From Bacteroidota bacterium (GTDB lineage: Bacteria > Bacteroidota > Bacteroidia > Chitinophagales > Saprospiraceae), in NCBI GenBank assembly GCA_003045895.1, contig PZPC01000002.1:1-64000 (forward strand): a DNA stretch of 64,000 nt. The letters are read 5' to 3'. The notes beneath the pieces are model-generated. The model had not been told where the DNA came from, ran no database searches, and was given only the letters and a program-made list of their open reading frames with translations. Position 1 is the first letter of the stretch. Each line of letters opens with the position of its first letter. A program made the position numbers and the translations under genes. Of this stretch, positions 1 through 64,000 are shown one piece after another.

Positions 1-2
1 AA

Positions 3-632
3 CTGGTTGACACTATTGATATCCTATACGACCTAGAAATGTCCGATGAAATTTTTACCTATAATAATGTAGGTACTGCCAAAGACGAGATTAGCCCTAA
101 TTTTTCAGGAGATTTAGTTGATATAGGCGAAGGAAACATTAATGTGCCGCCACGATTTGTACGGGAATCAGCAGGCCCAGGTTTAGATTACAAAGGCTAT
201 GAAGCGGACTGGCGATTGGTGCCAGGAGATGCTGATATAGATGCCGGCACCACTAGTGGTCTGCTGGACATACTACCTGAGAAAGATGCTTATGGTGGTG
301 AACGCATACAAGGAGCAACGATTGATATAGGGGCAGTAGAATACAACCCAATGGTTTCCGTTGACGCACCATTGGCGGGAGAAGAGACGGAAGTAGGCAT
401 ATATCCCAACCCCTTTTCGGGGCAAGTTTGGATAGAACTGAAAAATGCGCTTCCCACCAACTGGGATTTATTGATTTGGAATGAGCAGGGGCAGTTAATA
501 GCATCGCATCAATTGAGTGGTTCACTAGTCGGGCTACCTACAAATGGCTTCGCAGCAGGTGTCTATTTTTTCGAAGGAAAATCGAAAGACGGACAGCGTT
601 TGTTTATGAGAAAAATGGTGAAGGGGAAATAG
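3..632 (+). CDS. C-terminal part of a type IX secretion system (T9SS) cargo protein, 5' end outside window
   Basis: Frame open from window start; C-terminus 'VGIYPNPFSGQVWIEL...GVYFFEGKSKDGQRLFMRKMVKGK' matches type-A T9SS sorting domain pattern; 'DIGAVEYNP' typical of choice-of-anchor/parallel beta-helix proteins. Confidence 0.75.
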   Translation: MVDTIDILYDLEMSDEIFTYNNVGTAKDEISPNFSGDLVDIGEGNINVPPRFVRESAGPGLDYKGYEADWRLVPGDADIDAGTTSGLLDILPEKDAYGGERIQGATIDIGAVEYNPMVSVDAPLAGEETEVGIYPNPFSGQVWIELKNALPTNWDLLIWNEQGQLIASHQLSGSLVGLPTNGFAAGVYFFEGKSKDGQRLFMRKMVKGK

Positions 633-789
633 AATGGCCGCTAACACCGCAGTACCCAACATGGTGGTATCTACGGTAGGTTGCCCTCAGCCACCCATCC
701 TGGTTGACATAAATGCACCTTCTTCGCTTGTTACCGCAAACGAAAAGGACTAAACCGATTTCCCCCCTTATTTCACTTATAGTTTATTA

Positions 790-828
790 GCGGGCTTAGC
801 GTCTTCGGACGCTAAGCCCGCTTTTTTT
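790..828. terminator. Intrinsic terminator, perfect 14-bp stem with TTCG tetraloop and T run
   Basis: GCGGGCTTAGCGTC-TTCG-GACGCTAAGCCCGC-TTTTTTT, lies between convergent genes. Confidence 0.9.
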
Positions 829-836
829 ACGCCCGC

Positions 837-1880
837 CTATTCCTCTTCTTCCATGGCGCCCCGCACATCGGCCTCTTCGCCTTGCCGGGCTTCGCTGATG
901 TAGGTCCACAAGAGGTCTTTCAGTTCGGTGATGTGGTAACCCGTGACGGCCGAGATAAAGATATGGGGCAGGTCAGTAGGAATTTCCGGTTGCAACATTT
1001 GCTCGAGTTCCTTGTCGATCAGGTCGCATTTGGTGATGACCAGCAGGCGGGGTTTGTCCAGCAGCTCGGGATTGTACTGTTTCAACTCATTGATGAGGAC
1101 CTGGTAATCGTTGCGAATGTTATCCGCATCGGCGGGCACACAGAACAGCAGGGTAGCGTTGCGCTCAATGTGGCGCAGAAAACGGTGACCAATGCCTTTG
1201 CCCAGGTGAGCCCCCTCGATGATGCCCGGAATATCGGCCATGGCGAAGGAGCGACCGTCGCGGTACTGTACAATTCCCAGGTTGGGCGTGAGGGTGGTGA
1301 ATGGATAATCGGCAATTTCCGGTTTGGCTGCCGAAACGGCTGCCAGGAGGGTCGACTTACCCGCGTTGGGGAACCCTACCAACCCCACATCGGCCAGTAC
1401 CTTCAGTTCCAGGATGCGCCACACTTCCTGCCCTTCTTCGCCGGGCTGGGAGTAAAGTGGCGTCTGGTTGGTTGGTGATTTGAAATGAGAATTGCCCTGC
1501 CCACCCCGGCCGCCCGGCACGAGAATTACTTCTTCGTCGTGCTTACTGATCTCGAAGAGGACTTCCCCCGTTTCCGGATCTTTGGCTACGGTGCCGAGTG
1601 GCACTTCCAGGATGACATCTTTGCCTTCGGCACCCGTGGCGGTGTTGCCACCGCCGTTGCCACCGCGCTCGGCTTTCACGTGCTTGCGGTAGCGAAAAGC
1701 CAACAAGGTCCAGAGGTTGCGATTGCCTTTCAGGATGATGTGGCCACCACGGCCGCCGTCACCCCCATCGGGCCCGCCCTTGGGGATGGATTTGCTCCTG
1801 AAAAAATGGGTAGCTCCTTTCCCGCCGTGACCAGAGGTGCAACTTATTTTTACGTAATCCACAAAATTACTACCAGCCAT
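837..1880 (-). CDS. obg: GTPase Obg/CgtA
   Basis: Glycine-rich Obg fold ([10 protein letters not shown]), [12 protein letters not shown]-loop, [25 protein letters not shown]. Confidence 0.95.
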
Positions 1881-1980
1881 ATCTTACCTATTCTATTTCT
1901 CTTAATGAATGGGCGAAGCTTAAATCGTTTTCTAAGCGCTGGTTGCATACGAGGACCCGAACTAAAAAACAAATTACGAC

Positions 1981-2562
1981 TTAACCCAAAGCCATCGTGT
2001 CGATTTCAGCACACAGGCGATCAAAAATCGCGGTGATACTACCCACACCGGCTACTTTTACTGATTTTTCTTGCTCCGCATAATAGTCGAATACGGGGCT
2101 CGTCTCGGCCCGGTACACGGCAATACGTTTGCGGATCGTGGTTTCGTTCCGATCATCGGTCCGGCCACTCGTTTTGCCGCGTTCCAACAGTCGGTCGACG
2201 ATTTCATCGTCCCCAACATCCAACAAGATCAACTTGTCAATCGCGGTCCCCCGTTCGGCCATCAGTTCGTCGAGGGCCTCAGCTTGCGCTACCGTACGTG
2301 GGAAACCGTCGAAAATAAAGCCATGTGCTTCCGGGTTAGCTGCCACTTTATTGCGGAGCATCCCAATGGTAACACTATCAGGAACCAATTCGCCTTTTTG
2401 CATGTACGCTTTGGCTGCCAGCCCCAGGGGGGTATCATTGCCTATTTCGTAACGAAAAAGATCGCCAGTACTGATGTGCAGCAGTTGATATTTTTCCACC
2501 AACTTACTGGCTTGGGTTCCCTTACCAGAGCCCGGAGGGCCGAATAAAATCAGGTTGATCAT
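1981..2562 (-). CDS. adk: Adenylate kinase
   Basis: MINLILFGPPGSGKGTQASKL, DGFPRTVAQAEAL; start chosen at MINL rather than the upstream in-frame codon. Confidence 0.95.
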   Translation of the reverse strand: MINLILFGPPGSGKGTQASKLVEKYQLLHISTGDLFRYEIGNDTPLGLAAKAYMQKGELVPDSVTIGMLRNKVAANPEAHGFIFDGFPRTVAQAEALDELMAERGTAIDKLILLDVGDDEIVDRLLERGKTSGRTDDRNETTIRKRIAVYRAETSPVFDYYAEQEKSVKVAGVGSITAIFDRLCAEIDTMALG

Positions 2563-2761
2563 GGTAACTTGTTTACGAATCCACAGTTTGTTGGCTTGTA
2601 CATTGGTTAGGACAAAAACGGGCAAACAGAAAAATATTCGGAAAAACAACAGTATGACCATTTATGTTTTGGTCGTTACCGCAGGAATTCCGTTAAGTTG
2701 GCGAAGATAAGGAAATATGACTTAGTTTTAATAAAAAAATAAGCCCTGCCCACCTAGACAC

Positions 2762-3625
2762 TCAGTACTTTAGTTGTTTGAGATAGGTGTAACTGGCCGC
2801 AATTTCTTCCATCGGATTCCCGCCAGGCCGCGTTTGATCTTGCTCCACAAAGAAATATTTCATACCGGCTTCCGCCTGGTGGCTAAAAATAGCAGGCCAA
2901 TCCAGCACGCCACTCCCTACCGAGGCAAAGAATTTATCGGGGGTATTGTCTATGTCTTTGACGTGCCACAGCGGAAAACGGCCGCCGAGTTCGCGGAAAT
3001 ACTTTTGGTAATCGCTACCCGCCCGGGTGATCCAGTACAGGTCGAGTTCAAATTGGACCGTTGCCGGATCCACTTCCTGCACCAAAAAATCGAACGGGCG
3101 CTGACCCGCCACCATTTTATTGAATTCAAAATCGTGGTTGTGGTAGGCCAACTGCAAGCCGTAGTTGCGGCACACCTCGCCGCTGTTGTTAAGAATTTCC
3201 ACCAATTCGCGATACCCCTCGGCTGTTCGTTTTTCTTCGGGCCAGAAGGGCAACACCAGGTAAGTTTGCCCGGCCTCCCGGCAGGTGGCGGCGGCCCGCT
3301 CGGGTTCCGCTTGCAGGGCATCCCAATCTACGTGGCCACTGGGCATCTGGAGGTTGTGGCTGGCGAGCAGGGCTTTAAAGATCTTGGCACTGCGGCCGTA
3401 CAGCTGGCCATTGTTGTAGCTGGCTCCCTCCACGTAATTGTAGCCAATGGCTGCTACCTGCCGGAGGGTTTCATCGGCATCCCGCAGCATGGCATCCCGC
3501 AGCGTATATAGTTGCAGCCCTATTTGCTCCAAATGGTTCTTCTTTTGGCACCCACTGGCCCGGGTTGGCAATAAGGCACCCACGGCCAGCACACCTGTAG
3601 CTTGTAGAAAATTTCGACGTTGCAT
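2762..3625 (-). CDS. Sugar phosphate isomerase/epimerase (TIM barrel), Tat-type signal
   Basis: MQRRNFLQATGVLAVGALLP twin-Arg signal; LGLQLYTLRDAM, YHNHDFEF, ELDLYWITRAG, HVKD motifs. Confidence 0.85.
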   Translation of the reverse strand: MQRRNFLQATGVLAVGALLPTRASGCQKKNHLEQIGLQLYTLRDAMLRDADETLRQVAAIGYNYVEGASYNNGQLYGRSAKIFKALLASHNLQMPSGHVDWDALQAEPERAAATCREAGQTYLVLPFWPEEKRTAEGYRELVEILNNSGEVCRNYGLQLAYHNHDFEFNKMVAGQRPFDFLVQEVDPATVQFELDLYWITRAGSDYQKYFRELGGRFPLWHVKDIDNTPDKFFASVGSGVLDWPAIFSHQAEAGMKYFFVEQDQTRPGGNPMEEIAASYTYLKQLKY

Positions 3626-3684
3626 GTTTTTTATTTGCGGAAAAGATACGTTTTCGCCCGTTTGCAATTAAGCAATGGCGTTTT

Positions 3685-4032
3685 TTATTTCTGTTTCTTT
3701 TTTGTCGCTTTGGCCAGCGGATTAAAAGCGAGGCACCTGCTGATCCAAAAACCGAGATCGTCATCGTTGTCGTAGCCCGCGGGTTGGATCATGAGGTAGC
3801 CCGTCATGGTACGGCCGCCGTGGATCATCTGTGTGGCCCCTGCCCGCTGCAGCAGATCGGCTACTTCGTCCGGTGCTACGCGGGCCATCATCCCGCCCTG
3901 GTAGGTGCCAAAACACATTTTTCCATCCACCAGGAAACAGTTCCCGCCGAACATGCGCTTTTCGGTCCAACTGACCTGGTGCTCGGCCAGGACGTTGCGC
4001 ATGCGTTCCAGTTCGAAATTGTCAATAGCCAT
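3685..4032 (-). CDS. TfoX/Sxy N-terminal domain family protein
   Basis: KRMFGGNCFLVDGKMCFGTYQGGMMARV...MTGYLMI pattern. Confidence 0.8.
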   Translation of the reverse strand: MAIDNFELERMRNVLAEHQVSWTEKRMFGGNCFLVDGKMCFGTYQGGMMARVAPDEVADLLQRAGATQMIHGGRTMTGYLMIQPAGYDNDDDLGFWISRCLAFNPLAKATKKKQK

Positions 4033-4293
4033 CGCCTTTTGTATTTTGCTTTAATTTCAGGTAAATTAGCTTTTAAATATAGCACTTTTCCGAAACATTT
4101 AACGGGTCCTATTGTCCTTAAAAGAAGCGATCAAATCGTCGGTAAACTTGCGAATAGGATTGCCCCGACTGGATTGGTGGGGAAAACCACCGGTATTTTA
4201 TATCTTGACGGTAGCAAAAAGATAACCGGAAAAGCCTACCCCGCCTACCGGTTAAAATCCAGCGCTGTTGTTTTTACACTTTATAAAAAAGAC

Positions 4294-5100
4294 ATGAAAT
4301 ACTTCTGCTTGCTTGCCGGTCTTTTCCTTTCCGGGCTGCTACTGGCCCAGGAAGCGGCGCTGAAAGGTGACGGTGCTTTCTTTACCCTGGGCGTGGGCAT
4401 TCCGATCAACACGGTACGCGATCGGGCCCATTCGCCACTGGCCTACCGGGGCGCCGGGTTCCGGATCTTCACCACCTACGAACATATCCGTCCGGAGGGC
4501 GTCTTCCGGCTCAACTTCTCCCTGGACAATGTTGCGCTGAAAGCCTACGTCCGCCCCTGCCAGGACGTCAGGCGCGAAGCCGGGATGAATGACCTGAACC
4601 TGAGCCTGGCCTATTACACCCGGATTGGCAAAACCGAAAATGCTGCGGATCGCCAGTATGTCGGTGGAGTCTATTACCTCCAGGTCAACCAGCGGGAATA
4701 CCCTTTACCAGCCAACAACATTTCCGGCTTCCTGCTACACACCTCGCTCGGGATTGGCGCCCTGGACCAGCGCAACCTGGAGACCAACCAATGGACGATG
4801 AACAGCACCGTCGACCTGCCGCTGGTGAGCGCCATTTTCCGTCCGGCCTACATTGGTCTGCCGGATGTGTTGAGCGTGCAAAAGGTCAAATTCGGCACCA
4901 TTGTCAGGAACTTTCGCCTGGTGACGGTTGACCAGTTTTTCAAAATCAATGTGGGTTTCGATTTTGACTACAGCCGCAAGGCTTGGCGCACCGACCGCTA
5001 TTCCTACACCTGGAACCTGCTGTACACGCCGCTGCCCACCAACAAATCGTTGTTGTCGACGACGGGAAGCTTCGATTATGGCTACCGAATTCTGCGTTAA
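4294..5100 (+). CDS. Hypothetical secreted/outer-membrane-associated protein
   Basis: Signal peptide MKYFCLLAGLFLSGLLLAQ at 4294; upstream ORF extension overlaps antisense tfoX-like gene and is judged non-coding. Confidence 0.65.
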   Translation: MKYFCLLAGLFLSGLLLAQEAALKGDGAFFTLGVGIPINTVRDRAHSPLAYRGAGFRIFTTYEHIRPEGVFRLNFSLDNVALKAYVRPCQDVRREAGMNDLNLSLAYYTRIGKTENAADRQYVGGVYYLQVNQREYPLPANNISGFLLHTSLGIGALDQRNLETNQWTMNSTVDLPLVSAIFRPAYIGLPDVLSVQKVKFGTIVRNFRLVTVDQFFKINVGFDFDYSRKAWRTDRYSYTWNLLYTPLPTNKSLLSTTGSFDYGYRILR

Positions 5101-5129
5101 AAAACTGATGATCTTCTAATTCCGACTCC

Positions 5130-6287
5130 ATGCGTTTGCTCCTATTCATTGCCCTGTTCGTTTTGGTGATCACTGGCTGCGGCCGGTGGATCGTGGGTGG
5201 TAATCCGGCCAATACCCCTGCCAATAATTACGACATTTTCTACCGGTCCGTCCAGGAAAACTATGCGTTCTTCGCCGAAAAAGAGGTTAACTGGGACTCA
5301 CTCGACCGCCACTACCGCCCCCTGGTCACCGACAGCCTGGGCAACGACTCGCTGTACAGCATCCTGTCGACCATGCTCTTCGCGCTGCGCGACGGCCACG
5401 TCAACCTGTACGTCAACAACGATCGTTCGCGCAATGCCGACTGGTACCTGGATTTTCCGGCCAACTTCAACGAAGGCGTGCTGCGCCGCCAATACCTCGG
5501 CAAAAACTACCAGGCGTCTGGCCCGCTGGCCAATACCTGGCTGGATTCGGTGGGTTACATGTACTACGGATCGTTTAGCAGTGCCATCGCCAAGGGCAAC
5601 CTGGACTACGTGCTCAACCGGTTTGCCAGCAGCAAAGGGCTGATTATCGACGTGCGCGACAACGGCGGCGGATCGCTGGGCAATGTGTTTAAGCTGATGG
5701 AGCGCCTCGTTCCGGAGAAGACCTTCGTCGGTACCATCGACCAAAAAAATGGCCCCGAGGCGGGCAGTTTTTCGGAGCGCGACAGCTTTTTCATCACCCC
5801 CCTGGTCAACTACAACCACAGCACCGAAGGGTTGAGCCCCCGCAAAAAGAAAAAAGCCGAAGCAGCCAAACGGCAGCGCGAAGAATTCCTCGAAAATCCC
5901 CCCCCGGTGCGGAAAGGCGGCTGGGCGGTGGCCGATTCTACGGGCATGATGCTGCACAAACCCATTGTGGTGCTCATCAACCGGCACAGCTATTCGGCTA
6001 CCAATTTCTTCGCGGCCTTCATGTCTACCCTGCCCAACGTGACCCTCATTGGCGACCGCAGCGGTGGTGGGGGTGGCATTCCGGTTTCGTACGAGTTGCC
6101 CAACGGCTGGAAGATCCGCTTTTCGGCTACCCGCACCTACTTGCCCAACGGCCAGGATATTGAGAATGGCATCGAGCCGGATATTTACCAGGCTACCGGC
6201 CCCGCCGATGAGCTGCAGGGCGTAGACGCCATCATTGAAAGAGCCAAAGCCTACATCCTGGAACAGGCGAACACAGAAAAACAGTAG
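5130..6287 (+). CDS. S41 family peptidase (C-terminal processing protease-like), lipoprotein signal
   Basis: LFVLVITGCGRW lipobox; GLIIDVRDNGGGSL; HSYSATNFFAA; IENGIEPDI. Confidence 0.85.
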   Translation: MRLLLFIALFVLVITGCGRWIVGGNPANTPANNYDIFYRSVQENYAFFAEKEVNWDSLDRHYRPLVTDSLGNDSLYSILSTMLFALRDGHVNLYVNNDRSRNADWYLDFPANFNEGVLRRQYLGKNYQASGPLANTWLDSVGYMYYGSFSSAIAKGNLDYVLNRFASSKGLIIDVRDNGGGSLGNVFKLMERLVPEKTFVGTIDQKNGPEAGSFSERDSFFITPLVNYNHSTEGLSPRKKKKAEAAKRQREEFLENPPPVRKGGWAVADSTGMMLHKPIVVLINRHSYSATNFFAAFMSTLPNVTLIGDRSGGGGGIPVSYELPNGWKIRFSATRTYLPNGQDIENGIEPDIYQATGPADELQGVDAIIERAKAYILEQANTEKQ

Positions 6288-6300
6288 CTTTGCCACCCAC

Positions 6301-7056
6301 ATGCGATACTTCATTGAACTGGCCTACAATGGCACCGCCTACTACGGCTGGCAACGGCAACCCCGGCAAACCAGCGTTCAGGAAACCCTGGAGCAGGCGA
6401 TAGCCACCATTTTGCGGGCCCCGGAACTGGAAATTACCGGCTGTGGCCGCACGGACACGGGCGTGCACGCCAGCCAGTACTTTGCCCATTTCGACTTCGA
6501 AGGTTCCTTTCCGCCCGCCTTCCTGGAGCGGCTCAATAAATTTCTGCCCAAAGACATTGCCATTCGGCGGATCTTCCCCGTGGCGCCCGAACAACACGCC
6601 CGCTTCGATGCCCACTACCGGGCCTATGCCTACCACCTCAGCTGGCAAAAAAATCCTTTCCAGCAAGATACCCTGTTGCTTTTTCCGCGCGCCCGGCATT
6701 TTGCGACCGACCTGATGCAGGAGGCCGCCCAACTGCTGCTGGCCTACGAGGAGTTTTTACCCTTCTGCAAGACGGGTTCCGACGCCAAAACCATGCGCTG
6801 CCAACTGCACCGCTCGGAATGGGAATTCCGCGCCGACGAATGGGTGTACCACATCGCCGCCAACCGCTTTCTGCGGGGCATGGTACGCCTGGCCGTGGGC
6901 ATGTGCCTGTCGGTAGGCGAGGGGAAGGTGACCCTGGACCAGGTGCGGCACGCCATGGACACCCAAACCCGCCTGGATAAAAGCTGGAGCGTGGCACCCA
7001 ACGGCTTGTTCCTGACGGAGGTGCGCTACGCGTTTATGGCGGAGCCGGAGGGGTGA
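6301..7056 (+). CDS. truA: tRNA pseudouridine(38-40) synthase TruA
   Basis: MRYFIELAYNGTAYYGWQRQP, GCGRTDTGVHASQ, RFLRGMVRLAVG. Confidence 0.95.
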   Translation: MRYFIELAYNGTAYYGWQRQPRQTSVQETLEQAIATILRAPELEITGCGRTDTGVHASQYFAHFDFEGSFPPAFLERLNKFLPKDIAIRRIFPVAPEQHARFDAHYRAYAYHLSWQKNPFQQDTLLLFPRARHFATDLMQEAAQLLLAYEEFLPFCKTGSDAKTMRCQLHRSEWEFRADEWVYHIAANRFLRGMVRLAVGMCLSVGEGKVTLDQVRHAMDTQTRLDKSWSVAPNGLFLTEVRYAFMAEPEG

Positions 7057-7151
7057 TTCGCGGACGGAACGTTTTTTGCCTGCGGCGCTTGCACAGGCCA
7101 TTCTATTTGGTTAAATTACGGAACCAATCGGCGTTTGAGCCCCGCAAAACT

Positions 7152-7922
7152 ATGACGGTCACCACCGAGAAATACTATCCAGAATATGTAGAAACTGTGG
7201 GCCACCAAATCGATACCTGGTTTGACCAGTACGATTTTTCCACACCCAAAATTGACCTGGGCTATAACACCAAGGCGTCGGCCGTCTATTCTTCCAATAT
7301 CGAGGGCAATAGCATCGACTTGAATGCTTTTATGAACTCGATTACGGCGCAACAGAACTTTAAACCACGAAAAGAAATCCAGGAAATTGAAGACCTGGTA
7401 CGAGCTTACGAATTTGCCCAGGCTCATCCCTTAACGGAACAAAATTTCGGGAAGGCGCACCGAATGCTGACTGCCACCCTGCTCGTAAAGGGCAAACGGG
7501 GTGAGTACCGAAATGACCCCATGGGGGTATTTGACGATACCGGATTGGTGTATTTGGCCATTGAACCACAGTTTGTAGCAGAAAAAATGGCGGCTTTTTT
7601 TAAGGATATTCAGCAATTAATTGCTGCCGATTTATCCATTTCCCAGGCCTTTTACCATGCGTCGCTGATCCATCTGCAACTCGCGCATATTCATCCGTTT
7701 TGGGACGGAAATGGAAGAACTGCCCGCCTATTGGAAAAATGGTTTTTAGCCACAAAAATAAATGGCCGCGCCTGGCTCTTGCAATCGGAAAAGTACTACA
7801 AAGAGCATTTGCCCGCCTATTACCGGAACATCAATCTGGGCGTCAATTATTATGAACTTAATTACGACAAATGCTTGCCCTTTCTCTTGATGCTGGCGGA
7901 GAGTTTAGGCCCTTCGCATTAA
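7152..7922 (+). CDS. Fic/DOC family protein (predicted AMP transferase) with N-terminal inhibitory motif
   Basis: HPFWDGNGRTARLLE (Fic motif HPFx[D/E]GNGRxxR) and SSNIEG inhibitory motif. Confidence 0.92.
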   Translation: MTVTTEKYYPEYVETVGHQIDTWFDQYDFSTPKIDLGYNTKASAVYSSNIEGNSIDLNAFMNSITAQQNFKPRKEIQEIEDLVRAYEFAQAHPLTEQNFGKAHRMLTATLLVKGKRGEYRNDPMGVFDDTGLVYLAIEPQFVAEKMAAFFKDIQQLIAADLSISQAFYHASLIHLQLAHIHPFWDGNGRTARLLEKWFLATKINGRAWLLQSEKYYKEHLPAYYRNINLGVNYYELNYDKCLPFLLMLAESLGPSH

Positions 7923-9139
7923 TTCACCACCACTCTAAACGTCCACCCTTGCTGGCCGATGCGCAGGTGTAAGCTGTAGAAGCCTGGGGTAAAGTGCCCC
8001 GGCAGCGCAATACGATCACCGACAAAATCACCCCCGATTATCCGCTGGCCCAAATTGTTGTACACTTCGTAGTACCCCCCGGTAGTGGGTAAGTTGTTGA
8101 GCAGGACGAAGGCATCCTGCCTCGTCCATAGCGTCGGGAAAATGCTGCCAGGTGGGGAATTTTGCAGGTCTTCAATGGCTACGGGCTGGCAGTTTTCGAC
8201 CGCCACTTCCCGGTGGATACGGAGAAAATCGAGGACAACAGTGCTTAATGCTTCGCCAAAAGCCTGCCGATTGGTTGCGTTGTCTCTGACGCCCGTCAAA
8301 TTACATTCTATTTGCAGGCCGTTCACCGTATTTCCGGTGGTGTAGCTGGTGTGCCGTGCGGTCGTATAGCCTCCACTAAAATAGCTGTCGGCAGCAGCAG
8401 GAGCGGGAATTTGGGCACTGGGCACCGCCGGGAAGCTGGCCTCGCCCAGGAGGGTTCCCAGTGCCTGCGGGCCCCGCAAGAGTGCCGCGTGTGTATAATT
8501 GTTGGCGTTGTCAGCTACCAGGTTTTGGATGGCGCTCACCGCTATTAAGGGGGGCGTATTGAGCTCCTGATCCGAAAGCCGCAACTCGTCGTCGTACAGC
8601 AGGTAGCCCAGTTCCAGCCGCTGAATGGGGTGGCCGTGGCCGTGGAGGTCAATAAAAAGGATATTGCCTGCGTATTCCTGTTGGGCACTGGCCTGGGCCT
8701 GTTCAATAAAATTGTGGTATTCCGTCCAGGCTAACGCAGCTGCCGGGTTGCCGCAGGCCCCGTCGGCGAGGTTGCGGTTGCAGTCGAGTTTGGTGCGGCG
8801 CAAGTTGCAGTAAATGAGGTGTGGATGGCAGCCCGTTTGTGCGAAAAAAGCCGCGTCGATTTGCTGCGCCAACTCGATGGTATTCAAGTCGGTAACCGTA
8901 ACGGCATCATTGCAGGTGCGGTTGGGCAGCGCGGCCGGACTTACAGCACCTCCGTGTGGCACCGCTATTACTACGGGTAAGGTTCCCTGGTGGTATTCGA
9001 CGTAACTGTTGGTGCCGTAGACGACCTGGGCGCCGCCACTTTGCCAAATGACCAATAAGAGTAAAAGGGACAAGTATTTCAGACCTGGTTTTCGTCCTTT
9101 TATGCTTTGTTGAATTACCGCGTAGATATGCATGTCCAT
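7919..9139 (-). CDS. T9SS-sorted protein with N-formylglutamate amidohydrolase-like domain
   Basis: VVIAVPHGG...NRNLADGACG...ILFIDLHGHGH...; C-terminus 'YYEVYNNLGQRIIGGDF...PGFYSLHLRIGQQGWTFRVVVN' is T9SS-like. Confidence 0.7.
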   Translation of the reverse strand: MDMHIYAVIQQSIKGRKPGLKYLSLLLLLVIWQSGGAQVVYGTNSYVEYHQGTLPVVIAVPHGGAVSPAALPNRTCNDAVTVTDLNTIELAQQIDAAFFAQTGCHPHLIYCNLRRTKLDCNRNLADGACGNPAAALAWTEYHNFIEQAQASAQQEYAGNILFIDLHGHGHPIQRLELGYLLYDDELRLSDQELNTPPLIAVSAIQNLVADNANNYTHAALLRGPQALGTLLGEASFPAVPSAQIPAPAAADSYFSGGYTTARHTSYTTGNTVNGLQIECNLTGVRDNATNRQAFGEALSTVVLDFLRIHREVAVENCQPVAIEDLQNSPPGSIFPTLWTRQDAFVLLNNLPTTGGYYEVYNNLGQRIIGGDFVGDRIALPGHFTPGFYSLHLRIGQQGWTFRVVVN

Positions 9140-9254
9140 CCTAATTTAGAAACCTCCTCTAGGGAGGCTCCCAAAGTTAGCATCTCGACGAAAAAAAGAA
9201 AGAAATTTATTTTTGCGATTTTTCAAAATTCACAAACCAGGTAACGCTACCAAT

Positions 9255-10190
9255 TTACTGCTGCGCCACCGACGCCAGATACTGGTACACCGCCCTAATT
9301 TCGCTAGAATCCAGCAGGTAGGGGTGCATGGGTTCCTGAAAAGCGGGTTTATTGGGACGAAGGCCGTATTTGACGGCCGTCACGAATTCGTCCACCGTCC
9401 AGTCGCCGATGCTCGTGCCCGGTGCCGGCAATAAATTGGGCACCTCGATATCGTATTTGAGCATCGGAAACACGAAACCACCCACCAGGTAGCCGGGGGT
9501 AGCGGTGGGTTCGACAGGGTTGGCGGCCTTAATATCGGCCGAATGGCAATAGTAGCACAGGTTAACGGCATTGACCTGGTAGGCACCGTAGGCGATGCTG
9601 TCGCTCAGTGCGGGCCTGGTGGGGTACTCATCCTGATAGGGTACAGGCCGGAACACCAACTTGCGCAGCGCCCGCTCCAGAAAAGAGGGTTGGTGCAGCG
9701 GATGATTGGCCTCCGCTGCCGCTACCATCGGATGGTCGGAGCGCAAAAAGGCAATGATAGCGTAGATGTCTTCGTCTGCCGCCAGGGGCCAGGTGGGCAT
9801 GACGGCAATGGCCTGGGCGTTGTTTTTCTTAACGCCCGTGCGCAGCAAACGGTCCAATTCGCCGTCGGTATAACCCGCTATGGCCGCATTGGCATCCTGG
9901 GTAATATTGCTCGTATAGATGGCGCCGAAATCCTTGTTCGCCGAGCGGTCGTCAAACAGTCGCCCCGTCAGTTGGGTACTGTTCTCCCCGTGGTGGCAAC
10001 TGTAACAGTTGTTCTGCACCAGAACCCGCCCCTGCAGAACCCGCGCCGGGGTAACTTCTACGGTGAGCTCGGGTACGGCGACCTCGGCGTAGGTCGGGGC
10101 AGGGCTGAAATAAATGTAGGTAGCTAAAAGGGCAAGTGCCAGGAGGACGGCGAGAACGGCCAGTCCCAGGATACGAAGGATCTTTTTCAT
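9255..10190 (-). CDS. Diheme c-type cytochrome
   Basis: Two CxxCH motifs (CYSCHH, CYYCHS), N-terminal membrane/signal segment. Confidence 0.9.
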   Translation of the reverse strand: MKKILRILGLAVLAVLLALALLATYIYFSPAPTYAEVAVPELTVEVTPARVLQGRVLVQNNCYSCHHGENSTQLTGRLFDDRSANKDFGAIYTSNITQDANAAIAGYTDGELDRLLRTGVKKNNAQAIAVMPTWPLAADEDIYAIIAFLRSDHPMVAAAEANHPLHQPSFLERALRKLVFRPVPYQDEYPTRPALSDSIAYGAYQVNAVNLCYYCHSADIKAANPVEPTATPGYLVGGFVFPMLKYDIEVPNLLPAPGTSIGDWTVDEFVTAVKYGLRPNKPAFQEPMHPYLLDSSEIRAVYQYLASVAQQ

Positions 10191-10422
10191 CGCTTTGGTG
10201 TGTTGTATATGGGTGTGTAAGGTGGTAAGGCGCGGATAATCTATCTCAAATATAATATTTTAGCGTATCGTTTCTCTAATTTCCAAATAATTAAATCTTT
10301 ATACATCTACTTAAAGTGATCTTGTTCGCTCCTTGCGGGGTCGTATGTCTTTCCTGATAATTCATACCAGCTGAAAATTTACTCTTGATCAAGACACACG
10401 ACCCATTTCAGGTTAGCTGATT

Positions 10423-11229
10423 CTACCCCTTCACCAAGGCCTCTTTCTCCGGCGTCTGCTCGTTCAGGCGCCAGTCGTAATCGATAAATTCGATGGGTTG
10501 GGAAGTTTTCACCTGCTTTTTGGCGTAGCGATTGATGAGTTCGTAGCGATCCTGGTATTTGTCTTTAAAATCCCCCCAGTACCAATCCAGCAGTTTGGAC
10601 AGGCGGATGGTTTCGCCCCCGATCTCATTGCGGAAGGGTTCGTTGAGGAACTCGCTGGCGGCCTCGTCCAGCTGGGTATCCAGCTTATCGCCGGTGAAGG
10701 CAAAATTTTGCAACTTCGGGCAAGACATACTCGCGCAAACCAGGCTGAAGTGGATGCGCGGATCGTCGAATTCCTTGCGGAGAATGCCGTGTTCGATGTT
10801 GTTGAGGTCGAATTCCTTACCGGCAATGGTGAAGAATTTGACGTCCCAAACGGTATTTACAAAAGGAATCCCGTCCTTGATGTCCTTGATGCTGTTGACC
10901 GGGTAATAGTCCAGGATCAGCTTCACCGTGAAGGCATTGTAGGCGTTGATCCAGTAGGCCAGCTGTTCGGTTTTCGACCAGGTTTTTTCGTTCGGGGCAT
11001 TGTTGCTCAGCAGGCTGAGGTAGTCTTTGAGCTGGTTGCTGTCCTGGGCAAAGCCCTGGTAATCGACCAGTCCGTGGTCGTCAACGTGCTTGCGCAAGAG
11101 GCTGTCCCAGGCGGCGTGGCTGATGGGTTGTGCCGAAGACGTCACCTTGGGTGCCGTGCAACCACTAACTGCCAGCAGCAAGCCCAGGGCCGCGGCGTAG
11201 AAAAGAATACTCGATTTTCCGTTTAACAT
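10423..11229 (-). CDS. DUF547 domain-containing lipoprotein
   Basis: AYWINAYNAFTVKLILDYYPVNSIKDI; HFSLVCASMSCPKL; lipobox LLAVSGC. Confidence 0.9.
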   Translation of the reverse strand: MLNGKSSILFYAAALGLLLAVSGCTAPKVTSSAQPISHAAWDSLLRKHVDDHGLVDYQGFAQDSNQLKDYLSLLSNNAPNEKTWSKTEQLAYWINAYNAFTVKLILDYYPVNSIKDIKDGIPFVNTVWDVKFFTIAGKEFDLNNIEHGILRKEFDDPRIHFSLVCASMSCPKLQNFAFTGDKLDTQLDEAASEFLNEPFRNEIGGETIRLSKLLDWYWGDFKDKYQDRYELINRYAKKQVKTSQPIEFIDYDWRLNEQTPEKEALVKG

Positions 11230-11297
11230 GAGGTAGTTTTTTTGAATGAACGATATTTGCGGGCCAGACGTTTGTTTTTAAACTAAAATAGCCAATT

Positions 11298-12119
11298 ATG
11301 TGTCCGCCACCGGACTCCCCTACCAGTATTACCACTTTTTCCCTGCCGGTAAGCAAGGGTACCATCCTGGTTCACACCTACGGCAGCGGCCCCAAGTTGC
11401 TCATTGCCCTCCACGGCTACGACTACGACGGGCAGGTATTTGCCGACTGGGCCGCACCGTTAGGTTCCCGCTATACCATCTGTGCGCCAGACCTGCCGTT
11501 TCACGGTGGCAGCGAATGGTGGGCACCGGAATTTAAGCCAGCGGATTGGGTAGAGATCATCAGCGGCATTGCCGCCCAACAAGGCAAGACAAGGTATTCC
11601 CTCGTGGGGCACAGCCTCGGCGGGCGCATCATTGTCTGTACGGCAGCAATTTTGAGCGAGCAGATTGAGCAAGCGGTTTTACTCGCCCCGGCGGGTATTG
11701 GTGCCTTCGACCAGGTGGCGCCCCTGGTGGTTCAGCAGCTTGCCGAACGGGCCACGGGCTGGACCCGGGGATTGCAGTTTCTGGTGACCCTGGGCGCCCG
11801 GCTGGGGTGGGTAAGTACCTTTCATCGGCGCTACGCCGAAGCGCAACTCTATCCCCCCGACAAGCGCTACCGCCTGTTTCGGACGTACAACTCGATCCGG
11901 AATTTCCGGACGACGGCTGCGCCTACGCTCCAATTTTGGCAAGCCACTACCCTACCTACCCTCATCGTGTTGGGCAGCAACGACCGTTTCGTGCCCAACC
12001 CCAAGATCAGGGCCTACTTTGCGGCGAATCCGGCCTGCACGGTGGTGGAAATAGTGGGCACCCACGACTTAGTCAACGCCACTACAGCCCAACTGCTGAA
12101 AGGCCGCCTGCCTAACTAG
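11298..12119 (+). CDS. Alpha/beta hydrolase
   Basis: LIALHGYDYDG, GHSLGGRI nucleophile elbow, LIVLGSNDRFVP, GTHDLVN. Confidence 0.9.
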   Translation: MCPPPDSPTSITTFSLPVSKGTILVHTYGSGPKLLIALHGYDYDGQVFADWAAPLGSRYTICAPDLPFHGGSEWWAPEFKPADWVEIISGIAAQQGKTRYSLVGHSLGGRIIVCTAAILSEQIEQAVLLAPAGIGAFDQVAPLVVQQLAERATGWTRGLQFLVTLGARLGWVSTFHRRYAEAQLYPPDKRYRLFRTYNSIRNFRTTAAPTLQFWQATTLPTLIVLGSNDRFVPNPKIRAYFAANPACTVVEIVGTHDLVNATTAQLLKGRLPN

Positions 12120-12178
12120 CCTTTTTCCGGCGCCCGCAACAACTCGAAGACGGTAATTTCTGGAAACATGCCTACCCG
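12057..12178. repeat. Left ~122-bp direct repeat of the 12-17 kb island (3' end of alpha/beta hydrolase plus remnant of metallophosphoesterase 3' end)
   Basis: Near-identical to 16855..16975 (ggcacccacgacttagtcaacgccactac[a/g]gcccaactgctgaaag...ccggcgcccgcaacaactcgaagacggtaatttctggaaacatgcctacccg). Confidence 0.93.
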
Positions 12179-12215
12179 TATTTCTGGAAACATGCCTACC
12201 CGGCCAGAATAATTT

Positions 12216-13544
12216 TCATTCCCCCTTCTTCACCGGCGTAAACAAATATACCAGGCCAACACTATTTTCCTTTTCGTAGAAATGGGTGTAAGATTGGTAC
12301 TGACTAACCACCACCGCCTCCCCATTGGTAGCAACCGTTGAGCCAAAAAAACGAGATTGAGCCCCTTGTGGTGTGCGTAGCGTATCTGCTCCTATTTCAT
12401 AATGGCGTTTTGCTGTATGGAAAAGGTAACTAAGCCCATCTTTTCCTCCACGCGGACTCCCAATTACCATTAAATCCTTAACCAAGGCAATAGAGGAACC
12501 AAAATCGCCATCCCCGTTAATTGTTTTTTCGGTTACCCAATCCCCACTTCTGGATGGTTTAAATACATAAACAGACCCCCTAGCATAAGAATGATGTTTT
12601 TTTGGGGGTGCGCCAATAGCCAAAACACCTTCGTTAACTGCTACGGCTAGTCCAAATTGATCTCCAGCCTGTCCGTCACTCGCGGCCAATTCCGCTTGTA
12701 ATTCCCACCCATTCGAGGAAGGGTTACGAGTAAAAACGTATGCTGTTCCTGTATTGCGCTGAAGCGAATCATTTCCTTTGTTTTTAGGGGTAGCGCCAGG
12801 TGCACCGATTAGGAGTAAATTGTTCTCCATGGCCAGAGAGGAGCCAAAGGAGCCGTGCCGCTGAAGCACCGGTGGCTCAATGATTTGTTTTATTTCCCAA
12901 TTGTCCAACCCATCGAATTGGTAAATAAACACTTGACCTGCACCAAGAATGGTGTCTCCCTGACTACTGACACAGTCTTTGTATGGGGCACTTACGGCAA
13001 TGAATGAACCAGCAATGGCCACACCGTGCCCAAAACATTGCCAAGGGGTTGCCGCCGCCGTGGGGTCTTCCAGTTTACTGGTTTCTTTCCATGCACCGGT
13101 AGCATCCAAGTGAAAAACATAGGCGCCACCCGCGCCAATAATTTTTTGCTCCTGGGCATTGGGGATGGTTTTTAATTTAGCACCAATAACCGCCCATTCA
13201 TTAGCCAAAGCAACCGCACAACCGAAAAAATTCAGCGGACCTTTGTCCGAAGCTGTTATTTGTTGTGTTTCTTGCCAATGCCCGGCATGGTCGTTTTTTA
13301 ATATATAAGTCACGCCTGTTGCCCAGGCGTTGGTATCCACACCAATATGTCCGTTTTCTTCCCAAGGCACACCTACAAAAGCGTAGCTGTCACTGATCGC
13401 AATTGCGGGAGCCATAGCCTTATCAGCCAGAGAATCATCCGCATGCACAAAGGGTTGCGCATACCATTGTACCATCGGCGCTTGGCATCCGTACAGCAGG
13501 GTTAGTGCGAGGGTTAAGAGCGTGAACGTAGACTTGTTTGCCAT
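12216..13544 (-). CDS. FG-GAP-repeat-like beta-propeller lipoprotein
   Basis: Lipobox LLYGC; repeated 'FGxxVAxxxxxxxIGAP' blades (FGCAVALANEWAVIGAK, FGSSLAMENNLLLIGAPGA, FGLAVAVNEGVLAIGAPP, FGSSIALVKDLMVIGSP). Confidence 0.75.
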   Translation of the reverse strand: MANKSTFTLLTLALTLLYGCQAPMVQWYAQPFVHADDSLADKAMAPAIAISDSYAFVGVPWEENGHIGVDTNAWATGVTYILKNDHAGHWQETQQITASDKGPLNFFGCAVALANEWAVIGAKLKTIPNAQEQKIIGAGGAYVFHLDATGAWKETSKLEDPTAAATPWQCFGHGVAIAGSFIAVSAPYKDCVSSQGDTILGAGQVFIYQFDGLDNWEIKQIIEPPVLQRHGSFGSSLAMENNLLLIGAPGATPKNKGNDSLQRNTGTAYVFTRNPSSNGWELQAELAASDGQAGDQFGLAVAVNEGVLAIGAPPKKHHSYARGSVYVFKPSRSGDWVTEKTINGDGDFGSSIALVKDLMVIGSPRGGKDGLSYLFHTAKRHYEIGADTLRTPQGAQSRFFGSTVATNGEAVVVSQYQSYTHFYEKENSVGLVYLFTPVKKGE

Positions 13545-13576
13545 TTACGACTTAGATTTTAGAGCGATACACCTGA

Positions 13577-14065
13577 CTAGTCAAACACTTTATCCACCAG
13601 AAAATACAGTTTGACAATAAGCACCGAGAAGGTGAAATAATAAGTCAACATTCCTAATAGCAACGTACCGAGCATGTAACGGGTTTCTGGTTGGGAAAAA
13701 AGTTCTATTATAAATGTTAACAAATTGAATGTTCCACTTGAATTAAGCCACGTGATCAAAAAAAACGCCACGTATATTATCGGAATAAAAATCTTTGCCA
13801 TTTTCAGGAACAGCATCCTAATGGAAAGATGTCCTATGCTAGCCTTATTCACTAGCACAAACAATACATTCATTATCACCACGAACACAAAAATAACAGC
13901 CATAAAAAAGTAGGCCCCTAGCGCTTTGCCCGTGAAAATGTGTAACAACCTTACCGGAGCATATATAATTATATAGGCCACAGTAGAAAGGACAATGCTG
14001 AAACAAGTCAGCAGTAAGTACTGTAGTAGGGTTCGGCGGATAATTTTGTTTTTTATATTATTCAC
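13577..14065 (-). CDS. Multi-TM membrane protein (candidate immunity/partner protein)
   Basis: Several hydrophobic segments; start overlaps the stop region of the upstream ORF by 8 bp. Confidence 0.6.
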   Translation of the reverse strand: MNNIKNKIIRRTLLQYLLLTCFSIVLSTVAYIIIYAPVRLLHIFTGKALGAYFFMAVIFVFVVIMNVLFVLVNKASIGHLSIRMLFLKMAKIFIPIIYVAFFLITWLNSSGTFNLLTFIIELFSQPETRYMLGTLLLGMLTYYFTFSVLIVKLYFLVDKVFD

Positions 14066-16049
14066 AAGGTATAGCGGTTATTGGGGCATTTGATCGCAGG
14101 GGGTTCATAACTTCATTCCAGTTGGGGCGAATTGTAATTGGTGTATTTTGAACAGCAATTCCACCTCTCCTGTTAATGAAAGATGCTACCTTTTGTGTTA
14201 AATTATTCCAAGTCGCATCTGTTATAGCGTAAAATATTTTAGACATGTCATTTCCTGTCATCCAAGCGCCAGGTTTCAATAATGAAGATAATTTGCCTCT
14301 ATCAGCAGCCTTTGTGTAAAATTGGTACTCGTCTGCTAACGTTTCAATTCCAAATTGTCTATTCCCTGAAACAGGATGAGAACCATCATAAGGGAAAGTA
14401 AATTGGCCTGTAGTAACAGTACTAAAGACCCAACAGCATTCGTTATCAAAGCTACTACAAATTACAGTAGCATCATCTGTTATTCCCCAAAAGTCTGTCA
14501 CACTTTCTGGACTAACATCAATGTTCATAACTGTAGTTACTGGGTTAGGTGATGCCCATAAAACGTAGTCTGTTTGAAAAAAATTCCAATCCCAAACAAC
14601 ACTATAATCGGGAAAACTATTCAATTCAACGGTTGTTCCTCCATTCGCGAAAACAGGAAAATTGAGTCTTATAAAATCATATAATTCTTGTTTGGACCTT
14701 ATACCATCCCCATTCAGGTCTGGCAATTGCGTTATTGAGACAGAATGTCTATCAAGGTTAACTGTCTTCGAATTTCCTGCCAGGATATCTTGATTTTCCC
14801 ATCCTAATCCGTCAATTCTATTCTGACAGGAGTTCGGAATTGCAAAAGAGGCAAGATCGGACCAATAATCAATACCAAGTTCTTCCTGACAATCCTCAAC
14901 AAGTGCATCAGGATTTTCCTCTAACAACTCATACAATTCCTCAAAGCGTTCGAATTTATAATCGTCATCGACTTGCTTAAGTTTAAGAAAAGTAATAATA
15001 TCCTCAGTTGGGTCTTCATTAGTAAGTATAGAATAATGCTCCTCCCAAAACAAAATAATCTGATCAATCAATTCGGGAGTTACATTAGTCTGATGAGGAA
15101 TAGTTTCCAGCAGCACGTGGACAATCTGTAGAATTTGTTCCTTTTCTACCCCCTCCTTGTTGTCTAAAAATCGTTGGATCGGCTCAATGAGTTCGGGGTT
15201 GACCAAGAGCGTATTCACTTCATCGCGGGTCAGCTCAAGGTCGGGGGTTCTAATAATCAGCGACGCCAGGTCAGTGCCATTACAGCCGGTATCATTTTCG
15301 ACAATCTGCTGAAAGGCCGCTTCGTTTTGAAACAGCAGATCTCCCCAGGTCGTTATTACTGCTCGAAAGGGAACCCCCGTAAGACAGGTGTTTGAATAGG
15401 TCATCCAACTGCCACGAAAACCAGCATCAGGATGCTCCAATGAAGGGTTGCCACCGGTGTCATACACGTCTCCCAGACCTTCACAATCCAGCAATCGTTG
15501 CTGGCTTAGATCACTATCCGTTATCAGGCCATAACCAATCAGGGTACTGACGCAGTCCCAGTATTCATTTTTAGCAGCGCTATTGGTACTGATAGCTTCG
15601 GTAGGGTCTCCGACATGGGCAACTAAAGGGCAAATTAGATCAAACCCCATGACATCGGGTCTACTACAACGATGGTTGCAAATTGGACCATTGCGCCCTC
15701 CTGCATGCCCTACACAGCCGCACTCAATATAGGGCACAAGTGTACATCCATGTGATAAATCACCACCCCAGCTGCCCCAACTACCACCTCCATTTATTGG
15801 CCCCGGAGTTCCTCCTGTTGGATCAGAACCAACGGGGAGGCCACTACCGCCACCTCCACTACTCGTAACACCCCAAAAAACCAATTGCCAGCAATCATCA
15901 ATACTGCTCGTTCTGCTATTGGTTTCTTTCTTTTCGCCAAAAGCATCGGTCGTTATACCTTTTATCTGACCGGCGAATCCTGATAAATCAATCCTTCCCT
16001 GGTAGTAGTCACTTAGAAACTGCGGATCAAATTCGAATTCAAAGACGAT
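14058..16049 (-). pseudogene. 5'-truncated large secreted protein gene fragment (C-terminal portion; candidate effector/toxin)
   Basis: 608-aa ORF (14058..15884) begins at a TTG, but the frame stays open with coding-like sequence upstream to 16049 (IVFEFEFDPQFLSDYYQGRIDLSGFAGQIKGITTDAFGEKKETNSRTSSIDDCWQ) without an ATG. Confidence 0.55.
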
Positions 16050-16422
16050 TTAGCAATAGGTTAGAAACAGAATTACCGTTTTCGGTTCAGATGATTAGCT
16101 CGAACACTCCTTGGATTAAGGCGTTTCCTTTCTCTAATGATTTGAGGATGTGATCTTGTTATTTGACCCTCACTTTAGTCGGTAATCGACTAGTTGGCAT
16201 AAGTGACATTGTAGAAAAAAAACAGGTGAGAACTGGACGGTTGGAGCGTGTCGGTTGTTTTCATCAGAGCAAGAAGTAAGTGCGTTAATAATTCTTTGGC
16301 AATTTACTGGTTTATTTTGGTATCGGGCATCATCAATATATTCTAATTTATACCCTATGCGTATAATTTAGAACCATTTCTTTTTTTTGAAAAATTAACC
16401 ATCAACTCATCAATCATCGCTT

Positions 16423-16794
16423 GTGGGAATCAGAGTAGGATCAAAAATCAAAAAGATCAGGGAGTTAAGAGATTTTACCCAATTGTACATGGCTGATTCT
16501 ATAGGTATTTCGCAATCTTATTATGCCCGAATTGAAAATAACACGGTTGATCTTTCCTTCAGTAAGCTGGAAAAAATCGCAGAGATACTGGCCATTGATC
16601 CCTTGCAACTATTAAGCTTTGACGGCACGCAATATTTTCAGTCGGTATCACACAGCCAGGTAGGCTCTGGGCAATACGTTGACCAACGACCCATTACCGC
16701 AGATCAACTGGGTAAGTATCAGCAAGAATTGGAAAAATTGCAAGGAGAAGTCAATTTTCTGCGCAAACTGATTGAACAGCATTTTTTAAAATAG
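16423..16794 (+). CDS. XRE-family helix-turn-helix transcriptional regulator
   Basis: GSKIKKIRELRDFTQLYMADSIGISQSYYARIENNTVDLSFSKLEKIAEIL (HTH_3). Confidence 0.85.
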   Translation: MGIRVGSKIKKIRELRDFTQLYMADSIGISQSYYARIENNTVDLSFSKLEKIAEILAIDPLQLLSFDGTQYFQSVSHSQVGSGQYVDQRPITADQLGKYQQELEKLQGEVNFLRKLIEQHFLK

Positions 16795-16854
16795 GCTCCC
16801 CCTGCTTTTAATTATAGGCGTTCTCCTTTCCCTAATATGGCTACCCAAATGCCC

Positions 16855-16975
16855 GGCACCCACGACTTAGTCAACGCCACTACGGCCCAACTGCTGAAAG
16901 ACTGCCTGCCTAACTAGTAGTTCCCGGCGCCCGCAACAACTCGAAGACGGTAATTTCTGGAAACATGCCTACCCG
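16855..16975. repeat. Right ~121-bp direct repeat of the island (remnant of hydrolase 3' end plus intact metallophosphoesterase 3' end)
   Basis: See 12057..12178. Confidence 0.93.
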
Positions 16976-18160
16976 GCCGGGAAAGCCTAACCAACCGAAA
17001 CCGCGGTTAACGTAGAGGTATTGCTGCGCCACTTCGTAAAGACCCGACCAGCGTGGATAAAAGTACTTGATCGGGCTCCACTGGAAACCGAACATGCTGA
17101 CGCCCATCTGCATGCCGTGGGTATGGCCCGCCAGGGTGAGGTGGATGTGCTGGGCGTGCGGCAGCACCTGGAGGTCCCAGTGGGTGGGGTCGTGGGAGAG
17201 GAGGATTTTAAACGCCTCCGGCGGCACGTCGTGGAGGGCTGCATTCAGGTCGCCATACTGCGGAAACGGCGGACGCCCCCAGTTTTCTACCCCCACCAGC
17301 TGGATGGAATCTCCGCCTTTGGTGATCGCGACGCTGCGGTTGTTGAGCAGTTCGAAGCCACAGGCCGCGTAGTTGGCCTTTACCTGGGCGGTATTTTCCC
17401 GCTGGACGGCCGCGCTGGGCCAGGCGTGGGTATGGCCATAGTCGTGGTTGCCCATGACGGCGTACTGGCCGGAGGGCGCCCGCAGGATGTCGTGAAAGAG
17501 TTGGGTGTAGGGCAAAATTTCTTCGGCCCGCCCGTTGACCAGGTCGCCGGTGAAGACGATCAGGTCCGCGTGCTGGGCCGCTACCAGCTCCAGGCCTTCT
17601 TTTACCTTCGCTATATTATCGAAGCTGCCGGCGTGCACGTCCGATATTTGGGCTACCCGAAAACCGTGGAAAGCGGGGGGCAGATCGGGAAACTGCAGCG
17701 GCACCCGGTGCACCTGGTAGTGGTATTTACCTCGGGTAATGCCGTACAGAAACGACCCAAAAGATGCTACGGCCACCACCAACGCGGCTTGCTGGATCAA
17801 CTGCCGCCCGCCGGGCGAAAGGGGTTGCAAGCTCCCCGGCAAGAGATACCCCACCAGTGCGCGGGCACCCAGTCCGATGTCCGTCAACACCAGGAACAGG
17901 GCCAGCAACACTTCGGTCATGAAGACCCCCACCACCAGGCCGATGACCAGGTTGCGTAGGCCGACCGGCTGGCGACCAAAAAAAGCCAGGTACACCAACG
18001 CCACGGGAATATAGAAGAAACCACCGGTAAGCACCCACTGCACCGCCGTACGGGCCCAGCCGGGCGGAAATGCCAGGTAGAGCTCCTGATAGGACAGGTA
18101 GACCAACGCCAGAAAGTAAGACACGATTACTCCAATAAATACCATTTGGCGAAAAGCCAT
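16910..18160 (-). CDS. Membrane-anchored metallophosphoesterase
   Basis: ISDVHAGSFDN, FTGDLVNG, MGNHDYGH, LAGHTHGMQ. Confidence 0.9.
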   Translation of the reverse strand: MAFRQMVFIGVIVSYFLALVYLSYQELYLAFPPGWARTAVQWVLTGGFFYIPVALVYLAFFGRQPVGLRNLVIGLVVGVFMTEVLLALFLVLTDIGLGARALVGYLLPGSLQPLSPGGRQLIQQAALVVAVASFGSFLYGITRGKYHYQVHRVPLQFPDLPPAFHGFRVAQISDVHAGSFDNIAKVKEGLELVAAQHADLIVFTGDLVNGRAEEILPYTQLFHDILRAPSGQYAVMGNHDYGHTHAWPSAAVQRENTAQVKANYAACGFELLNNRSVAITKGGDSIQLVGVENWGRPPFPQYGDLNAALHDVPPEAFKILLSHDPTHWDLQVLPHAQHIHLTLAGHTHGMQMGVSMFGFQWSPIKYFYPRWSGLYEVAQQYLYVNRGFGWLGFPGRVGMFPEITVFELLRAPGTTS

Positions 18161-18267
18161 AGCGCGCTTGTTTTAAAAGGTCAATCAGCACTAAAACACC
18201 GGATTGGGAGGTAGGGTTGAACGGGCGGTTTGGAACCTAAATGGGATGCGCGGGCAGCAAGTATGGG

Positions 18268-18849
18268 TTACGATAGCCAGCCTTTACCGGGAGCGCCGGG
18301 AGTTGGCGCTGCTCGACTGATTTCCACTAACTTTAAAACCGTTTTCCAATTCCTGGTAGTGGCACTTACTTTTAGCTTTTTCTCAAAAAAATTATTGGTC
18401 AGTTTGGATTCGTGGTACTTGCCTGCGCAGTAAATGAAAACGTCTTTGCCGTCCAGCACAAATTTATCAGGTTCGTAATTGTAGGTTTGCAGCTGTAGCT
18501 GGTTTTCCGGGGTTGGCTCCTCATTAAGTAAGGTTAAATGCAAATGGGCGAGGTCCGGGTCTCCTTTAAAAAAAGGATTTTGATTTATGGCCTGTTCCAA
18601 TTCGTTGGCGGTTCTGATAATTACCGGAACGTCAAAACCAAATCGTTCGTTGATGGCCTTTTCGAGGCGTTTGGACAACGCCAGATCTTCCGCTTTGCCA
18701 TCCGTATCGAAAATCACGTTCCCGCTTTGGATATAGGTTGTTATTTTTGAAAAATTCAGCTCCGAAAACAGGGCTTTCAAATCCGCCATTAGAATTTTCC
18801 GCTTCCCGCCCACATTTATTCCCCTTAGGATGGCTATTTTTTGAGTCAT
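18268..18849 (-). CDS. DUF1697 domain-containing protein
   Basis: MTQKIAILRGINVGGKRKILMADLKALFSELNF...TYIQSGNVIF. Confidence 0.92.
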   Translation of the reverse strand: MTQKIAILRGINVGGKRKILMADLKALFSELNFSKITTYIQSGNVIFDTDGKAEDLALSKRLEKAINERFGFDVPVIIRTANELEQAINQNPFFKGDPDLAHLHLTLLNEEPTPENQLQLQTYNYEPDKFVLDGKDVFIYCAGKYHESKLTNNFFEKKLKVSATTRNWKTVLKLVEISRAAPTPGAPGKGWLS

Positions 18850-19159
18850 TTTTGTCTTTTTGAATGCTACTAAATATAGCCTGTACCATTTTTATATTTT
18901 AGACAAGTCAATTCTATTCAGTCTAAGATAGATCCTCTTATAGCCCCAATTATTCTGTTTAGCGATTGATCTGATTTCTGATCTATCTTCATGATTTCCT
19001 GGATGAGTTTATATTTCCTACTATCTTAGGTTTCCTGTCATCTGGAATTATTTGGTTGTTGCTTTATGCAATTTACTGTTTTTCTTTCGATTGGCCAATG
19101 GTTAGTAGGCGTAAATCCCCGCTATTGTGTAAATTTGTGGTTCTAAATTAGAGAAGGGT

Positions 19160-21025
<1,866 letters not shown>

Positions 21026-21065
21026 ACACGGGTAACGGGCACCAACCGATTTTCAATTTGTCATT

Positions 21066-21215
21066 GTGGCTACGGGTAAACGCATTTACTGCCGGGACGA
21101 ATATTGTTGTGATCATTTTGAAATGACCAGCTATTCCAGGTACCAATACCTGGAAGAAGAGCGTAAAGACATCATTGCCGCCATCAAAGCACGTGGATCG
21201 ATTTATGGAAAATAG
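21066..21215 (+). CDS. Small Cys-rich ORF (49 aa, GTG start), hypothetical
   Basis: MATGKRIYCRDEYCCDHFEMTSYSRYQYLEEERKDIIAAIKARGSIYGK; below the length cut-off of the ORF track. Confidence 0.35.
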   Translation: MATGKRIYCRDEYCCDHFEMTSYSRYQYLEEERKDIIAAIKARGSIYGK

Positions 21216-21321
21216 TAAAGTGCTCTTTTTTGTTTAAAATAAAAAATCAAACAAACATTTCAAACATTAACACTATCTTTGCTGGGTTAATCGTTTTTAG
21301 TAGCTGAACCCTAGCTTCACC

Positions 21322-23829
21322 ATGGATTGGCATAAAAATAGCAGTGTGATAGACAAAACCACCAAATGGGCAACCCAACAAGGCGCCGCCCTCACCCACT
21401 GGGCAAAAGCACAACCGGGTTGGCGATTGGTACTGTACGGTATCGGCGGTCCGCTGGCGGCGGGTATCGGACTCGTTCTGGTACTGAGTGCCCTGATCTG
21501 GCTGGGTGCTTTCGGTGCCCTGCCCTCGTATCCGGAGCTTAAAAACATCCACAACCACCAGGCTTCGGAGATCTACAGCGAAGATGGGATCCAGCTTGGT
21601 AAATACTACATTGAAAACCGCACCGATGCCACCCTCGACGAGATCTCGCCGCTGGTTATCCAGGGCCTGGTAGCAACCGAAGACGCCCGTTTTTTTGAGC
21701 ACAGCGGGATCGACCTGCGCGCCTGGGGACGGGTCATTGTGAAATCCATTCTCCTCCAGGACGAATCCTCGGGCGGCGGCAGTACCCTCAGCCAGCAGCT
21801 GGCCAAAAACCTCTTCCCCCGGCGAAATTACGCCTTGCTCGGTTTGCCCATCAACAAGCTGCGCGAAATGTTCGTCGCCCGGCGGCTGGAAAACACCTAC
21901 GACAAGGAGGAACTGCTGCGCATGTACCTCAATACCGTTCCTTTTGGGGAAAACGCCTTTGGGATCAAGGTAGCGGCTTTCCGTTTTTTCAACAAATCGG
22001 CTGAGCACCTGAAAGCCGAAGAAGCGGCCTTGTTGGTCGGGATGCTCAAGGGCACCTCCCTGTACAATCCCCGCCGCAACCCCGACCAGGCGCAGGAACG
22101 CCGCAACGTGGTGCTGCGGCAGCTCGTCAAGGCGGGCCACCTGCCGGCTGCCGAACTGGACAGCCTCTGCCAATTGCCCGTCCTACTGGACTTCAAACTG
22201 GAAGGGCACAACGAAGGCATGGCTACCTACTTCCGCGAACACCTGCGCCAGGAAGTGTTGCAGGTGCTAAAGGACAAGAAAAAAGCCGACGGCTCGGCCT
22301 ACAACCTGTATACCGATGGACTGAAAATTTATACCACCATCAACAGCCGGATGCAACGCCACGCGGAAGCGGCCGTCGCCTACCAGATGCCGTTGGTACA
22401 GGCGCGGTTTGCCGCCGACTGGCGCAAGCGCAGCCCCTGGTCCGATGCGACCCTGCGGCGGGCTCTGCTACAGACACCGCGCTACCAGCAACTCAAAGAA
22501 CGCCGCCGTTCGGAGGCTGAAATTGAAAAGAGTTTTGCCACCCCCGTCGCCATGACCATCTTCGACTGGAAGGGCGGTGCCGTAGATACCCTCCTGAGTC
22601 CGCTGGATTCCCTCAAGCACTACCTCATGTTGCTCAACGTGGGGCTGCTCTCGGTGGAACCCGCTACGGGCCTCGTCCGGGCCTGGGTGGGCGGCATCGA
22701 CCACCGCTTTATCCAGTACGACCACGTCAAGTCGAAACGCCCCGTGGGTTCTACCTTTAAGCCCATCGTCTACGCGGCGGCATTGCAGAGCGGCATGATG
22801 CCTTGCGAATACACCGAAAACCAATTGCATACCTACGACCAGTTCAAGGGCTGGCAACCGCAGAACAGCGATGGCAAGTACGGCGGCGCCTATTCCCTCG
22901 CCGGTGCGCTCAGCAATTCGGTGAATACCGTCGCCGTAGAACTGGCCCTGCGCGCCGGGCTGAAAAACGTGCGCCAACTGGCCCGCGACATGGGCGTCAG
23001 CAGTGACATCCCCCTGGTGCCCGCCATTGCACTGGGTGCGGTGGATGCCAGCCTGATTGATATGGTTACGGTTTATGCGACCTTGGCCAACCGGGGCTAC
23101 CGACCCGACCGGCTCCACTACCTGGACAAAATTGTGACCGCCGACGGCGAGGTACTCGCTACTTTTCCCCGCCCCAACGGCAAGAAATTCGTCAAAGTGC
23201 TCGAACCTGGCCACGCCGACATGATGCTCAACCTCTTGCAGTCTGTCGTCGACAGCGGCACGGCCCAACGGCTGCGCTCAGAATTCGGTATCCAGGGCAC
23301 CCTCATGGGTAAGACCGGTACCACCCAGGAGCAGGGCGACGGCTGGTTTGTAGGCTTCAACTCCCAGTTGGTGACCGGGGTGTGGGTGGGTGCCGACCAG
23401 CCGGGCATCCATTTCCGGACCCTCTCCAACGGGCAGGCGTCGCGCACGGCATTGCCCATCTTCGGCTCCTACACGGTGCGCGTCTACAAGGATGCCAAAT
23501 TCAAAAAAATCCGCCAGGCGACTTATCCCGAGCCGCCCGAAATGGTACTGGCCCTGCTGGAATGTCCGCCCTATCTGCCCGAACTGCCGGTTGTGGGTTA
23601 CGAAGATGCTCCCGTGGATCAGATGGTCGACTGGAACCGAACCATCGAGTCCATCGATCCGGTGCGCCTGCAGGAAGTCCTTACTGACAATCCGCGCCGC
23701 GACAACGAAAACCTCTCGGAATACGCTGAACGCATCCGCCGGCTCGCCGGCCGCGATGAGCGCCGCGAAGAACGGCGCGATTACTGGGGAAAGGTTTTCT
23801 TTGGCAAAAAAGAGGACGGCGGCGGGTAG
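21322..23829 (+). CDS. Penicillin-binding protein 1A (transglycosylase/transpeptidase)
   Basis: ATEDARFFEHSGID, GGSTLSQQLAKNLF, KRPVGSTFKPIVY (SxxK), SNSVNTVAV, MGKTGTTQ (KTG). Confidence 0.95.
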   Translation: MDWHKNSSVIDKTTKWATQQGAALTHWAKAQPGWRLVLYGIGGPLAAGIGLVLVLSALIWLGAFGALPSYPELKNIHNHQASEIYSEDGIQLGKYYIENRTDATLDEISPLVIQGLVATEDARFFEHSGIDLRAWGRVIVKSILLQDESSGGGSTLSQQLAKNLFPRRNYALLGLPINKLREMFVARRLENTYDKEELLRMYLNTVPFGENAFGIKVAAFRFFNKSAEHLKAEEAALLVGMLKGTSLYNPRRNPDQAQERRNVVLRQLVKAGHLPAAELDSLCQLPVLLDFKLEGHNEGMATYFREHLRQEVLQVLKDKKKADGSAYNLYTDGLKIYTTINSRMQRHAEAAVAYQMPLVQARFAADWRKRSPWSDATLRRALLQTPRYQQLKERRRSEAEIEKSFATPVAMTIFDWKGGAVDTLLSPLDSLKHYLMLLNVGLLSVEPATGLVRAWVGGIDHRFIQYDHVKSKRPVGSTFKPIVYAAALQSGMMPCEYTENQLHTYDQFKGWQPQNSDGKYGGAYSLAGALSNSVNTVAVELALRAGLKNVRQLARDMGVSSDIPLVPAIALGAVDASLIDMVTVYATLANRGYRPDRLHYLDKIVTADGEVLATFPRPNGKKFVKVLEPGHADMMLNLLQSVVDSGTAQRLRSEFGIQGTLMGKTGTTQEQGDGWFVGFNSQLVTGVWVGADQPGIHFRTLSNGQASRTALPIFGSYTVRVYKDAKFKKIRQATYPEPPEMVLALLECPPYLPELPVVGYEDAPVDQMVDWNRTIESIDPVRLQEVLTDNPRRDNENLSEYAERIRRLAGRDERREERRDYWGKVFFGKKEDGGG

Positions 23830-23830
23830 G

Positions 23831-25903
23831 CTAAATCTCGTACTGACTGACCGCTTCCCCGGCTTCGGTGGCTTCGGTAACTTCCGCGCTGGGATCCAGC
23901 ACCACTTCTTCCATAGCACGTGCACGCGCCGCAGGTAGTGGCACGGGCATCGACCCGAACAGCTGCACATCCTTATCGAAGTGACGGTACAACTCGTCCA
24001 GTGGAATGGTAAAAGCGTGATCAACGTCGAAGTCGTTGAGGTTGTCGCACCCCAACATATCGGCGGCGATAAACTGCCCCAGCTGGTAATAGGACTCCCA
24101 CTGGATGGGATCAAAAAACTGATCGGCAGTGGATTCGTGGGGAAAATCGGGGTTGTAGATCTTGTACTTGTAGGTACCGTATTTCAGCGGGTCCTTTTCA
24201 GGCGAAATATCGGGCCGGCCAACGGGTGCCGTAACGGTACTCTTGACGTAAACAAAGACGCCTGTTTTTTTGCCGCCAGGGTAGTGAATGATCTTCTCTT
24301 CTCCGTTTTCTTCGATTTTGTCCCACAGTTGGTAGAGGTCTGCTACCACGAAGCGCTTCCGCGAATAGCCGTGGCTGGGCTTTACCCGCATCACATCTTC
24401 GGGGACTTGGTCGCGCCGAAAGCGGATGTCGATGCCCAATTCGTTGCGCGCCCGAACGGTCAGGTTTTCCAGATCGGCGAAGAGAAACGAAGAATCCGCG
24501 CCGGCATCTACCGAAATAATGAGTTTGCACTGCCGGCGCAACAATTCCATCACCCCGAGGTTTTCGATGTGCCCGCCGTCGCTGATGTTCACCATTTTCT
24601 TATCGGTTCCGATACGCCCAAACAATTCGTAAAAAAAATAAAACGGCCACCAGACCACGGGCCAGGAGGTCTTCATGCGCAGGGGGTTCCAGGTCCAGAA
24701 ACCCAGGCGGAGGTTGAAAATGGTGAGCAAGATACTGAGTAACTTATTGGAATAAATTCCCAGGCCCGGATTCACGGCGGCTGCCGAGATGGTGACGGCG
24801 GCCGGCAACGTCATTTGGCGGTAGCCGTTGGCGGTGGCCGTTGGCACGTAGCCCACCAGCTTGGCTCCGCAAAAAAGCGGCGAAAGCAGGAAATAATCAC
24901 TGGCCTTGGCGCCCTGGAAGTTGGGGTCTTTGCTCGATTGCAGGTTCAGACAGGTATTGATCAGCGGATAGGGCGCGAAATAATCGTCTTCCGCGTCACT
25001 GCCGGGCTGGAAGAGGTTCTTCAGCAGGACGTTCTTATTTTCGCGGGCGAAATGCAGAAAAGCGTCCGCCAGTTGCTTGCGGTAGAACCGGTGAAAGCTG
25101 GTGGCGTTGGGGTTGGTGAGCAAGCCCATCAGCACCAGCACGAAGCCCACGGTGAGAAAGACCAGCAGCTGTTCGCCGTTGGGTGCTTTGATCGACTGGA
25201 AGCTTTGCACGACCGGCCAGCTGAAAGTGAGCAACACCAGCAGGACAAAGCCTGTTTCAACGCGATTGAACCTATTCGAAATCCCGAGGCGGTAAACGGC
25301 CGCCACGTTGAGCAGGTAATGGGTTACCACCAAGCCCAACCCCACGTAGAGAACTTCTGGCAGGAGCCAGGCGACGTGTCGTTGCAGGGCATCGGTAAAA
25401 TCGATTTCGACGAGGTCATAATATTTAAAAAAGAAATAAGACCCCCCCACCAGGGCCAACAGGACGGCCGGGCTAACCAGGCTCATCAGGAAACTGACCA
25501 AAAAAGCAACGACCAGGGTAACCTGGTTCCAGATCTTCACCCCGCCCGTTCCCGGAAACAGGTATTCGCCCCGCTTACGCAGGTAGTCGATGTGCTCCTC
25601 GTCGAAGAGTTGGTTTTCCTGGCCTTTTTCCCGGAGGGTCGCCTGCAGGTAGGCGCCGGTGTACCCCCCACCAGACACGGTGCTGAGGTAATCGGCCTGT
25701 TTGATGAGTCCAAACTTGTGGAGGGTTTTTAAAATCCCCATATTGATGGTCGCCGAGCGGATACCACCGCCGGAAAGCGCGATCCCAAATCGATTGTCGG
25801 CGAGCGCGGCGGCGAATGCTTCGCCCACCAATTTGGCCCGCCGTTGCCGGAGCAATTCATCTTCGGCGGCGATGACGTCGGAATAGGAAATTTTATCGGG
25901 CAT
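23831..25903 (-). CDS. Patatin-like phospholipase family protein with internal TM segments
   Basis: FGIALSGGGIRSATINMGIL, YLSTVSGGGYTGAYL, ISDGGHIENLGVMELL; hydrophobic block between them. Confidence 0.85.
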   Translation of the reverse strand: MPDKISYSDVIAAEDELLRQRRAKLVGEAFAAALADNRFGIALSGGGIRSATINMGILKTLHKFGLIKQADYLSTVSGGGYTGAYLQATLREKGQENQLFDEEHIDYLRKRGEYLFPGTGGVKIWNQVTLVVAFLVSFLMSLVSPAVLLALVGGSYFFFKYYDLVEIDFTDALQRHVAWLLPEVLYVGLGLVVTHYLLNVAAVYRLGISNRFNRVETGFVLLVLLTFSWPVVQSFQSIKAPNGEQLLVFLTVGFVLVLMGLLTNPNATSFHRFYRKQLADAFLHFARENKNVLLKNLFQPGSDAEDDYFAPYPLINTCLNLQSSKDPNFQGAKASDYFLLSPLFCGAKLVGYVPTATANGYRQMTLPAAVTISAAAVNPGLGIYSNKLLSILLTIFNLRLGFWTWNPLRMKTSWPVVWWPFYFFYELFGRIGTDKKMVNISDGGHIENLGVMELLRRQCKLIISVDAGADSSFLFADLENLTVRARNELGIDIRFRRDQVPEDVMRVKPSHGYSRKRFVVADLYQLWDKIEENGEEKIIHYPGGKKTGVFVYVKSTVTAPVGRPDISPEKDPLKYGTYKYKIYNPDFPHESTADQFFDPIQWESYYQLGQFIAADMLGCDNLNDFDVDHAFTIPLDELYRHFDKDVQLFGSMPVPLPAARARAMEEVVLDPSAEVTEATEAGEAVSQYEI

Positions 25904-25959
25904 AGCGCGGTACTTTTGTAGCAATGATAGCACTCCTTTTCAGCAGCCAAAACGAGCGC

Positions 25960-27189
25960 TTAAATATCGGACGTAATCAGCAAATCCAGATCGGTAGATT
26001 TGATATCAAAACGACGCCCCAGGTACGCGTTCGTCAGGCAGCCCTTGTAGGTGTAGACGCCGTGGCGGAGGCCCAGGCTGCCGAAGAGAATCTTTTCGAT
26101 ACTTTGCACGTCGCCAGCCCGCAGCAGTATCGGTGTCATAATGTTGCTGGTGGCAATGGAGGCGGTGCGTGCTACCCGGGACGCAATATTGGGAACACAG
26201 TAGTGGATAACGCCGTGTTTGACGAAGGTCGGCTTGTCCAGCGAGGTAACGCGGGAGGTGGCAAAGCAGCCGCCCTGATCGATGCTCACGTCGATGATCA
26301 CCGCGCCGTCCTTCATTTTTTCGATCATGGATTCGTTGACCACCACGGGCGTGCGGCCACTCTCGGAATGGATAGCACCAATGACCACCTCGGCAGAAAC
26401 CAGTTCGCGTTCGAGATAGACCGGATTGAGGGAACTGGTGTAGAGTGGCCGGCCTACCTGGTTCTGGATCCTTTTGAGTTTGTAAATGTTGTCGTCGAAA
26501 ATTCGGACCTCGGCACCCAGGCCCAGGGCTGTCCGGGTGGCATATTCGGCTACGATCCCCGCTCCCAGGATGACCACTTTGGCACTGGGCACGCCGGAAA
26601 TCCCCCCCAGGAGCACCCCCGCGCCACCACTGGTATTGGAGAGCAGTTCGCCTGCGGTGAGCATGGCGCTGATGCCAGCCATTTCACTCATAATGCGCAC
26701 GATGGGAAAATAGCCAGATTCGTCCTTGATGTACTCCATGGCCAGCGCAATAACCCGTTTGTGTTTGAGCCGGTAAATGTACTCGGCGTTGATGATGGGC
26801 AATTGCAGCGGGGAGATGAGGAGTTGGTTGGGCCGCATGAATTCAATTTCGTCCAGCGTAGGCGGCGCGACTTTGATAATGACATCGGCTTTGTAAACTT
26901 CTTCCGGGCTGGCCGCAATTTCTGCTCCTGCTTCCGAATAATCGTGGTCCGAAAACCGGGATTTGTCGCCGGCACCCGTTTCCAGCACAATACGATGACC
27001 CGCTGCCACGAGGGTCGTCACCGACGAAGGCACCAGGGCTATCCGGTTTTCTTGCAGCGTGATTTCTTTGGGAATGCCGATGTAGAGCTTGCGCTCACGA
27101 GGGAACCGTTGCAGCGTTTCGGGTTGTGTCATCAGTTGCACATCCGTAAACTCCTTGGGCATTTGAATTTTCTTCTCCTTATCACTCAT
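25960..27189 (-). CDS. ald: Alanine dehydrogenase
   Basis: IGIPKEITLQENRIALVPSSV, VVILGAGIVAEYATRTALGLGAEV, IDVSIDQGGCFATSRVTSLDKPTFVKHGVIHYCVPNIAS. Confidence 0.92.
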   Translation of the reverse strand: MSDKEKKIQMPKEFTDVQLMTQPETLQRFPRERKLYIGIPKEITLQENRIALVPSSVTTLVAAGHRIVLETGAGDKSRFSDHDYSEAGAEIAASPEEVYKADVIIKVAPPTLDEIEFMRPNQLLISPLQLPIINAEYIYRLKHKRVIALAMEYIKDESGYFPIVRIMSEMAGISAMLTAGELLSNTSGGAGVLLGGISGVPSAKVVILGAGIVAEYATRTALGLGAEVRIFDDNIYKLKRIQNQVGRPLYTSSLNPVYLERELVSAEVVIGAIHSESGRTPVVVNESMIEKMKDGAVIIDVSIDQGGCFATSRVTSLDKPTFVKHGVIHYCVPNIASRVARTASIATSNIMTPILLRAGDVQSIEKILFGSLGLRHGVYTYKGCLTNAYLGRRFDIKSTDLDLLITSDI

Positions 27190-27314
27190 TCAGCATCGCT
27201 TAGTAGGCCTAATAAATGGACCGCACACCGTTAGTCGTTTTTTAAAAAAGGTCCCCAAAGGACAACCCGGTGGACACCATTCATCAAAAATAATGTTTTC
27301 CGCGCGGATTTTGA

Positions 27315-29447
<2,133 letters not shown>

Positions 29448-29479
29448 GCCGGGCTAACCCGGACTTTCGGATAACAAAA

Positions 29480-29515
29480 GCGGGCAGCACCACAAGGTGT
29501 TGCCCGCTTTTTTTT
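29480..29515. terminator. Intrinsic terminator downstream of gyrB
   Basis: GCGGGCAGCACC-ACAA-GGTGTTGCCCGC followed by 8 T. Confidence 0.88.
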
Positions 29516-29762
29516 ATCCCCCTGCCAGGCCCACCCCGCCAAACGACCCCCATTCTTCAATATGCCATTTCAGACAAACAATATTCCGCTTAAATGCGCT
29601 ATCTAAGTTATTAAAAATGCAATAGTCGAGTATTAAGCAAATAATTATCTGAGGCGCCGATTTTCATTTGTGCTTTTTATTATGCTTTTTGTATAACTTA
29701 CCCGTCTTAAAACAACAACACCCCACCAACACACTTTATTTTATCCATTAAATTAGCAGATT

Positions 29763-32357
29763 ATGAAAATAGTTAACTATCTACTTCTGCTATTCCTATG
29801 TCCCGTATTTTTATTTGGGCAAAGAATAGTAAGTGACCGGGTACAAAAAGCTGAAACCAAGCTACCCAAAGTCAATTATTCCCTCGTAAATGCGAGCAGC
29901 CAAAGCCTGAAAGACGCGGGAATACCTGAAAATGTGCTTTCCGAAGGAATACTGGTCAACCTGAACCAGGCTAGTATCCGGACATTGCTCAACACCCGAC
30001 CTGAATTGCTGGAACTTCGCTTTCCCCTGCCGGGCCTCGGAGAAACCAGTGTCACACTTATTCCTAACAAAGTACTTACAAGTGATTTCATCCTGCGTAC
30101 CAGCGACGGCCGGACACTTGATTACCAACCCGGGTTGTATTACTACGGCACCGTGACCAACGACCCCAGTACCCTGGTAGCCATCAGTATCTTTGACCAG
30201 GAAATTCACGGTATGATCAGCACCGACCGCGGTAATTTTGTCATCGGAAAACTGGAGGAACCAGGTAGTGAGCAACACCTTATTTATAACGATCGTGCGT
30301 ACAAGCAATCCTTCGATCTGGACTGTGGCACCGAAGACGACGGCGTGGGCTACAAACCCAGCCAGCTGGAATTTGACGCCACCAAAGCAGTTGGCGACTG
30401 TATCCGGGTATACGTAGAAATCGACGATGATGTGGTTACCAACAAAGGTGGTGCAACGGGTGCCACCAACTACATTACCGGCCTGTTCAACCAGACCATC
30501 ACCCTCTACGCCAACGAGAGCCTGAACATGGTGGTATCTGAAATCAAAGCCTGGACCACCCCGGCGCCCTATTCCGGTACCTCGTCCAGTGCCATGCTAA
30601 GCAGCTACCAGGCCAATACGGGCACCTTCAATGGCGACCTCTCTCACCTGGTTTCTTACCAGGCCAGTGGAGGTATCGCCGCCGGTTTTGCAGGAATATG
30701 TGCGACCAACCCCGACAACTCCAAGTGTTTTAGCAGCATTGATGCTTCTTACAGCAACGTACCTACCTATTCTTTCTCGGTGATGGTGGTCACTCACGAG
30801 ATGGGTCACCTCATCGGATCGCGCCACACGCACGCTTGTGTATGGAATGGCAACAATACCGCCATCGACGGTTGCGCGGGTGGTGTGGAAGGCGGTTGCG
30901 CCCTGCCCGGTAGCCCTTCCGGTGGTGGTACGATCATGAGCTATTGCCACCTTACTACGGGTATCAATTTCAACCTGGGCTTTGGCGCTCAGCCCGGAGC
31001 GGTAATCCGCAATACCGTGGCCAATGCGAGCTGCCTGGCACCTTGTGGCGGCGGCGGTGGCCCAACGTGTACGGATGGCGTGCAAAACGGTACCGAAACG
31101 GGCGTAGATTGTGGCGGCTCCAGCTGCCCCGCTTGCCCGACGGCTTGTAACGACAACCCAGTTACCATCTCGATAACTTTTGACAATTACCCCGAAGAAA
31201 CAAGTTGGACCGTCACCAACGCCAGTGGGTCGGTAGTTGCTTCCGGTGGCACTTACGGTGCACAACCGGATGGTTCGACCCTGGTTCAGAACCTGTGCCT
31301 GGTCAACGGCTGTTACAATTTCAACATCTTCGATGCGTATGGCGACGGGATGTGTTGCACTTACGGAAACGGCAGTTATACCGTTTCGGCGGGTGGCAGC
31401 ACCGTAGCCAGTGGTGGATCATTCACCACCAGCCAGAGCACGAATTTCTGCGTGGGGGCAGCTGCACCTACCTGTACGGATGGTATCCAGAACGGTGACG
31501 AAACCGGTGTCGACTGTGGCGGTTCTACCTGCCCTTCTTGTCCTACGGGTGGTAGCCAGGTGCTGCTGGGATCGTATTTCGAGACCGGCTTTGATGGCTG
31601 GTCAGATGGGGGCGCCGATTGTGCGCGCTACGCAGGGACGTACTCCTACGAAGGTACTTACTCCATCCAGTTGCGCGACAACTCCGGAACAGCTTCCGCG
31701 ATGACCTCGGGCAGCTTTAATGTGACCAGTTTCAACCAACTGGAAATCAAATTCTACTTCTATGCCAACAGCATGGAAACCGGCGAAGATTTCTGGGTGC
31801 GTTACTACAATGGTTCCACCTGGCAAACGGTGGCCACCTACGCCCGGGGCACCAGCTTCAACAACAATACCTTCTACACCGCTACGGTAACGCTGAATAC
31901 CAGCCAGGTGGCTTTCCCCAGCAATGCGCAATTCCGCTTCCAGTGTGATGCCAGTGCCGATAACGACCAAGTCTATATTGACCAGGTGACCATCACCGGT
32001 ATTTCAGGTGCCCTGATCGAAGCAGGTCCTATTGCGACAAGCATTACCCTCCTCGGCGACGCAACCGCAACCGAGTCGGAAATTTCCGTCTCTCCGGCAG
32101 TGTTCAACCAGGGGGTAGACGTGGTCCCAGGTCAGGTACTGGTCTTCCCGAATCCGGTAGCTGATGTACTTAACGTTCGCGCCGACGGCGAAATGCAGTC
32201 GATCCGCCTGCTCTCCGCTACGGGCCAGGTGCTGCGCCAGATTCCAATGGCCAGCGAACAGACGACCCTCGATATTGCTGATCTGAACCCCGGCATGTAT
32301 TACCTCCTCATCGAAGTGAATGGCGGGTTGATACCTCAACGGTTTGTGAAACAGTAA
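29763..32357 (+). CDS. Secreted metzincin-type zinc metalloprotease (M12B/reprolysin-like) with T9SS sorting domain
   Basis: VTHEMGHLIGSRHTHAC (HExxHxxGxxH); Cys motifs CTDGVQNGTETGVDCGGSSCPACP; C-term VFPNPVADVLNVRADG...GMYYLLIEVNGGLIPQRFVKQ. Confidence 0.92.
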   Translation: MKIVNYLLLLFLCPVFLFGQRIVSDRVQKAETKLPKVNYSLVNASSQSLKDAGIPENVLSEGILVNLNQASIRTLLNTRPELLELRFPLPGLGETSVTLIPNKVLTSDFILRTSDGRTLDYQPGLYYYGTVTNDPSTLVAISIFDQEIHGMISTDRGNFVIGKLEEPGSEQHLIYNDRAYKQSFDLDCGTEDDGVGYKPSQLEFDATKAVGDCIRVYVEIDDDVVTNKGGATGATNYITGLFNQTITLYANESLNMVVSEIKAWTTPAPYSGTSSSAMLSSYQANTGTFNGDLSHLVSYQASGGIAAGFAGICATNPDNSKCFSSIDASYSNVPTYSFSVMVVTHEMGHLIGSRHTHACVWNGNNTAIDGCAGGVEGGCALPGSPSGGGTIMSYCHLTTGINFNLGFGAQPGAVIRNTVANASCLAPCGGGGGPTCTDGVQNGTETGVDCGGSSCPACPTACNDNPVTISITFDNYPEETSWTVTNASGSVVASGGTYGAQPDGSTLVQNLCLVNGCYNFNIFDAYGDGMCCTYGNGSYTVSAGGSTVASGGSFTTSQSTNFCVGAAAPTCTDGIQNGDETGVDCGGSTCPSCPTGGSQVLLGSYFETGFDGWSDGGADCARYAGTYSYEGTYSIQLRDNSGTASAMTSGSFNVTSFNQLEIKFYFYANSMETGEDFWVRYYNGSTWQTVATYARGTSFNNNTFYTATVTLNTSQVAFPSNAQFRFQCDASADNDQVYIDQVTITGISGALIEAGPIATSITLLGDATATESEISVSPAVFNQGVDVVPGQVLVFPNPVADVLNVRADGEMQSIRLLSATGQVLRQIPMASEQTTLDIADLNPGMYYLLIEVNGGLIPQRFVKQ

Positions 32358-32379
32358 AAGAAGATCGTTTAAAAAAAAT

Positions 32380-32418
32380 AGAGGGCTTCCCGAATGATTC
32401 GAGAAGCCCTCTGCTTTT
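32380..32418. terminator. Intrinsic terminator between convergent protease and dienelactone hydrolase genes
   Basis: AGAGGGCTTC ... GAAGCCCTCT followed by a short T-rich tract. Confidence 0.8.
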
Positions 32419-32467
32419 AACGCTGTGTCTGGGAATACGTCGCTATCCTCCGAGGGTACAGCCTTGC

Positions 32468-33298
32468 TTACTGCTGCGGGAAAGTCTTGAGGAAAAATTT
32501 CTTCATCTCTTCCCACGACTGCTTATCGGCCGCTTCGTTGTAGGCCAGGGGGAGGTTGAATTTCTCGCCTTTTGCCGTGGCTCCCTTATCCGTGAACGCG
32601 TGTACCGCTCCGGGATAGTTGATGAGCTGGTAATCGGCTTTGGCGCTGTCCATCGCGGTGGTGTAGGCCGTAATTTGCTCCTGGGTCACGAATGGATCGT
32701 CGGCACCATTGAGCACCAGCACACGGGCTTTGATCTTGCCTGCTTCGGGCATCACGGGCAACCCCAGGCTCCCGTGAAAAGACACCACGCCGTCCAGGTC
32801 GACGCCATCATCGGCCATGGCCAATACCACCCCACCGCCAAAGCAGTACCCAATGGCACCGATCTCATCGGGATTGACGTGGGGATTGTTTTTTAGTTCT
32901 TCCAGAGCTGCCAGAAAGCGGGCTTTGGCCGTCGGGAAATTACCCATCACACTCATCGCAAACTTGCCGGCATCGGCGGGGTGGTCGGCTTGCTTGCCAT
33001 CACCATACATGTCTACGGCAAGGGCTACGTAACCTAGTTCGGCCAGCATCTTGGCGCGTTCGCGGGCGTAGTCGTTGTGGCCCCACCATTCGTGTACCAC
33101 CAGGATACCCGGCTTCTTGACGGTGCTGTTCTTATCGTAGGCCAGGTAACCAATCATCTTGGTCGTATCGGTTTGATAGGTAACGACCTCCCCAACTACT
33201 TCGGGGGCTACCGCTTCTGCGGTGGTTTCCTCGGTTGGAGTACCCGGGCCACAGCTCACCAAGAGGCCCAATAGGACAAAAAATGGAATGGTTTTCAT
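32468..33298 (-). CDS. Dienelactone hydrolase family lipoprotein
   Basis: GILVVHEWWGHNDYARERAKMLAELGYVALAVDMYGDGK; IGAIGYCFGGGVVLAMA; lipobox LLVSCG. Confidence 0.92.
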   Translation of the reverse strand: MKTIPFFVLLGLLVSCGPGTPTEETTAEAVAPEVVGEVVTYQTDTTKMIGYLAYDKNSTVKKPGILVVHEWWGHNDYARERAKMLAELGYVALAVDMYGDGKQADHPADAGKFAMSVMGNFPTAKARFLAALEELKNNPHVNPDEIGAIGYCFGGGVVLAMADDGVDLDGVVSFHGSLGLPVMPEAGKIKARVLVLNGADDPFVTQEQITAYTTAMDSAKADYQLINYPGAVHAFTDKGATAKGEKFNLPLAYNEAADKQSWEEMKKFFLKTFPQQ

Positions 33299-33531
33299 CG
33301 TAAATATTATTTAAGTAATGGAATGTAATAGAGAAATACGATTAAATAACAAATGTTCCTGCCTCGCCGAATTAGAAAAACCAGTCCGCTGCCTGGCCGG
33401 GAGGTCTTGGTAAAAGACCACAGCACAATCAAATTACGCCGTTGACCCAGGCTACCAAACAATCGTTTTATTTCAGCTTCTAAAAACCTCAAAAAGCCCG
33501 GCAAATAAAAATTGGATATTTGTTTATTATT

Positions 33532-33549
33532 AAAACGCAATTGCGTTTT
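33532..33549. repeat. 18-bp perfect palindrome AAAACGCAATTGCGTTTT
   Basis: Direct reading; intergenic, followed by T-rich tract. Confidence 0.8.
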
Positions 33550-33687
33550 TTTAGTTAAAAAAAACAAATAATAAATCAAAAAAATCTTTTTTTCGAAATC
33601 GTTTAAAATCTTTGTATATCTTAACGCAATTAAGCAAGCAAATACTCCAGCCACACTTCTTTTTTGTAATTAATAAACTAGCAGATT

Positions 33688-36348
33688 ATGAAAGTAGTCA
33701 ACTATCTACTACTCCTATGCCTATTCCCTATCCTTTCCTTCGGGCAAGGAATCGTAAGCGAACGGGTACAAAAGGCCGAGACCAAAATGGCTAAGGCCGC
33801 TTATTCGCTCGTAAGCGCAACCGGCCAAAGCCTGAAAGATGCAGGTATCCCGGAAGACGTGCTCGCTGAAGGCATAATGGTCAATTTGAACCAGGCGGCT
33901 ATCCGGGAACTGCAAAATACCCGGCCGGAATTACTGGAACTTCGCTTCCCCCTGCCGGGCCTGGGCGAAACCAGCGTAACCCTGATCCCGAATAAGGTGT
34001 TGACCGACGACTTCATCCTGCGCACCAGCGACGGCCGAATACGCGATTACCAACCTGGTTTATACTACTATGGCACGGTGACCAACGACCCGCATACCCT
34101 GGTAGCCATCAGCATCTTCGACCAGGAAATACACGGCTTGATCAGCACGGACCGCGGCACTTTTGTCATCGGCAAACTGGAAGAACCAGGTAGCGAACAG
34201 CACCTCATCTACAACGACCGCGATTACAAGCTGGCCTTCGACCTGGACTGCGGCACCGCAGACGACGGCGTAGGCTACAAGCCCAGCGAGCTCACTTATG
34301 ACGATACCAAGGCCGTGGGTGACTGTGTCCGGGTGTACATTGAAATAGACGACGATATTGTGACGCAAAAAGGGGGCGCAACGAATGCCACCAATTACAT
34401 CACCGGTCTGTTCAACGAAGTGATTACGCTGTACGCCAATGATGCCCTGGGTATGGTCGTCTCTGAAATTAAGGCCTGGAATACGCCAGCTCCTTATTCC
34501 GGAAGTTCTTCCAGCGCCATGCTCAGTTCTTACCAGGCCAATACCGGGGCCTTCAACGGAGACCTTAGCCATTTGGTATCCTACCAGGCCAGTGGTGGCA
34601 TCGCCGCCGGTTTTGCGGGTATCTGTGCCGCCAACCCCGACAACTCCAAGTGTTTTAGCAGCATTGATGCGTCTTATGCCAGTGTGCCAACCTATTCCTG
34701 GTCTGTCATGGTGTCTACCCACGAGATGGGGCACCTCATCGGCTCGCGCCACACGCACGCCTGTGTCTGGAACGGCAACAACACAGCCATTGATGGTTGT
34801 TCTGGTAGTACAGAAGGCAGCTGCGCTTTACCCGGTTATCCTTCCGGAGGGGGTACGATTATGAGTTATTGCCACCTCCAGAGTGTGGGCATTAACCTCA
34901 ACAATGGCTTTGGCCCGCAGCCACGGGCTGTGATTTTGAACAGCGTCAGTAATGGGACCTGCCTTTCTGCTTGTGGCGGCGGCGGTGGCCCTACCTGTTT
35001 CGACGGTGTCCAGAACGGGGATGAAACCGGCGTAGACTGTGGCGGCTCCAGCTGTGCAGCTTGCCCTACTCCTTGTACCGACAACGTAGTGACCATATCC
35101 ATCACCCTCGACAACTACCCCGAAGAAACGAGCTGGACCCTCCGCAATTCCAGCAATGTGGTGGTGGCTTCCGGCGGCACCTACGGCGCGCAGCCCGATG
35201 GGTCGACCGTAGTGGTGACGGAGTGCCTGTTAAATGGCTGTTATGACTTCACCATCTCCGATTCGTACGGCGACGGCATCTGCTGTACCTACGGCAGTGG
35301 CAGCTATACCGTTTCTGCGGGTGGCAGCACCGTAGCCAGTGGCGGATCCTTCACCAGCAGCGAAACCACGAATTTCTGCGTAGGCGGCAGTGCCCCTGTT
35401 CCCGGCTGTACGGATCCGAGTGCCCACAATTACAATCCTGCGGCAACCGTGGATGATGGCAGTTGTGTAACCTGTTCGGACGGTGTGCAGAATGGCGACG
35501 AAACGGGTGTAGACTGTGGCGGATCCTTGTGCGACGCTTGCCCAACGGGTGGTGGCTCCACGCTCCTGCTCGGTTCCTACTTCGAAACCGGCTGGGACGG
35601 CTGGGCCGACGGCGGTAGCGATTGTGCACGCTACGGGGGCTCGCGTTCCTGGGAAGGAACCTACTCTATCCAAATTCGCGACAATTCCGGTACGGCATCT
35701 TCCATGACCTCGCCGACGCTTAACTTAAGCGGCTACAGCAGCATGGAGGTGACCTTCTTTTTCTACGCCAACAGCATGGAAAATGGCGAAGATTTCTGGG
35801 TGCGCTACTACAATGGTTCCACCTGGACAACGGTGGCCACCTATGCCAGGCCTAGCTTTAATAACAATACCTTCTACACGGCCACGGTGACCCTAACCAG
35901 CGCGCAGGTGAACTTCGCCTCCAACGCCCAGATTAGGTTCCAATGTGATGCCAGTGACAATAGCGACCAGATTTACATTGATCAGGTCACAGTCACCGCA
36001 TTTTCTGGTGCGCTGGTGGAGGACGGCCCCGTGCTGACGACCGTCACGCCACTGGGTGAACGGGAACCAGGTGCCCCCCTTGCGCAAGGCCTCCTGCAGC
36101 AGGGTGTGGAAGCGCCCGCAGGCCAGGTGCTCCTGTTCCCGAATCCGGTAACGGATGTGCTCCAGGTTCGCGCCGATGGCGAAATGCAGTCGATCCGCCT
36201 AATGTCTGCTACGGGGCAGGTGCTGCGGCAGGTCAAGCTGGCCAGCGAACAAGCTGCCCTCAACCTTTCTGAGCTCACCCCCGGCATGTATTACCTCCTC
36301 ATCGAAGTGAACGGAGAGATGCAACCGCAGCGGTTTGTGAAGCATTAA
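33688..36348 (+). CDS. Secreted metzincin-type metalloprotease with T9SS sorting domain, paralog of 29763..32357
   Basis: STHEMGHLIGSRHTHAC; CFDGVQNGDETGVDCGGSSCAACP; extra CTDPSAHNYNPAATVDDGSC; C-term ...GMYYLLIEVNGEMQPQRFVKH. Confidence 0.92.
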   Translation: MKVVNYLLLLCLFPILSFGQGIVSERVQKAETKMAKAAYSLVSATGQSLKDAGIPEDVLAEGIMVNLNQAAIRELQNTRPELLELRFPLPGLGETSVTLIPNKVLTDDFILRTSDGRIRDYQPGLYYYGTVTNDPHTLVAISIFDQEIHGLISTDRGTFVIGKLEEPGSEQHLIYNDRDYKLAFDLDCGTADDGVGYKPSELTYDDTKAVGDCVRVYIEIDDDIVTQKGGATNATNYITGLFNEVITLYANDALGMVVSEIKAWNTPAPYSGSSSSAMLSSYQANTGAFNGDLSHLVSYQASGGIAAGFAGICAANPDNSKCFSSIDASYASVPTYSWSVMVSTHEMGHLIGSRHTHACVWNGNNTAIDGCSGSTEGSCALPGYPSGGGTIMSYCHLQSVGINLNNGFGPQPRAVILNSVSNGTCLSACGGGGGPTCFDGVQNGDETGVDCGGSSCAACPTPCTDNVVTISITLDNYPEETSWTLRNSSNVVVASGGTYGAQPDGSTVVVTECLLNGCYDFTISDSYGDGICCTYGSGSYTVSAGGSTVASGGSFTSSETTNFCVGGSAPVPGCTDPSAHNYNPAATVDDGSCVTCSDGVQNGDETGVDCGGSLCDACPTGGGSTLLLGSYFETGWDGWADGGSDCARYGGSRSWEGTYSIQIRDNSGTASSMTSPTLNLSGYSSMEVTFFFYANSMENGEDFWVRYYNGSTWTTVATYARPSFNNNTFYTATVTLTSAQVNFASNAQIRFQCDASDNSDQIYIDQVTVTAFSGALVEDGPVLTTVTPLGEREPGAPLAQGLLQQGVEAPAGQVLLFPNPVTDVLQVRADGEMQSIRLMSATGQVLRQVKLASEQAALNLSELTPGMYYLLIEVNGEMQPQRFVKH

Positions 36349-36370
36349 GTATTTTTTAAATAAAAATTGA

Positions 36371-36405
36371 AGAGGGCCTCCCGGATTATCCGGGGGGCCC
36401 TTTGT
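36371..36405. terminator. Intrinsic terminator downstream of second protease
   Basis: agagggcctcccgg-atta-tccggggggccctttgtttt hairpin plus T-rich tail. Confidence 0.8.
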
Positions 36406-36504
36406 TTTGCTAAAGTTTAAAAACAGGTGAATCCCTTGTGTAGACCTCCGAGGTTAATCCTGTTTAAGAGTATTTAGGAGGCAACTTTGCTTTCTCCTTC
36501 AAGT

Positions 36505-36546
36505 GTAAACCTCGGAGGTCAAAGGGCACTGTCCTCCGAGGTTTAC
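36505..36546. repeat. Inverted repeat, perfect 14-bp arms (GTAAACCTCGGAGG / CCTCCGAGGTTTAC)
   Basis: Direct reading; a third related half-site CCTCCGAGGTT at 36445..36455. Confidence 0.85.
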
Positions 36547-36736
36547 CCACTCCGCAAAACCATAGCTTCCTTTTCTGCTCTCCGATTAATGGTTCTAACC
36601 TCGGGGGTCTGCCTATCGCTGCTGAGAACCTGCCACCACAGCCCACCGAACCAATAACCTGGCGGAGCAGAGCACAGCGGTGGCGAAATATCATCCGCTA
36701 AAATGAACCTATTTTTTAATCTAAAACGTTATATTT

Positions 36737-37054
36737 ATGATTGTAAAACAAATGCTTATGAGTGCGGTAGAAATACGTACTGAAATTGACCAGCTACTTA
36801 ACAAAATCCAAAGCAATAATGAGTCATTTTTAAAAGTGGTACACTCCATGTTAACGACTTATGTACAGGAACAAGATCCTGTTATTGGTTACAACGCGGC
36901 GGGGAAACCAATGTATGCGAGTGTGGCTAAGGAAGAATTCAAAGCTCGTCACGAAGCAGTTGATCGTGGAGAATTTATCACTCTGGAAGAATTAAAAAAA
37001 GAATCTGAGACATGGCTTCAGAAAACCCCGCTGTGCAATAGGCAATCGCTTTGA
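36737..37054 (+). CDS. Antitoxin-like protein of a RelE/ParE-type TA system (3' end altered)
   Basis: VIGYNAAGKPMYASVAKEEFKARHEAVDRGEFITLEELKKESETWLQ; C-terminus differs from duplicated fragment at 39099. Confidence 0.6.
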   Translation: MIVKQMLMSAVEIRTEIDQLLNKIQSNNESFLKVVHSMLTTYVQEQDPVIGYNAAGKPMYASVAKEEFKARHEAVDRGEFITLEELKKESETWLQKTPLCNRQSL

Positions 37055-37146
37055 ATCTTACGGATTGGATGCACTCTTCCGCTGTTTTGATTGAAATGAA
37101 GGTTGGCCCGGCGGTTTGCGACTGGCCGTGGAAAAATATTACCCGC

Positions 37147-37170
37147 TATTCGTAGACTAGTCTACGAATA
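37147..37170. repeat. 24-bp perfect palindrome TATTCGTAGACT|AGTCTACGAATA
   Basis: Direct reading. Confidence 0.9.
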
Positions 37171-37542
37171 AATATCGACAGCAGTCTGTGACTGCGGAGC
37201 TGGCTGGCTACCTCGCTGTTTGCAGCCTGCGGCTACAACCCCCTATCCCCGTGCAGCTGTGCTGCAAAAGCTACGATACCGTATTCTGCGGCCTCCTGGC
37301 CGGAATTATTCCATTGCCGGGCGGGTAAGAAATGTCATAAGTCCTCCTTTGATATTTAATCAAATTCGTCCAGGTAGCGGTATGTTACTGCGGCCGGGAG
37401 GCCGCCTGATACTTCATCGTAGGCTGGAGCCAACGACGATTTTGACAGCCCCTTTTCAAGGAGCACTCCGAAAAAACAATTACATTTAAAGATTATTTTC
37501 TGTCTTGACAAATCGATCAGGACAATTACTTTAAAAACGCGT

Positions 37543-38928
37543 ATGTTCTCCAACAACAACCGCTCCATCACCTACCTGGGACTCTTCTTCTTCTCTACCC
37601 TCCTGGCCCTATCCTTATATTTTTGGCAAGAGCGGGTCATCATGGTCGATGCCGCCTTCCAGATTTTTTGCGTCATTATGCAGCAAACGCTGGCGATCCA
37701 GGTCGAGCGGTTCAGTGCGGCCATTGTGCAGTTTGTGCCCTTGCTGATGGTAAAAAACAACGTGCCCCTACCCACCATCCTGATGACCTACTCGGCGGCT
37801 TTTGTGGTCTATCCCATGCTGGCTTTTGTGCTGCTCGTGGCGTGGGTGCGCAACCACCGGATGGGGCTGGCGTTAATCCTCTTTTTCGGCCTGTTGCAGG
37901 TACATACCTTCTACTGGATTCAGTCAGAGTTGATCCAGGGGTGTGTGTTTTCCCTCTTTCTTTTGGGGCTTTACAGCCAATGGCCACGGCCAAAGTTCGG
38001 GGGGGGGGTAGCTTATGCGCTGCTGGTAGTGGTGGTGGTTTATGCGCATCCGTTGGCCGTGGCGGCATTGCTGTTCGGTTTGGAGTATTTATACCTGGAC
38101 GATGCGCGCTACCGAAAAGCGCCCTGCTGGTATATGCTCGCTTTTATCGTGGTGGTGCTGGGGTACAAATATTTTTTGGCGCCCCTCGGTGATTACGACC
38201 AAACGGCCATCGCCAAAGCCAATGGGCTCGGCAATAAGTTGCTCCATTTTTTTGAACTCCAAAGTGTCGAGTCTTTTTTCTCCCGGCTAATCAGTACCTA
38301 TTATCTGTTGTTGCCTGCGGTGGTGGCCCTTATGTATCTTTTTGTGCGCGAAAGGCTGTGGTTGAAGCTGGCCTGGACCATGACCGCCATTGTCAGTTGG
38401 CTGGTCCTCATCTTAACGACCCACGAATGGGGGGCCGAACAGCTCTACATCGAGAGTTTTTACCTCATGCTGGGCGTTTTTGTGGGTATTCCACTGGCGT
38501 GGGACGGTTGGCCCCGGTTGCCCAAATGGTGGTTGGGGCCGTTGCTGCTGGTCGTCGTTATGAGCGTACGCGTAGGCCAGATTTGGGAAGCCCGCAGCAC
38601 TTACGTGAAACGCCTGGAGTGGAACCAGGCCATGCTGGCGAAGATGGAGCAATACCCCGAGCAACGTTTTTATATTTGGCAAAAAGATGTCCCGATGAAT
38701 TTGTTGCAATTTACCTGGGGCGCCGCTTTCGAAAGCATGCTATTAGCGGGTATTAAAGACCAAGACCATCCCAAAACCTTATTCATCATGGACGCCGGAG
38801 ACAAAGACCCCGGCTATCTCATTCAATTGCAAGACGTGGTTCCCACTAAGATGGGATTTTTTGAATACGCAAAGCTGCAGCCGTATTTCCCTTTTCACGA
38901 CAATACGCCGCTTCGGCTTTTGGAGTAG
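37543..38928 (+). CDS. Polytopic membrane protein, glycosyltransferase (GT39-like)-type hypothetical
   Basis: Around ten hydrophobic segments over 461 aa with soluble C-terminus; no decisive signature. Confidence 0.6.
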   Translation: MFSNNNRSITYLGLFFFSTLLALSLYFWQERVIMVDAAFQIFCVIMQQTLAIQVERFSAAIVQFVPLLMVKNNVPLPTILMTYSAAFVVYPMLAFVLLVAWVRNHRMGLALILFFGLLQVHTFYWIQSELIQGCVFSLFLLGLYSQWPRPKFGGGVAYALLVVVVVYAHPLAVAALLFGLEYLYLDDARYRKAPCWYMLAFIVVVLGYKYFLAPLGDYDQTAIAKANGLGNKLLHFFELQSVESFFSRLISTYYLLLPAVVALMYLFVRERLWLKLAWTMTAIVSWLVLILTTHEWGAEQLYIESFYLMLGVFVGIPLAWDGWPRLPKWWLGPLLLVVVMSVRVGQIWEARSTYVKRLEWNQAMLAKMEQYPEQRFYIWQKDVPMNLLQFTWGAAFESMLLAGIKDQDHPKTLFIMDAGDKDPGYLIQLQDVVPTKMGFFEYAKLQPYFPFHDNTPLRLLE

Positions 38929-39098
38929 TAGGCATTGAAAACGTTTGATGACCCCTGCTCGTGAGGGTCTGTGACCTGCAACGCAATGTCTGCAAGTTTT
39001 GCAACTTGGGTATACTACAAAACCCCGCTGCACCTAGTCTGTCCTAGCCGCTATTCGTAAATTGCATCTACAAATCCGTACAGATCAGCAGTTTACTA

Positions 39099-39306
39099 GA
39101 ATTTATCTCACTGGAAGAATTAAAAAAAGAATCTGAGACATGGCTTCAGACAACCCCACCTATTTTATCGTTGTGTGTTGGTATTAAAAGGTAAATACCG
39201 AATCATTTATACTATTGTTGAAACCAAGACAGAAGTCCGGGTGATCGACATCAATCGCAGTAGCCGAGGACCGGAATATATGGAACAAGTCAAGAAAAGG
39301 CGTTAA
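39099..39306 (+). pseudogene. TA locus remnant: antitoxin C-terminal fragment plus internally deleted RelE/ParE-family toxin fragment
   Basis: gaatttatctcactggaagaattaaaaaaagaatctgagacatggcttcaga matches 36971..37022; then KGKYRIIYTIVETKTEVRVIDINRSSRGPEYMEQVKKRR* in another frame. Confidence 0.7.
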
Positions 39307-39373
39307 GCGGCGGTAGCCTACGCTTGCTCACTAAAGCGGTGTTCGGCGCAGCTTCTGATTTATCAATCGCCCC

Positions 39374-40246
39374 TTAACTCGTCACCGAACAAATCCCCAC
39401 CCCCTCGGCCAGCGCCGCCAACTTATCGTCGTAGGTGGGAATAAATTCCTGACCCAGGTAGCCCGTGTAGCCGGTTGCGGCGATGGCCCTGACTACCGCC
39501 GGGTAGTTAATTTCCTGGCTGGCGTTGATCTCGTGGCGCCCTGGTACCCCGCCCGTATGGTAGTGTGCCAGGTGGGTGTGGTGCGTTTGAATGGTGCGGA
39601 TGAGGTCGCCTTCCATGATCTGCATGTGATAAATATCGTAGAGCAACCGGAAATGCGGCGAGCCGATTTTATTCACCAGCGCGACCCCCCATTCGGTGTG
39701 GTCGGCCATGTAGTCGCGGTGATCGACTTTGCTGTTGAGGAGTTCCATAATGAGGGTCACCCCGGCGCTTTCGGCGATGCGCACCAGGGGTTCCAGTCCG
39801 CGGGCGCAATTTTCCAGTCCTTTGTCATCGCGCATCCCCCGGCGGTTGCCGCTGAAGCAGATGACGTTTGGGATGCTGGCGTCGGCGGCCTGGCGGATGA
39901 GTGCCGGGTACTGTGCTTGCAGGCGGGCGTGTTGCTGGCGGTCGTTGAACCCGTCGGGTATGCGGATAAAATCGGCGGTAGCCACCGCGCAGCCCAGGCC
40001 CGCTTTCAGGACGATGGGCCACTCGTCGGGCTTGAGCAGTTCGATGCTCTGCAGGCCGATATCCTGGCCGCGTTCGCAAAGTTCTTCCAGCGGAATACCC
40101 TGGTAGCACCACCGGCAAGCCGAATGCCGGAAGGGTTGTTCGGAAGCAAGCGGCAGGGCAGCCTCGGTAGCCCACACGGCGTGGCCGAGGGCGAGGGCAC
40201 CCGCACTGAGCAGGGAGCCCCGGAGGAGTTGGCGGCGGTTCATCAT
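39374..40246 (-). CDS. Hydroxypyruvate isomerase-like TIM-barrel protein with Tat-type signal
   Basis: MNRRQLLRGSLLSAGALALG; MELLNSKVDHRDYMADH; LLYDIYHMQIMEGDL; YHTGGVPGRHEI. Confidence 0.85.
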   Translation of the reverse strand: MMNRRQLLRGSLLSAGALALGHAVWATEAALPLASEQPFRHSACRWCYQGIPLEELCERGQDIGLQSIELLKPDEWPIVLKAGLGCAVATADFIRIPDGFNDRQQHARLQAQYPALIRQAADASIPNVICFSGNRRGMRDDKGLENCARGLEPLVRIAESAGVTLIMELLNSKVDHRDYMADHTEWGVALVNKIGSPHFRLLYDIYHMQIMEGDLIRTIQTHHTHLAHYHTGGVPGRHEINASQEINYPAVVRAIAATGYTGYLGQEFIPTYDDKLAALAEGVGICSVTS

Positions 40247-40380
40247 CTTTCAAAGATAAAAGAAATTTGGTTTACAGAGGGTGTCTCTACAGGCGAAGAA
40301 GGGAAGGATTCGAAGTCGGAAGTAAAGGCCGTGCAAAGGTGGGAAAGTGTAAACACTCTCGTCGGACTATTGACGGTCAA

Positions 40381-40432
40381 AAGTCTTCCTTTGGAGGAGG
40401 TGGCACGCCCGGGCGTGCCGGAGGAGGAAAGA
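40381..40432. repeat. Interspersed palindromic repeat, copy 1
   Basis: aagtcttcctttggaggaggtggcacgcccgggcgtgccggaggaggaaaga; contains perfect 18-bp palindrome GGCACGCCCGGGCGTGCC. Confidence 0.85.
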
Positions 40433-40488
40433 ATCCCGACACTGATTTTTTTTTCCGACCTTGTGGGCCAACCAACCCCCAACCTGTT

Positions 40489-41304
40489 ATGCAGCTTTTC
40501 TTGCTCGCCATAGAATGGACCGCTTCTCCGGAGATCGTACAAATTGGCCCCCTCAGCTTGCGCTGGTACGGATTGCTCTTCGCCCTCGGCTTTTTGCTGG
40601 GCTTGTTTATGGTCCGGCGCATGTTCCTGGCCGAGAAGGCGCCGGAAGAATGGCTCGACAAATGTTTCATGTACATGGTGATCGGCACCATCATCGGTGC
40701 GCGGTTGGGACACGTTTTTTTCTACGACTGGGGTTACTACAGCCAGCACCTGGGCGAAATCCCGCAGATTTGGAAAGGCGGCCTCGCCAGCCACGGTGGC
40801 GCCATCGGGATCATCATCGCCCTGTGGTTTTTTTCCCGCAACGTCTCGAAGAAGCCCCTCTTATGGATCCTCGACAAGGTAGTGGTCCCGACGGCGCTGG
40901 CAGCCTGCTTCATTCGGCTGGGTAACCTGATGAACTCCGAAATCCTGGGCAAACCCACGGGCAACGACAGCGGTTTCATCTTCAAGCTCGTCGACGACGT
41001 GCCCCGCCATCCGGCGCAGCTGTATGAATCGGTAGCCTACCTCCTCCTTTTTGGCCTGCTCTATTACACTTACTGGTATACCGATAAGGTTAAAAAACAA
41101 GGCTACATCTTTGGTATGTTCCTGGTCTTTGCCTTCGTTGCCCGCATGATTATCGAAAACTTCAAAGCCAGCCAGGGTGGGTTTGAGACGGCTTTCGGCA
41201 ATGTCCTGAGCACCGGTCAATTGCTGAGTATCCCCTTCCTGATCGCCGGTTTGTATTTCATGTTCCGGCCCGATCCGAAGGCCAGCAAAGCACCTTCCGC
41301 TTAA
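40489..41304 (+). CDS. lgt: Prolipoprotein diacylglyceryl transferase
   Basis: LSLRWYGLLFALGFLLG, GTIIGARLGHVFFYDW, GGLASHGGAIG, RLGNLMNSEILGKPT, RHPAQLYES. Confidence 0.95.
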   Translation: MQLFLLAIEWTASPEIVQIGPLSLRWYGLLFALGFLLGLFMVRRMFLAEKAPEEWLDKCFMYMVIGTIIGARLGHVFFYDWGYYSQHLGEIPQIWKGGLASHGGAIGIIIALWFFSRNVSKKPLLWILDKVVVPTALAACFIRLGNLMNSEILGKPTGNDSGFIFKLVDDVPRHPAQLYESVAYLLLFGLLYYTYWYTDKVKKQGYIFGMFLVFAFVARMIIENFKASQGGFETAFGNVLSTGQLLSIPFLIAGLYFMFRPDPKASKAPSA

Positions 41305-41383
41305 ATATGTCTTGAGCAGGACGCTTGCCCCGGAGAATAGTTGCTATAATTGTGCGCTATTTCCCTTTGTTATGCACAATGCT

Positions 41384-42067
41384 ATGACTACGGCTATTCT
41401 GTTTTTCAGTCGCACGCCCGCTGCGGAGGCGCGCCGTAAAACCCTTGCGCCCCAGCGCAACGAGGCCGTCGTGGAAACCTTGATCCAGCATACCGTCAGC
41501 CGGGCCGAAAAAACCGGTCTCCCTGTATACCACTGCTTTACCCCCGACCAGGCAGGAGCAACCTTTGGGGAACGGCTGGCCAACGCCATGGAAGCCGTCT
41601 ACGCCCAGGGGCACGAAGCGCTCATTGTCATCGGCAACGACAGCCCGGGGCTCACGACCAGTGACCTCCTTCTGGCAGCACAAACCTTACGAAACGGCCA
41701 ACTGGTGCTGGGGCCAGCACGCGATGGAGGGGTCTACCTCATCGGGATGACCGCAGCAGCCTACCGCCGCGAAGCATTTATCAACCTCGCTTGGGAAACA
41801 CCGCAGTTGCAAGCCGCTTTCCGAAATTATTTGCGCACGGCACAAGTGGCCGCTCGTTTTCTTATTCCCCGGATAGATATTGACAGCGCCACCGACCTGC
41901 AGCGGTTTCTCAACTGTTTATCGCCGGGTAATTCCCTGAAAAAGCAGCTCGAACGGATTATGCTGACGCCGTATCGCGCCTTAATTTTTCCTCCCGTAAC
42001 GCCCCAACCCACCCAGGGTGTCCTGGCGTGCCCTTTCTTGCGGGGACCACCGGTCAGCTTCTGCTGA
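41384..42067 (+). CDS. DUF2064 / TIGR04282-type glycosyltransferase A superfamily protein
   Basis: ALIVIGNDSPGLTTSDLLLAAQTL...LVLGPARDGGVYLIGM. Confidence 0.8.
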   Translation: MTTAILFFSRTPAAEARRKTLAPQRNEAVVETLIQHTVSRAEKTGLPVYHCFTPDQAGATFGERLANAMEAVYAQGHEALIVIGNDSPGLTTSDLLLAAQTLRNGQLVLGPARDGGVYLIGMTAAAYRREAFINLAWETPQLQAAFRNYLRTAQVAARFLIPRIDIDSATDLQRFLNCLSPGNSLKKQLERIMLTPYRALIFPPVTPQPTQGVLACPFLRGPPVSFC

Positions 42068-42234
42068 TTTTTTCAACTGGTTAACGCAACCCCATCCTGC
42101 CCAACCGCGGCGCGAGGATAAACCTGGTGTTTATCCACCATCGTACGTCGGCAATTGGCGGCTGTTTTCCCGTAATCCCCCCATGGCAAAAGTTCGCTTT
42201 TGCCCATTATTCTGTTTATCTTATCAATACCTTC

Positions 42235-45200
42235 ATGAAATCTATTTACGCAATTGTCTGCCTGTTCCTGCTCGCCGGCGCCTTAAATGGCCAATCGTTC
42301 AGCGTGGCGGGAACCCTCCTGGATGGCGCCAGTGGGGAAACCCTTCCCGGAGTAAGCATCGTGGAAAAAGGTACCACCAACGGTACCGTCACGGATACCG
42401 ATGGCTATTATACGCTGAACGTAAAGGACGGCAACGCTACCCTGCTGTTCAGCTACGTGGGCTATGCCACCGAAGAAGTTGCCCTGGCGGGCCGCCCTGT
42501 TTTGGATATCAATCTTAAGATAGCGACTACGGCCCTCAACGAAATTGTCGTCACGGCCCTGGGGTTGGAGCGGTCTTCGCGCGACCTGGGCTACGCCGTA
42601 CAACGCATTGACGGCAGCGCGCTTGCCAATGTCAAGTCGCCCAACTTCGTCGACAACCTGGCCGCCCAGGTAGCCGGCGTTACCGTCAGCCAGGGCGCTA
42701 CCGGCGTGGGGTCTACCTCTAAGATTACCATTCGGGGCGAGGCTTCCTTTACCAACAACAACCCGCTGTTTGTGGTCGATGGTATCCCCATCAACAACAA
42801 CTCCATCGTCAATTTCACCAACGATGCCGCGGCGGGCTTCCAGGAAGTAGACTTCGGCAACGGCGCTATGGAGATCAACGCCGACGACGTAGCTTCGGTA
42901 TCGGTACTCAAAGGCCCCAGCGCGGCAGCCCTCTACGGCACCCGCGCCGCCAATGGGGTCATCATTGTGACCACCAAGGACGGCACCGACCGCAAGGGGT
43001 TGGGCATTAGTTTCAATTCCACGACTTCCGTAGAAACGCCGTTCCAGTTGCCCGAATTCCAGAACCAGTACGGCCAGGGCAACTCCGGCCAGTTTGCCTT
43101 CGTCGACGGCCTGGGAGGTGGCATCAACGACAACATCAGCTACAGCTGGGGCCCGGCCCTGGACCAGGGGATTCTCGTACCCCAGTTCGACAGCCCCGTG
43201 ACCGCTCCCGATGGCAGCCTGGTGCGCGGTGGCGACGTGGCTGTTCACGGTGGCGCGCCCATTACACCCACGCCTTTCGTTTCGCACCCCGACAACCTGA
43301 AAGATTTTTACCAAACGGGCGTCACCACCATCAACAACCTGGCCATTGGCGCTGGCAATGAAAACGGCAGCTACCGCCTTTCGTTCTCCGACCTGCGGAG
43401 CAAGTCCATCATTCCGGGGGTCAACCTGGATCGCCAGACCATTGCCGCCCACCTCAACTTCCGGCCCCTGCCCCAGTTGAAGATCACTTCCACCATCAAC
43501 TACGTCAACGCCAGCTCAGACAACCGCCCCGCCAATGGCTACGGCTCCGAAAACGCCAACTACTCGTTGGTGGCCTGGGGCCCGCGCTCGCTGGATATCG
43601 ACCAACTGCGTACCTACTGGCAACCCGGCCTGGAGGGGCTGCAACAGTATTCCTTCAACTACACGTTCTTCGACAATCCGTACTTCATCCTGTTGGAAAA
43701 CCGCAATGCGTTTCAGCGCGATCGCGTGTTCGGAAAAGTCGCCGCCACCTATACCTTCAGCCCCAAGTGGCGCCTGAGTGTCCGCTCGGGTATGGACTAC
43801 GCCAACGAAGCACGCACGTTTCGGCGCAACTTCAGCTCCAACCGTTTCCAGAGCGGCGCTTACGCCGAACACCAGGTTTTTTACCGCGAAAACAATACCG
43901 ACCTGTTGCTCAATTTCCAGGAACAGCTCGGCGGTTTGTCTGTTGACGTGTCAGTCGGCGCCAACCGCCTCGACCAGCAAGCCAGCACGGCGCAGTCGCA
44001 GGCCCTTTCCCTGGCGCAACCCGGCATCTTCAAACTCACCAATGCCGCTTCGCCCATCGAAGTATTCGATTACAGCTCGCAGAAGCGCATCAACAGCGTG
44101 TACGGATTGGCCAAATTCGGGTATAAAGGTGTCTTGTTTGTGGATGTAACGGGGCGCAACGACTGGTCGAGCGCGCTGGCTACGCCCACGTCCACCCAAA
44201 ATACGTCCTTCTTCTATCCTTCGGTATCGGGGAGCTTGATCCTGTCGCAGTTGCTGGACCTGCCCGCCAGTGTGTCCTTCGCCAAGGTGCGCGCCAGCTG
44301 GGCCCAGGTAGGCAACGACACCGATCCTTACCAGACCACGGGTGCTTATGTGGCCCAGACGCCCTTTAATGCGCAACCGACGTTCAGCGCCCAGAACCTC
44401 ATTGCCAACGGACAACTGCTGCCCGAACAGACCAGCTCGGTAGAATTCGGCGCCGACCTCCGCTTCTTCGAGGATCGCCTGCGCTTCGATCTCACCTACT
44501 ACGATGCCCGCACCGAAAACCAGATCATCGCCTTGCCGGTGCCCATTTCTTCGGGCTACGCCCAGCAGGTGATCAACGGTGGCGCCGTGCGCTCGCAGGG
44601 CGTGGAGGTCATCCTGGGGGTCACCCCGGTTTACACACCTGGTTTTCGCTGGGATGCCTTGTTCAACTTTAGTACCAACCGCGCCACCGTGGAAGAGCTG
44701 CCCGCTGGCATCGACCGCCTGACGCTGGCTTATTCCCGCGTGTACGACAACGTCAACCAGACCGTCTGGTTCCAGGTGGACGAAGGTGGCCGCATCGGCG
44801 ATATGTACGGCACCGGCTACCAGCGCAACGAAAACGGCGACTTTGTCATCGACGCCAACGGCCGCTACATCGTGAACAACAACCTGCAAAAATTGGGCAA
44901 TTACAACCCCGACTTCGTGCTCGGATTCAGCAACCAGTTTACTTATAAGAACTGGCAGTTGGGCCTCTTGCTCGACTGGCGCCAGGGCGGTGTGCTGGTG
45001 TCGCGTACCCTGGCCCTGGCCGCGGTAGGCGGTCAGTTGGCAGAAACGGCCGACCGACCCACCGGTGGCCTGGTGGCCGAAGGCGTCGTCAATACGGGTA
45101 CCGCAGAATCGCCCGTTTGGCAACCCAACACCACGGCGGTTTCAGCGGAAAGCTATTACCGCCAGTATTACGACCGCAACCACGAAGAAAACAACACCTA

Positions 45201-45450
45201 CGATGCGTCGTACCTGAAGGTCCGCGAGCTATCGCTGGCCTTCACCCTCCCCAGCAAAGGGCGTTTCCTGCGCGACGGACGGGAACTGAGCCTGGCGCTG
45301 GTGGGCCGCAACCTCTACGCATTTTCGGCGATTCCGCATTTCGATCCGGAACAGCTGGCCCTGCAGGGTTCGCAGTTTGTGAGCGGGGTGGAAGATATGT
45401 CTTACGCCACTACGCGCAGCTGGGGTTTTAAGCTGGGGCTTAATTTTTAG
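42235..45450 (+). CDS. SusC/RagA family TonB-linked outer membrane protein
   Basis: CarboxypepD_reg-like N-terminus (VAGTLLDGASGETLPGVSIVEKGTTNGTVTDTDGYYTL), plug domain VSVLKGPSAAALYGTRAANGVIIVTTK, beta-barrel C-terminus GFKLGLNF. Confidence 0.95.
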   Translation: MKSIYAIVCLFLLAGALNGQSFSVAGTLLDGASGETLPGVSIVEKGTTNGTVTDTDGYYTLNVKDGNATLLFSYVGYATEEVALAGRPVLDINLKIATTALNEIVVTALGLERSSRDLGYAVQRIDGSALANVKSPNFVDNLAAQVAGVTVSQGATGVGSTSKITIRGEASFTNNNPLFVVDGIPINNNSIVNFTNDAAAGFQEVDFGNGAMEINADDVASVSVLKGPSAAALYGTRAANGVIIVTTKDGTDRKGLGISFNSTTSVETPFQLPEFQNQYGQGNSGQFAFVDGLGGGINDNISYSWGPALDQGILVPQFDSPVTAPDGSLVRGGDVAVHGGAPITPTPFVSHPDNLKDFYQTGVTTINNLAIGAGNENGSYRLSFSDLRSKSIIPGVNLDRQTIAAHLNFRPLPQLKITSTINYVNASSDNRPANGYGSENANYSLVAWGPRSLDIDQLRTYWQPGLEGLQQYSFNYTFFDNPYFILLENRNAFQRDRVFGKVAATYTFSPKWRLSVRSGMDYANEARTFRRNFSSNRFQSGAYAEHQVFYRENNTDLLLNFQEQLGGLSVDVSVGANRLDQQASTAQSQALSLAQPGIFKLTNAASPIEVFDYSSQKRINSVYGLAKFGYKGVLFVDVTGRNDWSSALATPTSTQNTSFFYPSVSGSLILSQLLDLPASVSFAKVRASWAQVGNDTDPYQTTGAYVAQTPFNAQPTFSAQNLIANGQLLPEQTSSVEFGADLRFFEDRLRFDLTYYDARTENQIIALPVPISSGYAQQVINGGAVRSQGVEVILGVTPVYTPGFRWDALFNFSTNRATVEELPAGIDRLTLAYSRVYDNVNQTVWFQVDEGGRIGDMYGTGYQRNENGDFVIDANGRYIVNNNLQKLGNYNPDFVLGFSNQFTYKNWQLGLLLDWRQGGVLVSRTLALAAVGGQLAETADRPTGGLVAEGVVNTGTAESPVWQPNTTAVSAESYYRQYYDRNHEENNTYDASYLKVRELSLAFTLPSKGRFLRDGRELSLALVGRNLYAFSAIPHFDPEQLALQGSQFVSGVEDMSYATTRSWGFKLGLNF

Positions 45451-45503
45451 GATTAAAAAATATTCGCTGACCTTTTCACCGTCAACGAAGCAAAATAAAA
45501 AAC

Positions 45504-46952
45504 ATGAAATTTTTAAAATATAGCGTACTGCTGGGGTTGGTCATCGGCTCCTTTGCCTGTACGACCGATTTCGAAACGATCAACACCAACCCGAACGCAC
45601 CCATCGCCGTGCAGCCCAGCTTGCTGCTGCGGCAGGTGATCTACGACTACGGCGACGAGATGGCCTACGAAGGTTTTGTGGCGGGCAACCTGCTCGGCCA
45701 GTATTTCACGGCCATCGACTTCAACCTGTTCGATCGGCACAGCCTCATGGAGCCCCAGTTTGGCGGCAACCCCTGGCCCGTGATCTACACGAATCTGCGC
45801 GATAACGAGCTCATCCTCGATCAGGTGAAGACCAACACGGCCCTGGCGGTGTACGAAGGGCCAGCCCTCATTATGAAGGCCTACCTGACGATGGCACTAA
45901 CCGACATTTTTGGCAATGTACCTTACAGCGAAGCCCTCCAGGGCGCCGACGGCCAGGTTACACCCGCCTACGACGAGCAGGAAGCCATCTACACCGGCAC
46001 CGACGGTATTCTGGCCGTCCTCGATCAGGGGATTGCGGCCATCGCCAACTACCAGGGCAGCATTCCTCTGCAGGGTGACCTTCTTTTCAATGGCGACCTG
46101 GCGGGCTGGACGCGTTTTGCGAATTCCCTCCGGATCAAAGCCCTGGTGCGCATCTCCGACCGCGTCAACGTGGCGGGCCAGCTACAGACCATCTACGCCG
46201 CCGGCAACTACCTCCAGACCAACGACCAGAACGCTACCTTTGATTTCAACGACGGGCAGCCCAATAATTTCCGCATGGCCAACCTGCGGGCGGGGGATTT
46301 CAACCTCTTCATCATGTCGGAAACCATGGAAGACATCCTGGTCAACCTCAACGACCCCCGGCGGGCCGTCTGGTTTCGGCCCTTTGGCAACGACCCTACC
46401 CAGAGCCAGTACGCCGGCTTGCTGAATGGCCCCGATGCGTCCCAAACGTCGATCTCTGTAGCCGATTATTCCTTGTCGGGAACCATCTTCCGGGAACGCA
46501 CCGGCGACCTCGATGCCAACTTCCTGACGGCCTGGGAAACCCACTTCCTGCTGGCCGAAGCCGCCGAAAAAGGCCTCCTCACTGCCGACGCCAAAACCCT
46601 CTACGAACGCGGCGTGGCCCAGGCTTTCGACTACTGGCAAACGGAACTACCCGCCGACTACCTCTCCACGGGCCCCGCGGCCTACGGCGCTACCGGCGCC
46701 AATAAACTGGAGCAAATCATCACCCAAAAGTGGCTGGCCAACATCGTCAACGGCTACGAGGGTTGGATCGAATACCGCCGCACGGGCTTCCCGGCACTGA
46801 AGACCATCGCCGCCAGCCTCAACAACAACCTCATTCCCGTACGCATGCCCTACCCGACGGAAGAGGCGGCCCTGAATCCAGCCAACTACAATGCCGCCGC
46901 TACTGCTACCAATGGCAACAGCATCAATAGCCGGGTTTGGTGGGATAATTAG
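45504..46952 (+). CDS. SusD/RagB family nutrient-binding outer membrane lipoprotein
   Basis: Lipobox GSFACTTDFETINTNPNAP; LTDIFGNVPYSEAL; follows susC-like gene by ~50 bp. Confidence 0.92.
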   Translation: MKFLKYSVLLGLVIGSFACTTDFETINTNPNAPIAVQPSLLLRQVIYDYGDEMAYEGFVAGNLLGQYFTAIDFNLFDRHSLMEPQFGGNPWPVIYTNLRDNELILDQVKTNTALAVYEGPALIMKAYLTMALTDIFGNVPYSEALQGADGQVTPAYDEQEAIYTGTDGILAVLDQGIAAIANYQGSIPLQGDLLFNGDLAGWTRFANSLRIKALVRISDRVNVAGQLQTIYAAGNYLQTNDQNATFDFNDGQPNNFRMANLRAGDFNLFIMSETMEDILVNLNDPRRAVWFRPFGNDPTQSQYAGLLNGPDASQTSISVADYSLSGTIFRERTGDLDANFLTAWETHFLLAEAAEKGLLTADAKTLYERGVAQAFDYWQTELPADYLSTGPAAYGATGANKLEQIITQKWLANIVNGYEGWIEYRRTGFPALKTIAASLNNNLIPVRMPYPTEEAALNPANYNAAATATNGNSINSRVWWDN

Positions 46953-46956
46953 AGAG

Positions 46957-47035
46957 GTGGAAAAGGGGAAAGGTGTAAATGTGTAAAAGTGGAAGGGTGG
47001 AAGGGTGTGAAAGGTGTAAAAGTGGAAAAGGGGAC
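46957..47035. repeat. Purine-rich degenerate tandem low-complexity tract
   Basis: gaggtggaaaaggggaaaggtgtaaatgtgtaaaagtggaagggtggaagggtgtgaaaggtgtaaaagtggaaaagggg. Confidence 0.8.
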
Positions 47036-47115
47036 TGACCTTGCTGCATCTTTGGACAGATCGACTTTCCCGACTGTGCTGGCGGGTGATGGTAACCAAC
47101 AGTTGAAGACGGCCT

Positions 47116-47168
47116 AAAGTCCTCCTTTGGAGGAGGTGGCACGCCCGGGCGTGCCGGAGGAGGAAAGA
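47116..47168. repeat. Interspersed palindromic repeat, copy 2
   Basis: aaagtcctcctttggaggaggtggcacgcccgggcgtgccggaggaggaaaga, same as 40381..40432 with one change. Confidence 0.88.
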
Positions 47169-47328
47169 GGCTCGAAGTGCGAAATCGGAAGTGGGAGGTC
47201 GGAAATTTGAGACCGTGGAAAGGGTGGCAGAGTGTAAACGTATTAACGCATCTTTACGTTGGAGGATAAAACGCAGTTCCAGCCATCAAGGGATCGCGCG
47301 CACCCAAGCGGGCAGGCCTTCTCCTTCA

Positions 47329-47832
47329 GGACTACGGCTATAACACAAGTTGCATAGGCACGGACCTCTAAGTTGTGTTATAAAACAATAAGAAGCCTTA
47401 GTGAATGTGGTTAAATTTATCTAATTCCCATTGATTCGGAGTTATTCCTTTGGGTCAGGTAGTCCCAGGTGTAGTTCCGTAGGAACGCCTGCCACGTCTT
47501 TAGCGTGGATAGCTTATTGCCAGGGTCGTCAGACCCTGGATAAATTGGCTGAATAGTTTGCAAAGCTCTGTAGGAGCGATAGATTCATGAGCGGCATTGA
47601 GGCTGTCGAGTGGGCTGTCCACGCTAAAGACGTGGCTGTCGTTCTTACAGAACTCCTTCTACCAGGGACTTTTAGTCCAGGGTCTGACGACCCTGGCAAG
47701 GATGTTTCCACGCTAAAGACGTGGCAGGCGTCCCTCCGGGACTGGTGCGAGGGCAGCGGTTCTGCGTCATTTATGGCTGGGGGCAACAAATTAATATTAA
47801 TTCCCCTGCAACTTGTGTTATAGCCGTAGTCC
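47329..47832. mobile_element. Non-autonomous MITE/REP-like element with nested inverted repeats
   Basis: Terminal 26-bp perfect inverted repeat (GGACTACGGCTATAACACAAGTTGCA / its reverse complement) and internal inverted arms 47485-47509/47707-47731 and 47518-47539/47677-47698. Confidence 0.7.
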
Positions 47833-47927
47833 TTCAGGAGACCGCTTGCGCAGCAAGCAGAGGCGGCGGGAAGGCCTCGAAGTGCGAAATCGAAGCGCAG
47901 AACAAATGAACAAAAAGTAAAATTGTA

Positions 47928-49292
47928 ATGACGGTACTCAATTGGCAGTGGCTCCTGGTAGCGCTTTCGGGATTAATTTTCCTCCTGCTCTCGCCGGTGG
48001 CGCGCAACACCCAGGCCTTCTTCAGTGCGGCGTCTGCGCGGGGTAGCCAGCCGGGGGTCTTCATGCTGACGAGTAGCCTGGTCATCTCCTGGATATTTGC
48101 CAAGTCCATTACCAATGCGGCCAACCTGGGGTTGTCCTTCGGGCTGGTCGGGGGGGTGGCCTACGCTGTGTACTACCTGTCGTTTATTGTGGCGGGGATT
48201 GTCATTCACCAAATGCGGATACGGGGTGGCTTCACCAGTATCCACCACTTCCTGGCTACGCGCTTTGGGCACGGTGCGGTGGTGGTGTTTTCCCTGCTGG
48301 TCGGTTTCCGGCTGTACAACGAAGTGTGGTCGAACACCATGGTCATTGGCAGCTACTTCGGAGCGGCCGGGAGCGCCAACTACTACGGTTCCATCCTGCT
48401 CTTTACGGGGCTCACGTTGGCCTATACCCTCAAGGGTGGGTTGCGGAGCTCCATGCTCACCGACGTCATTCAGATGGTCTTGTTCGGGCTCCTCCTCTTT
48501 GTGGTACTGGGCCTGATTTTACCCAAAACGGGAGGGGGGATCAGCACCTACCTCCACTCGGGCGAATGGACGATGGCCACCGGGCTCAACCTGGCGGTGG
48601 TGGCTTTCATTCAGATTTTCAGCTACCCTTTCCACGATTCGGTGATGACCGACCGCGGTTTCATCAGCGATCCCAAGGTTACGCTGCGCAGCTTTTTGTG
48701 GGCGGCACCCATCGGATTCGTTTGCATTGTGCTGTTTAGCTTCGTAGGCATCTACGCCCAGGCCGTGGGGTTGGAAGGTCAGGCGCCGGTGGAGGTGAGC
48801 AAGGTGCTGGGGGTGGGCGCCATGCTGGTCATGAATTTTATTATGATCACTTCGGCGGGTTCTACCCTCGACTCCGCTTTTTCTTCGGCCGCCAAGTTGG
48901 TGGTAAAAGACCTGGGTGCGTCCCGGCCCCCCACCGTCCTGCGGGGGCGGATCGTGATGGCCTTATTTGCGGTAGCGGGTACCCTCCCCATTTTCGCCAA
49001 CCCGGAAATCCTCTCGGCCACCACCGTGAGCGGTACCATGGTATTGGGGCTGGCGCCGGTTTTTCTGCTGTGGCGGTGGCAGGCCGCGGGGGCCTGGTCG
49101 TTCCACCTGGCGGTAGGCGTGGGCGTGGTATTGGGCTTGCTGTTGGCGCTGGGGCTGGTGCCCGCCAGTTGGGTGTTTTTTTCGGGCAAGTACGGCGATC
49201 TCTTGTCGGTGAATATCATTGGTACGGTGCTGTGTTTTGTTTTATTTGCCATACCGCTAATCATTAAAAAATCGTTTAACGCTAAAGAATAA
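47928..49292 (+). CDS. Sodium:solute symporter family protein
   Basis: SSS-like 13-TM topology; SLVISWIFAKSITNAANLGLSFGLVGGVAYAVYY. Confidence 0.8.
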   Translation: MTVLNWQWLLVALSGLIFLLLSPVARNTQAFFSAASARGSQPGVFMLTSSLVISWIFAKSITNAANLGLSFGLVGGVAYAVYYLSFIVAGIVIHQMRIRGGFTSIHHFLATRFGHGAVVVFSLLVGFRLYNEVWSNTMVIGSYFGAAGSANYYGSILLFTGLTLAYTLKGGLRSSMLTDVIQMVLFGLLLFVVLGLILPKTGGGISTYLHSGEWTMATGLNLAVVAFIQIFSYPFHDSVMTDRGFISDPKVTLRSFLWAAPIGFVCIVLFSFVGIYAQAVGLEGQAPVEVSKVLGVGAMLVMNFIMITSAGSTLDSAFSSAAKLVVKDLGASRPPTVLRGRIVMALFAVAGTLPIFANPEILSATTVSGTMVLGLAPVFLLWRWQAAGAWSFHLAVGVGVVLGLLLALGLVPASWVFFSGKYGDLLSVNIIGTVLCFVLFAIPLIIKKSFNAKE

Positions 49293-49335
49293 GTACCAGG
49301 ACAATAATAACGACCTTTGCCCCAGCATAAAACTT

Positions 49336-50736
49336 ATGAAAAAACACTTTTTTGCGTTGATGATCGTGGTCATTAGCGGCACTTCGCTCTGGGCTGGTGG
49401 CGGTAAAGAAGCCTTTCGGAATTACTTTTTGGGTTCCTATTATTTCTCGGAAGGAGCTTACCAGCAAGCCGAAAACCACCTTCGGCGCGCTTATCAGCTT
49501 GACCCTGAGCAGTACAATTTTGCGTTGGCCTACGCCCTGGTACTGGGGCAATTGAAAAAAACCACCGAGGCCGAGGCCCTGCTGGGCAAAAGCAAAGCCT
49601 TGCTCACGCCGCGCCACCCCGACTACCTGCACCAGTCGTGCTTACAGTACTTCGTGGCGGGGATGATCAATATCTACGGCGGCCGCTACGGGCGGGCCAT
49701 CGCGCCCTTGCAGCAGGCCATACGCCTGCAAAAGGAACTCAATTTTCCGGAGGAACGCGCCACCATCCTCAACGCGCTGGGTTACGCCCAGGTCATGAAC
49801 CAGGGTCGGGGAGCCGAAGCCCACAACGACCTGGCCGCCCACTACCACGTACACCGGCGAGACCTGGAGCGGGCCCTGCTGAGTTTCCGCAGTGCCTTTC
49901 AGGCGGATGTGCAAAATACGGCGGCCCGCGACAACTACCTCCGCCTGCTCGACACCCTCCAGTTGCCCCCGGAAACCATCGTCGAAGACCGCATCGTGGT
50001 GGAAGACGAACGGGATTTGCGCAGCTACCAGTACGCCAACTTACCCGCTAACATGCAGCCACTTATCGATTTCCTCGACTACGACGAGGTCGTTTTCCTG
50101 TTGGACATCTCCGGCAGCATGGTCATGGAAAAGGTGAGCTGTATCGGTGAAGACCGCTTCGATGTGATGCGAGAAACCGCCTTGCTCTTACTCAAAAATT
50201 TTGCCGACTCTACCCTGGTGGGCATCGGCACCATCGGCGGCGACTGCGGAACGGTGCCCAAGCTGTGGCACCCCGTCGGGGAGCTGAGCCGGGTGGATCT
50301 GCGCTACGCCCTGGAATTCCTCTACCCCGACGGCACTACGCCCCTCCTGACCATCTTACAAGCTACCCCCTCTCTGTTTTCCGACAACCCCAACACCACC
50401 AAAGGCCTGGTTTTCATCAGCGACGGCGAAAATGTGTGTCGCCTGCCCGGCGTCGATATTTGTGAGTGGGCCAGTAGCCTGGCCGCCCAAAAAATTACCA
50501 TTAACACCATGACCTTTCTGGGTGCCAACCTGGACAATACCAATGCCTTCGCCGAATACACCTGCCTGGCCCAGAACACCTTCGGCAGCCTGCTCTACCT
50601 CGACGGCAACCGCTGCCGCCTGGAGCAGTACCGCTTCGACCTGGTAAAAGCTTGCCAACTGACGCTCCCCGCGCTGCAACGCGTGGCTTGCTGGGGTGGG
50701 GTACGGGATGGTTTGTGGGCTATTTTTCCGGAGTAA
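49336..50736 (+). CDS. TPR plus von Willebrand factor A domain protein, secreted
   Basis: Signal MKKHFFALMIVVISGTSLWAG; TPR-like YFSEGAYQQAENHLRRAYQLDP; MIDAS EVVFLLDISGSMVMEK. Confidence 0.85.
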   Translation: MKKHFFALMIVVISGTSLWAGGGKEAFRNYFLGSYYFSEGAYQQAENHLRRAYQLDPEQYNFALAYALVLGQLKKTTEAEALLGKSKALLTPRHPDYLHQSCLQYFVAGMINIYGGRYGRAIAPLQQAIRLQKELNFPEERATILNALGYAQVMNQGRGAEAHNDLAAHYHVHRRDLERALLSFRSAFQADVQNTAARDNYLRLLDTLQLPPETIVEDRIVVEDERDLRSYQYANLPANMQPLIDFLDYDEVVFLLDISGSMVMEKVSCIGEDRFDVMRETALLLLKNFADSTLVGIGTIGGDCGTVPKLWHPVGELSRVDLRYALEFLYPDGTTPLLTILQATPSLFSDNPNTTKGLVFISDGENVCRLPGVDICEWASSLAAQKITINTMTFLGANLDNTNAFAEYTCLAQNTFGSLLYLDGNRCRLEQYRFDLVKACQLTLPALQRVACWGGVRDGLWAIFPE

Positions 50737-50790
50737 ATACCAGGGCAATACCCAACTGGTGCCTGCGTACCACAGCCAACTTTCGTTGTT

Positions 50791-52767
50791 TCAATTCCCC
50801 TCCTGCACCTTCCGGTCAATTTCCGGATCAATTTCGCGTGCTTTCTGGAAAGCCTGATTGGCCTGGTCGGGCTGGTTGCTGTTGTAGTAGGCGGTGCCCA
50901 GGTCGAACCAGGCGCGGGCATTTTGGGGTTGCAGCTGGGTGTTTTTGGCAAACAGCTCCACGGCGCGTGGCGCGTTGCCGGCGATGCCGTTGGCGACGCC
51001 GAGCAGGCGAATGGTCTCCGTGTCGTTGGGCAGCGCCTGGTAGGCTTGCTCCAGGTAGCGGATAGCCGTGGGGATGTCACCGCGTTGCTCGCCGTAGTAG
51101 CGGCCGGCGTCGCGGTAGGTAATCATGAGGTTGTCGAAAGCCTGGTCGTAGCCGGGGTCGATCTGGCGGGCCTGCTGGTAAGCCTGGATCGCTTCGTCGT
51201 AGCGTCGGAGGTAATTCAGGATATTCCCTTTGATAAAATAGGCCTGCTTGTAGGTGGGGTGAATGCGGATGGCGGCTTCGATGTGGCCGAGCGCCTCCTG
51301 CAGGAGCGGTTGCTGAGTGGCTTGTTGTGCCGGGGGCAAGCCAGCCCAGCGGACGGACAATTCCCCCGCCATGGCATTGCGCAACTTGGCACTGTTGGGC
51401 GAAGTGTGGATGTCGGTGGTGAAGAGGGTGTAATTGTCTTTCCAGGCCGGGTTGCGCAAGATCGTCAGGGCGGCAAAGCCCAACCCCAGGCCCAGGAGCA
51501 AGCCCGTGCGGTATTTGAGCCCGGACAAGTACGTAGCCATCAGCCAACTGACCAGCAGGGCAAAACCAACCGATGGCATGAACACAAACCGCTCCGACAT
51601 GTTGGTACCCACCGGAAAAACGATATTGGATACAATAGACAGCGACAAGAGGTAAAACAAAATGGCAAAGCTGCCAACAGACTTGGTCTTCAGCCCCCAC
51701 ACGGCGTATACCACCAGCCCCAGGTAGAGGAAAAGGCTGAGCAACACCCGCCAGTCAGCAAAAGTAAGGATGCCAATCTGGCGCGGATAGTAGTCGTGCG
51801 TGAGCGGCATCGGAGCCACCAACAGCTGGGCGTAGCGCCCCAGGGTGTAGGTGATGGTGGCCGCCTTTTCGCCCGCCGAAAAGGGTACCCACTGGTTGTT
51901 TTCAACCTTTAGGAAGGGGTTATTCATGAGCTCCCCACTGGGTTCACCAAAGTCCAGGCCCAGGATGCTACTCCTGATAACCATAAACAGAATCGCCGCC
52001 GCCACCAGTGGCACTACCCGTTGCGCAATTTTCGGGATACTTTCGTTGGTAAAAAAATAGAAAGCCAGCGGTGCAATAGCCAGGAAAGTGATGGCATTTT
52101 CTTTGGCCAGCAGCGCCAAAAAGAAGCACAGGCCGGCCAGGATGTAGCACAGTTTATCCTTGCGAAGCAATAACCAGACGGCAGCCAGGCTCCCGAGCAA
52201 GGTCATGATCTCGTCGCGCCCTTTGATATTGGCTACCGCTTCGGTATGCAAAGGATGAACGGCGAAGAGAAACGCCGTGAACAAGGGAATCCAGTACACA
52301 GCGCTGGGAGGCAGCTTTTTGTCCCACCCGGCGCGCGCCTGAAAAAGTGCCAGCAGCAGGCCGTACAGCACCAGCACCGTGAACCCGTACCAGAGTGTAT
52401 TGAACACGTGCATGACGTGCGGGTTGTTGCCAAAGAGCTGGTATTCCAGCGCAAACTGGGCGGGAGTCAGCGGACGGTAGCGCCCACCAGACACGAGTTT
52501 GGCCTTGCCTTCCACTTTGAAAAAACCGTAGAACGTATCGTATTTAAACAGCCCCGGCCAGCCGCTCACCCCCTCGGTGGTAAACATATTGTCGGTGATG
52601 ACAATGGCATCGTCCTGCGCATAGTCGTGCTGAAAAGTATTGGCGTACAGCAACACGCTCAGCAGGAACAAGCCCAGGCCCAGGTAGCGGGTCTGCGTCA
52701 GCCAGGCCCAGGAACTGGGTACGGTGGGCGGCGTTTTTTTTACGATTTTATTCTTCGGTGCGGCCAT
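50791..52767 (-). CDS. Polytopic membrane protein with C-terminal TPRs (TMTC/GT-C-like)
   Basis: FQHDYAQDDAIVITDN; YRPLTPAQFALEYQLFG; many TM segments; C-terminal TPR array; start MAAPKNK chosen so it does not overlap the upstream gene. Confidence 0.8.
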   Translation of the reverse strand: MAAPKNKIVKKTPPTVPSSWAWLTQTRYLGLGLFLLSVLLYANTFQHDYAQDDAIVITDNMFTTEGVSGWPGLFKYDTFYGFFKVEGKAKLVSGGRYRPLTPAQFALEYQLFGNNPHVMHVFNTLWYGFTVLVLYGLLLALFQARAGWDKKLPPSAVYWIPLFTAFLFAVHPLHTEAVANIKGRDEIMTLLGSLAAVWLLLRKDKLCYILAGLCFFLALLAKENAITFLAIAPLAFYFFTNESIPKIAQRVVPLVAAAILFMVIRSSILGLDFGEPSGELMNNPFLKVENNQWVPFSAGEKAATITYTLGRYAQLLVAPMPLTHDYYPRQIGILTFADWRVLLSLFLYLGLVVYAVWGLKTKSVGSFAILFYLLSLSIVSNIVFPVGTNMSERFVFMPSVGFALLVSWLMATYLSGLKYRTGLLLGLGLGFAALTILRNPAWKDNYTLFTTDIHTSPNSAKLRNAMAGELSVRWAGLPPAQQATQQPLLQEALGHIEAAIRIHPTYKQAYFIKGNILNYLRRYDEAIQAYQQARQIDPGYDQAFDNLMITYRDAGRYYGEQRGDIPTAIRYLEQAYQALPNDTETIRLLGVANGIAGNAPRAVELFAKNTQLQPQNARAWFDLGTAYYNSNQPDQANQAFQKAREIDPEIDRKVQEGN

Positions 52768-52874
52768 GGGTTGTTGTCTGGTTTGCCACGGCGGCCGATC
52801 TGTCGAGCCGGGTCGGCCGCCGTGGTCAATATTAGCAGAATCCGTCTTGCTGGTAATCAATTGGTGTATTTCCC

Positions 52875-54662
52875 CTAAAAGCTGGCGATCCAACCATCGA
52901 TCTTAGTCTCCAGGATAGCCAGCGGTACGCAACCCGTCTCCAATACCTGGTTGTGAAACTGGCGGATATCGAATTTATCGCCCAGCGCTTGCTCAGCTTT
53001 GGCGCGGAGTTCGCGGATCTTGAGTTGCCCAATTTTATACGAAAGTGCCTGCCCGGGGTTGGCCATGTAGCGCTCGATTTCGGCGGTGATGCCGGCTTCG
53101 CTTTCGGCCTCGTGGTCGAGAGAATACTGGATGGCCTGCTCGCGGGTCCAGCCCTTCGAATGCAGGCCGGTATCCACCACCAGGCGCACGGCGCGGTGCA
53201 TTTCGGCACCCAGCATACCAAAGTATTGGTACGGATCGGTGTACAAGCCGAGCTCCTTACCCAGCGATTCGCAGTACAGAGCCCAGCCTTCGCCGTAGCC
53301 GCTGTACCAGAGGGTTTTTCGGAAGGCAGGCAGTACGGTGCTCTCCTGCGTCAGGGAAATCTGGTAGTGGTGGCCGGGGATCGCTTCGTGCAAAAACAGC
53401 GATTCGTCGGAATAGACATTGTACGTCTTAGCATCGGGGATAGGGGTGTAGAAAATACCGGGGCGGGTACCGTCCAGTGAGCCCGGGCTGTACTCAGCGC
53501 TGGCCGAATTTTCGCGGAAAGCCTCGGTGCGGCGCACCTCAAAAGCCGTCTTGGGCTTCAGGTCGAAAAGGCGCTCCAGCTGGGGCTTCATCCGTTCGTG
53601 GATGGCGTTGAAGTTGGCGATCACCTGCTCGGGCTGGGTGTAGGGCATGAGTTCCTTCTTGTTGCGCACGTAGTCGAAGAACGATTTCAGGTCGCCGGTG
53701 TAGCCTACTTCTGCTTTTACCTTCTCCATTTCTGCCGTGATTCGCGCCACTTCTGCAAGGCCCAGTTGGTGGATCTCGTCGGCGGTCATATTGGTGGTGG
53801 TATAGAGTTTGATCTGGTGCTGGTAGTAAGCTTCTCCGTTGGGGATGGCGGTGATGCCACTCGATGGCCGCCCCGCCGCCAGGTACTCGTTGCCCATGAA
53901 TTGGTACAAGCGGTTGTAGGCAGGAATCACTTTATCGGCGAGCATCGTGCGGTAGGCAGCCGTCAGGGTATCGCGCTCAGCCGCGGTGAAGGATTCGGGA
54001 AAATGCTGTACGGGGCTGTAAAACAGGTGTTGGTCCAGGTCGGTAACCGTCAGGGCTTCCAACTGGGGGAGTACCTTCACGATGAGCGATTTGGGCAACA
54101 CGTAGCCCAACTCAATGCCTTCGCGCATCTTGCTGGCGGCGCTGTCCATCCACACGATGTACTGGTCGAGGCGTTTGAGCCAATTGTTGTAATCCGTTAC
54201 CGTTTTAAAGGGCTGGGCGCTTTCGCCACTGGCAAACTGGCCCATCACGAGGTTCACCGACCACATCTGATCGATTGGAAAAAGATCTTCCCGAAACTTG
54301 AGGCGGTCGAGGTTGATGTCGCATTCCCACTTGAGCAAGGCTTTGCTCACCCGTTCGGTTGCCGTCAGGTCTTCGTCTTTGAAGGTGGCGAGTTTTTCCA
54401 GGTAACTGGTGTAATAATTTTGCAGTTCCTGGCGGTATGCTGCGGAGAGGGTATTGGGAAACTGGTCGTTGTAGCGGGCATCGCCGGCGTAGGTGGCGCT
54501 CATGGGGTTTAGCTGGAGTCCGGCCTCGTAGTAATCGTCGAGTACCTGGTTGAAGGCCATACTGGTGGTGGGTTCGGCGGTGGTGGATTCGCTGGCTGGC
54601 TCTTTTTTACAGGTGGTAAAAAAAAGGATCAGGCAGGCAAGAAGAAGAATTCTGGAAGACAT
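52875..54662 (-). CDS. DUF885 domain-containing lipoprotein (metallopeptidase-like)
   Basis: LFLHEAIPGHHYQISL; YGEGWALYCESLGKELGLY; lipobox ILFFTTCKK. Confidence 0.9.
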   Translation of the reverse strand: MSSRILLLACLILFFTTCKKEPASESTTAEPTTSMAFNQVLDDYYEAGLQLNPMSATYAGDARYNDQFPNTLSAAYRQELQNYYTSYLEKLATFKDEDLTATERVSKALLKWECDINLDRLKFREDLFPIDQMWSVNLVMGQFASGESAQPFKTVTDYNNWLKRLDQYIVWMDSAASKMREGIELGYVLPKSLIVKVLPQLEALTVTDLDQHLFYSPVQHFPESFTAAERDTLTAAYRTMLADKVIPAYNRLYQFMGNEYLAAGRPSSGITAIPNGEAYYQHQIKLYTTTNMTADEIHQLGLAEVARITAEMEKVKAEVGYTGDLKSFFDYVRNKKELMPYTQPEQVIANFNAIHERMKPQLERLFDLKPKTAFEVRRTEAFRENSASAEYSPGSLDGTRPGIFYTPIPDAKTYNVYSDESLFLHEAIPGHHYQISLTQESTVLPAFRKTLWYSGYGEGWALYCESLGKELGLYTDPYQYFGMLGAEMHRAVRLVVDTGLHSKGWTREQAIQYSLDHEAESEAGITAEIERYMANPGQALSYKIGQLKIRELRAKAEQALGDKFDIRQFHNQVLETGCVPLAILETKIDGWIASF

Positions 54663-54724
54663 CGGGTAGAGATTGGTTACGACAAAATGGTTTTGCCGTA
54701 CAAATATACAATACCCGTTGCTTT

Positions 54725-54789
54725 CCGTCGCTTCATCGCTGCGTCGCGATGGGTTTTAAACCCATCGCGGCGCAGCGATGAAGCGACGG
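54725..54789. repeat. 32-bp-arm near-perfect inverted repeat (REP-like palindrome)
   Basis: CCGTCGCTTCATCGCTGCGTCGCGATGGGTTT-T-AAACCCATCGCGGCGCAGCGATGAAGCGACGG; one mismatch. Confidence 0.92.
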
Positions 54790-54795
54790 AGACGA

Positions 54796-55503
54796 TTAAT
54801 TTCCCGGAGGGGTCGTGGGGCGCACCTCCACCTTACTGGGCAGGGTACGGGGGTTCATTTTCAGCAGATCCAGCACCAATTCGCCGATGTCTTCGGGTTG
54901 AATTTTCCAGGCGTCCTTTTCGGAAGGCGTGTGGTCATTGAAATGAGTCGCTACCGAACCGGGCATGATAGTCGTGACTTTGATGCCGTACTGGCGCAGG
55001 TCGAGCATAATGGCCTGGGAAAAGCCGACCAGTCCGAACTTACTGGCGTTGTAGGCCGAACCCTGCTTGAAGAAATTGGTGCCCGCCAGGCTGGCGATGG
55101 TGATGATGTAGCCCTGGCTGTCTTTTAGCGCGGGAATACTGGCTTTGACGGTATGAAAAACGCCCGTGAGGTTGATATCAATGGTGGCTTGCCAATCTTC
55201 GGCGGTCAGGTCCTCGATGGAGGCAAACTTGCCGACGCCGGCGTTGGCGATCACGACGTCGAGGCGGCCCCACTTGTCGAGGACCTGCTGGATCGCTTGC
55301 TGCTCGGAAGCCAGGTTGCGGACATCGGAGGTGATGGCCAGTACTTCGCCCGTACCCGCTTTGGCTAGTTCCGCGGCGGCAGTTTTCAGGGCTTGGGCAT
55401 CCCGTCCGGTAATGGCTACGTTCATCCCTTCGGCGACCATGGCCTGGGCGATGCCCAGTCCGATACCTTTGGATCCGCCGGTGATGTATGCTGTCTTTGT
55501 CAT
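54796..55503 (-). CDS. SDR family oxidoreductase (3-ketoacyl-ACP reductase-like)
   Basis: TAYITGGSKGIGLGIAQAM, VIANAGVGKF, SAYNASKFGLVGFSQA. Confidence 0.93.
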   Translation of the reverse strand: MTKTAYITGGSKGIGLGIAQAMVAEGMNVAITGRDAQALKTAAAELAKAGTGEVLAITSDVRNLASEQQAIQQVLDKWGRLDVVIANAGVGKFASIEDLTAEDWQATIDINLTGVFHTVKASIPALKDSQGYIITIASLAGTNFFKQGSAYNASKFGLVGFSQAIMLDLRQYGIKVTTIMPGSVATHFNDHTPSEKDAWKIQPEDIGELVLDLLKMNPRTLPSKVEVRPTTPPGN

Positions 55504-55603
55504 GTGTTGAATATTTTAGCGCTACCAGGTCAGCAGCGCTGCGTTCAGTGCTTAAACAACAAAATGCGGCTACGGTTTGCCCTTACGGGAATAAGGCGGT
55601 CAT

Positions 55604-56311
55604 TTACAACAGATCATCGCGCCGGTAGCGGGGTGGATCCAGTACGAGGGCCCCATCGGTGGGTCGCGGGTAATTCAGGCGGTAATAAAACCCAGCGATG
55701 ACCCCGTAGGCAAACCCGGCGATGTGGGCCCACCAGGCGACGCCCGCCGTTGCTACCGGCACGGCCTGGAGGTCAGCGTTGCCGAGGGTAACCTGCTGAA
55801 TAATCCAAAACAAGAGAAAGACAAAAGCCGGAATGCGGATGATAAAGAAAATAAACAGCATCTTGATTTTCGAGGAAGGAAACAGGATGAGGTAGCCCCC
55901 CATCACCGCGGCGATGGCACCGCTGGCACCTACCGTAGGGATCTCGCTGCCCAGGTTGAAATAAATGTGCCCGGCGTGGGCCGCCAGGCCACCGATGAAG
56001 TAGAAGAGCAAAAAGCGAAAGCTGCCAATGGTGGCTTCGATATTGTCGGCGAAGATCCAGAGGAAGACCATATTCCCAATGAGGTGCAGCCAGCTGCCGT
56101 GCAGGAACATACTGGTGAAGAGGGTCAGAAAATGCCCCCCCTGCATCACCTCGGCGGGAACGGCGCCATAGGTCATCACAAAGGTTTCAAAAGCGGGTAC
56201 GGATAACGTACTTTGGTACAAAAAGACCAGGGTATTGAGGACGATGAATGCGTAGCTGAAAAACGGATAATATCCGCCTTTTACCTGGTCATCGCCAATG
56301 GGAAAAAGCAT
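55604..56311 (-). CDS. Rhomboid family intramembrane serine protease
   Basis: LHGSWLHLIGNMVFLWIFADNIE; TVGASGAIAAVMGGYL; WWAHIAGFAYG. Confidence 0.93.
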   Translation of the reverse strand: MLFPIGDDQVKGGYYPFFSYAFIVLNTLVFLYQSTLSVPAFETFVMTYGAVPAEVMQGGHFLTLFTSMFLHGSWLHLIGNMVFLWIFADNIEATIGSFRFLLFYFIGGLAAHAGHIYFNLGSEIPTVGASGAIAAVMGGYLILFPSSKIKMLFIFFIIRIPAFVFLLFWIIQQVTLGNADLQAVPVATAGVAWWAHIAGFAYGVIAGFYYRLNYPRPTDGALVLDPPRYRRDDLL

Positions 56312-56335
56312 AAGGAAGCTGTTTTACAAGGTGGT

Positions 56336-56731
56336 TTAGATAGCCGTCACCACCAACCGCAAACGGTAGGCGGCCGGATCAATTTTGGTTCCCTCGGGAT
56401 AAGGTAACAGGGATTCTGCCTCCAAAATATACCCATCAGCCACCAGGGTCTTCGCCTTTTCTGGCATCCCGGAGCGGATGATGAGTTCTACGGGTTGGTC
56501 ATTGACCAACAGTTGCATCCGGGCCTGGCCTTCCCACACGCAGTTCGTATTTACGGGGCACCGCGAATCTTCGGACAATGCTGTCCATTTAATTTGCAGG
56601 TTGGCGCCTTTGTTCAACACCTCTTGCCCGATGGCCAGCTCAAAGGACTCACCAATGACAAAGGTGTCGGGATCTTCGCAGGCGTTGACCCACAGCAGGG
56701 TGAAAGACAACAACAGCAGTATGGATTTCAT
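56336..56731 (-). CDS. Small hypothetical lipoprotein
   Basis: MKSILLLLSFTLLWVNACEDPD lipobox; RCPVNTNCVWEGQA motif. Confidence 0.75.
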   Translation of the reverse strand: MKSILLLLSFTLLWVNACEDPDTFVIGESFELAIGQEVLNKGANLQIKWTALSEDSRCPVNTNCVWEGQARMQLLVNDQPVELIIRSGMPEKAKTLVADGYILEAESLLPYPEGTKIDPAAYRLRLVVTAI

Positions 56732-56904
56732 AATAATTGGTTTTAAAGGATCGACGAATAGAGGTAACTCTATAAAGATAAACAAGTTTTTTTTCAAAAG
56801 CTATCCCCCTCCGACAAACCCGCAAATTGGTCGCCTGGGTAATAGAAAGTACACTTTCAGCAGTTATTGCTTTTTAAATGCCCAATTCGCCCTAAATTTG
56901 CGGC

Positions 56905-57927
56905 ATGAAAATACAAAAATACCACTTCTTCTTTGGTTGGCTGGCCCTGGTTATCGGTCTGAGCAACGCCTGCAGCAACAACCAACCCCAGGAAGCCAGC
57001 ACCGCCCTGGCGCCAAGCGGCAACCAGGAAATTGACCAGGTGACCCAACGCCTCCAGGCTACCCCCAACGACGCGAGCCTCTACGCCCTGCGGGCCGAGT
57101 TGTTTTACGAAAAAAACAGCTATGACCAGGCGATCCTGGACATGACCGCCGCCATGACCCTGGACTCCCTCAACCTGGACTACCACCACCTGCTCTCCGA
57201 TATTTACCTGGACTACTTCCGGTCGCGGCTCGCGCTAAAGACCATGGAGCGCGCCGTGGCCATCGACCCAACCCACCTCCCTTCGCTGCTCAAGCTCAGT
57301 GAGATTCAGCTCTTCCTCAAGAAAAACGAAGATGCCCTGAAGACCCTGGACAAGGTGCTGCGCCAGGATCCGCAAAATGCCCTCGCCTTCTTCTTTATGG
57401 GTAAAAATTTTGAAGAAATGGGCGACCGCAACCGCGCCATCAATGCCTACCAGAAAGCATCGGAAAACGATCCGGAAATGCTGGACGCCTGGATCAAGCT
57501 GGGGCAATTGCACGCCTCAATCAACAGCCAACTCGCCGAAGCCTACTTCGACAATGCCATCGAAGTAGACAGCATGAGTACCGTGGCCCTCAACGCCAAG
57601 GCCGAATACCGCTGGAGCCAGGACGATCCGCAGGAAGCACTGGCGTTATACAAAACCGCCATCCGCAAGGACCGCATGGACGAAAAAAGCTACTACAACG
57701 CCGGCCTCGTCTATCTGGAACTTGATTCCCTGGACAAAGCCTATGAGCACTTCAACATTGCCATTGAAAATGCACCGCTCTACGTAGCGGCCTACTACTA
57801 CCGCGGCTACGCCGCCGAGCTGTTGGGCAAAACCGCCCAGGCCAAAGCCGACTACGAGCACGCCCTGCGGCTGGCGCCCGAATACCAGAAAGCGCTGGAA
57901 GGCGCTGCCCGTTTGCGCGGTAAATAA
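56905..57927 (+). CDS. Tetratricopeptide repeat lipoprotein
   Basis: Lipobox LVIGLSNACS; repeated TPR motifs through C-terminus. Confidence 0.9.
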   Translation: MKIQKYHFFFGWLALVIGLSNACSNNQPQEASTALAPSGNQEIDQVTQRLQATPNDASLYALRAELFYEKNSYDQAILDMTAAMTLDSLNLDYHHLLSDIYLDYFRSRLALKTMERAVAIDPTHLPSLLKLSEIQLFLKKNEDALKTLDKVLRQDPQNALAFFFMGKNFEEMGDRNRAINAYQKASENDPEMLDAWIKLGQLHASINSQLAEAYFDNAIEVDSMSTVALNAKAEYRWSQDDPQEALALYKTAIRKDRMDEKSYYNAGLVYLELDSLDKAYEHFNIAIENAPLYVAAYYYRGYAAELLGKTAQAKADYEHALRLAPEYQKALEGAARLRGK

Positions 57928-57967
57928 GAGTTTTGTATCTTGGTAGGACCTAATCACCTACCTGCTT

Positions 57968-59017
57968 ATGAAAAGTTTCAAATACCTCACGGCCTACATT
58001 ATTCCCGCCCTGGCGGTGTGGGGCCTGCTCCAAGGGGGCTGGGCCAGTTTTGCCACGGTCGGCTTCGCCTTTGGCATCGTTCCCGTGCTGGAAATGCTGC
58101 TCCCGCAGTCGACCAAAAACCTGCCTGCCGACCAGCAGCAAGATTTATTGGGCGAGCGTATTTTCGACTGGTTACTTTACCTCAATGTGCCCATCGTTTA
58201 CAGCATTGTGGGGCTGTACATCTACCAGCTCAATACGCAGGTGTACACCACCGGCGAGTGGGTAGGGCAGTTGCTGGCCGTGGGCATTGTATTGGGTAGT
58301 TGTGGGATTAACGTGGGCCACGAGTTGGGGCACCGCACGCGCCCCTTCGAGCGCTTCCTGTCCAAGGCGCTGTTGTTACCTTGTCTTTACCAACATTTTT
58401 TCATCGAACACAACCGCGGGCACCACAAGAACGTGGCCACGCCCCTCGATCCTGCTACCGCTCGCCGCGGCGAAATACTCTATACCTTTTGGTTCCGTTC
58501 CCTGTGGGGTTCTTACCGCAGTGCCTGGCGCATCGAACGCGACACCCTGCGCCAGCAAGGGCTACCCTGGCTGAGTTTCCACAACGAGATGATCCGCTTC
58601 AGCATGCAGCAGGCCATCTACATCGGCCTGGTGTTTTTGCTTACGCCCGACTGGCAATCAGCGCTGGCCGTGCTGCTGGCAGGCCTCGTGGGAGTGCTCC
58701 TGCTGGAATCCATTAATTACGTGGAACACTACGGCCTGCAACGCCAGCTTTTGCCCAATGGCCGCTACGAGCGCGTGATGCCGCACCATTCCTGGAACGC
58801 CAACTACCAACTGGGGCGCATTATGCTCTACGAGCTTACCCGCCACTCGGATCACCATTATCTGGCCAATAAAAAATATCAGGTGCTGGAACACCACGAA
58901 GCAGCCCCCGTGTTGCCCCTGGGTTATCCGGGCTGTATCCTGTTGGCGATGGTGCCACCGCTGTGGTTTTATGTGATGGATCGGGAGCTGGCGAAGGTGT
59001 CGGGGGTAAATGGGTAA
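57968..59017 (+). CDS. alkB: Alkane 1-monooxygenase (AlkB-type integral membrane diiron hydroxylase)
   Basis: HELGHRTRPFE, HNRGHHKNVATPLDPATAR, NYVEHYGLQRQ (NYxEHYGL signature), LTRHSDHHYLANKKYQVLEHHEAAPVLPLGYPG. Confidence 0.93.
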   Translation: MKSFKYLTAYIIPALAVWGLLQGGWASFATVGFAFGIVPVLEMLLPQSTKNLPADQQQDLLGERIFDWLLYLNVPIVYSIVGLYIYQLNTQVYTTGEWVGQLLAVGIVLGSCGINVGHELGHRTRPFERFLSKALLLPCLYQHFFIEHNRGHHKNVATPLDPATARRGEILYTFWFRSLWGSYRSAWRIERDTLRQQGLPWLSFHNEMIRFSMQQAIYIGLVFLLTPDWQSALAVLLAGLVGVLLLESINYVEHYGLQRQLLPNGRYERVMPHHSWNANYQLGRIMLYELTRHSDHHYLANKKYQVLEHHEAAPVLPLGYPGCILLAMVPPLWFYVMDRELAKVSGVNG

Positions 59018-59134
59018 AAACAGAATTCCAGTATTTTTCACCGCTACCAGAATTGTAGGAGGTGCTGCACAAAGGAACGGTATAGCTTTACAGCAAAGCA
59101 ATAATGCTGTGAATACCGGCTTAAACCCTCCCAA

Positions 59135-61210
59135 ATGCGACACCTTATACTCTTTCTTTTCTGCTGCTTTTCTATTAGCTTCTTATGGGCTCAAGGCATA
59201 GTAGCGCCTATTTTACCTTTCGATTACACCACCAATTTCAAAGATGTGTCCGTTGACCCCAGTGGCAATGGCTGGGCCGTGGGCACCTGTGGCGTTTTGG
59301 CGCGTACCCAAAACAATGGCCAGGATTGGGAACTTTTGGATGCTCCTGAAGGCAAAGACTACACCGCGGTGGCTTGTATGCCCGGCACCAATTGCCAGAC
59401 CGTTTTCCTGGGTACCCATGGGTTGGTCTTACGCAGCACCAACGGCGGACAAAGCTGGACAAGAAATGAACTCGACAATGATGCGGTGCGGGAATTTCAT
59501 TTTTTGGCCAATAATGTGGTCCTTTTTTCCTACTCCAGCGCTGGCCTCTACCGAAGTACCAATGGCGGCGACAGCTGGACCAATATGCCCCTGGATGACA
59601 CCTACAATGGTACGGCTCATTTTCCTACGTCTACTACCGGTTACCTTTTTCAGCGTAGTGGGCCCCTGCTGAAAACAACTGACGCTGGTGCTAGCTGGGA
59701 CTCCATTTACCAGTTTGAAAACAACGCGAATTATGGCGATTGGCTAAGTGAAAACATTGGGTTTTTATACGACTCCAACCGGCAAATTTTCAAAACAACC
59801 AACGGTGGCAGCCAGTGGGAACTCGTCACCGATACGGGGGTGCCAGGTAATGTACGAATGCTGGCCGCCTTGTCGGAAACCGAGCTGGTAGCATACGTTT
59901 TTCCCAGCAATATTTTCCGTTCCTCGGATGGTGGCGTCACCTGGGCCAATACTTCGGCTATTGACATCTGGCAGACGGGGCTTACGATCAATAGCATTCA
60001 CCGGCAAGGAAACAACTTTTGGTTAGCCAGTTCGGCTCATGAAATTTTGTATTCTACCGATGGTTTGCTCACCACCACCAGTCAATTTCCTGATGCACGC
60101 GTAAGTTATGAAGCGGCCGCTTTTGCCAACAGCGAAGTAGGCTATGTACTGCAAGAACGGTACGGTTTGATAAAAACCACCGACGGTGGGGACACCTGGA
60201 CACCCATTGTTACCGACTTTTTTACCGTTAGCCGCAATCTTCTGGTCTTGGATGCGGAAACCGTCATTGTTCCTTACAATTCCTCGGGGGCTCAAATTAC
60301 CCGCGATGGTGGCCAAACCTGGTCGCAGCTCTTACCTCCTGCTATCCACGACACCGTATACGTCTATGATATTACACAACTACCTGGTGGCCGTATCTAT
60401 CTCTTAGGATCGCAGCATGGCATTTACTCCGACGACAATGGCCAAAACTGGCAGGTGGTTTACCATGGGCTAAATATAAATCCACGAAGCTTCTTGTTTA
60501 TCAATGACCAAACAGGGTTCGCGGGCTCTGATGGTGGAAAAATGATGGCGACTACCAATGGTGGGCAATCTTGGTCTTTGGTGTTGAATGGCGAATTGAC
60601 CAACCAGCCCATTTCTAATTTAATGGCGGTGGATGAAAATACCGTCATCTCTTCTTCCATCGGAAATCGTTGTTCGTCTGATGGTGGGCAAACGTGGAGT
60701 GTGGGCGCCTGTAACGGGGTTACGATGGTAGGAAAAGTAGTGACCGCACCCGATGGTACGCGCTATGGTTCTGACTTTACTACGGCCAACCAAAAAATTA
60801 GCCGATCGACGGACGGGGGATTGAGCTGGCAAGAAGTTGCCCAGTTTTGCAATTATGCCGTACCGGCCACCATCACCCCCGATGGCCGTTATCTTTATCT
60901 GGTTTACCGAGGTGGTTTCCTTGGCCGCATCGACTTAGATGCGATCAGCGCCGTAAAAACACCGCGCCAGGCTATAACAGGCGTGAAAGCCTATCCGAAC
61001 CCAACGACTGGACTGCTCCAGATTGATTTACCAAGCCTAGAGACGAAGGCCAGCATTTCTTTTTTCGATTTAACCGGAAAATTAATCCAACAAAGACAAA
61101 CGGAAGCATCGCCTGCTACGCTGGATTTTTCCGCCTTGCCTGCGGGCGTCTATGTACTTCGTGTACAGGGAGCTGGCTGGCTGCAAACGGGTCGCGTACT
61201 AAAGCAGTAG
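59135..61210 (+). CDS. T9SS-sorted beta-propeller (YCF48/BNR-like) protein
   Basis: Repeated 'STNGGQSW', 'TTDGGDTW', 'SSDGGQTW' blades; C-term VKAYPNPTTGLLQIDL...GVYVLRVQGAGWLQTGRVLKQ. Confidence 0.9.
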   Translation: MRHLILFLFCCFSISFLWAQGIVAPILPFDYTTNFKDVSVDPSGNGWAVGTCGVLARTQNNGQDWELLDAPEGKDYTAVACMPGTNCQTVFLGTHGLVLRSTNGGQSWTRNELDNDAVREFHFLANNVVLFSYSSAGLYRSTNGGDSWTNMPLDDTYNGTAHFPTSTTGYLFQRSGPLLKTTDAGASWDSIYQFENNANYGDWLSENIGFLYDSNRQIFKTTNGGSQWELVTDTGVPGNVRMLAALSETELVAYVFPSNIFRSSDGGVTWANTSAIDIWQTGLTINSIHRQGNNFWLASSAHEILYSTDGLLTTTSQFPDARVSYEAAAFANSEVGYVLQERYGLIKTTDGGDTWTPIVTDFFTVSRNLLVLDAETVIVPYNSSGAQITRDGGQTWSQLLPPAIHDTVYVYDITQLPGGRIYLLGSQHGIYSDDNGQNWQVVYHGLNINPRSFLFINDQTGFAGSDGGKMMATTNGGQSWSLVLNGELTNQPISNLMAVDENTVISSSIGNRCSSDGGQTWSVGACNGVTMVGKVVTAPDGTRYGSDFTTANQKISRSTDGGLSWQEVAQFCNYAVPATITPDGRYLYLVYRGGFLGRIDLDAISAVKTPRQAITGVKAYPNPTTGLLQIDLPSLETKASISFFDLTGKLIQQRQTEASPATLDFSALPAGVYVLRVQGAGWLQTGRVLKQ

Positions 61211-61253
61211 GTGATTAATTCAGCCTGGCTAAAGCCAAGCTGAATTAATCACC
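61210..61253. terminator. Bidirectional terminator/inverted repeat between convergent genes
   Basis: GGTGATTAATTCAGC-cTGGCtaaaGCCAa-GCTGAATTAATCACC; 15-bp perfect outer arms, first base is the last base of the upstream stop codon. Confidence 0.7.
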
Positions 61254-61281
61254 AATTGTCAGATAGGTATACCTGGTCGTT

Positions 61282-62688
61282 CTATTCCTGCCCCCAGGAA
61301 GTGTGGAAAACACCCGTTGCGTCCAGGCGTTCATAGGTATGTGCGCCGAAGAAATCGCGTTGTGCCTGTACCAAATTGAGGGGTAGGGTGGCCGTCCGCA
61401 AAGCTTCGAAGTAGTGCAAGGTACTGGCCAGGGCCAACAGCGGGATGCCGTTCTCCACGCCTTTTACCACCACGGCTTTTACCGAGGGCAGCAACGTCTT
61501 TAGCCGGCCGCGAAAGACGGCCGACCCGAGCAGATTTTCCAGATCGGGTGCCGCCACGTAGGCCTGGCGAATATCCTCTAATAGTTCGGCCCGAATAATG
61601 CATCCGCCCCGCCAGATTTTGGCCGTATCGGCCAGGCGCAAGTCCAGGTCCATTTCCTTGCCGGCCACGGCGAGCAGGTGCAGTCCCTGGGCGTAAGTCA
61701 GGATAAAGGCAAAAAGCAGGGCTTGTTCCACCTGCGCGACGAATGCGGCCGTCGTCACCGTTTTTTCTACGGCGTTGTCACCGTAGTCCTTCGCCGCTTC
61801 CTGACGGAATGACCACAGTGCCGATAGGCCCCGCATGGTCACGGCGGCATCGATCGTGGGTACGGGCACGCCCAGGTCCATAGCCGATTGGGACGTCCAT
61901 TTGCCGGTACCTTTTTGCTTGGCTTTATCCAGGATGACATCGATGAGGTCGCCGGATTTTTGATCGTCGGGTTGGGCAAAAATTTCGGCCGTTATTTCAA
62001 TGAGAAAAGACTGGAGCGGCCCTTTGTTCCATTCAGAAAATACCTGGTGAATAGCTTGGTTGCTTAAGCCTCCTACCTGTTTCAGTAGGTCATAAGCTTC
62101 GGCAATGAGTTGCATGAGGCCGTATTCGATGCCGTTGTGCACCATTTTAACGTAGTGTCCGGCGGGGCCCTTGCCCATGTAGGCTACACAAGGATCGTCA
62201 TCGACTTTGGCGGCTACCGCTTCCAGAATCGGCTGGATGCGCTCCCAGGCAGCGTGGTCGCCTCCGGGCATAATACTTGGCCCACGGCGGGCGCCTTCTT
62301 CGCCACCAGATACACCTACCCCCAGGAACTGGATATTTTTCGTCTGCAGATAAGCCGCCCGACGCGCGGTATCCTCGTAAAAAGAGTTTCCTCCGTCAAT
62401 GAGGAGGTCGCCCGGCGAAAGATGGGGAAGCAAGCCATCGATAACGCTATCCACAACCTTGCCCGCAGGCACCAGCAGCATGATCGTGCGGGGTTGCCGG
62501 AGCGCCGCCAGGAACTCGGCCTGGTCGGTTGTACCCAATACTTTTCGGTGTTCAGCAGATTGATTAAGCGAGGCTGCTTTGTCCGCATCGAGGTCTAAAC
62601 CCGCAGCAGCAAAACCGTGGTCGGCCACATTGAGCAAAAAATTACGGCCCATTACCCCCAGGCCAATCATTCCGAAATCGTATTGCAT
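61282..62688 (-). CDS. gnd: 6-phosphogluconate dehydrogenase, decarboxylating
   Basis: FGMIGLGVMGRNFLLNVADHGF, GVGVSGGEEGARRGPSIMPGG, KMVHNGIEYG, DKAKQKGTGKWTSQSAMDLGVPVPTIDAAV. Confidence 0.96.
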   Translation of the reverse strand: MQYDFGMIGLGVMGRNFLLNVADHGFAAAGLDLDADKAASLNQSAEHRKVLGTTDQAEFLAALRQPRTIMLLVPAGKVVDSVIDGLLPHLSPGDLLIDGGNSFYEDTARRAAYLQTKNIQFLGVGVSGGEEGARRGPSIMPGGDHAAWERIQPILEAVAAKVDDDPCVAYMGKGPAGHYVKMVHNGIEYGLMQLIAEAYDLLKQVGGLSNQAIHQVFSEWNKGPLQSFLIEITAEIFAQPDDQKSGDLIDVILDKAKQKGTGKWTSQSAMDLGVPVPTIDAAVTMRGLSALWSFRQEAAKDYGDNAVEKTVTTAAFVAQVEQALLFAFILTYAQGLHLLAVAGKEMDLDLRLADTAKIWRGGCIIRAELLEDIRQAYVAAPDLENLLGSAVFRGRLKTLLPSVKAVVVKGVENGIPLLALASTLHYFEALRTATLPLNLVQAQRDFFGAHTYERLDATGVFHTSWGQE

Positions 62689-62802
62689 GGATATCACTTT
62701 TTTAAATTCAAAAACTATTTAATGAACTAATAACGGGAAAACCTTACCAACCTAAAAGTAGTTTACTTTCTTTGTAAATACATCACCGCCATTCTAAAAA
62801 TC

Positions 62803-64000
62803 ATGGATTCGCACATCTTCGTTATCTTCGGCGCCTCTGGCGACCTCGCTACCCGCAAATTGATTCCCGCTTTTTTCAAGCTTTACCAGGGCGGCTATTT
62901 ACCCGAAAAATTTGCGCTCCTCGGTGTTAGTCGCACCGATTTATCAGATGATGATTTTCGTACCCAGGTGGTGACCAATAGCCAATTCCTACCCCAGGAT
63001 GCCGACCCCGACGCCTTGCGCAATTTTGCCAAACTTTTATACTACCAGCCCATTGATACTGCCGTTGAAGCCGATTACGCCAAGGTAAAAACCCGCCTGC
63101 AGGAACTGGACGACCGGCACGGAACCCCCGGCAACTATATTTTTTACCTCTCTACGCCACCCAAACTCTACGAAACTGTTCCGGCTTATTTGAGCGCGCA
63201 GGGGCTCAACGAGTCGAAAGGCCGTTTTCGGCGGTTGGTCATTGAAAAACCCTTTGGTTACGACGGAGAGTCGGCCCGGCAGCTCAATATGCACCTGTTG
63301 CGGTTTTTTCTCGAAGACCAGATCTACCGCATCGATCACTACCTGGGTAAAGAAACGGTGCAAAACCTGCTGGTCACGCGCTTTGCCAACGGCATTTATG
63401 AACCCCTCTGGAATCGCAACTACATTCACCACGTTCAAATTACCTCCGCCGAAAACATTGGGGTACAAAACCGGGGTGGTTACTACAACGAATCTGGCGC
63501 CCTCAGGGATATGATCCAGAATCACTTGTTGCAGATCGTGGCGCACATTGCTATGGAGCCACCCGTCTCATCCGATTCCAAGGCGATTCGGAATGAGAAA
63601 CTGAAGCTTTTTCAATCGCTGCGGCCCATCCTGCCCGAAGAGATGGACAAGTACGTTATCCGGGGCCAGTATACCAGTTCCAATATAAAAGAAGAGCGTG
63701 CGCAGGGTTACCGCGAAGAAAAAGGAGTGCCAACCGATTCGCGTACGGAAACCTACGTGGCGATGAAATTCTTTATCGACAACTGGCGCTGGTCCGACGT
63801 GCCTTTCTACCTGCGCACCGGCAAGCGGATGCCCACCAAGGTAACGGAAGTGGTCATCACCTTCAAGCCCTCGCCACAGCGCTTGTTCCGCAGCGAGGAG
63901 ACCTTCAACAACCCCTACAACCAGCTGATTATCCGCATCCAGCCCCACGAAGGACTCGCCCTGCGGTTTGGCATGAAAGTGCCCGGCCAGGGTTTTAAAG
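62803..64000 (+). CDS. zwf: Glucose-6-phosphate 1-dehydrogenase, 3'-truncated by window end
   Basis: MDSHIFVIFGASGDLATRKLIPAFFKL; RLVIEKPFG; RIDHYLGKETVQNL; open to window end so absent from the ORF track. Confidence 0.96.
   Translation, partial: MDSHIFVIFGASGDLATRKLIPAFFKLYQGGYLPEKFALLGVSRTDLSDDDFRTQVVTNSQFLPQDADPDALRNFAKLLYYQPIDTAVEADYAKVKTRLQELDDRHGTPGNYIFYLSTPPKLYETVPAYLSAQGLNESKGRFRRLVIEKPFGYDGESARQLNMHLLRFFLEDQIYRIDHYLGKETVQNLLVTRFANGIYEPLWNRNYIHHVQITSAENIGVQNRGGYYNESGALRDMIQNHLLQIVAHIAMEPPVSSDSKAIRNEKLKLFQSLRPILPEEMDKYVIRGQYTSSNIKEERAQGYREEKGVPTDSRTETYVAMKFFIDNWRWSDVPFYLRTGKRMPTKVTEVVITFKPSPQRLFRSEETFNNPYNQLIIRIQPHEGLALRFGMKVPGQGFK

What the first reader, a model, noticed from the sequence alone, without database searches (positions are those of the whole stretch)
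12057..16975. ~4.7-kb island bounded by ~122-bp direct repeats that each carry both flanking gene ends
The repeats at 12057-12178 and 16855-16975 are near-identical. Each contains the 3' end of the alpha/beta hydrolase (GTHDLVNATTAQLLK..LPN*) joined to the 3' end of the convergent metallophosphoesterase (RVGMFPEITVFELLRAP). The hydrolase end is native only on the left and the phosphoesterase end only on the right, so each repeat pairs one functional end with one relic. The two genes were presumably adjacent and convergent. The segment between them was then gained with duplication of the whole junction. The interior is visibly AT-richer than its flanks. No transposase or integrase is visible. 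Plausible routes are homologous integration of a circle carrying the junction, or a duplication/replacement between related loci; both are inference.
Basis: partly seen in the sequence, partly recalled or inferred. Interest (0 to 1): 0.7.

Follow-up and report, generated by a model that had tools for sequence, protein, structure and literature searches.

The report
Toxin-type cassette inserted between overlapping genes
A 4.65-kb foreign gene cassette that looks like a bacterial toxin plus its protective membrane protein sits between two convergent host genes, inside a 122-bp duplication of their shared ends that keeps both genes whole; the same genome has similar local duplications beside several toxin-antitoxin genes, a possible clue to how such genes insert without a transposase.

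Summary
Two direct repeats, 12057-12178 (plus a 24-bp tandem copy to 12205) and 16855-16978, are 93% identical over 122 bp, occur nowhere else in the genome and end abruptly. Each joins the hydrolase 3' end to the phosphoesterase 3' end; one end per copy is native. Three same-genus genomes have the two genes adjacent and convergent without the island. In one their ends overlap, as in the right copy here.

The 4.65-kb insert (43% GC against 58%) is a cassette seen elsewhere: a secreted, polymorphic-toxin-like protein (here 5'-truncated), a small membrane protein (presumed immunity) and an FG-GAP protein, plus an XRE regulator. No mobility gene was found.

The cassette lacks such repeats in other genomes, so they are a target duplication. 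In about 37% of this genome I found comparable local duplications beside other toxin-antitoxin inserts. Pfam-defined TA loci are enriched for them (5 of 8 in fetched sequence, 5 of 14 overall, against 19 of 300 random windows).

Most likely: one-step illegitimate insertion with local duplication, kept because only a duplication spares both overlapping genes. Circle integration and attachment sites fit less well. The mechanism is inferred; the duplication, empty sites and enrichment are shown.

The parts
11298..12119 (+). alpha/beta hydrolase gene, native 3' end in the left repeat
   Evidence: ORF; Pfam Abhydrolase; orthologues in G001-G003
12057..12178 (+). left copy of the 122-bp duplication: native hydrolase end + phosphoesterase relic
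12156..12205 (+). 24-bp tandem duplication inside the left copy; homology to the right copy runs to 12205
   Evidence: (D3)
12206..16854 (.). inserted segment, 4649 bp, 42.8% GC
   Evidence: absent from this locus in G001, G002, G003
12216..13544 (-). FG-GAP repeat protein, N-terminus lipoprotein-like; third gene of the cassette
   Evidence: FG-GAP_2 E=9e-47; FG-GAP proteins of 480 and 481 aa in the same position after CT and membrane genes in G217
13577..14065 (-). 162-aa polytopic membrane protein, presumed immunity protein
   Evidence: overlaps the end of the upstream gene; 53% homologue in the G003 toxin/orphan-gene array; a membrane-type ORF follows most homologues of the toxin-like gene
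14058..16049 (-). polymorphic-toxin-like gene, open frame 663 aa without signal peptide or start; roughly 120-170 N-terminal residues missing compared with homologues
   Evidence: (stop-to-stop frame); C-terminal part 289-608 conserved in Bacteroidota, Caballeronia, Phaeobacter; START/Bet v 1-like model
16423..16794 (+). XRE-type HTH regulator
   Evidence: HTH_3 E=7e-14
16855..16978 (+). right copy of the duplication: hydrolase relic + native phosphoesterase end
16910..18160 (-). metallophosphoesterase gene, native 3' end in the right repeat; its stop overlaps the hydrolase-relic stop (16910-16917)
   Evidence: Metallophos E=3e-14

Best explanation
A horizontally acquired toxin/immunity-type gene cassette was inserted into the junction of two convergent host genes whose coding ends overlapped. 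The insertion was illegitimate: no integrase, no fixed attachment site. In the same event it copied about 122 bp of the target, so the insert ended up between two copies of the junction. Mechanistically this is most like repair or replication with a template switch, in which synthesis leaves the host template after the junction, copies the incoming DNA, then returns upstream of where it left. Because the two genes overlap, an insertion without duplication would cut one of them; one that duplicates the whole junction leaves both intact, so selection kept this type. The cassette's toxin-like gene is now 5'-truncated and probably not exported; the membrane protein may persist as an orphan immunity gene. 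Shown: duplication, empty sites, foreign cassette, recurrence beside TA genes of this genome. Inferred: template switching, single-step origin, immunity role.
For: Two-copy, abruptly ended duplication of both gene ends. Empty or differently filled junctions in the genus: G001 with overlapping gene ends, G002 with about 120 bp, G003 with a ~0.45-kb SnoaL-like gene. Cassette order toxin-like gene, membrane gene, FG-GAP gene at two unrelated loci of G217, one with only a C-terminal fragment of the toxin-like gene. The cassette has no such flanking repeats elsewhere, so the repeats belong to the target. Other inserts with local duplications in the same genome: C82 82 bp (DUF433+DUF5615), C9 148 bp (Fic/Doc), C76 139 bp (PemK-like), C31:69132 201 bp (DUF433), C22 175 bp (acyltransferase gene end). 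Pfam-selected TA loci: 5 of 8 in fetched sequence against 19 of 300 random 6-kb windows, p=9e-5; 5 of 14 in all, p=2e-3. A C16 TA locus carries a 281-bp copy of a gene end whose native copy lies 2.3 kb away beyond another gene, which a plain staggered-cut duplication would not give. No Ku gene in the genome, so end joining by Ku/LigD is unlikely (control positive).
Against: No empty-site strain of the same species is available; same-genus relatives share only 53-56% hydrolase identity, so the exact pre-insertion sequence is not seen. The donor sequence is unknown, so junction microhomology cannot be scored. A two-step origin (tandem duplication, then insertion exactly between the copies) is not formally excluded. 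Only about 37% of the genome was read for repeats. Six TA loci outside that part show none, though they were tested only in about 3-kb windows.
Confidence: 0.55

Rival explanations
1. Two steps: the 122-bp junction was first duplicated in tandem by replication slippage, which freed a non-essential interval between the overlapping genes, and the cassette was later inserted between the copies.
For: A 24-bp tandem duplication inside the left copy shows that local slippage happens here. GGC is shared by the two breakpoints, compatible with a slippage junction.
Against: A later insertion at a random point would leave a remnant of the neighbouring copy beside one repeat; none is seen. Non-dispersed two-copy tandem duplications without an insert are nearly absent in 2.06 Mb (one candidate, C13:58153), although unstable tandem copies may be lost quickly.
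Confidence: 0.2
2. Homology-facilitated illegitimate recombination or single-crossover integration: incoming DNA from a close relative carried the cassette next to this same junction and recombined through it, leaving the homologous stretch on both sides.
For: Known process in naturally transformable bacteria, and proposed for effector-immunity modules (PMC5361080; PMC3240628). Copies differ by about 5%, so a donor from a related strain is conceivable.
Against: It needs a donor that already had the cassette beside this host-specific junction, which moves the problem to the donor. The cassette's other homes lack the junction. The fading of only the non-functional ends fits ageing in place.
Confidence: 0.15
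3. Site-specific integration: the repeats are attachment sites of a cis-mobilizable element moved by an integrase in trans, with the gene ends rebuilt by the element as at tRNA genes.
For: Duplicated gene ends bounding an island are the classic attL/attR picture (general knowledge; for the anatomy); no recombinase need be inside a cis-mobilizable element.
Against: No recombinase in the island by Pfam, NCBIfam, PADLOC or PHROGs. The duplicated sequence differs at every locus in this genome, so no common site exists. The same cassette elsewhere is not bounded by this or any long direct repeat.
Confidence: 0.07
4. Ordinary gene neighbourhood change: the relic ends are leftovers of an old larger duplication of the hydrolase-phosphoesterase region, later eroded and filled.
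For: Relics are diverged by a few percent, so some time has passed.
Against: Erosion would not leave exactly matching, sharply bounded blocks of both gene ends on both sides with no trace of the rest of either gene.
Confidence: 0.03

Closest known systems
Minimal mobile element (Saunders and Snyder 2002; cited in PMC2649163)
   Same: Different whole-gene cassettes, or none, lie between two conserved genes in related genomes, with no mobility gene (overlapping genes in G001, ~120 bp in G002, SnoaL-like gene in G003, toxin cassette here).
   Different: Minimal mobile elements are exchanged by homologous recombination in the flanking genes; a duplicated junction is not part of that definition as I know it. 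Exchange between strains was not testable here.
Polymorphic toxin / orphan toxin-immunity cassettes (for example T9SS-linked classes in Bacteroidetes, PMC7073777; Vibrio effector-immunity arrays, PMC5361080)
   Same: Conserved C-terminal domain on different N-terminal regions, a small gene directly downstream, a truncated orphan module and an array with an orphan homologue in G003.
   Different: Toxicity and immunity untested; the C-terminal domain matches no Pfam, NCBIfam or PADLOC family; the third gene (FG-GAP) is not a standard part.
Homology-facilitated illegitimate recombination
   Same: Foreign DNA joined without a site-specific recombinase; local duplications are a possible outcome.
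   Different: No homologous anchor is known in the cassette; the duplication is the target's own sequence on both sides.
Small variable segments flanked by direct repeats (PMC2884548)
   Same: Strain-specific small inserts, a minority flanked by direct repeats, attributed to illegitimate recombination.
   Different: There 66-94% of repeats were under 30 bp; here 39-281 bp, and associated with toxin-type cargo.
Chromosomal type II TA insertions (review PMC7167474)
   Same: TA modules inserted between conserved genes; the review states that how they integrate is unelucidated.
   Different: Here several such inserts carry a physical trace, a long locus-specific local duplication.

Membership tests
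Polymorphic toxin-immunity cassette | C-terminal domain shared by proteins with different N-terminal parts | tested here: met
   Residues 289-608 found in lipoprotein-type proteins of Bacteroidota, a C92-peptidase-like protein in Caballeronia and a C70-peptidase protein in Phaeobacter
Polymorphic toxin-immunity cassette | Small gene directly downstream of the toxin gene | tested here: met
   Membrane-type ORFs of 135-199 aa follow directly in G217 (two loci), G204, Mesonia, Polaribacter, REEB487 and G101; not evident at the Caballeronia and Phaeobacter loci
Polymorphic toxin-immunity cassette | Export signal on the toxin protein | tested here: not met
   Homologues start with lipoprotein-type signal peptides; the island gene lacks that part. 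Not filed as an intact member, only as a truncated relative
Polymorphic toxin-immunity cassette | Toxicity relieved by the downstream protein | not testable with these tools
   Needs an expression assay
Cis-mobilizable or integrative element | Integrase gene, or att sites shared with an integrase-bearing relative | tested here: not met
   No recombinase in the island; no other copy of the repeat in the genome; no such repeats round the cassette elsewhere
Transposon | Transposase, terminal inverted repeats, short fixed target duplication | tested here: not met
   No transposase among island genes; insert ends unlike each other and unlike those of other inserts; duplication 122 bp here, other lengths elsewhere
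Minimal mobile element | Alternative cassettes between the same two conserved genes | tested here: met
   G000, G001, G002, G003 compared
Minimal mobile element | Exchange between strains by homologous recombination in the flanking genes | not testable with these tools
   No conspecific strains held
Ku/LigD end-joining insertion | Ku present | tested here: not met
   PF02735 absent from G000, control positive in B. subtilis

The most novel reading that the evidence does not exclude
This lineage has a transposase-less insertion pathway that brings in toxin-antitoxin and toxin-immunity cassettes and in the same step copies 40-280 bp of nearby host sequence, so that flanking genes are rebuilt. 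The duplications are its footprint and would answer how such cassettes enter chromosomes.
Probability: 0.22. Interest if true: 0.75.

Novelty: new variant of a known kind. Interest (0 to 1): 0.5.

Why it matters
Small toxin-antitoxin and toxin-immunity cassettes are very common in chromosomes, yet a 2020 review states that how they integrate is unelucidated (PMC7167474). Long, locus-specific local duplications beside several of them in one genome are a physical trace of the event. They predict sequences that can be checked in any genome collection (two-copy direct repeats straddling TA genes; single copy in empty strains). They also suggest a simple rule: at overlapping gene ends, only insertions that duplicate the overlap survive. 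The island itself shows an uncharacterised toxin-like domain, predicted to have a START/Bet v 1-like fold and shared between phyla.

Tried and rejected
Ku-dependent end joining: no Ku gene. RNA element or Rfam family in the region: none. Phage origin: only the XRE regulator matches PHROGs, as general repressors. Dispersed repeat: only two copies in the genome. Degraded continuation of the repeats outside their ends: none beyond chance. Cassette-borne repeats: other homes of the cassette have none straddling it. Repeat pairs dismissed as paralogous or internal gene repeats, unrelated to inserts: C16:3975, C45:70587, L164, and probably L174; C50 and L179 left unclassified. The third 55-bp copy in L117 and the copy in L179 lie at 100-N gaps with exact 55-bp overlaps and look like assembly joins. 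No toxin fold by PDB sequence search. The acyltransferase gene of C22 has no orthologue in the genus, so its empty site could not be tested.

Full report
Observation. The repeats are present as described. Ungapped blocks of 63 nt (95%) and 55 nt (98%) lie 4798 and 4797 bp apart. BLAST joins them at 93.4% over 122 bp. A third block of 26 nt (12180-12205 = 16953-16978) shows that the left copy has an extra 24-bp tandem duplication, which keeps the phosphoesterase relic in frame. The homology ends sharply on both inner sides. A whole-genome search finds only these two places. The copies differ by substitutions and indels, so the pair is not an assembly duplicate.

Ancestral state. Three same-genus genomes carry hydrolase and phosphoesterase side by side and convergent. 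In G001 the aligned ends overlap (338 against 345 in L006). In G002 about 120 bp separate them, and in G003 a ~0.45-kb SnoaL-like gene lies between (the SnoaL name is my reading of the translation, not a database match). None has the island at this place. In the right copy of our genome the phosphoesterase stop (16910-16912) overlaps the relic hydrolase stop (16915-16917), so the ancestral ends overlapped by about 8 nt. An insertion without duplication would have damaged one gene. That the duplication is why the event was tolerated is inference.

Cargo. GC is 42.8% inside against 57.7% outside. The genes are an FG-GAP_2 protein, a 162-aa membrane protein, a 663-aa open frame without a start, and an XRE regulator. 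In G217 (a Saprospiraceae MAG, JARGNR010000113, by matching contig length) the order toxin-like gene, membrane gene, FG-GAP gene occurs at two loci, one with only a C-terminal fragment. Homologues of the C-terminal 320 residues occur in Mesonia, Polaribacter, several Saprospiraceae, Caballeronia and Phaeobacter. A membrane-type ORF follows at most of the Bacteroidota loci. In G003 the membrane protein has a 53% homologue inside an array of small genes behind a related large protein, on another contig than the hydrolase locus. This is the pattern of polymorphic toxins and orphan immunity genes; function is not shown. Homologues begin with lipoprotein-type signals; the island gene lacks roughly 120-170 residues including that signal. 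AlphaFold gives pTM 0.73; Foldseek matches START/Bet v 1-like proteins (best E=1.5e-5, TM by target 0.59) with modest coverage.

Recurrence. I read 2.06 Mb of the 5.57-Mb genome. Two-copy repeats of 50-700 bp within 15 kb are 14 direct, 1 inverted, and none farther apart on the same contig. After setting aside paralogous genes, the rest surround or adjoin small inserts: C82 (82 bp; DUF433+DUF5615), C9 (148 bp; Fic/Doc and a cut DUF433), C76 (139 bp; PemK-like), C31:69132 (201 bp; DUF433), C22 (175 bp; end of a WS/DGAT-SCP2 gene, 78-aa unknown ORF), C20 (57 bp; NTP_transf_2/HEPN) and window 36970/39098 (60 bp; antitoxin-like ORF). As a test not selected on repeats I listed all DUF433, ParE and PIN loci (14). 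Five of the eight in fetched sequence have a non-dispersed local direct repeat, against 19 of 300 random 6-kb windows (p=9e-5; 5 of 14 in all, p=2e-3). At C69 two TA pairs alternate with three copies of a ~250-bp repeat, R-TA-R-TA-R (98% and 88%). At C16 a 281-bp copy of a gene end lies beside a TA pair, but its native copy is 2.3 kb away with another gene between. That last case, and the varied lengths, fit template switching better than a staggered cut. No Ku gene is present.

What is not shown. No sister strain, no donor sequence, no excision data. The control is internal to one genome. One-step origin rests on the absence of tandem remnants and of empty tandem duplications. The cassette's other homes have no straddling repeats, so the duplication is a property of the target, not of the cassette.

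Comparison with the literature. Homology-facilitated illegitimate recombination is proposed for effector-immunity modules (PMC5361080). Small variable segments flanked by repeats are known, but mostly with repeats under 30 bp (PMC2884548). The integration route of TA modules is described as unelucidated (PMC7167474). I found no paper in the held library describing long local duplications as a regular companion of TA inserts; subscription literature was not searched.

Noticed in passing
window 36970-37029 and 39098-39157: 60-bp direct repeat (95%) made of the end of an antitoxin-like ORF; it encloses about 2.07 kb with a 461-aa ORF, and the right copy is followed by what looks like the end of a RelE-type toxin gene.
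   Followed up: partly
window 29688-32417 and 33611-36408: Two large neighbouring paralogous genes, 72-77% identical in DNA; the second encodes an 886-aa protein with a T9SS-like tail.
   Followed up: no
window 40372-40432 and 47108-47168: 61-bp repeat that is dispersed (10 copies in 1.07 Mb of the genome), likely an intergenic repeat family.
   Followed up: no
L072-L081 (alignment A2): C-terminal toxin-like domain with invariant P-x-SGNRQ-x-G motif, START/Bet v 1-like model, no Pfam or NCBIfam match, found in Bacteroidota and Proteobacteria.
   Followed up: partly
L163 (G000:C69) 13851-16237: R-TA-R-TA-R array: two ParE-type toxin-antitoxin pairs alternate with three copies of a ~250-bp repeat.
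   Followed up: partly
G000:C16 16006-16286 and 18337-18617 (L097): 281-bp copy of the 3' end of a gene (MsrA-like by my reading) beside a ParE TA pair, 2.3 kb from the native copy.
   Followed up: partly
L061 (G003:C13) 6094-11678: Toxin-like lipoprotein gene followed by a series of small unrelated genes, one homologous to the island's membrane protein; looks like an orphan immunity array. A 48-nt intergenic repeat lies on both sides (4372, 13558).
   Followed up: partly
L078 6671-8654: Toxin C-terminal domain ORF of 194 aa starts right after a transposase-like ORF and is followed by a 142-aa membrane ORF.
   Followed up: no
L117 (G000:C22) 14091-14300; L179 268-495: Exact 55-bp overlaps on both sides of 100-N gaps, which look like assembly joins rather than biology.
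   Followed up: partly
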